Below are positions 1 through 29,823 of a DNA stretch of 29,823 bases, in pieces. Where the stretch lies: assembly GCA_946482075.1 (NCBI GenBank), contig CAMLQG010000035.1, positions 1 through 29,823 of the forward strand, in the 5' to 3' direction. The stretch comes from an uncultured Erythrobacteraceae bacterium (GTDB taxonomy: Bacteria > Pseudomonadota > Alphaproteobacteria > Sphingomonadales > Sphingomonadaceae). The position numbers and the translations under genes were made by a program. The number at the start of each line of letters is the position of its first letter. The stretch's first letter is position 1. Below the pieces are notes generated by a model. That model had not been told where the DNA came from and did not search any database. It saw nothing but the letters and a program-made list of their open reading frames with translations.

Positions 1-1
1 T

Positions 2-484
2 ATCGTGGAAACGGATGATGGTGAAGTGACTGCTCTCGGCACGGCGTTCAACGTGCACCGGACCGGGGATGCGACCACGGTCACTCTGCTCAGGGGGCTG
101 GTGAAAGTGGAGACCAGCCAGCGCGATGACGGACCCGTCGCCATCCTGCGTCCCAATTCGCAAGTGGAGATCAGCCGGCGCGGCGGACTGTCCGATGTTC
201 GCAGCGTGGATGGCGATGCGGCTGTTGCCTGGCGCGGGGGCAGCTATCGATACAACGATACCCCGCTGGCGACGATCGTGAGCGATCTGCGGCGATATTA
301 TCGCAAACCGATCGTGCTGGATTCCGCCGGGCTCGACGAGATGCGCTTCACCGGTGTCGTCAATCTTACGCCCGGGGATATCGAACAATGGCTGACGGGA
401 CTTCAGCACCTGGGCGACATCAAGGTCAGCATTCGTCCTGACATGGTGATCGTCAATCGGAGTTCCGTTCGCGGAACGGACTAG
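2..484 (+). CDS. FecR-like anti-sigma/signal-transduction protein, 3' part only
   Basis: The reading frame is open from the left edge, so the true start and the N-terminal cytoplasmic and membrane parts lie outside the window. The visible 160 residues contain the FecR-domain core (ALGTAFNVHR followed by VTLLRGLVKVE), then a short C-terminal domain (LATIVSDLRRYYRKPIVLD, FTGVVNL) like the secretin/TonB-type domain that ends many FecR proteins. Family knowledge: FecR sits in the inner membrane, senses ligand occupancy of a TonB receptor through the receptor's STN domain, and controls an ECF sigma factor (FecI type). The next gene is exactly such an STN-bearing receptor, which supports the call. 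A FecI-like sigma gene is expected just upstream, outside the window. The assignment is firm at family level; the signal is unknown. Confidence 0.85.
   Translation: MVETDDGEVTALGTAFNVHRTGDATTVTLLRGLVKVETSQRDDGPVAILRPNSQVEISRRGGLSDVRSVDGDAAVAWRGGSYRYNDTPLATIVSDLRRYYRKPIVLDSAGLDEMRFTGVVNLTPGDIEQWLTGLQHLGDIKVSIRPDMVIVNRSSVRGTD
462..477 (+). terminator. Hairpin over the FecR stop region
   Basis: GTTCCG (462-467) and CGGAAC (472-477) form a perfect 6-bp stem around a TTCG loop, ending just before the FecR stop codon. No T-run follows directly, so this is a weak terminator or an mRNA-stabilising stem between fecR and the receptor gene. Confidence 0.3.
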
Positions 485-570
485 ATCTTTCAAAAATCTG
501 ACAATGCCGTTCCCAAAAGAGCTGCGGGCATCGTTTAGACCATAGAACATACATGGGAGGTGTCTGGGGC

Positions 571-3243
571 ATGTTCGAAGCCAACTCTATTCTGCATTCC
601 TGCCGCGTCCGCAGCCTTTGCTGCGCTTCGATCCTGGCGCTGGCCGGCATCAGCTCCACCGCGGCGATGGCGACGCCCGCCTTTGCCGGCACCAGGAACG
701 AAACGAGATTCAGCATACCGAGCGGTTCGCTGGCATCATCGGTGCTGAAGTTCAGCGAGCAGGCGAAAGTCCAGGTCGTCGCCAAGTCGGAAGACCTGAA
801 GGGCCTGCAAGGCAATGCCGTGAATGGCGAATTCACCGCCAGGGAAGCGCTGCGCCGTCTCGTGGGCGATGCGCCGGTGACGACGGAATGGGTCAGTTCG
901 TCCACAGTTGCACTCCGATCGCGCCCGAAGCCGGTGAAGATCTCCGCCAGGCGTTCCGCCCGCATGGCGCAGCCCTCGGAAGAAGAGGCGTCGGCCGGCT
1001 CCGCCCCGCGCGTGGAAGAGGCGGAGATCGTCGTCAGTGCTCGGCGCCGCGAGGAAAACCCGATCAGCACGCCGGTCGTTCTGTCCGCCGTCACTTCGGG
1101 GGATCTGCAGAAGCGGGCCGTTGTCAGCTTCAATGAAGTCGCCCAACTCGTGCCGCAGCTCGTGATCGGCAACTCCCAGAGCGTCCAGGGCGGCAGCATC
1201 TCCCTGCGCGGCATCGGCAGCAGCGAATCCAACCCGTTTGCCGATCAGGCGGTGTCCTTCTCGATCGACGGCATCCAGATCGCGCGCGCCACGGTGCAGC
1301 GGATGGCGCAGATGGATCTGGCGCAGATCGCAGTCTACAAGGGGCCGCAAGCGCTGTTCTTCGGCAAGAACAGTCCGGCCGGCGTCGTGGATATCCAGAC
1401 TGCCGATCCCACCAGCAGTTTTGAAAGCCGGGCCTCGCTTGGCTATGGCTTCAAGGCGCATGAAATCCGGGGCGACGGCTACATCTCGGGCCCGTTGACC
1501 GATACGCTGGGCGCGCGCCTCGCTTTTTTCGGCACGACCATGAAGGGCTATTCGCGCAACACCGCGCCGGAAAGCGCCCTTTACGGACCTGACCGGCGCA
1601 GCGTTCCGCATGATCGGGAGTTCGCGGGCCGGCTTACGCTGAAATTCGAGCCGTCGAGCGATTTCGACGCGCGGCTCAAGGTCAGCTATAACCAACTCAA
1701 GACCGAGGGACCGGCGCAGAACCAGCAACTGGTGGATTGTCCGCTCGGGACCGCCCAGCTTTCTCCACAAGAGGATTGCCGCCCGGACAACAACGTGGTC
1801 AGGCCGGACCTCGGGCCCAAGTTCACGGTGATCGATCCGCGCTACGGCGATGGCGTGCCGTTCCTCAAGCAGCGCCAATGGCTGACCAGCCTGGAAATGA
1901 ACTACAGCCTCTCGGACGTGCTCAAGCTGACGTCGACCACAGGCTACTACTATTCGAGCACCAAATATCGCGACACGCTGAACGGCAGCATGGTCCCGGA
2001 GCGCCTGCTGGCGAACTATCAGGAGTTCAAGGACAAGGAATTTTCCCAGGAACTCAGACTCGCGAGCGATTTCGACGGCCCGTTCAACTTCCTCGTCGGC
2101 GGCTATTATCAATACACCAAACTGTATGACGTGTTCATCGCCGCGATGAACGCGACGACCCCCGTGGTGGTCGCGAACTACAACAACGCCGCGACCCAGA
2201 AAGGCACAGCGCTATCCGGCTTTGCGCAAGTGATGTTCGACATCACCCCGCAGCTCGAGCTTTCGGCGGGTGCACGCTATTCGTATGAAAAGAAGAAGCT
2301 TTCGGGCGAGGTGTTCTACCTGCCCGTCAAAACGCTCGTGCCGCGGCGCAGCTTCGAGGACGTCTCGCCGGAAGTGACGCTGACCTATCGGCCCGACGAC
2401 GATCTGACCTTCTTCGGCGCCTACAAGGAGGGTTTCCTTTCGGGCGGGTTCAACGTCAGCGCGGTCGATCTCACCGCGGACCGTTCCTATGCCCCGCAAT
2501 ATATCAAAGGCGGCGAGATCGGTGCGAAAGCAGCGCTGTTCGACCGGAAGCTGCGTCTGAACATTGCCGCTTACAGCTACCGCGTCACCGGCCTGCAGGT
2601 TCAGTCGCAGGTCGGCATCACCCAGGTGGTGACCAATGCGGGCAAGGCAAAGATCGAAGGCGCGGAATTCGATTTCCGCTGGCAGACCCCGGCCGACGGG
2701 CTCGTCCTCACCGGTGCGCTGGCCTACAACCGCGCGCGATATCAGGTCTATACCGCGCCGTGCTATGCCGGGCAGAGGCCCGCTGAAGGCTGCAATCTCA
2801 ATCCCAATGCGCTGGGCGTGTTCCGCGCGCAGGATCTCGAAGGACGGCCGCTTGTCCGTGCGCCGGAAATCGTCGCAAGCGGTGGGTTCGACTACCAGTT
2901 TCCGATCACCGACGGGCTCAAGCTCGGCTTCAACGGCAATGCGGCTTACACCAGCAAGTTCTTCGCCAATCCGTCGGACCAGCCCGCGAGCCTCCAGACC
3001 GGCTACTGGCTGGTCGATGCCGGGATCACGCTGGCGGCCGCCGATGATGGCTGGAAGCTCGACCTGATCGGCCGCAACCTCACCAACGAATATTACATCA
3101 CGCGCGCCAATGACGTGACGTTCACCGGTAGCGGCACCGGCACTCCGGCGGGCATCCATGCGGATGTTTCGGCGGTGCCGTCGCGAGGGCGCGAGATCAT
3201 GCTGCGCGCGACGATCAATTTCGGCGGCCTTCTGAGCCGCTGA
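571..3243 (+). CDS. TonB-dependent receptor with STN signalling domain (FecA type)
   Basis: An 890-residue outer-membrane active transporter. I chose ATG 571 over the in-frame ATG 553 because GGGAGG at 555-560 sits 10 bases before 571 and would lie inside the gene with the earlier start. A signal peptide covers about residues 1-39 (ends ATPAFA). An STN domain follows (about 46-116, starting FSIPSGSLASSVLKFSEQA), then a TonB-box-like AEIVVSARR at 151-159. The plug is at about 165-280, with SLRGIG and the hallmark VYKGPQALFFGKNSPAGV. A long beta-barrel ends in the usual aromatic-rich strand. The STN domain together with the adjacent fecR predicts cell-surface signalling, so the gene may be induced by its own substrate through FecI/FecR. 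The MFS gene begins 31 bp downstream, probably in the same operon. The substrate is unknown; the neighbours suggest an organic compound rather than a siderophore, but that is inference. Confidence 0.95.
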   Translation: MFEANSILHSCRVRSLCCASILALAGISSTAAMATPAFAGTRNETRFSIPSGSLASSVLKFSEQAKVQVVAKSEDLKGLQGNAVNGEFTAREALRRLVGDAPVTTEWVSSSTVALRSRPKPVKISARRSARMAQPSEEEASAGSAPRVEEAEIVVSARRREENPISTPVVLSAVTSGDLQKRAVVSFNEVAQLVPQLVIGNSQSVQGGSISLRGIGSSESNPFADQAVSFSIDGIQIARATVQRMAQMDLAQIAVYKGPQALFFGKNSPAGVVDIQTADPTSSFESRASLGYGFKAHEIRGDGYISGPLTDTLGARLAFFGTTMKGYSRNTAPESALYGPDRRSVPHDREFAGRLTLKFEPSSDFDARLKVSYNQLKTEGPAQNQQLVDCPLGTAQLSPQEDCRPDNNVVRPDLGPKFTVIDPRYGDGVPFLKQRQWLTSLEMNYSLSDVLKLTSTTGYYYSSTKYRDTLNGSMVPERLLANYQEFKDKEFSQELRLASDFDGPFNFLVGGYYQYTKLYDVFIAAMNATTPVVVANYNNAATQKGTALSGFAQVMFDITPQLELSAGARYSYEKKKLSGEVFYLPVKTLVPRRSFEDVSPEVTLTYRPDDDLTFFGAYKEGFLSGGFNVSAVDLTADRSYAPQYIKGGEIGAKAALFDRKLRLNIAAYSYRVTGLQVQSQVGITQVVTNAGKAKIEGAEFDFRWQTPADGLVLTGALAYNRARYQVYTAPCYAGQRPAEGCNLNPNALGVFRAQDLEGRPLVRAPEIVASGGFDYQFPITDGLKLGFNGNAAYTSKFFANPSDQPASLQTGYWLVDAGITLAAADDGWKLDLIGRNLTNEYYITRANDVTFTGSGTGTPAGIHADVSAVPSRGREIMLRATINFGGLLSR

Positions 3244-3274
3244 TTGCGCTCACCGAGCCGGGAACAGCTGTTCG

Positions 3275-4651
3275 ATGGATGGTGAAGCCGTTCCCGGCGA
3301 TGCGGAAACCGGCCTCGGGTCTCCGGAGAGGAGCGCCCGGCTGGTCCTCTCCTTGCTCCTGCTGAGCTACACGGTGAGCTATGTCGACCGGACGGCGCTC
3401 GGTATCCTGCAGGAACAGCTCAAATACGATCTCGACCTGACCGATTGGCATCTGGGGCTGATGAGCGGCCCGGCCTTCGCCTTGCTCTATGCCGCCACGG
3501 GCATACCGATCGCACGCCTGGCCGAACGCTTCGATCGTCGTATCATCCTCTCCACCTGCCTGATCGTATGGTCCGGGATGACGATGGCCTGCGGCGCGGC
3601 GGCCGGCTTCTTTCAGATGTTCCTGGCGCGGATGGGCGTCGGCGTGGGCGAAGCCGGCGGCAATCCCGTCGCGCATTCGCTTATCGCGGATATCTTTCCG
3701 GCCGAAAAGCGGGGCCGTGCCATCGCCCTCTATTCGCTGGGAGCGCCCGCCGGTGCGTTTCTCGGCGCAGCGCTGGTCGGCTGGATGGCGGAAGTCTGGG
3801 ACTGGCGGCATGTGTTCCTGATGCTGGGCCCGCCAGGGTTCGTCCTCGCACTGGCGGTATGGTTCCTCGTCCCCGACATCCGCCGCGGCACTTTCGAAAC
3901 CGCTGCCGGTGAGGAGACCCCACCGGCCTTCATGGCTGTTCTGCGCCAGTTGCTGATGCTGCGATCATTTCGGCACGCGGTGGCGGGCGCATCGATCGTC
4001 GTCCTCGTAGGCTATGGCGTCGCATCGTTCCTACCGCCCTATCTCATCCGCCGGCACGGGTTCGACATGGGCGAGGTCGGCTTGCTCGCCGGGCTCGTCA
4101 ACGGCGTCGCAGCTGCGTTGGGGACCTTGGCCGGTGGCTATTGGGGCGACAGGCTTTCGGCGCGGGACCGCAGCTATCTGGGTTTCGTGCCCGCCATATC
4201 GGTCTTTCTTGCCGGGCCGCTACTGGTGGCGGGCTTCGTGATCCCGGACGGGATGGGGTCGATCCTGTGCATCTTTCTGGGGACGATGCTGATCTACGGT
4301 TATATCGGGCCTACTTTCGCATTGGTGCATGCTCTCTCGTCGGCCCGTAGCCGGGCGACCGCAGCCGCCATCTTCTATCTCGTCATCAATCTAGTCGGCA
4401 TGGGTCTCGGCCCGCCGCTGATCGGGGCGCTGAGCGATATGCTTACCCTCCATGCCTTTCCGGGGTCCACGGATCAGTTCGGCGCGCTGTGCACGCAAGG
4501 CAAGGCAAGCGCGCTGATCGAAACGTGCCGTGAAGCGGGAGCATCCGGGCTGACGCATGCCCTGATCATCATCAGCGTCTTGCTCTTCTGGGCCTCGCTC
4601 CATTTCTGGCTGACTGGCCGATCCTGCGCCTCGACGAACGGAGGCAGCTAA
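3275..4651 (+). CDS. MFS transporter, spinster-like
   Basis: A 458-residue inner-membrane carrier of the major facilitator superfamily. TM1 (about 22-37) runs into YVDRTALGILQEQLKYDL, which matches the NYxDR-type start of spinster-like carriers. A motif-A-like loop GIPIARLAERFDRR lies at 76-89, and the GVGVGEAGGNP segment is typical of TM4 in this subgroup. About twelve hydrophobic segments are visible. It starts 31 bp after the TonB receptor and likely moves the same substrate across the inner membrane once the receptor has brought it into the periplasm. The ribosome-binding site before ATG 3275 is weak (GGGAA about 10 bases upstream), so translation may depend partly on the upstream gene. 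Substrate unknown. Confidence 0.9.
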   Translation: MDGEAVPGDAETGLGSPERSARLVLSLLLLSYTVSYVDRTALGILQEQLKYDLDLTDWHLGLMSGPAFALLYAATGIPIARLAERFDRRIILSTCLIVWSGMTMACGAAAGFFQMFLARMGVGVGEAGGNPVAHSLIADIFPAEKRGRAIALYSLGAPAGAFLGAALVGWMAEVWDWRHVFLMLGPPGFVLALAVWFLVPDIRRGTFETAAGEETPPAFMAVLRQLLMLRSFRHAVAGASIVVLVGYGVASFLPPYLIRRHGFDMGEVGLLAGLVNGVAAALGTLAGGYWGDRLSARDRSYLGFVPAISVFLAGPLLVAGFVIPDGMGSILCIFLGTMLIYGYIGPTFALVHALSSARSRATAAAIFYLVINLVGMGLGPPLIGALSDMLTLHAFPGSTDQFGALCTQGKASALIETCREAGASGLTHALIIISVLLFWASLHFWLTGRSCASTNGGS

Positions 4652-4701
4652 TTTCTCGGCGCCGGGACCGATCCGCCGCCAGAGCGTCAGCCTCCCTGCC
4701 A

Positions 4702-5586
4702 TTACAAGCTCAGACGTCTGTTCAATACGGTACTCCGCAAGTCGCGCAGGGCGCCGGGGGTGCGTCCGACAAAATGCCGGATTTCCCGGATCATGTGTGA
4801 TTGGTCGTAATAATAGTCCGCGACGCGAGAGAGCTGCGTGTCCGAAGCGTTGGGATCGGAGAGCACGACAGCGGCCTTGAGTGCTCTGGTCTTTCTCAAG
4901 AGCATCTGCGGCGGAAGCCCGAAATAGCGCTTGGAAAGCCGCTGGATCTGGCGCTCCGAATACCCGATCTCTTGCGGGAGAGTGGCGAGATCCCAACCCT
5001 GTCCTTTGGACAGCCAGTCCCGCATACGGGATACGAACCGCATATGTGCAGGCGGCAAATTGCGCAGTCTGGGCTGAATGAACCCGGCCAGCATTTCAAC
5101 AATGACCTCTGCGGTACACTCTTCCTCCCACCAGGCGATGCTTGCTTCCCGCGCGAGGTCGCCGGTGGCGGCGGATCCCAAATGATCGGCTGCGGGAAAA
5201 ACCCGGTTCCCGTCATCATGGGCATCCAGACCGGTGAGAGCCGCCCAGCCGAGGGGAGTCAGCGCTGCTCCCACGGTCAGAAACCCCCCTTCGACAAAAT
5301 AGCGGGTGGCGCAGGAGCACGGTGCGAGCAAGCCGATCGCGGGAAGAGGATCACGATGGCCCGCTGGAAAGGCGAAGAAGCCATCGCCTTGCAGAACGAT
5401 CAGAAGATGGCTTGCATAAGAGGGATGCATATCGACCACGTATCGCTCATCGCAGCGGAACTCGTGGAAGGTCGCGACAAAAGGGCGCAGTGGTTCCGGG
5501 GCCGGAATATTGCGTTGGAGGAACGCCGCAGGGTCGGTGAGCGGCAAGCGCGAGAGGGCATCATCGCTGAAAGTGAAGAGTGACAT
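4702..5586 (-). CDS. AraC-family transcriptional regulator
   Basis: A 294-residue regulator. The C-terminal AraC double helix-turn-helix spans about 198-282 (WDLATLPQEIGYSERQIQR, then the second HTH SRVADYYYDQSHMIREIRHF and GRTPGALR). The N-terminal part (about 20-120, HPSYASHLLIVLQGDGFFAFPAG) looks like the beta-rich ligand-sensing domain common in this family. The start is set by GGGAGG seven bases before the ATG at 5586. It is convergent with the MFS gene (50 bp between the stops). It may control the receptor/carrier operon or the flavin-enzyme operon; the effector cannot be told from sequence. Confidence 0.9.
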   Translation of the reverse strand: MSLFTFSDDALSRLPLTDPAAFLQRNIPAPEPLRPFVATFHEFRCDERYVVDMHPSYASHLLIVLQGDGFFAFPAGHRDPLPAIGLLAPCSCATRYFVEGGFLTVGAALTPLGWAALTGLDAHDDGNRVFPAADHLGSAATGDLAREASIAWWEEECTAEVIVEMLAGFIQPRLRNLPPAHMRFVSRMRDWLSKGQGWDLATLPQEIGYSERQIQRLSKRYFGLPPQMLLRKTRALKAAVVLSDPNASDTQLSRVADYYYDQSHMIREIRHFVGRTPGALRDLRSTVLNRRLSL

Positions 5587-5964
5587 GAAGCCGCCTCCCG
5601 ATCTTGGTTTCTTTTGCCGCCCCTACACCTTTTATTGAAGACACAGCCAGAGAAGAGAAAAACGTATGAACCGAAAGTTGAATCCGCTGGTTGAAAAGGC
5701 AGTATAGGCGCGCTCGTCTGTTCGCACTTGGTGTCTATGCGGCGCGAGAGAGGGCATCTGGCTTGATTTCCATGGGATGGATTTGTGTCCGTGTAGAGTC
5801 CTGGCCGGAGGATGCCACCCCATTTTCAGCTATTTCGGAAAGGCCTCTGGCCTCAGCGATCCGATGGCTGGAGCAACCGGTCTTCGAACATTTGGGAACA
5901 GCGATAGGGCTCGCCGAAGGGATCGTAACCGTCTGAGCATTGATGACTTCTCGCCATGCTCAAA
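5587..5964. other. 378-bp intergenic stretch, no recognised gene
   Basis: This lies between two minus-strand AraC genes and must hold the promoter of the 4702-5586 regulator; the 80 bp next to that gene are AT-richer than the surroundings. The small open frames here (a minus frame at 5632-5823 and plus frames at 5691-5936 and 5777-6025) have no ribosome-binding site or recognisable protein and look like chance. No convincing repeat or RNA was seen. Confidence 0.4.
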
Positions 5965-6945
5965 CTATCTCGCTTGTATCGACTTCGCACGAGCTAATTT
6001 TGGCGGAATGCCAAATTGTGAGTGATAAGATTTGCTGAAATGGGAGGCGCTTTTGAAGCCCACCATATAGGCGATATCAATGACATTGAAATGTGCGAAG
6101 GATACGTCCGTCAGCCATTCATGCGCCTGGTTGAGCCGAATTTTCCGGAGAGTATGGCTGAACGTCAGATTGTGGTTCTTCAGAGTATAATGAATGTATC
6201 GCCGGGACATATTGCAGCCATTTGCGACATGCTCGACCAAAAGGCCCTGGACGGACATGTTCTCCCGTATGAATGCGAGGATCTTTTCGCACTGGGCGTG
6301 CTGTGCGCCTCTTTTCAGATCATCCGCGGCATGCTGCCTGATGTAGCTGAACAGCGTTTCGAGAAGGGTGAGGGTCAAGTTGTTGGCCACCTGCGCGCTC
6401 AAGGCGGACGCTTCCTGCGCGAGGTTGAGAAAAGTATCCCGGACCACGCGCGCGGTGCCCTGGTCGGCCGGGAAGGGTTTCGCACACAGGCGGTCGATTT
6501 CCGGCAGGAATGTGCGCATCATGTGTTTGGGAACAATGATGTGAAGCTGGCTGCAGTTTTCGCCGGCCAGGCCATTGAGCGCCTTGATATGGAAGGGCCG
6601 GTCGCCGTAGGTGATGACCATCTCCTGCACCGAGACGGGCGTGCCGTTGGCTTCATCCTGCGTGACACGCAGGCTGCCCTGGAGAGGAAACCAGATCACG
6701 TAAAGATTGCTCGGGCCGTTGCGGATATGCCGCCAGGTTCGCCGCACGCCGAGAGGGCAGCCCGTAAAGCGGGCGACGGGAACCGCGCCGGAGCTGGCGG
6801 TGGATAGATGGAATGAGCGATTTTTCGGACTCAGGTCAAGCGCATAGGATTCCGCTTCGTAATAATCCCGAGCAAAAATCTCTCCAAATTCCTGCTCTGA
6901 GGATGCCGATTCCGATATTCCCATGTTGAATGTTGCTCTTTTCAT
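5965..6945 (-). CDS. AraC-family regulator with AraC-binding-like N-terminal domain
   Basis: A 326-residue regulator. The N-terminal sensing domain (about 40-200) contains YVIWFPLQGSLRVTQ and MVITYGDRPFHI, the pattern of the AraC-binding-like domain seen with aromatic- or steroid-type effectors. The C-terminal double HTH (about 222-322) contains CNMSRRYIHYTLK and VIDIAYMVGFKSASHFSKSY, then FGIPPKLAR. No good ribosome-binding site precedes ATG 6945; the second methionine (6924) is an alternative start. The gene is divergent from the TonB receptor at 7329. A direct repeat with 21-bp spacing lies just upstream of its start, which suggests autoregulation and possibly control of the receptor. Base composition here is lower in GC than the flanking genes. 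Confidence 0.9.
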   Translation of the reverse strand: MKRATFNMGISESASSEQEFGEIFARDYYEAESYALDLSPKNRSFHLSTASSGAVPVARFTGCPLGVRRTWRHIRNGPSNLYVIWFPLQGSLRVTQDEANGTPVSVQEMVITYGDRPFHIKALNGLAGENCSQLHIIVPKHMMRTFLPEIDRLCAKPFPADQGTARVVRDTFLNLAQEASALSAQVANNLTLTLLETLFSYIRQHAADDLKRGAQHAQCEKILAFIRENMSVQGLLVEHVANGCNMSRRYIHYTLKNHNLTFSHTLRKIRLNQAHEWLTDVSFAHFNVIDIAYMVGFKSASHFSKSYHSQFGIPPKLARAKSIQAR

Positions 6946-6953
6946 AAGATCAA

Positions 6954-6983
6954 TTGTTCAACAGTGAACAAAATATGTTCAAC
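6954..6983. promoter_or_regulatory. Putative AraC-type operator: direct repeat plus dyad
   Basis: TGTTCAAC occurs at 6955-6962 and again at 6976-6983, exactly 21 bp apart (two helical turns). TTGTTCA (6954-6960) and TGAACAA (6965-6971) also form a perfect 7-bp inverted repeat around ACAG. AraC-family proteins commonly bind direct repeats about two turns apart. The site lies 10-38 bp upstream of the minus-strand AraC start, so an autoregulatory operator is the simplest reading. Confidence 0.55.
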
Positions 6984-7328
6984 TCATATTGGTCTATTAT
7001 CGGAGATAGCACGGTTTCGATCGTGTTGGATCGACCATGTGCACGATTGATATCGCTGGCGCGCATATCGCGTCCCACCCTAACGCCGGAACTTTCCGTT
7101 GGAAGACCGATGTGGTGTGTATGTCACAGTCTGTGGGCAAACGGATGCTACTTCCGCGTTTCTGCGCTTCCCCGCAATTTTCGTTGCGCGCAGTGGCCCA
7201 GCCAGATCGACGCAGGTGATAGCCGCTCGACACTGGCGGCGCGGGATCGAACCGGCCCACCATGCACAGATTTTCTCTTCAAATTCAGCATTATGTGCAA
7301 TGCCACGCAATCGGGGAGGTAGATACAA
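6984..7328. other. Long leader region of the second TonB receptor
   Basis: There is 345 bp between the operator-like repeats and the receptor start, with no supported gene. A small hairpin CGCAA-N6-TTGCG lies at 7173-7188. No clear sigma-70 promoter was found by eye. The length leaves room for a promoter, activator sites and a long 5' leader. Confidence 0.35.
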
Positions 7329-9794
7329 ATGGCACGGATAAATTCCATCAAGGGTCTTCGCAGAAGTGTCGGTTCTACGGCGCTGGTGGCTGCAATCGCC
7401 GCCGTTTCCCCGGCTCTTGCCCAAGGCGTTAGATCCAGCTCCGCGGATGGCGGGACAGGCGCGGACGAAATCGTCGTCACGGCGCGTTCGCAAGGCGAGA
7501 CGCTTCTGGAGGTTCCTGTCGCCGTCACCGCGATGGGCGAAGCGCAGCTCGCCAAGTTCGCGGCCAGCGATCTTTCCAAGATTGCGCAGATGGCGCCGGA
7601 ACTCGAAATCTATCCCGGCGGCGCAGGTGCGGGCGGCGCGTTCCTGATCCGCGGCATCGGCACCACTGCGGATACGACCGGTGTCGATCCTTCGGTTTCG
7701 CTTGCCATCGACGGTACTCAGATCGCGCGTCCGCGCACCTCCTATGCCGGCATGTTCGATCTGGAGCAGGTCGCCATCCTCAAGGGGCCGCAGGCCCTGT
7801 TCTTCGGCCGCAACGCGTCGGCCGGCGTAGTTTCCATCCAGACGGCCAATCCGACCGGGGATCTCTCCGGCTATGTTCGAGGCGGCTACGAATTCGAAGC
7901 GCGTGAACGTTATGTCGAAGCGGCGGTGAGTATTCCGATCACGGAGACGCTGGGTGTCCGTGTCGCCGGCCGCTACAGCAAGCTGCGCGGCTGGGTGCGC
8001 AACAACGCACTGCCTTTCGCGGTTGATCCGTTCAATCCGGTGCCCGGCAACACGATCGGCTTGCCGGGCGCGACCTGGCGCTGGGGCCCGGGTTCGGAGA
8101 ACAAGGGCGGCCGCATCACTCTGAAATGGTCTCCGTCGAGCGCTTACACGTCCGTCATGAAAGCGATGTTCCTGGGTTATAGCGATGTCAGCGGCACCTC
8201 CGTCGCCGAACCCATCTGCGATGGCGTGCCGACCAATTTCGGCTTCCCTGACCAGACCAGCGACTGCAAGCTGAACGGTCAGACCTCGCAGACGTCGCTG
8301 CCGCCGGAATATGCGAAATCGCCCTATGGCGATCGCCGTTTCTTCAATGGCGAGCCCTATTCCGAGATGAACTCGATGCTGCTCACCTGGCAGCAGACGC
8401 TCGATCTGGGCAGGGTCACGATCCAGGCGAATACCGGCTACACGAAGCACAAGTTCGGCCTGCGCGGCAATTATTCCGGCATGGAATATGCGGATTGGCA
8501 CGGCGGCATCGATGAAGATTTCAAAGGCTTCTCGCAGGAAGCGCGCTTCATCAGCCAGTTCGACGGGCCCTTCAACTTCACCGTGGGTGCCTATTACGAA
8601 GACACCAGGAACACGAAGACGACCAATCTTTTCCTGTTCAACGCCGGTCCCGATCCGGATACTGGAAGCTATCAGGCCGCCTTTGGCGAGGCCTATGACA
8701 AGGGCAAGGTCTGGTCGGCCTTCGCACAGGCGCGGTTCGACATCTCTCCCCAGGTCGAACTGGCCGGTGGCGTTCGCTACACGAAAACGAAGAAGCGCGT
8801 TCTCCAGGGCCAGTTCAACTACGTCCACCAGCACTATGATCCGAACTTCACGCCTCCGTCCGCGACCGGGGGCTTCCTGCTGCCGGAAGGGGTGGGCCTG
8901 ACCAGCCGGATCAAGGAAGACAACTGGTCGCCCGAAGCGACGATCACCTGGCACCCGACGCCGGACAGCACGCTCTATGCCGCCGCGAAGACGGGCTACA
9001 AGTCGGGCGGCATCGCACAGCCTGCGATCCTGAGCCTGGCCGATACGTCATCCAGCGTCATCTTCAATCCGGAGAAGGCGAAGGGCGGCGAAATCGGCTA
9101 CAAGGCCCAGCTGCTCGATCGTCGCCTGCGGTTCGAAGCAACCGTCTATTTCTATCGCTTCAGCGGATTGCAGCTTACATCCTACGATCCGGTCGCGGTT
9201 TCCTACCGTGTGCAGAACGCGGCCGACGCAGACCAGAAGGGTATCGAGCTTTCCGCTTCCTATCGCGTCATGGACGGGCTCACCCTCAACGGCGCGCTGT
9301 CCTACAACAGCGTGAAGTACAAGAAATTCACCGACGCGTCCTGCTATGCCAACCAGTTGGCGGGACCGAACGCATTCGATCTCCCGGGGGACGGGCTTGA
9401 CGGCCTGTGCGACGTGCAGGATCTCTCCGGTCGCCGGCTCCACCGCGCACCGAAGTGGAATGCGACGTTCGGCGTGTCGTATGAAACGGAAGTCGGCAAT
9501 TCGCTCAAGTTCGGCTTCGACGGCAGCGTTCGCTACAGCAGTTCCTACTTCGCATCGGAACAGCTGGCGCCCAACAGCAAGCAGAACAGCTATGCGCTGC
9601 TGAACGCTGCAGCCCGCATCGGCAGCGAGGACGACACCTGGGAACTGGCCTTGATCGGGCGCAACCTGACCAACAAGCGGATCATCGGTTTCGTTCAGGA
9701 CAAGTCGGGCGCATTCGTTCCCGGCAAGAACGAGATCTACGCTTATGGGTCGCGTCCGCGCGAAGTGGCAGTGCAGGCGACCTTCCGCTTCTGA
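7329..9794 (+). CDS. TonB-dependent receptor (no STN domain)
   Basis: An 821-residue outer-membrane transporter. The start is fixed by GGGGAGGT at 7313-7320, eight bases before ATG 7329. A signal peptide covers 1-31 (ends SPALA), a TonB box DEIVVTARS lies at 46-54, and the plug follows at about 60-175 with FLIRGIG and LKGPQALFFGRNASAGVVSIQT. The barrel ends with aromatic-terminal REVAVQATFRF. The plug is clearly related to the receptor at 571-3243 (both have KGPQALFFG(K/R)N and AGVV(D/S)IQTA), but it lacks the STN signalling domain. Regulation therefore probably passes through the divergent AraC gene rather than FecI/FecR. It is convergent with the SDR gene. The substrate is likely the same class as for the first receptor. 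Confidence 0.95.
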   Translation: MARINSIKGLRRSVGSTALVAAIAAVSPALAQGVRSSSADGGTGADEIVVTARSQGETLLEVPVAVTAMGEAQLAKFAASDLSKIAQMAPELEIYPGGAGAGGAFLIRGIGTTADTTGVDPSVSLAIDGTQIARPRTSYAGMFDLEQVAILKGPQALFFGRNASAGVVSIQTANPTGDLSGYVRGGYEFEARERYVEAAVSIPITETLGVRVAGRYSKLRGWVRNNALPFAVDPFNPVPGNTIGLPGATWRWGPGSENKGGRITLKWSPSSAYTSVMKAMFLGYSDVSGTSVAEPICDGVPTNFGFPDQTSDCKLNGQTSQTSLPPEYAKSPYGDRRFFNGEPYSEMNSMLLTWQQTLDLGRVTIQANTGYTKHKFGLRGNYSGMEYADWHGGIDEDFKGFSQEARFISQFDGPFNFTVGAYYEDTRNTKTTNLFLFNAGPDPDTGSYQAAFGEAYDKGKVWSAFAQARFDISPQVELAGGVRYTKTKKRVLQGQFNYVHQHYDPNFTPPSATGGFLLPEGVGLTSRIKEDNWSPEATITWHPTPDSTLYAAAKTGYKSGGIAQPAILSLADTSSSVIFNPEKAKGGEIGYKAQLLDRRLRFEATVYFYRFSGLQLTSYDPVAVSYRVQNAADADQKGIELSASYRVMDGLTLNGALSYNSVKYKKFTDASCYANQLAGPNAFDLPGDGLDGLCDVQDLSGRRLHRAPKWNATFGVSYETEVGNSLKFGFDGSVRYSSSYFASEQLAPNSKQNSYALLNAAARIGSEDDTWELALIGRNLTNKRIIGFVQDKSGAFVPGKNEIYAYGSRPREVAVQATFRF

Positions 9795-9812
9795 TCAATC
9801 CGTCCGGGGGCC

Positions 9813-9840
9813 GGGGCAGGGGAGTGATCTCCGCTGTCCC
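9813..9840. terminator. Terminator-like hairpin between convergent genes
   Basis: GGGGCAG-G-GGAG (9813-9824) pairs with CTCC-G-CTGTCCC (9829-9840) around a TGAT loop, with one G-G mismatch and one G-T pair. It lies between the stops of the TonB receptor and the SDR, so it could serve both strands. No T-run follows. Confidence 0.4.
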
Positions 9841-9858
9841 GGCTGTCTCTTACAAGCT

Positions 9859-10638
9859 TCAGTTTTCCTCGATGATCTGTTGCGCATTGGTCCCGATGCC
9901 GGCGCCCCATGCGCCATCCACCGAAAGCTCCGCTCCGCTCACATAGGATGCATCATCGCTGGCAAGGAACAGGCTGGCGTGGGCGATCTCGGACGGAAGC
10001 CCGACACGGCCGCAGGGCACTCCGAAACCGACTGCCATCGTTTTCGTGCTGATGCTGTCATCGGGGATTAGCATGGGCGTTTCGATGATGCCGGGATGGA
10101 TGCTGTTGCAGCGGATCCCATGCGCGGCGACTTCGAGCGAGACGGTCTTGGTCATGCCGCGGATCGCCCATTTGCTGGCGTCATAGGCGATCATTCCGAT
10201 CGTTCCGCGCATCCCGTTGAGCGACGAGATATTGACGATCGAGCCTCTCCCGGCCTCTTTCATGACGGGGATCACCGACCGCATTCCCAGAAAAGTACCG
10301 GTCACGTTGACGTTCAGCACGCGGGCAAATTCGGTTTCGTTCGTTTCCAGCATCGGCTTGTAGAGCGCGATCGCTGCATTGTTGACCAGGATGTCGATCG
10401 TGCCCCATCGCTCGACCACCGATCGCACGGCGGCTTTCCAGGCGCTTTCCACCGAGATGTCGAGTTCGAACGGGATCGCCGAAGAGCCAATGCCCGATGC
10501 GACGGCGCGGACTTCGTCGCCCAGGCAATCCGCGACCAGTACGCGTGCGCCTTCGGCCGCGAACAGGCGCGCTGTCGCTTCCCCGATGCCCCTGGCGCTG
10601 CCGGTCACGATGGCGACCTTGCCATTCAAACGTCCCAT
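9859..10638 (-). CDS. Short-chain dehydrogenase/reductase (classical SDR)
   Basis: A 259-residue NAD(P)-dependent oxidoreductase of normal classical-SDR length. The Rossmann glycine motif TGSARGIG is at 12-19, NNAA at 86-89, Asn111 in the NVTG segment, catalytic Ser138/139 (VNISSLNG), and Tyr152-x3-Lys156 (YDASK). Asp37 after the second beta strand (LVADC) favours NAD(H) over NADP(H). GGAG lies six bases before the ATG. It is divergent from the EthD/flavin-enzyme operon, which suggests that it oxidises a secondary alcohol or reduces a ketone in the same pathway. It belongs to the broad group that includes hydroxysteroid and cyclohexanol dehydrogenases; the exact substrate cannot be assigned. 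Confidence 0.92.
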   Translation of the reverse strand: MGRLNGKVAIVTGSARGIGEATARLFAAEGARVLVADCLGDEVRAVASGIGSSAIPFELDISVESAWKAAVRSVVERWGTIDILVNNAAIALYKPMLETNETEFARVLNVNVTGTFLGMRSVIPVMKEAGRGSIVNISSLNGMRGTIGMIAYDASKWAIRGMTKTVSLEVAAHGIRCNSIHPGIIETPMLIPDDSISTKTMAVGFGVPCGRVGLPSEIAHASLFLASDDASYVSGAELSVDGAWGAGIGTNAQQIIEEN

Positions 10639-10817
10639 GCTCTTCTCCGCGGATGTTATGGTGCCGGCTGGAGTTGATCCGGCGGCCGCAAGCTTGGCAA
10701 TGCCTTGCGCTCAGGGACTGCGCGCACCCGTAAATGCCGGTGCGCTATATCGACGGTATGCCGTGATGCCGGGGTTAGGATCGGGATCGCCATGATAATG
10801 GCATATCGGAGAAGGCC
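10639..10817. promoter_or_regulatory. Divergent control region of SDR and EthD operon
   Basis: A 179-bp region between two divergent starts. GCCAT (10789-10793) and ATGGC (10798-10802) form a short palindrome about 16 bp before the EthD start. No strong sigma-70 boxes were recognised by eye, and no gene is visible. Confidence 0.35.
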
Positions 10818-11651
10818 ATGATCAAGCATATCGCTCTGGTGAGTTCCAAGCCGGGCATGGGGCGGCAGGCGTTTATCGACCGGTACGAGCAAGGGCATGC
10901 CCCCTTGGCGCTGCGGATACTGCCGCCGGGCACGTTCTGCGACTACCGCCGGAACTATCTCATCCCGGATGGCGCTGTTGAAGTGCCGCATCTCCGATCG
11001 AATGTTTCCGGCCCGGACTTCATCGATATTTCCGAGTTCTGGTATCCCAACCAGCGACAGGTCGATCTTTTCGTTCGGACTCTCGCGGAGACCGATGTCG
11101 GCGAGCAGATCACGCGCGACGAGGCCGATTTCATGATCCGTGAGAAGATCACGATGATCAATGTCGACGAGCGCGCCAGCCCCCGCGGTGAGCTTGCTCC
11201 CCGCCCCGCAGGCGGGCCAGAGCGGCCTGCGGTCAAGGCCATCATACTCGGTAGCAAGCTGCCCGGAATCTCGCGCGAGAGGTTTATCCAGCGGTACGAG
11301 GAAGGGCACGCGCCGCTGGCTTTGAAACTCCTGCGAAGGAATGGAGCGCCGCTCATCGCGGACTACAAGCGTTCCTATCCCATTCCGGGGCCGCTGTTCG
11401 ATCTGCCGCATGTGGAGTTCGAGCCGCCCAGCCCGGACTTCGATGTCATGACCGCGCTATGGTTCTGGACGGCGGAGGATTACGAGCGCTTCCTCGAACT
11501 GGTCTCGCAACCCGCGATCGGTGAACAGTTGGCAAAGGACGAGGAAGCGCTTTTCGATCGGCCGCGTTTCCGGATGTTCCTGGTGGAAGAGCATGTCACG
11601 CCAGCCGAGGTTCTGGCCGTGGCCGGAGGCGATTGTCCTCTCGTCGAATAG
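10818..11651 (+). CDS. Tandem EthD-domain protein (two dimeric alpha/beta-barrel repeats)
   Basis: A 277-residue protein made of two similar halves, about 1-118 and 138-262. Each has a start like (K)xIxLxSKxPG, then RxxFIxRYExGHAPLAL (His27 and His164), a DYxRxYxIP segment, a central D-F-(I/D) stretch, and GEQxxxDE. This is the EthD-like ferredoxin-fold domain, normally about 100 residues and acting as a dimer, so the fused pair may form an intramolecular barrel. EthD domains accompany degradation of ethers and other organics; the biochemical role is poorly defined. GGAG six bases upstream supports ATG 10818. It is the first gene of a four-gene forward operon with flavin enzymes and has a paralogue at its end. 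Confidence 0.8.
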   Translation: MIKHIALVSSKPGMGRQAFIDRYEQGHAPLALRILPPGTFCDYRRNYLIPDGAVEVPHLRSNVSGPDFIDISEFWYPNQRQVDLFVRTLAETDVGEQITRDEADFMIREKITMINVDERASPRGELAPRPAGGPERPAVKAIILGSKLPGISRERFIQRYEEGHAPLALKLLRRNGAPLIADYKRSYPIPGPLFDLPHVEFEPPSPDFDVMTALWFWTAEDYERFLELVSQPAIGEQLAKDEEALFDRPRFRMFLVEEHVTPAEVLAVAGGDCPLVE

Positions 11652-11683
11652 CTTCAAATCGAATTCACCAGGGGAGATTGAGA

Positions 11684-13669
11684 ATGGCGCTCGCCAAGAT
11701 TTTCGAGCCGATCGATATCGGCCCGGTCCGCGTGAAGAACCGTATTTTCCGCAGTGCCCATGGCACCTGGTTCGGCGACGGGGCGCCGACCGACACGCTG
11801 ATCAACTATCACCTGGAGCGCGCCAGGAATGAAGTGGGGCTTTCCTTTCTGGAAGTCTTCTCCATCCATCCGACGACCAATTCTCGACTCCGCCTTTGGG
11901 ATCCGAGATTGGAGGACGGCTATCACAAGCTGATCAAGGCGATCGAGCCGCACGGGATGACCCTGTTCCAGCAGCTCTGGCATGGCGGCCACAACTTCCT
12001 GCCGATCCCCATGGACGGCTTGCCGCAATATGCCGACATCGTCCCCTGGGGGGCATCGGATATTCCCAGCGTTCTGAATGGGATGCCACCCATTCCGATG
12101 ACGAAATGGATGATCGACGAGATCGTGGAGGCCTATGCGAAATCCGCGAAATTCTGCAAGGATGTCGGCCTGCAGGGCGTCGAAGTGCATGCATCGCATG
12201 GCTATCTGCCGCAGCAATTCCTCTCGCCGAACGCCAACAAGCGCGAGGATGAATATGGCGGCAGCTTCGACAATCGCATGCGTTTCCTGCTGGAAGTCAT
12301 GCGAGCCGTCAAAGCTGCTGTCGGCGAGGATTTCGCCGTGGGCGTCCGCCTCTCGCCCGACCTTGTCGAAAATGGCGTGAACGTGCTGGAAAACCAGCAG
12401 GTGATCGACCGCCTGCAGCAGGAAAACCTGGTGCACTTCATCAATCTCTCGCAGGGCAGCTATTACACCATGCCGCGGATCTGGGCCGGGATGCACGAGC
12501 CGGCGGGATACGAGCTGGAGACCAGCGTGCCGATCGCGCAGAGCTCCAAGGTGGTGAACATGGCTATCGGCCGGTTTCGCACGCTCGAAGAGGCGGAACA
12601 GGTCCTGAAGGATACGCCGATCCACATGGTCGGCTTCACCCGTGCGATGATCGCCGATCCGCAGCTCGTCACGAAGACTCTCGCCGGACAGACCGAGCGC
12701 GTCCGACCGTGCATCGGCTGCAATCAGGGCTGCGTCGCCGGCGTGTTTCTCCAGGGGAGCATGAGCTGTGCCGTCAATCCTGCGGTGGGGAGGGAAGGGA
12801 CGCTATCCGAAGATCTGCTCGACAAGGCAGCGAAGAAGAAGAAAGTCCTCGTCGTCGGTGCCGGCCCTGCCGGTCTCGAGGCGTCGAGACTGGCGGCGTT
12901 GCGCGGCCATCAGGTCGTCTTGTTCGAAGCGGCGCGCGATGTCGGCGGGGCGATGAACCTGGCGGCCAAATGCCCCAGCCGACAGGGTATCCGGGACATC
13001 ATCTATTGGCAGGAAGCCGAAGTCTATGAACTCGGCGTCGATGTCCGCATGAATACCTATGTCGAGGCAGCGGATATCCTGGCCGAGAGGCCCGACGTGG
13101 TGATCATCGCGACCGGTTCCTACCCGCGGCAAGACGGTGTCGTCTTCTCTCACCCCGGCTCCCGGATCGAGAACTTCGCCGCTTCCCCGGTCTTGACGAG
13201 CGAAGAGGCACTGGGGGTCACTGGACCGCTCGATGGTCAGACCGCGATCGTCGTCGACGATCTGGGGCACTGGGAAGCGATCGGCGTGGCGGAGCATTTC
13301 ACCACTCTGGGCGCGGACGTCCATTTCGTGACTCGCCACTATCAGTTCGCCCATCTCACGGTTTGGAACAACGAAACCGAAGAAGCGATGATGCGGATGA
13401 ACCGGGCGGGGCGCTTCCATCTCCACGTCATGAGCCGCGTCACTGCGCTTGTCGACGGCCATGCGCGGATCGAGCCCATCTACGGCGGTTCCTCCATCGA
13501 CGTGCCCAACGATCTTTTCGCGTTCGTCTCGGTCAATCACGCAAACCGGTCGCTCGTCGAGGAATTGCGCGGGAAGGTGGCTGAAGTCGAAGTGATCGGC
13601 GACGCCAAGGCGCCGCGCTTCCTCGAGATGGCTATTCGTGAGGGGCACATGGTCGGCCGCGGGATTTAA
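11684..13669 (+). CDS. Old-yellow-enzyme/TMADH-like FMN, 4Fe-4S and FAD oxidoreductase
   Basis: A 661-residue enzyme of the 2,4-dienoyl-CoA reductase/trimethylamine dehydrogenase family. ATG 11684 is preferred to the in-frame ATG 11633 because GGGGAG lies at 11671-11676 and the protein then begins with the usual LFEPI-type strand. The N-terminal TIM barrel (1-340) has the active-site stretch GVEVHASHGYLPQQFLSP (His169, His172, Tyr174) and EYGGSFDNR. The cluster ligand set Cys343-x2-Cys346-x3-Cys350-x11-Cys362 is complete. A C-terminal FAD/NAD(P) part begins at VLVVGAGPAG (388-397). Relatives reduce conjugated C=C bonds of enones or enoyl-CoAs, or demethylate amines, with electrons passing from NAD(P)H through FAD and 4Fe-4S to FMN. 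It lies 32 bp after the first EthD gene. The neighbouring SDR fits an enone-reduction role. Confidence 0.92.
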   Translation: MALAKIFEPIDIGPVRVKNRIFRSAHGTWFGDGAPTDTLINYHLERARNEVGLSFLEVFSIHPTTNSRLRLWDPRLEDGYHKLIKAIEPHGMTLFQQLWHGGHNFLPIPMDGLPQYADIVPWGASDIPSVLNGMPPIPMTKWMIDEIVEAYAKSAKFCKDVGLQGVEVHASHGYLPQQFLSPNANKREDEYGGSFDNRMRFLLEVMRAVKAAVGEDFAVGVRLSPDLVENGVNVLENQQVIDRLQQENLVHFINLSQGSYYTMPRIWAGMHEPAGYELETSVPIAQSSKVVNMAIGRFRTLEEAEQVLKDTPIHMVGFTRAMIADPQLVTKTLAGQTERVRPCIGCNQGCVAGVFLQGSMSCAVNPAVGREGTLSEDLLDKAAKKKKVLVVGAGPAGLEASRLAALRGHQVVLFEAARDVGGAMNLAAKCPSRQGIRDIIYWQEAEVYELGVDVRMNTYVEAADILAERPDVVIIATGSYPRQDGVVFSHPGSRIENFAASPVLTSEEALGVTGPLDGQTAIVVDDLGHWEAIGVAEHFTTLGADVHFVTRHYQFAHLTVWNNETEEAMMRMNRAGRFHLHVMSRVTALVDGHARIEPIYGGSSIDVPNDLFAFVSVNHANRSLVEELRGKVAEVEVIGDAKAPRFLEMAIREGHMVGRGI

Positions 13670-13678
13670 CAGGGATTT

Positions 13679-13705
13679 CGCCTGCGCCGAGCTGGCGGCG
13701 AGGCG
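13679..13705 (+). other. Intercistronic hairpin
   Basis: CGCCT-G-CGCC (13679-13688) pairs with GGCG-gcg-AGGCG (13694-13705) around a GAGCT loop in the 62-bp gap between the OYE-like and LLM genes. It could protect or process the operon transcript. No T-run follows, so full termination is unlikely. Confidence 0.3.
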
Positions 13706-13731
13706 GGATTTCCAAGGATTGGGAGTTGAAC

Positions 13732-14637
13732 ATGAAGCCGTTTCAAGTGGGCGTGGTCTTTCCGCAATTCGAAATCGAAGAAGATCCCATCGCCATCCGC
13801 GATTTCGTGCAGGCGGTCGAAGGCCTCGGTTTCGACCATCTCGTCGCCTATGATCATGTGCTGGGCGCCAGCCGCGCGACCCGGCCGGACTGGTATGGGC
13901 CATACGATTCCGACGATGCCTTCTTCGAGCCCTTCACGCTGTTCAGCTTTCTGGCGGGCGTGACCGAGCGGATCGAACTGGTTTCCGGGATATTCATCCT
14001 GCCGCAGCGGCAGACCGTGTTGTTCGCGAAGCAAGCCGCCTCGGCCGACGTGCTTTGCGGCGGACGCCTGCGGCTCGGTGTATCGATCGGGTGGAATCCG
14101 GTGGAATATGAAGCGCTGGGTGTCGATTTCCGTACCCGCGCCAAGCTCATGGAAGATCAGATCGCGGTGCTCCGTCGGTTGTGGACGGAGCCGACCCTGA
14201 CGCTGGACACCGAATATCACAAGATCACCGATGCGGGGCTCAAGCCGCTGCCGGTCCAGCGCCCCATCCCCCTCTGGATCGGCGGGGCGGCCGAAGCGGC
14301 TCTCGATCGTGCCGCACGGATCGGTGATGGCTGGTTCGGCTATGGCGATGCCGCCAACGCCGAGCGGACCATCGAATTCATTGGCTCGCGAGCCGAGGCG
14401 GCCGGCCGCAGGCGGGAGGATGTCGGTGTCGAGAACATCATCTTCATCGGTTCGCGGCCGGGTGTCGGCACGATCGAAAGCCAGGAACGCACGCCCGAGC
14501 ATGCTGCCGAGGATGTCGCGATCTGGCGCGATGCGGGTGCGCGGGCCGTGTCGTTCGAGACGCTGTTCCTCGGGTGTAGGACGGCAAGCGAACATATCGT
14601 GGTTCTAAAGCGTGTCGCTGCAGCGCTCGGCATGTGA
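13732..14637 (+). CDS. LLM-class flavin-dependent oxidoreductase
   Basis: A 301-residue luciferase-like monooxygenase-superfamily enzyme. The start is ATG 13732, with GGGAG at 13721-13725; the TTG six bases earlier overlaps this site and is unlikely. The fold markers are the N-terminal strand FQVGVVFPQ, the GFDHLVAYDHVL loop, the TERIELVSGIFILPQR strand, and the LGVSIGWNPVEYEALGVDF signature at about 115-133, then GRRREDVG. This last pattern matches the TIGR03619-type group, annotated as F420-dependent in actinobacteria. In a sphingomonad, FMN or F420 must both be considered. Members perform oxygenation or hydride transfer on carbonyl or cyclic compounds. It is the third gene of the EthD operon; it lies 26 bp before the last gene. 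Confidence 0.9.
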   Translation: MKPFQVGVVFPQFEIEEDPIAIRDFVQAVEGLGFDHLVAYDHVLGASRATRPDWYGPYDSDDAFFEPFTLFSFLAGVTERIELVSGIFILPQRQTVLFAKQAASADVLCGGRLRLGVSIGWNPVEYEALGVDFRTRAKLMEDQIAVLRRLWTEPTLTLDTEYHKITDAGLKPLPVQRPIPLWIGGAAEAALDRAARIGDGWFGYGDAANAERTIEFIGSRAEAAGRRREDVGVENIIFIGSRPGVGTIESQERTPEHAAEDVAIWRDAGARAVSFETLFLGCRTASEHIVVLKRVAAALGM

Positions 14638-14663
14638 CCGGGCGCGGATATGGGAGATAAGCT

Positions 14664-15506
14664 ATGATCAAGACCGTGGGTTTGTTCACCAAGCGGCCCG
14701 GCATGGATCGGGAAGCGTTCATAGATCGCTATGAAAGCCCCGAATACGGCCATGCGCAATTCGCGATCCGGTTGTGCCCGTGGCAGGACGACTACCGCAG
14801 GAACTTCATCCGCGACACGTCGCCGATCACCTATGCGCACCTCGAAACCAGCACTTCCCGACCTCCCTTCGATGTCGTGATGATAACGAAGGCGCGCGAC
14901 GCCGCGCAGGCGGAGCTTACCGCGAAGGCACTGGCCGACCCCATCGTCGGGGGAAAGATCGCCAGGGACGAGGAAGCGTTGTTCGATCGTTCGCGCATGA
15001 CGATCTTCGGCGTGGAAGAGCGGGAAACGCCCGCGGAACTGTTGGCGGCGCGGCCGGCCGGCCATGTGGGCGCACCCGCGCTCAAGATGCTGGGCTTCGC
15101 CCGCCGGCGCGATCCGGGCATACCCCTGAAGGATTTCATCCAGGATTATGAAAGCACTCTGGCTCCGCTCGTGACGAAGCTGATGCAGCGCGGCGGGGCG
15201 CCCATCTTCGCAGGCTATGTCCGAAACTACGTGCAGCAGGACGTGCTGGTCAATCAGGGGCATATCACCATTGCGCCGCCCAAGCCCGACTTCGATGTCA
15301 TGAACGAGATCTGGTTCTGGACCGAACGCGATTTCGAGAGCTTCCAGGATATTTGCTCCGTTCCGGATGTGGGAGCGCAGATGGCTGCCGAGCAGACGCG
15401 GCTATTGGACCCTGCGTCGATCAACATGGTCTTCGTCGACGAGTATTTTCATACTCGCGAGATGCTCGACGCTGCGCTGAAAGAGCATGATCTCGCAGCC
15501 AATTGA
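14664..15506 (+). CDS. Second tandem EthD-domain protein
   Basis: A 280-residue paralogue of the protein at 10818-11651, again with two halves (about 1-120 and 138-265). The first half keeps MIKTVGLFTKRPGM, FIDRYE and GHA (His30), and DYRRNF. The second half reads DFIQDYESTLAPLVTKL, so the GH of the GHAPLA motif is lost there. The DFDVMNEIWFWTERDFESF segment closely matches the FDVMTALWFWTAEDYERF segment of the first protein, confirming common origin. GGGAG lies seven bases before the ATG. It is the last gene of the operon and converges with the OsmC gene. A heteromer of the two proteins is an attractive but untested idea. Confidence 0.78.
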   Translation: MIKTVGLFTKRPGMDREAFIDRYESPEYGHAQFAIRLCPWQDDYRRNFIRDTSPITYAHLETSTSRPPFDVVMITKARDAAQAELTAKALADPIVGGKIARDEEALFDRSRMTIFGVEERETPAELLAARPAGHVGAPALKMLGFARRRDPGIPLKDFIQDYESTLAPLVTKLMQRGGAPIFAGYVRNYVQQDVLVNQGHITIAPPKPDFDVMNEIWFWTERDFESFQDICSVPDVGAQMAAEQTRLLDPASINMVFVDEYFHTREMLDAALKEHDLAAN

Positions 15507-15531
15507 GCACCATTTCGAGAGTCGAGAGGGG

Positions 15532-15594
15532 GCCGGGCTCCGTCAGCGCAATTTTGCGGTAAAACGATATGGTGTCGCTGCGCTTCCGCCCGGC
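15532..15594. terminator. Compound inverted repeat between convergent operons
   Basis: GCCGGGC (15532-15538) pairs with GCCCGGC (15588-15594), and inside it AGCGCA (15545-15550) pairs with TGCGCT (15579-15584). The structure fills the 87-bp gap between the EthD operon and the OsmC stop and could act as a bidirectional transcription barrier. The loop is long and there is no T-run. Confidence 0.35.
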
Positions 15595-16016
15595 TATCGT
15601 TCGAATTCCGTCGTGATCTTGATAACGCCCGTCAAGGTCCTGTGAATAGGGCATTTTTCCGCGACTTCGAAGAGCTTCCGGCGATGCTCCTCCGGCAAAG
15701 CGGGCGCGACGATCGAGATTGTCTTGTAGAATTCGTCGATCATCTGCTCCGAGCCTGCCTCCATCTTCTTGCCATGGCGAACCTGAACCTGGACGTGTTC
15801 GAGCGGCCAGCCTTCACGCATCGCATACCAGCGGATTGTCATGGCAGTGCATTCGCCCAGAGCCGCCGTGAGAAGGTCATACGGGTTCGGACCGAGATTC
15901 TTTCCCCCTTTGGCTTCAGGTTCATCCCCGAAGACATGATGGCCGGACACCTCGATGGCGACGGCGAGAGGGCTGCCTTGGGCATCGGAAACGTTCGCTA
16001 TGGTCTTTTGCGCCAT
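15594..16016 (-). CDS. OsmC-family peroxidase-like protein
   Basis: A 140-residue OsmC/Ohr-superfamily protein, the usual length. Two redox cysteines sit where expected: Cys56 in LTAALGECTAMTIRWYA and Cys122 in EKCPIHRTL. Family knowledge: these thiols reduce organic hydroperoxides in the cytoplasm. I start it at ATG 16016 rather than the longer frame (to 16100) because the extra residues overlap the upstream reductase gene; with this start only four bases separate the reductase stop from the ATG. It is the last gene of the pirin operon, which points to oxidative or electrophile defence. Confidence 0.92.
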   Translation of the reverse strand: MAQKTIANVSDAQGSPLAVAIEVSGHHVFGDEPEAKGGKNLGPNPYDLLTAALGECTAMTIRWYAMREGWPLEHVQVQVRHGKKMEAGSEQMIDEFYKTISIVAPALPEEHRRKLFEVAEKCPIHRTLTGVIKITTEFER

Positions 16017-16020
16017 CGGT

Positions 16021-16581
16021 TCAGCTATCCCTTTGTCCAATAAAGGCGGCGTAGCCGGCAAGAAACGCCTGGAGTTGGTCGCGGATCGCGGGCTCGCCAA
16101 TCATGCCATTCTCGTCGAATACTCCGGATGCACGAGAGACCAGCATCCGGCCGCCGGTCCACAGGCTCGCCCCTAGCGTCCGCAACACGGGCAACCAGTC
16201 GTTCTGTGCCAGCAGCGTGCCGAACCCGCCCGGCGATGCGCCCAGGATTGCGAACGGACGTCCGCCGAACACGCGCGCGATGTCGTTTGGCGGGCGGGAG
16301 GTCCAATCGATCGCGTTCTTGAACACGCCGGGAATGCCGTTGTTGTATTCAGGCGTCGCCAGGATCACCCCGTCGGCCGCCGCAATCGCCGTTTTCAGAT
16401 CGACGACCGCATCGGGCAGACCGTTCGCCGCTTCATCGTCCGCATTGTAGAGCGGGATGCCATGCAAGGTGGCGATGTCGAGCGATACGCCCTGGGGCAG
16501 CGATTGAGCCGCGTTGCGAAGCAGGGCGGTATTGAAGGATTCCGCCCGCAAGCTGCCCGAAATGCCAAGCAGGCGCATCAT
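16021..16581 (-). CDS. NADPH-dependent FMN reductase family protein
   Basis: A 186-residue flavodoxin-like reductase. The FMN phosphate-binding loop GISGSLRAESFN is near the start and the second signature ATPEYNNGIPGVFKNAIDW is mid-protein, followed by GGRPFAILGASPGGFGT. Relatives (ChrR, YieF, azoreductase-like) make two-electron reductions of quinones, azo dyes or metals. I start at ATG 16581, where ATGA overlaps the upstream GNAT stop; an ATG follows immediately at 16578. No strong ribosome-binding site is seen, so translational coupling is likely. It sits in an operon with pirin, an isochorismatase-like hydrolase and OsmC. Confidence 0.92.
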   Translation of the reverse strand: MMRLLGISGSLRAESFNTALLRNAAQSLPQGVSLDIATLHGIPLYNADDEAANGLPDAVVDLKTAIAAADGVILATPEYNNGIPGVFKNAIDWTSRPPNDIARVFGGRPFAILGASPGGFGTLLAQNDWLPVLRTLGASLWTGGRMLVSRASGVFDENGMIGEPAIRDQLQAFLAGYAAFIGQRDS

Positions 16582-16928
16582 GTCTGGGAGCTCGTGGGAA
16601 GCCGCGGTTTCTCTCCTGGCCCGACGGTCATCACATCCCGCCACTCGGGATGTTTCTCGTATCGCGCGCGGACATAAGGACAGATGGGGATGATCTTGAA
16701 CCCGCGCTCCCGAGCATCGGCGACGAGGAAATCCACTAGTGCTGCGGCAACGCCGGTGCCTTTCAGTGCTTCGGGGGCACCCGTATGATCAGCACTGATC
16801 AATTCTGGCCCGCGATGGGTGAAGGTGATCTCCGCCTCGGCATCGATCCCCGCGACTTTGCCGACATAGCGGCCATGCCGATCGCCATCCTCCATGGTGA
16901 TGGTGATTTCAGGCTTCGGTTCGATCAA
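16578..16928 (-). CDS. GNAT-family N-acetyltransferase (YjdJ type), TTG start
   Basis: A 116-residue small GNAT. It has the strand EITFTHRGPELISADHTGAP, an acetyl-CoA-loop-like LKGTGVAAALVDFLVADARERG, and a C-terminal IIPICPYVRARYEKHPEW. This order is typical of the YjdJ-like single-domain group. The best start is TTG 16928: GAGAGG lies four bases upstream, immediately after the stop of the isochorismatase-like gene, and the frame beyond that is overlap. ATG 16895 is the alternative. The stop overlaps the next gene as ATGA. The substrate is unknown. Confidence 0.8.
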   Translation of the reverse strand: MIEPKPEITITMEDGDRHGRYVGKVAGIDAEAEITFTHRGPELISADHTGAPEALKGTGVAAALVDFLVADARERGFKIIPICPYVRARYEKHPEWRDVMTVGPGEKPRLPTSSQT

Positions 16929-16938
16929 CTTTCCTCTC

Positions 16939-17571
16939 CTACTTCTCGAAATCCTTTTCGGGATTGGAACCGTCGGCGTTCTGGAAGACATGCATGAAGC
17001 CGGGAACGGTCGCCTCGCGCGACCAGTCGCGCTGGAGTTCGCAGTAGAGCTGCGTCTTGCTGATGAGCTTGCCGCCCGCCTGCTCGATGCGCCGCAGCGC
17101 CGCTTCGTGAGCAGCGACCGAAGTCCCTCCAACCGCGTCCGCGACGACGTAGACATCGAAACCTTCGGCCAGCGCGTCGAGCGCGGGAAAGGCGAGACAG
17201 GCTTCTGTCCATAGTGCGGTCATGATGAGCTTGCGCCTGCCGGTGGCATAGACGGCGCTGCGAAATTCGACGTCTTCCCAACTGTTGATCGTGGTGCGGT
17301 CATAGGTCGGCAGATGACCGAGCACTTCCTGGACTTCCGGGATCGGAGGCCGGTTGCGGCCGCTCTGGACGTTCACCGTCGAATGGATGATCGGCAGGTT
17401 GTAGTTGACTGCAGCCTTGCAGGTGCTGGTGATGTTGAACACCAGTTCCTGCTTGTCGATGGAGCGGATCGAAGAGACCTGGATCGGCTGATAGTCGATG
17501 ATGATGAACGCCGAATTTTCCGGGGTCAGCAGGTGATCGGAAATCGGATCGCGCCGGGGTTCACTGGTCAT
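16939..17571 (-). CDS. Isochorismatase-family hydrolase (YcaC-like)
   Basis: A 210-residue cysteine hydrolase. The catalytic Asp26 lies in AFIIIDYQP and the nucleophile Cys125 in TALWTEACLAFPALDALAEGF, the pattern of YcaC-like members; GFDVYVVADAVGG follows. The start is ATG 17571 with GAGGAG seven bases upstream; the longer frame to 17655 runs into the pirin gene. Members hydrolyse amides or imides; YcaC itself has no settled substrate. It is the second gene of the operon, 80 bp after pirin, and a hairpin lies in that gap. Confidence 0.92.
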   Translation of the reverse strand: MTSEPRRDPISDHLLTPENSAFIIIDYQPIQVSSIRSIDKQELVFNITSTCKAAVNYNLPIIHSTVNVQSGRNRPPIPEVQEVLGHLPTYDRTTINSWEDVEFRSAVYATGRRKLIMTALWTEACLAFPALDALAEGFDVYVVADAVGGTSVAAHEAALRRIEQAGGKLISKTQLYCELQRDWSREATVPGFMHVFQNADGSNPEKDFEK

Positions 17572-17613
17572 TGAAACGTCTCCTCTGGCATGTGCCCCAC
17601 ATGTGAAAGGAGA

Positions 17614-17638
17614 GACCGGCGAGGGGCTTCCGCCGGTC
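17614..17638 (-). other. Intra-operon hairpin between pirin and hydrolase genes
   Basis: GACCGGCG (17614-17621) and CGCCGGTC (17631-17638) form a perfect 8-bp GC-rich stem with a 9-base loop. It has no T-run and lies in a co-directional operon, so partial termination or RNA processing that changes the ratio of the two products is more likely than a full stop. Confidence 0.4.
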
Positions 17639-17651
17639 CCTCCTGCGGGGG

Positions 17652-18524
17652 TCACGCATTTATCATCTGGCCGAAGCGTCCGCTGCCGAAGTCGGTGATG
17701 GCCTGACGAATTTCCGCCTCGGTATTCATCACGAACGGGCCATAGCCGACGATCGGTTCGTCGATCGGCTCGCCGGTCAGGACGAGGGCGATAGTGTCGC
17801 CATCGGCACGCAGGCGGACTTCGCTACCGTCACGACTGAGCATCAGCATTTCCGCTTCTCCGATTTCCTGGTTGTCCTCGACGGTCAGATGTCCGCCGAG
17901 AACCACCAGCATCGCGGTATGTCCTTCGGGCAGTGACAGTGTGATGTCGGCGTCGCGGACCAGCCGCAGATCCCATACATTGATCGGCGTGAAGGTTTTC
18001 GCGGGACCCTTGGCATCGCCCAGGCGACCGGCAATCACACGCGCCACCCCGGCACCGTCCGGAAGTTCGACCACCGGGATCTCGGCATTGGTGATGGCCT
18101 GATAGCCGCCAGGCGCCATCTTGTCCTTTGCGGGCAGGTTGACCCACAATTGCACCATCTTGAACGGGCCGCCGGTCTTCGCGAATGCCGGCGAATGATA
18201 TTCTTCGTGGAGGATGCCGCCGGCAGCAGTCATCCACTGGACATCACCCGGGCCAATGACCCCGCCATTGCCGGTGGAATCCCTGTGCTCGACCTCGCCA
18301 TCATAGACGATGGTGACGGTTTCGAACCCGCGATGGGGATGCTGGCCCACGCCGCGTCTCTCGGCCGTCGGCGTGAAATAATGCGGCCCGGCATAGTCGA
18401 GCAGCAGGAAAGGGCTGATATGCTCGCCCAGCGAATTGTAGGACAATAGCGAGCGGACGGGGAAGCCATCGCCCACCCAATGGCCCCGCTCGTTGCCATA
18501 GCGGCCGAGAATTGTCTTGCTCAT
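17652..18524 (-). CDS. Pirin family protein
   Basis: A 290-residue bicupin, the usual length. The metal-binding residues of pirins are visible: His62 and His64 in GQHPHRGFETVT, and His106 and Glu108 in GGILHEEYHS. A second cupin half follows (about 170-285). Bacterial pirins such as YhhW act as quercetinases, and others modulate redox metabolism. The start is ATG 18524 with GGAGGAG seven bases upstream. It is the first gene of the minus-strand operon and is divergent from the LysR regulator, a common arrangement in which the LysR protein controls the pirin operon. Confidence 0.93.
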   Translation of the reverse strand: MSKTILGRYGNERGHWVGDGFPVRSLLSYNSLGEHISPFLLLDYAGPHYFTPTAERRGVGQHPHRGFETVTIVYDGEVEHRDSTGNGGVIGPGDVQWMTAAGGILHEEYHSPAFAKTGGPFKMVQLWVNLPAKDKMAPGGYQAITNAEIPVVELPDGAGVARVIAGRLGDAKGPAKTFTPINVWDLRLVRDADITLSLPEGHTAMLVVLGGHLTVEDNQEIGEAEMLMLSRDGSEVRLRADGDTIALVLTGEPIDEPIVGYGPFVMNTEAEIRQAITDFGSGRFGQMINA

Positions 18525-18642
18525 TGCCTGTCTCCTCCGGCGCGACTCCGGACGGGTCGCTCCTGACTTCCAGGGAACATGCTCCCGCACCGCTGGGTTC
18601 GAAAGATTGTGATCTCGGACGCAGCGTCCTATCCAGGGAACG
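18525..18642. promoter_or_regulatory. Divergent promoter region, pirin operon and lysR
   Basis: A 118-bp gap between divergent starts, the usual place for LysR operators. GAT-TGTG-ATC at about 18606-18615 is a small dyad that could be part of a LysR box. The promoters themselves were not recognised. Confidence 0.35.
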
Positions 18643-19572
18643 ATGAAAGACCTCAACGACCTCTATTATTTCGTCCAGATCGTCGATCATGGCGGCTTCG
18701 CGCCGGCCGCTCGTGCGACAGGACTTCAGAAGTCGAAGCTCAGCAGGCGGATTGTGGCGCTGGAGGAGCGGCTCGGTGTTCGCCTGCTGAACCGCTCTTC
18801 GCGCCGCTTCTCCGTTACCGAGGTTGGTCAGGAATTCTATCGCCATTGCGCCGCGATGCTGGTCGAGGCGGAAGCTGCCGAGCAAGCAATCGCCGAGCTT
18901 CGGGCGGAACCGCGCGGAGTGATCCGCATGGCTTGCCCGGTTGGCCTCCTGCAATTCCAGTTCAGTGGGCTCATCGCCCGCTTCGTGAAGGCAAATCCGT
19001 CCGTCGAGGTGCACCTCAAGAGCTTGAATCGGCCGGTTGACGTGATCGCCGAGGGTTTCGATCTGGCGATCCGTGTCCGCTTTCCGCCGCTCGATGATAC
19101 GGGCCTCGTGATGCGGAAGCTCGACGAGAGCCAGCAATGCCTGGTGGCAAGCCCAGGACTGATCTCCGGTCTCGTGAAGTCGCCTTTGGAATTGCACGGC
19201 TTCCCCAGCCTCGACCTCGGTCCGGCGCGGGCCGACTATCGCTGGGAACTCGAAAACGCCGATGGTCAAAAGGCGAGCGTTCCACACGCACCACGTATCG
19301 TGACCGACGATATGGCGACGTTGTTCGCGGCCGCGGTCGAAGGGCTGGGGATCGTCCAACTCCCGACCTTGCTGATCTGGCCGGCCATCCAGGATGGGCG
19401 CCTGGTTCATGTGCTTCCGGATTGGCGACCGCCAGCCGGGATCGTGCACGCGGTGTTTCCGTCGCGGCGAGGGCTGCTGCCTTCGGTTCGGACCCTTCTC
19501 GATTTCTTTGCCCACGAATGCGCAATCCAACGGAACAAGGCGGAGAAAGTCCTTCAATCCGCGCACATCTGA
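18643..19572 (+). CDS. LysR-family transcriptional regulator
   Basis: A 309-residue regulator. The N-terminal winged HTH spans about 3-62 (LNDLYYFVQIVDHGGFAPAA, then LQKSKLSRRIVALEERLGV and LLNRSSRRFSVTEVG). The C-terminal effector domain starts at about 92 (GVIRMACPVGLLQF) and includes DLAIRV and VEGLGIVQLP. AGGGAA sits just before ATG 18643. It is divergent from the pirin operon and most likely senses a quinone or electrophile and activates that operon and itself; the effector is inference. A short stem GTCGG-AAAC-CCGAC at 19619-19632 lies 47 bp after the stop and may end the transcript. Confidence 0.93.
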   Translation: MKDLNDLYYFVQIVDHGGFAPAARATGLQKSKLSRRIVALEERLGVRLLNRSSRRFSVTEVGQEFYRHCAAMLVEAEAAEQAIAELRAEPRGVIRMACPVGLLQFQFSGLIARFVKANPSVEVHLKSLNRPVDVIAEGFDLAIRVRFPPLDDTGLVMRKLDESQQCLVASPGLISGLVKSPLELHGFPSLDLGPARADYRWELENADGQKASVPHAPRIVTDDMATLFAAAVEGLGIVQLPTLLIWPAIQDGRLVHVLPDWRPPAGIVHAVFPSRRGLLPSVRTLLDFFAHECAIQRNKAEKVLQSAHI

Positions 19573-19791
19573 GCCGCTGCAGCCCCGATATACCAAGCAT
19601 TGCCTTCATCGCTGATGGGTCGGAAACCCGACAGGCGGCTTCCGTTTGCAGTCTCAGTCGTTCCACACGCGGGTTTGGTCGCCTGAGTCTCGCCGTCCGT
19701 TCAGTCGGTGAGCGAAGGCGGCTTCACACCTCATGGCGAAGATCCGAAGAAGGCGTTACAGGTCCGCGCGATTCACTCAGGAATTCGAGAA

Positions 19792-20148
19792 ATGCGGGCG
19801 ATGATTCAACCAGGCGCGACGTTCGAGGACAATCTTCGGCAATTGCCGCCCGTCGATGGCGTGCACCGCATCGACCTCGTCGATAGAGAAGGAGCTGTAG
19901 TCGCCAGCATCGAAAATCAGCCGGGCAAGCAAGGCTCGCTGGCCGTCTACCAATATCTGAAGCAGTGCTTTGGCGCCCTGGACGCGCAAGCGGCCGAACA
20001 CGGCTTGGCCGTGTTCGTCGAGCACACGGCGGATGCGCGCAACCGCCCGGGCGCGCATCCGAATGTCGACCGCCTACTTGCGGTCGCCGCTGGCGATACT
20101 CCCCTGAATATCGAAGTCATCGTCGCCAGCGGTGATGGTTGCGCCTAG
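19792..20148 (+). CDS. DUF2322-like conserved protein
   Basis: A 118-residue cytoplasmic protein of unknown function. The conserved pattern is FEDNLRQLPPVDGVHRIDLVD, then GAVVASIENQPGKQGSLAVYQYL and VEHTADARNRPGAHPNVDRLL, which I recognise as DUF2322. I chose ATG 19792 because the family's N-terminus begins just after it; ATG 19801 and a GTG at 19708 are alternatives, none with a strong ribosome-binding site. Its stop shares the palindrome CTAG with the convergent copB stop, so no terminator separates the two genes. Confidence 0.7.
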   Translation: MRAMIQPGATFEDNLRQLPPVDGVHRIDLVDREGAVVASIENQPGKQGSLAVYQYLKQCFGALDAQAAEHGLAVFVEHTADARNRPGAHPNVDRLLAVAAGDTPLNIEVIVASGDGCA

Positions 20149-21104
20149 AACCACGTCCGGACACCTGCAACGAGGCTGAAGCCGCCCGTTCCCTCCCCGC
20201 GGACACGGCTGAAGCGCGCCGTGTGGCCGAACTGGCGTTCCCATGACACCCCGACATAGGGTGCGAACTCGCGCTTCCGCTCGTAACGCAGCCGCAGTCC
20301 TATTTCGAGGTCGCTGAGCCCGGCGCCGATGCCGATCGCCGGCACGTCCTGCGCGGAGAAGTTCGCCTCGATACGTGGCTGCAGCACGAAATCCTGGGTG
20401 ATCCGCTGGTCGTAGTAAGCCTCCGCGCGGGCCAGGAGCTCCCCCTTGTCGGACAGGAACAGCGCGCTCTCGACCTCGAACCAGTAGGGCGCGAGGCCCT
20501 CGACGCCGATCGTGGCATAGGTTCGCGATGGCTTTGGCCTGATATCGTGCCGAATGCCGGCTTGAAGGTTCCAATATGGATCGAGCGCCCGGCTATAGAG
20601 CGCCTGGATCTCGGCCTTTTCGAATTGTGCGCCGAACGTGCCTTCGCCTTCGCTCTTCAGGGTGAAGCGGCTGATGTCGCCGCCGATCCAGAACTCGCCG
20701 TCCCAGCGGTAGCCGTTCCCCCCCTGTCGAACCTGATATTCGGCGATGTTGAGCACGACCTGGCGGTAGGTCATGCCGCCATGTTCCCGCCGCAGGTCGC
20801 GATCGGCTGCTGCCATCGCCTCGGCGCCCCAGTAGCCGGCGGCCGCCAGCCCAGGTCGAGCTGCAGGTGCCGGGACGTTCCCCGCTGGAAGATCGGTGCC
20901 GACTTTCGCTTCGCCGCCGATCGGCATGGACGTCATGTCATGGCCGGCATGCGGGTCGGCCTGGCCTTCGGCTGGCGGCGTGTCATGGCCGGCGTGCGAA
21001 TCCGGCTGCGCCGGGGCCTGCCGCATATCGTGCCCGGAATGCTGTGCGGCCGCCGGTCTGGCGAGGACGAGCGAGACGAGGCCAGCGAGGAGGAGCGCTT
21101 TCAC
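20145..21104 (-). CDS. copB: Copper resistance protein B (outer membrane)
   Basis: A 319-residue protein. The GTG start at 21104 overlaps the copA stop as GTGA, with GGGAGA six bases upstream. A signal peptide covers 1-20 (ends ARPAAA). A His/Met-rich stretch has three HxGHD units at 22-26, 37-41 and 52-56, the last two exactly 15 residues apart. The rest (about 85-319) is the CopB beta-barrel domain, ending in the aromatic GGFSLVAGVRTWF. Family knowledge: CopB is an outer-membrane copper-binding protein that acts with CopA. It is the last gene of the minus-strand copper arm. Confidence 0.93.
   Translation of the reverse strand: MKALLLAGLVSLVLARPAAAQHSGHDMRQAPAQPDSHAGHDTPPAEGQADPHAGHDMTSMPIGGEAKVGTDLPAGNVPAPAARPGLAAAGYWGAEAMAAADRDLRREHGGMTYRQVVLNIAEYQVRQGGNGYRWDGEFWIGGDISRFTLKSEGEGTFGAQFEKAEIQALYSRALDPYWNLQAGIRHDIRPKPSRTYATIGVEGLAPYWFEVESALFLSDKGELLARAEAYYDQRITQDFVLQPRIEANFSAQDVPAIGIGAGLSDLEIGLRLRYERKREFAPYVGVSWERQFGHTARFSRVRGEGTGGFSLVAGVRTWF
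20936..20993. repeat. 45-bp tandem coding repeat in copB
   Basis: TGTCATGGCCGGC occurs at 20936-20948 and again at 20981-20993, a 45-bp period. It encodes the repeated HAGHD metal-binding units and is also why long antisense open frames appear opposite copB. Confidence 0.6.
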
Positions 21105-22831
21105 GCTGCGTCTCCCACGCCGGAGCGGACCTGGACGATCTGCATCATGCCCGCATGCATGTGGTAGAGCAGATGGCAGTGGAAAGCCCAGTCGCCCTCC
21201 GCGGCGGTAACGTCCCAGCTGACCTTGCCTCCGGGCTGCACCAGGACCGTGTGCTTGCGCGGGCTGTGGGCGCCGTGTCCGGTCACGAGTTCGAAGAAAT
21301 GGCCGTGGAGATGGATCGGATGGCCCATCATCGTGTCGTTCACCAGCGTCACCCGCACACGCTCCCCGGTACGGAACGGGATCGGCTCCTTCACTTCCGA
21401 CAGCTTCTCGCCATCGAACGCCCACATGTACCTTTCCATGTTGCCGGTGAGATGGATTTCCAGTTCGCGCGATGGCGCGCGCAGATCGGGGTTGCGATCG
21501 AGGGCAACGAGATCGCGGTAGGTCAGCACTCGGTGACCGACATCCGCGAGCCCCTGCCCGGGCTCTCCCGTCCGGTCGACCGGCATCGGCGAGATCGTCT
21601 GCACGCCAGGATTCCTCTTGACGCCGGGGGCGTTCGCGAAGTCTCGCATGCCGTGGTCCATATCCGCCCTGGCCTCGCCCGTGGCACCGGCATGGCCCGT
21701 CTGTGAATGGTCCATGCCGGCCATCCCCATGTCCTTCATGGTGGCGAGCGGCCGCTTGCGAAGCGGCGGCGCCTCGGCGGCCATGCCTGCTCGCGGCGCG
21801 AGCGTCATCCGCGCCAGGCCAGAACGGTCGATGCTCTCGCCCACGAGAGCGTAGGCGCGCTCGTCGGGTGGTGTGACGATGGCATCGTAGGTCTCGGCGA
21901 CGCCGATCTGGAACTCGTCGACCTGCACGGGGCGGACGTTGAGGCCATCCGCCTGCACGATCGTCAGCGGCAGGCCCGGCACGCGGACGTTGAAAGTCGT
22001 CATGGCTGAGGCATTGATGATGCGAAGGCGCACCCGTTCACCCGGGCGGAACAAGGCGGTCCAGTTATCCCGGGGACCATGTCCGTTGACGAGATAGGTG
22101 TAGGTGGATGCGGTCACATCCGACACGTCCGTGGGGTCCATCTGCATCTTGCCCCACATCAGCCGCTCCTTCAGAGGCTGGTCCTCTCCTTTCAGCAGCC
22201 CGGCGAAGGACTGCCGCTGACGGTTGAAATATCCCGCCTGCTGCTTGAGCTTGAGGAAGATCTCGTGCGGGTGGAGCCGGCTATGATCGGAAAGGACGAC
22301 CACGTGCTCGCGGTCGAACGACACGGGATCGACGCCGGCCGGATCGATGACGATAGGGCCGTAATGGCCCATCTGCTCCTGTAGGCCGGAATGGCTGTGA
22401 TACCAGTAGGTGCCGGACTGCACGATCGGGAACTCATAGGTGAAGGTGCTGCGCGCCTTGATCCCGGGAAAAGAGACTCCTGGCACCCCGTCCATCTGGA
22501 AAGGCAGGATGAGGCCGTGCCAGTGGATCGACGTCTCCTCGTCCAGTTCGTTGGCCACGTGCAGGCGAACGTTCTGGCCCTCGCGGAGGCGGATCAGCGG
22601 CGCCGGCACCGTGCCGTTGACGCCGATCGCATGCGAGATCCTGCCATCGATAGTCATGGTCTGATGCGCGACGCGAAGCCGTATGTCCTCGCCCGACACG
22701 GTCGGTAGCGGCTCGGCGATGCCGGCTGACACCGGCTGCGCCCATGCGGGCATCCAGGGTGCGAGGCTGGCGCCGACGGCGCCGAGCGCGCCCGCGCGAA
22801 GCAGCGCCCGCCTTTGAATAGGCTGGTTCAT
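21101..22831 (-). CDS. copA: Multicopper oxidase, copper resistance protein A
   Basis: A 576-residue periplasmic oxidase. It has a Tat-type leader (QRRALLRAG, with cleavage after PAWA at about 31). All copper-site motifs are present: HWHG at 103-106, HSH at 145-147, HPIHLHG at 504-510, and HCHLLYHMHAGMM from 551. A Met/His-rich insert (MKDMGMAGMDHSQTGHAG, about 375-410) is typical of CopA/PcoA and binds extra copper. Family role: oxidises Cu(I) and sequesters copper in the periplasm. AAGGAAA lies seven bases before the ATG. It is coupled to copB by GTGA overlap. This is distinct from the P-type ATPase also often called copA. Confidence 0.95.
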   Translation of the reverse strand: MNQPIQRRALLRAGALGAVGASLAPWMPAWAQPVSAGIAEPLPTVSGEDIRLRVAHQTMTIDGRISHAIGVNGTVPAPLIRLREGQNVRLHVANELDEETSIHWHGLILPFQMDGVPGVSFPGIKARSTFTYEFPIVQSGTYWYHSHSGLQEQMGHYGPIVIDPAGVDPVSFDREHVVVLSDHSRLHPHEIFLKLKQQAGYFNRQRQSFAGLLKGEDQPLKERLMWGKMQMDPTDVSDVTASTYTYLVNGHGPRDNWTALFRPGERVRLRIINASAMTTFNVRVPGLPLTIVQADGLNVRPVQVDEFQIGVAETYDAIVTPPDERAYALVGESIDRSGLARMTLAPRAGMAAEAPPLRKRPLATMKDMGMAGMDHSQTGHAGATGEARADMDHGMRDFANAPGVKRNPGVQTISPMPVDRTGEPGQGLADVGHRVLTYRDLVALDRNPDLRAPSRELEIHLTGNMERYMWAFDGEKLSEVKEPIPFRTGERVRVTLVNDTMMGHPIHLHGHFFELVTGHGAHSPRKHTVLVQPGGKVSWDVTAAEGDWAFHCHLLYHMHAGMMQIVQVRSGVGDAA

Positions 22832-22921
22832 CTCGGTTTCCTTTTCGGCCGACGCTTGTAGGCCGTTGGTGCTGTCCGCTGCATGGAACCGGGAGGCGCC
22901 GCGAAGCGCCTCCCGGCCAAG

Positions 22922-23275
22922 TCAGTGATCCGAGTGATCGGCCGGAGTGCGCGCAGGCGCATTTCCGTCCTCGTCGCAGCAGTCCTTGTTCGCGGCGCGT
23001 GCCTTCTCGCAGCACGCCATCTTGCCGTTGGCGTCCTTCTTGCAGCAGTCGCTGTCATGGTGCTGGCTGTCCTGCTGGCCACCCGGTGCGGCGGGACCGC
23101 CCTGGTTCGGCTTGCAGTGCCCCATGGCCGCATGCTCGGCCGTGCAGATGTCCTGCGCTGGGATTGTCGGCTGTGCGGCATGTTGCCCGTGGCCGGCATG
23201 CGTATCCGCCGGCGCGTTCTGCGCAAGCGCGGGAGCAGCGAACGCCAGCGCGATCGCAGTGATAAGCAGTTTCAT
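22922..23275 (-). CDS. Small secreted Cys/His-rich protein, putative copper-binding
   Basis: A 117-residue protein. A clear signal peptide covers 1-19 (MKLLITAIALAFAAPALA). The mature part is rich in His (THAGHGQH, QHHDSD, DHSDH) and has single Cys at 44 and 54, then three Cys-Cys pairs at 77-78, 88-89 and 99-100. The pairs are exactly 11 residues apart (CC-x9-CC-x9-CC), each in an acidic/lysine-rich setting. ATG 23275 is preferred, with GGAG seven bases upstream; the longer frame to 23458 overlaps the next gene. Location between copA and a secreted protein suggests a periplasmic Cu(I) sponge or chaperone, but I know no named family for it. Confidence 0.75.
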   Translation of the reverse strand: MKLLITAIALAFAAPALAQNAPADTHAGHGQHAAQPTIPAQDICTAEHAAMGHCKPNQGGPAAPGGQQDSQHHDSDCCKKDANGKMACCEKARAANKDCCDEDGNAPARTPADHSDH

Positions 23276-23312
23276 TGGTAGGCTCCGGAAATCTGATCGA
23301 AGATGTATTTGT

Positions 23313-23642
23313 TCAGATCGCTGGAGAAGTACGCGGCGGAGGGATCGCCGCCTCGGGGCCGACGCCGGCCAACCGCTGGGCCGGCCCGGCCCAGGGTTCC
23401 GCAGCGGTGAAGATGAATCCGGCAGGCACCGCCACCTGCAATGCCGGAATGGCAGCACAGGCGATGGCGCAGTTGGTCTTGACCTCGGATTTCTGCTTGT
23501 CGGGCGAATGGTGCGCCATTCCCTCGCAGGCGTGGTCCCTCTCGGTCATCGCGGGGCTCGCCATGGCATGGCCGATTTGCATCGCCACGGGCGCGCAGAA
23601 GATCGCGAAGGCGACCAGGAGGGTGGACAGGAGCCGAGCCAT
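23313..23642 (-). CDS. Small secreted hypothetical protein, first gene of the copper arm
   Basis: A 109-residue protein. The hydrophobic leader MARLLSTLLVAFAIFCAPVA suggests export, with likely cleavage after HAMA (about 28). The mature part has DHACEGMAHH and a Cys pair CAIAC at 58-62, then a hydrophobic stretch and a Pro-rich C-terminus (AAIPPPRTSPAI). Cys, His and Met placement fits metal binding. There is no ribosome-binding site before ATG 23642, and a good promoter ends only about 10 bases upstream, so the message may be leaderless. Alternative upstream codons would lie inside that promoter. The family is not recognised. Confidence 0.6.
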   Translation of the reverse strand: MARLLSTLLVAFAIFCAPVAMQIGHAMASPAMTERDHACEGMAHHSPDKQKSEVKTNCAIACAAIPALQVAVPAGFIFTAAEPWAGPAQRLAGVGPEAAIPPPRTSPAI

Positions 23643-23652
23643 TGCAAATCGG

Positions 23653-23681
23653 ATTGTAGGAGCGGTGGCGGACCGCTGCAA
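23653..23681 (-). promoter_or_regulatory. Sigma-70-like promoter of the minus copper arm with internal dyad
   Basis: On the minus strand, TTGCAG (23681-23676) and TACAAT (23658-23653) are separated by exactly 17 bp. Within the spacer, AGCGGT and ACCGCT (23661-23677) form a perfect 6-bp inverted repeat, a possible repressor site. The expected transcript start is about 23646, next to ATG 23642. Confidence 0.6.
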
Positions 23682-23791
23682 GTGAGGTGTGCGCGTGGTG
23701 CCTTCCGTTGCCGGGCCTCAGGACGAAAGATGACATGCGGACCGAGGCGTCGCCATCGGGTGGATATCGCAGGGTCATTGAAAAAGACGAC

Positions 23792-23822
23792 TTGACCCTG
23801 ACATTGTGTCAGGCCCTACATC
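23792..23822 (+). promoter_or_regulatory. CueR/MerR-type promoter-operator
   Basis: TTGACC (23792-23797) and TACATC (23817-23822) are separated by 19 bp, the lengthened spacer typical of MerR-family promoters. The spacer region holds a perfect dyad CCTGACA-TTG-TGTCAGG (23797-23813). It drives the P-type ATPase and the cueR-like gene and is the expected target of that regulator. Confidence 0.85.
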
Positions 23823-23845
23823 GATATGCGATGGAGGAAGATCGC

Positions 23846-26245
23846 ATGACCAATCACGATCACGATGCCGCGCATGATCATCGCGCCGGTCACGGTTCCC
23901 ATTCCGCTGCGGGGCAGCACGCCGGCTGTTGCGGAGGCTCCCGACGGACCGTGACGGACGAAGGCGTCAAGGACCCCGTCTGCGGGATGACCGTGGATTC
24001 GGCGGCGACGCAGCATCACGCGACCCACGCCGGGCATGAGTATCATTTCTGCAGTGCCGGCTGCCGAACAAGGTTCGTCGGCGATCCCGAAGCCTACCTG
24101 TCCGACGCTCCTCGCCCCGGACTCCACGCTGCACCGGGCGCGATCTGGACCTGCCCGATGCACCCGGAGATACGGCAGGAAGGGCCGGGGACATGCCCGA
24201 TCTGCGGCATGGCGCTCGAGCCCGAGGCCCCATCGCCGGACGACGCCCCGAACCCCGAGCTTGTGGATTTCATCCGCAGGACCTGGATCGCCGGTGTGCT
24301 TACGGTCCCGCTGCTGCTCGTCTCAATGGTCGCCGAGATGCTGGGCGTCCACTTTGTGCCGGTTGCTTGGAATCCCTGGGTGCAACTCGCGTTGACCGCG
24401 CCGATCGTGCTCTGGGCCGGCTTGCCGTTCTTCGAGCGCGGATGGGCGTCCGTCCGCACGCGAAACCTCAACATGTTCACGCTCGTCTCGATCGGAGTCG
24501 GGGCAGCGTTCCTCTACAGTCTCGTGGCGACGGTGGCGCCGCAGCTTTTTCCCTCGACATTCCGCATGCACGGAATGGTCCCGGTCTACTACGAGGCCGC
24601 GGGCGTCGTGGTCACGCTGGTGCTGCTGGGACAGGTCCTCGAACTGCGCGCTCGCGCGGCGACCGGTCGGGCAATCCGCGCGCTCATGAACCTGGCGCCC
24701 AAGACCGCGCGCCGCATCGCGGCGGACGGCTCCGACGAGGAGATCGACTTGTCCGAAGTGAGGCGGGGCGACCGTCTCCGCGTCCGTCCCGGCGATGCCG
24801 TTCCGGTCGACGGCGTGGTCGTCGACGGGCGTTCCTCGGTCGACGAGTCCATGCTCACCGGGGAGCCCGCGCCGGTTGCGAAAGAATCCGGTTCGAAGGT
24901 TACCGGCGGCACCGTCAACACGACCGGCAGCCTCGTGATGGAGGCTGAGGCCATCGGTTCCGAGACGATGCTCGCTCGCATCGTGAAGATGGTCGCCGAG
25001 GCGCAGCGCAGCCGCGCGCCCATTCAGGCTGTCGCTGACCGGATATCCGGCTGGTTCGTGCCGCTGGTCGTGGCGGTGGCGGTCGTGACTTTCCTGGTCT
25101 GGAATCTGGCCGGTCCGGAACCGCGCTTCGGCCACGCGCTGCTGAATGCCATCGCGGTCCTCATCATTGCCTGCCCGTGCGCGCTCGGGCTTGCTACACC
25201 GATGTCGATCATGGTCGGCACCGGCCGCGGCGCGCATATGGGAGTCCTCGTGAAGAACGCCGAGGCGCTGCAGGCGCTGGAGAAGGTCGACACCCTGGTG
25301 ATCGACAAGACCGGCACATTGACGGAAGGCAAGCCGAAGCTGATCTCCATCGAGACGGTCGCAGGCTTCGACGAGGCCGAGATGCTGAGGCTGGCGGCGG
25401 CCGTTGAACTGCGTTCCGAACACCCGCTCGCCCACGCAATCGTCGTCGCGGCCCGGGAGCGCGGGATCGTCGTGCCCGAAGCTGCGGACTTCGCGTCGAC
25501 AACGGGCGCGGGCGTCGCCGCTACGGTGGCGGAGCGGTCCGTCGCGGTCGGCAACGCGGCGATGATGCGCGGGATCGGAACTGAGCCGGAGACCATTCAG
25601 GAGCGGGCTGACGCCCTGCGGGCGGAAGGCGCTGGCGTCATGCTGGTGGCGGTCGACGGACGGCTCGCCGGCCTGCTCGCGGTCGCCGATCCGGTGAAGG
25701 AGTCCGCGCGCGGAGCGATCGCCGATCTTCATGCCGAAGGCCTGCGCATCGTCATGCTGACGGGTGACGGCCGGGGCACCGCCGAGGTGGTGGCGCGGAT
25801 GATCGGCGGCATCGACGAGGTTCATGCCGATCTCAAGCCCGAGGACAAGGCGAGGATCGTCGGTGAGCTCAAGGCGAAGGGCGCCGTTGTGGCGATGGCG
25901 GGTGACGGCATCAACGATGCGCCCGCTCTCGCGGCGGCCGATGTGGGCGTCGCCATGGGCACCGGCACGGACGTCGCGATCGAGAGTGCCGGCATGACCC
26001 TGACCAAGGGCGATCTGACCGCCATGGTGCGCGCCCGCAGGCTTGCCGACGCGACGATGCGCAACATCCGGCAGAACCTGTGGTTCTCGTTCGCGTTCAA
26101 CGGTGTGGGCGTGCCGATCGCGGCCGGAGTGCTTTATCCGGTCGCCGGCATCCTGCTCTCGCCGATGTTTGCCGGCGCCGCGATGGCGCTCTCCTCGTTC
26201 GCGGTGGTGACGAACGCGTTGCGGTTGAATAGGGTGCGGCTGTGA
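23846..26245 (+). CDS. Copper-translocating P1B-type ATPase with YHS and HMBD N-terminus
   Basis: A 799-residue inner-membrane Cu(I) exporter. The start is ATG 23846, with GGAGGAAG at 23833-23840; the longer frame to 23687 would run through the promoter. The N-terminus is His-rich (1-30). A YHS-type metal domain (about 43-85, DPVCGM to FCSAGCR) and a heavy-metal-binding domain (about 101-124, TCPMHPEI to CPICGMAL) follow in place of the usual HMA domain. Core motifs are the TGE loop, CPC at 443-445, DKTGT at 487-491 and GDGIND at 686-691. The last helices carry [13 protein letters not shown] and [15 protein letters not shown], the Cu(I) subgroup signature. The stop overlaps the regulator gene as GTGA. 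Confidence 0.95.
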
Positions 26246-26649
26246 ACATCGGGCGGGCCTCGGAAGCGAGCGGCGTTTCGCAGCGGATGATCCGCCACTA
26301 CGAGAAGATCGGGTTGATCCCGGCGCCTCCGCGCCGGGTCAGCGGCTATCGCGACTATTCCGACGCCGATGTCGCTCGGCTGCGGTTCGTGGCGCAGGCG
26401 CGAGACCTCGGCTTTCCGATCGAGGAGATCCGCGCCCTGCTTGGCTTGTGGCAGGACCGGTCGCGGTCGAGCGCTGACGTGAAAGCGCTCGCTTCGGCGC
26501 GTGCGGAGGAATTTGGCCGCAAGGCGCGGGCGCTCGAGCAGATGCGGGCCACGTTGCTGGACCTTGCGGCTCGATGTCAGGGTGATGACCGGCCTGAATG
26601 CCCGATCATCGATCGGCTCGCCGGCGATAGCCGGGGTATACCATGCTAG
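26242..26649 (+). CDS. cueR: CueR-type MerR-family copper-responsive regulator
   Basis: A 135-residue activator. The winged HTH spans 1-70 ([25 protein letters not shown], then [14 protein letters not shown]). The dimerisation helix leads to the metal loop [13 protein letters not shown], with Cys112 and Cys120 at the same numbers as in E. coli CueR, and Ser77 as in monovalent-metal sensors. Known mechanism: Cu(I) binding twists the 19-bp-spaced promoter and turns on transcription. GTG 26242 overlaps the ATPase stop, giving translational coupling and an autoregulated feedback loop through the promoter at 23792. Confidence 0.93.
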
Positions 26650-26727
26650 CCTCCGCTTGCTGTTGAAAGTGCCGGGGAACGGAACCTTCGGTGTGGCCAA
26701 GCCTTCTCGCACTAGGAGAAGCGATCC

Positions 26728-26859
26728 ATGCCCGATACGGAAAACCCTCTTGCCGATGCACACACCGCCTATCCCAGCCTGACCGGCAGACGCGTGCTTG
26801 TGACCGGCGGAACCATGGTTTCGCACATAAGGGTCGAGACCCGTCTGGATCATCCGTGA
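26728..26859 (+). pseudogene. SDR gene remnant, 43 codons, coupled to the GH130 gene
   Basis: GGAG nine bases before ATG 26728 opens a 43-residue frame. Residues 15-29 (YPSLTGRRVLVTGGT) are the first beta strand and start of the glycine motif of a short-chain dehydrogenase. The sequence then changes at once to an unrelated MVSHIRVETRLDHP and stops. The stop (TGA 26857-26859) overlaps the next gene's GTG as GTGA. The simplest reading is a deletion that joined the start of an SDR gene to the tail of the gene that preceded GH130. A functional leader peptide cannot be excluded. Confidence 0.6.
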
Positions 26860-27986
26860 GCAGTTTTGCGATCGACCGTCTGATCGTAACCCCCGCCATG
26901 GTGGACCTGCGGCGATCTCCGCTGGCCGGACATTTCGATGCGCCCACCTATGTGCTCGGGGCATTCAATCCCGGCATGACCCGGCTGCCCAATGGCAATC
27001 TCCTGCTCATGGTCCGCGTCGCGGAAGCGTTGCGTGAGCCGATTGTCGACAACAAGGTGCATGCGATACGGTGGAATGAGGGCCGCTATGTTCTGGACAG
27101 TTGGCCGCTCGAGCTGGTCGATACTGCCGACCCCCGCAAGTTCAAGCTGCAGGGCAGCGGCTGGAAAGTGATGGCGTTGACCTCGCTTTCCTGGTTGCTT
27201 CCCATCGAACTGGCCCCGGACGGACTGGCGATCGTGCGCATGCATTATGATCGCACCATTGCGCCGGCCGGGAGCTGGCAATGCTATGGCATAGAAGATG
27301 CGCGAATAAGCCGCGTCGACGATCGATACTGGATGACCACCTGTTCCGTCAGTCCCGAGCGCCATTCCACGACCTTGTACAGCTCCGGTAATGGCCTGGA
27401 CTGGAGGTTCGAGGGCTTGGTCCTCGATCATCAGAACAAGGACATGCTCATCTTCGAAGGCCTGATCGGGGGCAAATACTGGGCACAGACGAGGCCGTTG
27501 GGAGATCTCTATTTCGCCTATCCGCCTGGCAGCGAGTGGCATGCGGGGCCATCGATCAATCTCGCTTCATCGCCGGACTGCCGGCATTGGCAGCCCTGCC
27601 TCCAGCCCGGCATTCGCCCTCGATCCGGAACGACGGCCACGGCCAGGATGGGAGGTGGGACGCCTCCCATCCTGACGGAGATCGACGGGAAACGCGGCTG
27701 GCTGACGCTTTGGCATGGCGTTGAGCCGAAGGAGATCGTCGGAATCTATCGCACCTACTGGTCGCTTCTCGACGAGCAGGACCCGAGCAAGATCGTTGCG
27801 AACGCTACGGTTCCCCTGCTCGAGGCCAATCCCGCGCTCACCACACCGCTGGAAGACCTCATGTATGTCCGGGACGTGGTCTTCTCGACCGGGATCGTGG
27901 ACGCGGGAGGCCATCTTGTCGTGGCTTCGGGAGAAGCGGACCTGGCGTGCAGGATCACGCACATCCCCAAGGATTTCCTGGCCTGA
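26856..27986 (+). CDS. GH130-type glycosidase/phosphorylase
   Basis: A 376-residue cytoplasmic protein with the five-bladed propeller pattern of GH130. FNPGMTRLPNGNLLLMVRV lies at 37-55. The family signature YGIEDARISRVDDRYWMTTC lies at 144-163, where Asp148 is the position of the conserved catalytic Asp. SPLEDLMYVRDVVFSTG-like C-terminal residues are also as expected. Known members phosphorolyse beta-mannosides. I start it at GTG 26856, overlapping the remnant's stop, because no separate ribosome-binding site is seen; ATG 26898 is the alternative. It lies in a stress-type neighbourhood with hemerythrin and CinA genes, so storage or capsule sugar turnover is plausible but unproven. Confidence 0.8.
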   Translation: MSSFAIDRLIVTPAMVDLRRSPLAGHFDAPTYVLGAFNPGMTRLPNGNLLLMVRVAEALREPIVDNKVHAIRWNEGRYVLDSWPLELVDTADPRKFKLQGSGWKVMALTSLSWLLPIELAPDGLAIVRMHYDRTIAPAGSWQCYGIEDARISRVDDRYWMTTCSVSPERHSTTLYSSGNGLDWRFEGLVLDHQNKDMLIFEGLIGGKYWAQTRPLGDLYFAYPPGSEWHAGPSINLASSPDCRHWQPCLQPGIRPRSGTTATARMGGGTPPILTEIDGKRGWLTLWHGVEPKEIVGIYRTYWSLLDEQDPSKIVANATVPLLEANPALTTPLEDLMYVRDVVFSTGIVDAGGHLVVASGEADLACRITHIPKDFLA

Positions 27987-28067
27987 CGGACCCGCTGCCG
28001 GCTCTATCGGCAAGCATGAATTGGCTCCGAGCGGCGAAGTGAAAGCCTGCTGCGACCGAAATCCGGC

Positions 28068-28123
28068 AGCCCGGACGCTCCGCCGGGCTCCTGAGTTGCT
28101 TCCATAGCGGCGGGACTGCCGCT
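28068..28123 (+). terminator. Two adjacent hairpins after the GH130 gene
   Basis: AGCCCGG (28068-28074) pairs with CCGGGCT (28083-28089), and AGCGGC (28106-28111) pairs with GCCGCT (28118-28123), followed by TTC. They lie 80-140 bp after the GH130 stop and probably end that transcript. Confidence 0.45.
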
Positions 28124-28236
28124 TTCAGATTTCTGCTACGCCGCCTTATGATTTGGCACTCGTACCTTTGAAGCAGGTAGGCTTGATCCGTCGCCCCAGG
28201 CTCGTAGGTGCGCCAAGGGGATGGGCCCCTATAATT

Positions 28237-28362
28237 TCATGATCGCCTGCCTTCTGCGGACGTTCTACGTCCCTGTCGGCGGGGAGCTGTCAAAATACGC
28301 GCGATAATGGTCGCCAGGCCAAAGGCGGCCGTGACGATTATCAAGACTGTGAAGAGTTCCAT
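28237..28362 (-). CDS. 41-residue single-pass membrane protein
   Basis: A short frame on the minus strand with a strong ribosome-binding site (GGGGAG five bases before ATG 28362). The product has a hydrophobic helix from about residue 3 to 25 (LFTVLIIVTAAFGLATIIA) and then an arginine-rich tail (RILTAPRRQGRR) that fits positive-inside topology. A small hairpin AGGGG-ATGGG-CCCCT (28215-28229) follows its stop within 10 bases. No family is recognised. The clean start signal and membrane pattern make it more than a chance frame. Confidence 0.5.
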   Translation of the reverse strand: MELFTVLIIVTAAFGLATIIARILTAPRRQGRRTSAEGRRS

Positions 28363-28773
28363 GTCAGCTCCCCTGGGCGGGAGCACGAGAGTCCGTTGCC
28401 GAACTGAAATCTCTCTGTCGCTGATGTGCCGAGTCGGACCAGCGATCCGTTGACTATACCATTAGCGCCGGGGCGTGCCTTACGCCCGCCGGGGCGTTTG
28501 CCCCAGATTCGGCACGCCTCACATATGAAATCCGTTCAATGGCCGTGCGGAGCGCTCATGGGAGCCGGTCTAGCGGCAGTGCGCGCAAGGAAGATTCGGA
28601 CCCGAGATGTCCATACGACTAGCCCCGCTGCGGGGGCGCACACCAGGGCACCTGCATACCGAGGACAAGACAAACCGTCAGATGAGTTGTCGCTTGGGGG
28701 CAACTCATCTTTTGGCGGAACCAGTCAATATCTCCGGCATTCCGTTGGCAGGCATCAATGTTGGAGAGAGACT
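28363..28773. ncRNA. Structured non-coding stretch before the hemerythrin gene
   Basis: No gene is supported here. Inverted repeats are dense. GGGCGT (28471-28476) can pair with ACGCCC (28482-28487), or GGCGTGCC (28472-28479) can pair with GGCACGCC (28511-28518) around GGGGC-GTTT-GCCCC (28491-28504). The first two pairings exclude each other. AGATGAGTTG (28671+10 to 28689) and CAACTCATCT (28701-28710) form a 10-bp stem followed by TTT. This could be a regulated leader or a small RNA; the type is tentative. Confidence 0.3.
28680..28713 (+). terminator. Terminator-like 10-bp hairpin upstream of the hemerythrin gene
   Basis: AGATGAGTTG (28680-28689) and CAACTCATCT (28701-28710) pair perfectly around an 11-base loop, followed by TTT (28711-28713). 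It lies 60 bp before ATG 28774 and could end an upstream transcript or act as an attenuator. Confidence 0.5.
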
Positions 28774-29274
28774 ATGGCGACCGAAACATTCACCGATGCG
28801 ATTGCGCTTCTCAAGGCGGATCATCGCAAGGTCGAAGACCTTTTCGAACGGTTCGAAAAGGCCGGCAGTGCGAAGAAAAAGACGATCGCAACTGAAATCT
28901 GCAATGAATTGAAAATTCACACCATTATCGAGGAGCAAATCTTCTACCCCGCCCTCCGGGGGAAAATCGAAGACGACACGCTCAACGAAGCTTTCGTCGA
29001 ACACGACGGCGCCAAACTGCTGGTGAACGATATCATGAACGGCGACCCGAGCGATGATTTCTTCGATGCGAAAGTCAAAGTTCTATCCGAGGAGATCAAG
29101 CATCATGTCCGGGAGGAAGAGAAGCCTGCCGAAGGAATGTTCGCGCAGGCGCGTGAGGCCGGCGTGGATCTCGTGGCGCTTCGGGATGAGATGCTGGCTC
29201 TCAAGGAACAGTTGAAGAAGCGTACCGAACAGGCGGAGCTTCCGCCCGCAGAAATGCAAGTGGTTCATGTCTGA
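28774..29274 (+). CDS. Hemerythrin HHE-domain protein
   Basis: A 166-residue cytoplasmic four-helix-bundle protein. Candidate di-iron ligands are spaced as in HHE domains: His17 (LKADHRKVEDLF), His49 and Glu53 (IHTIIEEQIFYP), His77 (VEHDGAK), and His110/111 with Glu114/115 (KHHVREEEKPAEGMF). A C-terminal helix rich in Lys and Glu follows. ATG 28774 is chosen because GGAGAG lies six bases upstream; the frame is open 348 bases further up by chance. Its last eight bases overlap the start of the CinA gene. Such proteins in alphaproteobacteria often belong to the general stress response and bind oxygen, NO or iron; no promoter of that type was confirmed here. Confidence 0.92.
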   Translation: MATETFTDAIALLKADHRKVEDLFERFEKAGSAKKKTIATEICNELKIHTIIEEQIFYPALRGKIEDDTLNEAFVEHDGAKLLVNDIMNGDPSDDFFDAKVKVLSEEIKHHVREEEKPAEGMFAQAREAGVDLVALRDEMLALKEQLKKRTEQAELPPAEMQVVHV

Positions 29275-29823
29275 GCGGGCTCATGGACTGAAATTTTCCG
29301 ATCCCGAGAATTTGCAAAGCGTCGCGGCTCGAATTCTCGGGATTATTGCTGCCCGCGGATTGACCGTTGCGACCGCCGAAAGTTGCACGGGCGGTATGCT
29401 GGCTTCCCTTCTCACCGATATCGAGAATGTGAGTGGCTGCTTCGATCGGGGTTTCGTGGTGTATTCGAATGAAGCCAAATCCGAGCTTCTTGGCATCGAT
29501 CATGCGGAAATCACCCGAAAGGGTGCCGTCAGCGCCGAAATTGCGATGGCGATGGTCAAGGGAGCGATCTCGCGATCGAATGCGGATCTGGCCCTTTCGA
29601 TCACCGGATTTGCGGGTCCGGGCGGTCCGCAGGATGAAGAAGGTCTTGTCTTCCTTTGTGCTGCATCTCGCAAAGGTCTGACGATACAGCGCAAATGTCA
29701 GTTCGGGCCCGCAGGTCGCGATAGGATACGTGCGCTTGCAGTCGGAGGCGCGCTCGAATTGCTCGATCACTGTCAATCGGCGCGGGATTTTGACCCTGGA
29801 TCGGCGTCCAACATTGACCCCCT
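29267..29823 (+). CDS. CinA-family protein (nicotinamide-nucleotide amidase domain), 3' end disrupted
   Basis: ATG 29267 overlaps the hemerythrin stop by eight bases and the frame stays open to the window edge. Residues 20-168 are a CinA C-terminal domain: VATAESCTGGMLASLLTDIENVSGCF at 34-59, VVYSNEAKSELLGI at 64-77, and LALSITGFAGPGG at 108-120. Family role: deamidation of nicotinamide mononucleotide (PncC activity) in NAD recycling. The domain should end near ALELL (about 165); at codon 169 (base 29771) the sequence turns into what looks like an insertion-sequence end. The gene thus seems to lose only its last few native codons and gain foreign ones, and may still be active. No strong ribosome-binding site is seen, suggesting coupling. 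Confidence 0.85.
   Translation, partial: MSERAHGLKFSDPENLQSVAARILGIIAARGLTVATAESCTGGMLASLLTDIENVSGCFDRGFVVYSNEAKSELLGIDHAEITRKGAVSAEIAMAMVKGAISRSNADLALSITGFAGPGGPQDEEGLVFLCAASRKGLTIQRKCQFGPAGRDRIRALAVGGALELLDHCQSARDFDPGSASNIDP
29771..29823. mobile_element. Probable IS21-family insertion-sequence end
   Basis: Starting with TGTCAATCGGCG at 29771, a 21-bp motif occurs twice in direct orientation: ATCGGCG-N8-TTGACCC-like at 29776-29796 and 29800-29820 (ATCGGCG first, TTGACCC last in both). TGT termini followed by repeated TTGACCC-type blocks are characteristic of IS21-family ends, where the transposase binds several sites. The rest, with the expected istA/istB genes, lies outside the window. Confidence 0.6.

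What the first reader, a model, noticed from the sequence alone, without database searches (positions are those of the whole stretch)
9859..15506. Candidate undescribed catabolic system: two duplicated EthD proteins bracketing two flavin enzymes, with a divergent SDR
Seen: a forward operon EthD2x - OYE/TMADH-like reductase - LLM oxidoreductase - EthD2x, with gaps of 32, 62 and 26 bp, and a divergent SDR sharing the control region. Known: OYE-like enzymes reduce conjugated double bonds, LLM enzymes oxygenate or transfer hydride, and SDRs interconvert alcohols and ketones. Inference: a pathway for a cyclic enone, terpenoid or steroid-like compound in which the EthD pair forms a hetero-barrel that binds or rearranges an intermediate. 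I know of no named pathway with this gene order.
Basis: partly seen in the sequence, partly recalled or inferred. Interest (0 to 1): 0.7.

Follow-up and report, generated by a model that had tools for sequence, protein, structure and literature searches.

The report
Tandem-EthD flavoenzyme operon, probable ring-ketone catabolism
A bacterium, apparently a relative of sphingomonads, carries a compact group of enzyme genes that probably reshapes a ring-shaped alcohol or ketone (steroid- or terpenoid-like), built around two double-domain EthD proteins whose own chemistry is untested as far as could be found.

Summary
Corrections: each EthD protein is a two-domain chain predicted to form its own barrel, so a hetero-barrel is not needed; the two are old paralogues (39% identity), not a recent duplication. 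Relatives are rare (5 of 397 sphingomonad-family genomes at E<=1e-45). No other copy of the full set was found in the loci opened; a 4,050-bp metagenome contig apparently holds an EthD1-like plus EthD2-like pair, while in one related MAG the OYE, EthD2 and LLM relatives are scattered. Tandem EthDs sit beside ketosteroid-dehydrogenase-like flavoproteins in 3 of 7 loci. The SDR's best relative lies 2–4 kb from a homologue of Hsh3 (an EthD-domain 7β-hydroxysteroid dehydratase) in 4 of 21 records, but farther away in 13. Best reading: an upper catabolic module; SDR makes a ring ketone, OYE desaturates or reduces beside it, EthDs dehydrate or shift double bonds without cofactor, LLM adds oxygen. 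Reactions and substrate are inferred. The EthDs are not Hsh3 orthologues; the OYE fails the BaiCD and mycofactocin cut-offs. New variant of a known kind; moderate interest.

The parts
9859..10638 (-). SDR, hydroxysteroid-dehydrogenase-like (GxxxGIG, NNA, YxxxK)
   Evidence: Pfam; motifs; best PDB matches Rv2002 and 3alpha,20beta-hydroxysteroid dehydrogenase; best plasmid relative 52.6%, annotated 3-alpha-hydroxysteroid dehydrogenase
10639..10817 (.). 179-bp divergent control region; imperfect 14-bp inverted repeat 10754-10767/10795-10808; similar cggagaag motif before both start codons
   Evidence: weak, function not tested
10818..11651 (+). EthD1: tandem EthD protein, YE..H in both halves (Y23/H27, Y160/H164)
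11684..13669 (+). OYE, long form: HxxHGY at 169, CxxCx3Cx11C cluster motif at 343, GAGPAG at 392
13732..14637 (+). LLM flavoenzyme of NCBIfam TIGR03619 (250.3 bits, cut-off 166.9)
14664..15506 (+). EthD2: tandem EthD protein, YE..H kept in the N-terminal half only
7329..9794 (+). TonB-dependent receptor (possible uptake of the substrate; that it belongs is inferred)
   Evidence: best plasmid relatives 42% identical
5965..6945 (-). AraC-type regulator (possible regulator; that it belongs is inferred)
   Evidence: a 49% relative lies about 9 kb from a tandem EthD in L005

Best explanation
It is an upper-pathway catabolic module for a hydrophobic ring alcohol/ketone, most likely steroid- or terpenoid-like. 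Proposed order: uptake by the upstream TonB-dependent receptor; the SDR oxidises a ring alcohol to a ketone; the long-form OYE removes or adds hydrogen across the bond conjugated with that ketone; the two tandem EthD proteins, without cofactor, use the conserved Tyr/Glu/His/Arg residues of their barrels to eliminate water or move the double bond in the hydroxy-enone, each at its own position or face; the LLM inserts oxygen for the next cleavage. Shown here: the genes, families, motifs, predicted folds, and that tandem EthDs recur beside ring-ketone-type enzymes. Inferred: every reaction, their order, the substrate and the role of the receptor.
For: Genes and motifs. Both EthDs are predicted single-chain tandem barrels, mean pLDDT 92.3 and 91.1. 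Hsh3 of Sphingobium Chol11, an EthD-domain protein, was purified and is a 7beta-hydroxysteroid dehydratase acting on Delta4-3-keto substrates (PMC12175502, passages). A long-form OYE of the same strain, 5beta-Delta4-KSTD1, desaturates 3-keto-5beta-bile salts (PMC8044976, passages). Tandem EthDs have a PF00890 flavoprotein within 3 kb in 3 of 7 genome loci; the one in G221 matches ketosteroid Delta4-5alpha-dehydrogenase 4at0 best. Three EthD1 plasmid relatives that I scanned (L001, L002, L035) are EthD-SnoaL_4 fusions; in two Sphingobium records (L002, L035) they lie with SDRs, an OYE-family alkene reductase, an LLM and ring A/B-type degradation genes (calls 5x annotations: 16, 67; domains of L035). 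The window SDR's best relative lies 2.2-4.3 kb from the Hsh3 homologue in 4 of the 21 records with one. A 68%-identical OYE in an Erythrobacteraceae MAG (G001) faces an SDR and two LLM-fold proteins.
Against: The EthDs are only 16-18% identical to the Hsh3 homologue, within the range of shuffled sequence, and Hsh3 homologues form a far branch. The SDR-Hsh3 closeness fails in 13 of the 21 records (best SDR place 18 kb to 702 kb away) and 4 more were not in the SDR listing. Homologues of 5beta-Delta4-KSTD1 with the same architecture (Nov2c085, Nov2c314, C211_11427) showed no activity with bile salts (PMC8044976), so the architecture does not prove the reaction. No ring-cleavage, CoA-ligase or thiolase domain was found in the 26 genes called in this window. 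The set is not conserved: in G001 the OYE, EthD2 and LLM relatives lie on three contigs, and 0 of 20 five-kb OYE loci carried an EthD or LLM match while 8 carried an SDR match. The LLM-EthD association is not significant. Two single-domain EthD1 hits on plasmids (L003, L004) lie next to transposase or regulator and plasmid genes, L004 with catabolic-type genes about 3 kb off.
Confidence: 0.4

Rival explanations
1. Terpenoid-ketone route: the LLM is a type II Baeyer-Villiger monooxygenase (as in camphor breakdown, recalled), the OYE reduces an enone, the SDR handles the alcohol, and the EthDs isomerise or hydrate the resulting lactone or enol.
Against: No flavin reductase inside the gene group; the nearest FMN_red (16021-16581) is on the other strand. 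That TIGR03619 is not a BVMO-defining family is recalled. The context leads found are steroid-like.
Confidence: 0.2
2. Flavonoid/phenolic route: the tandem EthDs act like bacterial chalcone isomerase and the OYE like a plant-phenolic ene-reductase.
Against: Sulfur oxygenase reductase and other unrelated functions match better, so the fold says little; the flavoproteins beside tandem EthDs look ketosteroid-dehydrogenase-like.
Confidence: 0.12
3. The genes are neighbours without a shared pathway: generic oxidoreductases and EthDs collected in a catabolic island.
For: Relatives in G001 lie on different contigs; 0 of 20 five-kb OYE loci had an EthD or LLM match; LLM-EthD link P 0.34.
Against: Short gaps on one strand; an EthD1-like and an EthD2-like protein apparently share one 4,050-bp contig; OYE with SDR and LLM recurs in G001.
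Confidence: 0.15
4. Accessory role: the EthDs are helpers of an oxygenase, as considered for the original EthD of ethyl tert-butyl ether breakdown, here of the LLM.
For: EthD was named for that system, where it works with a P450 and its own role is undetermined (PMC10890192 and PMC3202775, passages).
Against: No P450 domain in the 26 genes called in the window; EthD-domain proteins with a shown reaction are enzymes themselves (Hsh3; MdpH and ClaH decarboxylases as reported in PMC10890192).
Confidence: 0.06

Closest known systems
Hsh3, 7beta-hydroxysteroid dehydratase of Sphingobium sp. Chol11 (PMC12175502, passages)
   Same: EthD-domain barrel protein of similar length (two halves inferred from the paper's AlphaFold3 description); sphingomonad; hydroxysteroid-dehydrogenase SDRs nearby.
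   Different: 16-18% identity to the N. aromaticivorans homologue, not above shuffles; far branch. EthD1 has YE..H in both halves; the four Hsh3 homologues aligned lack it, with WHSHH at that place in the C-terminal half.
5beta-Delta4-KSTD1 / BaiCD, long-form OYE ketosteroid dehydrogenases (PMC8044976, passages)
   Same: FMN barrel + 4Fe-4S + nucleotide-domain architecture.
   Different: BaiCD model 350.7 bits, below its cut-off 825; the window OYE fits TIGR03997 better (502.8, below cut-off 793), whereas the S. herbicidovorans long-form OYE fits BaiCD better; the two are 31% identical over 506 aligned positions.
EthD-SnoaL_4 fusion loci of Sphingobium/Novosphingobium plasmids (L001, L002, L035)
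   Same: EthD domain 38-41% identical to either half of EthD1 in L002 and L035; L002 and L035 also hold SDRs, an LLM (L002: TIGR03619 at 162.2 bits, just below cut-off) and OYE-family enzymes.
   Different: The second domain is NTF2-like, not EthD; L002 and L035 lie with ring A/B-type degradation genes, which the window lacks.
Rhodococcus gordoniae pDND3A locus (L030)
   Same: TIGR03619 LLM gene overlapping a Hsh3-like gene, followed by SDR, NTF2 and a PF00890 flavoprotein.
   Different: The EthD-type protein groups with Hsh3 homologues (34%, long branch); no long-form OYE annotated in the 24.7-kb stretch.

Membership tests
Hsh3-type 7beta-hydroxysteroid dehydratase | Sequence homology to Hsh3 | tested here: not met
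   Against the N. aromaticivorans homologue: EthD1 43 and EthD2 42, shuffle maxima 50 and 63; far branch. A profile comparison gave a weak match (probability 46%, E 2e-4). Hsh3 itself was not at hand, only homologues.
Hsh3-type 7beta-hydroxysteroid dehydratase | EthD domain / dimeric alpha-beta barrel protein | tested here: met
   Pfam EthD and AlphaFold2 models
Hsh3-type 7beta-hydroxysteroid dehydratase | Dehydration of 7beta-hydroxy Delta4-3-ketosteroids | not testable with these tools
   needs an assay
BaiCD / 5beta-Delta4-KSTD | Long OYE with 4Fe-4S motif and nucleotide domain | tested here: met
BaiCD / 5beta-Delta4-KSTD | Score above the NCBIfam BaiCD cut-off | tested here: not met
   350.7 against 825 bits
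BaiCD / 5beta-Delta4-KSTD | Desaturation of 3-ketosteroids | not testable with these tools
   needs an assay; some homologues of this type were inactive in the paper
Mycofactocin-system OYE 2 (TIGR03997) | Score above curated cut-off | tested here: not met
   502.8 against 793.15 bits
TIGR03619 LLM class | Score above curated cut-off | tested here: met
   250.3 against 166.9 bits
TIGR03619 LLM class | Use of F420 as cofactor | not testable with these tools
   no whole genome held for the window
9,10-seco steroid degradation cluster | hsaA/C/D/E/F/G-type ring A/B genes close by | tested here: not met
   no such domain in the 26 genes called in this 29.8-kb window; says nothing beyond the window

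The most novel reading that the evidence does not exclude
EthD1 and EthD2 found a new family of cofactor-free, single-chain tandem-barrel dehydratases/isomerases, distinct from Hsh3, that act as a complementary pair (two positions or two faces of one ring system) together with a long OYE, giving an aerobic bacterium a dehydrate-then-reduce dehydroxylation module that works like the gut Bai pathway but with EthD barrels in place of its dehydratases.
Probability: 0.13. Interest if true: 0.62.

Novelty: new variant of a known kind. Interest (0 to 1): 0.42.

Why it matters
In the held library the only paper with both 'EthD' and 'steroid degradation' is the one on Hsh3. If the tandem EthDs here are enzymes of ring-ketone breakdown, the catalytic scope of the EthD fold widens, labels such as 'EthD family reductase' or 'nuclear transport factor 2 family protein' on their relatives are misleading, and a five-gene set becomes a testable biocatalytic module for hydroxy-enones.

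Tried and rejected
Hetero-barrel of EthD1 and EthD2: set aside as unnecessary, because each chain has both halves; it is not excluded. Hsh3 orthology: tested and not met. Recent tandem duplication: rejected (39% identity; EthD2 in a clade of 8 at 100/100, EthD1 with P0002 at 100/98 and with P0003 and P0008 at 91/98; the deeper forks of that tree are partly unresolved and the tool warns of long branches).

Neighbourhood search: the genome-contig scan gave only 3 loci. 397 family genomes were searched with the EthD alignment (5 with a match at E<=1e-45; six candidates scored per genome), the OYE (19 at E<=1e-130) and the LLM (1 at E<=1e-85). I opened seven tandem-EthD loci in five genomes; for G231 only a 5.8-kb contig exists. 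Of the 19 OYE-bearing genomes I opened wide surroundings only in G001; the rest were seen as loci of about 5 kb (20 loci: 8 with an SDR match, 0 with EthD or LLM). Of the 19 plasmid records matching EthD1 I opened six. Gene calls in unannotated loci come from a home-made codon score.

LLM-EthD co-localisation: dropped as support, P 0.34. The PF00890 figure (3 of 7, P 7e-4) uses a uniform null, was chosen after seeing the loci, and catabolic genes cluster anyway, so it is indicative only. SDR-Hsh3 closeness: 4 of 21 records near (2.2-4.3 kb), 13 far (18-702 kb), 4 not among the 30 of 377 SDR records listed. Fold matches to sulfur oxygenase reductase, DyP peroxidases and others were taken as fold only. 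The receptor's nearest plasmid relative in S. paeninsulae lies among acyl-CoA and NTF2 genes and gave no substrate lead. The 4,050-bp pair rests on two proteins of one source, each listed with one contig of that length; the contig was not seen, and the LLM list (best 120 of 7,995) shows no protein from a contig of that length. Promoter scan: nothing.
Full report
What is there. The window holds an SDR on the minus strand (9859-10638) and, diverging from it across 179 bp, four plus-strand genes: EthD1 (10818-11651), a long Old Yellow Enzyme (11684-13669), a luciferase-like flavoenzyme (13732-14637) and EthD2 (14664-15506). A TonB-dependent receptor (7329-9794) and two AraC-type regulators (4702-5586 and 5965-6945, minus) lie upstream. 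Downstream an OsmC/FMN-reductase group runs on the opposite strand.

How rare. A word-based search of 5.8 billion proteins gave 15 relatives of EthD1 and 8 of EthD2, the window's own proteins included. Of 397 genomes of the Sphingomonadaceae-type family, 5 have a tandem EthD at E<=1e-45. P0003 (54% to EthD1) and P0012 (66% to EthD2) are each listed with one contig of 4,050 bp, which suggests that the pair exists together in one other organism; the contig could not be read.

The flavoenzymes and the SDR. The OYE has HxxHGY at 169, a four-cysteine cluster motif at 343 and GAGPAG at 392 and aligns with NCR, histamine dehydrogenase and, for most of its length, 2,4-dienoyl-CoA reductase. It scores 502.8 bits with the mycofactocin OYE 2 model and 350.7 with BaiCD, both below cut-off. 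The LLM passes the TIGR03619 cut-off. The SDR's best structures are Rv2002 and 3alpha,20beta-hydroxysteroid dehydrogenase.

Context elsewhere. Three of seven tandem-EthD loci in genomes (G002, G221, G019) have a PF00890 flavoprotein within 3 kb; the naive chance of 3 or more is 7e-4. The G221 flavoprotein matches 3-ketosteroid Delta4-5alpha-dehydrogenase best. The three G001 loci and the short G231 contig lack one. A TIGR03619 LLM lies within 5 kb in one of seven (P 0.34), which is not evidence. Of the six EthD1-matching plasmid records that I opened (of 19), three hold EthD-SnoaL_4 fusions (N. aromaticivorans L001, S. herbicidovorans L002, Sphingobium TomTYG65 L035). L002 and L035 also hold SDRs, an LLM, an OYE-family alkene reductase and ring A/B-type degradation genes. 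The other three are single-domain EthDs: the one of S. paeninsulae lies beside an OYE, a PF00890 protein and a TonB receptor; that of S. baderi among transposase and plasmid genes; that of Rhodococcus USK13 beside regulators, with catabolic-type genes about 3 kb off on one side and plasmid genes on the other.

SDR and Hsh3. Twenty-one plasmid records hold an Hsh3 homologue. The window SDR's best relative lies 2.2-4.3 kb from it in four (N. aromaticivorans, Novosphingobium ES2-1 and THN1, Burkholderia arboris), 18-702 kb away in thirteen, and four records are not among the 30 of 377 SDR records listed. This links the SDR type to steroid loci only loosely.

Conservation of the set. G001, an Erythrobacteraceae MAG, holds an OYE of 68% identity (contig C31), a 69% EthD2 (C42) and an LLM of 51-52% (C15). 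The C31 OYE faces an SDR and two LLM-fold proteins. The C42 EthD2 lies near an LLM, a GST and a single EthD. Across 20 five-kb OYE loci from 19 genomes, 8 show an SDR match and none an EthD or LLM match. The parts keep similar company but not this order.

Mechanism. Hsh3, an EthD-domain protein of Sphingobium Chol11, was purified and shown to remove the 7beta-hydroxyl from Delta4-3-keto bile salts (PMC12175502, passages). A long OYE of the same strain desaturates 3-keto-5beta-bile salts, though three homologues of it showed no activity in the same assays (PMC8044976, passages). By analogy: SDR makes the ketone, OYE desaturates or reduces, EthDs dehydrate or isomerise, LLM oxygenates. The analogy is of fold and chemistry, not shown descent: the window EthDs are not detectably homologous to the Hsh3 homologue by pairwise comparison and only weakly by profile, and the Hsh3 homologues with the R. 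gordoniae protein form a far branch.

Literature. Searches for EthD with catabolic, steroid, LLM, OYE and SDR terms listed no paper on this gene set in the held open-access library; apart from Hsh3 they listed a chloroacetanilide P450 paper and eight others, mostly fungal. The word EthD does not occur in the main texts of PMC8044976, PMC10653915 and PMC12882949. PMC8399759 was seen in passages, PMC10890192 and PMC3202775 likewise. Subscription papers are not covered.

Verdict. A real, compact arrangement of known families around two uncharacterised tandem EthD proteins, not found described. The substrate class (ring ketone, steroid- or terpenoid-like) is a reasoned lead and no reaction has been shown. 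New variant of a known kind, interest 0.42.

Noticed in passing
window 5-4651: FecR C-terminal part, a TonB-dependent receptor with a long N-terminal extension before its plug domain, and an MFS transporter in a row: looks like a surface-signalling-regulated uptake unit.
   Followed up: partly
window 20145-26649: Copper island: CopB, CopA-type multicopper oxidase, copper-type P1B ATPase and a MerR regulator; best matches on Sphingomonas/Sphingobium plasmids at 74.5% and 80.7% DNA identity over part of it.
   Followed up: partly
window 15594-19572: OsmC, FMN reductase, GNAT, isochorismatase and pirin genes on the minus strand with a LysR regulator on the plus strand beside them.
   Followed up: no
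L001:12001-12825, L002:12001-12813, L035:12001-12813: EthD domain fused to a SnoaL_4 (NTF2-like) domain, annotated as NTF2 family, EthD family reductase or hypothetical protein; a natural fusion of two folds each known in hydroxysteroid dehydratases (folds).
   Followed up: partly
L002:13475-14259: An SDR about 50% identical to the window SDR appears split over two frames in S. herbicidovorans, while intact in TomTYG65.
   Followed up: no
L030:11105-12744: A Rhodococcus gordoniae LLM gene overlaps an Hsh3-like gene (34% to the N. aromaticivorans homologue) that Pfam does not recognise at 1e-5.
   Followed up: partly
G001 (MAG CANJYE): A 3.0-Mb Erythrobacteraceae MAG with 29 TIGR03619, 20 PF00890 and 10 PF00724 matches and 21 matches to the EthD alignment at the thresholds used: rich in this enzyme set.
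   Followed up: no
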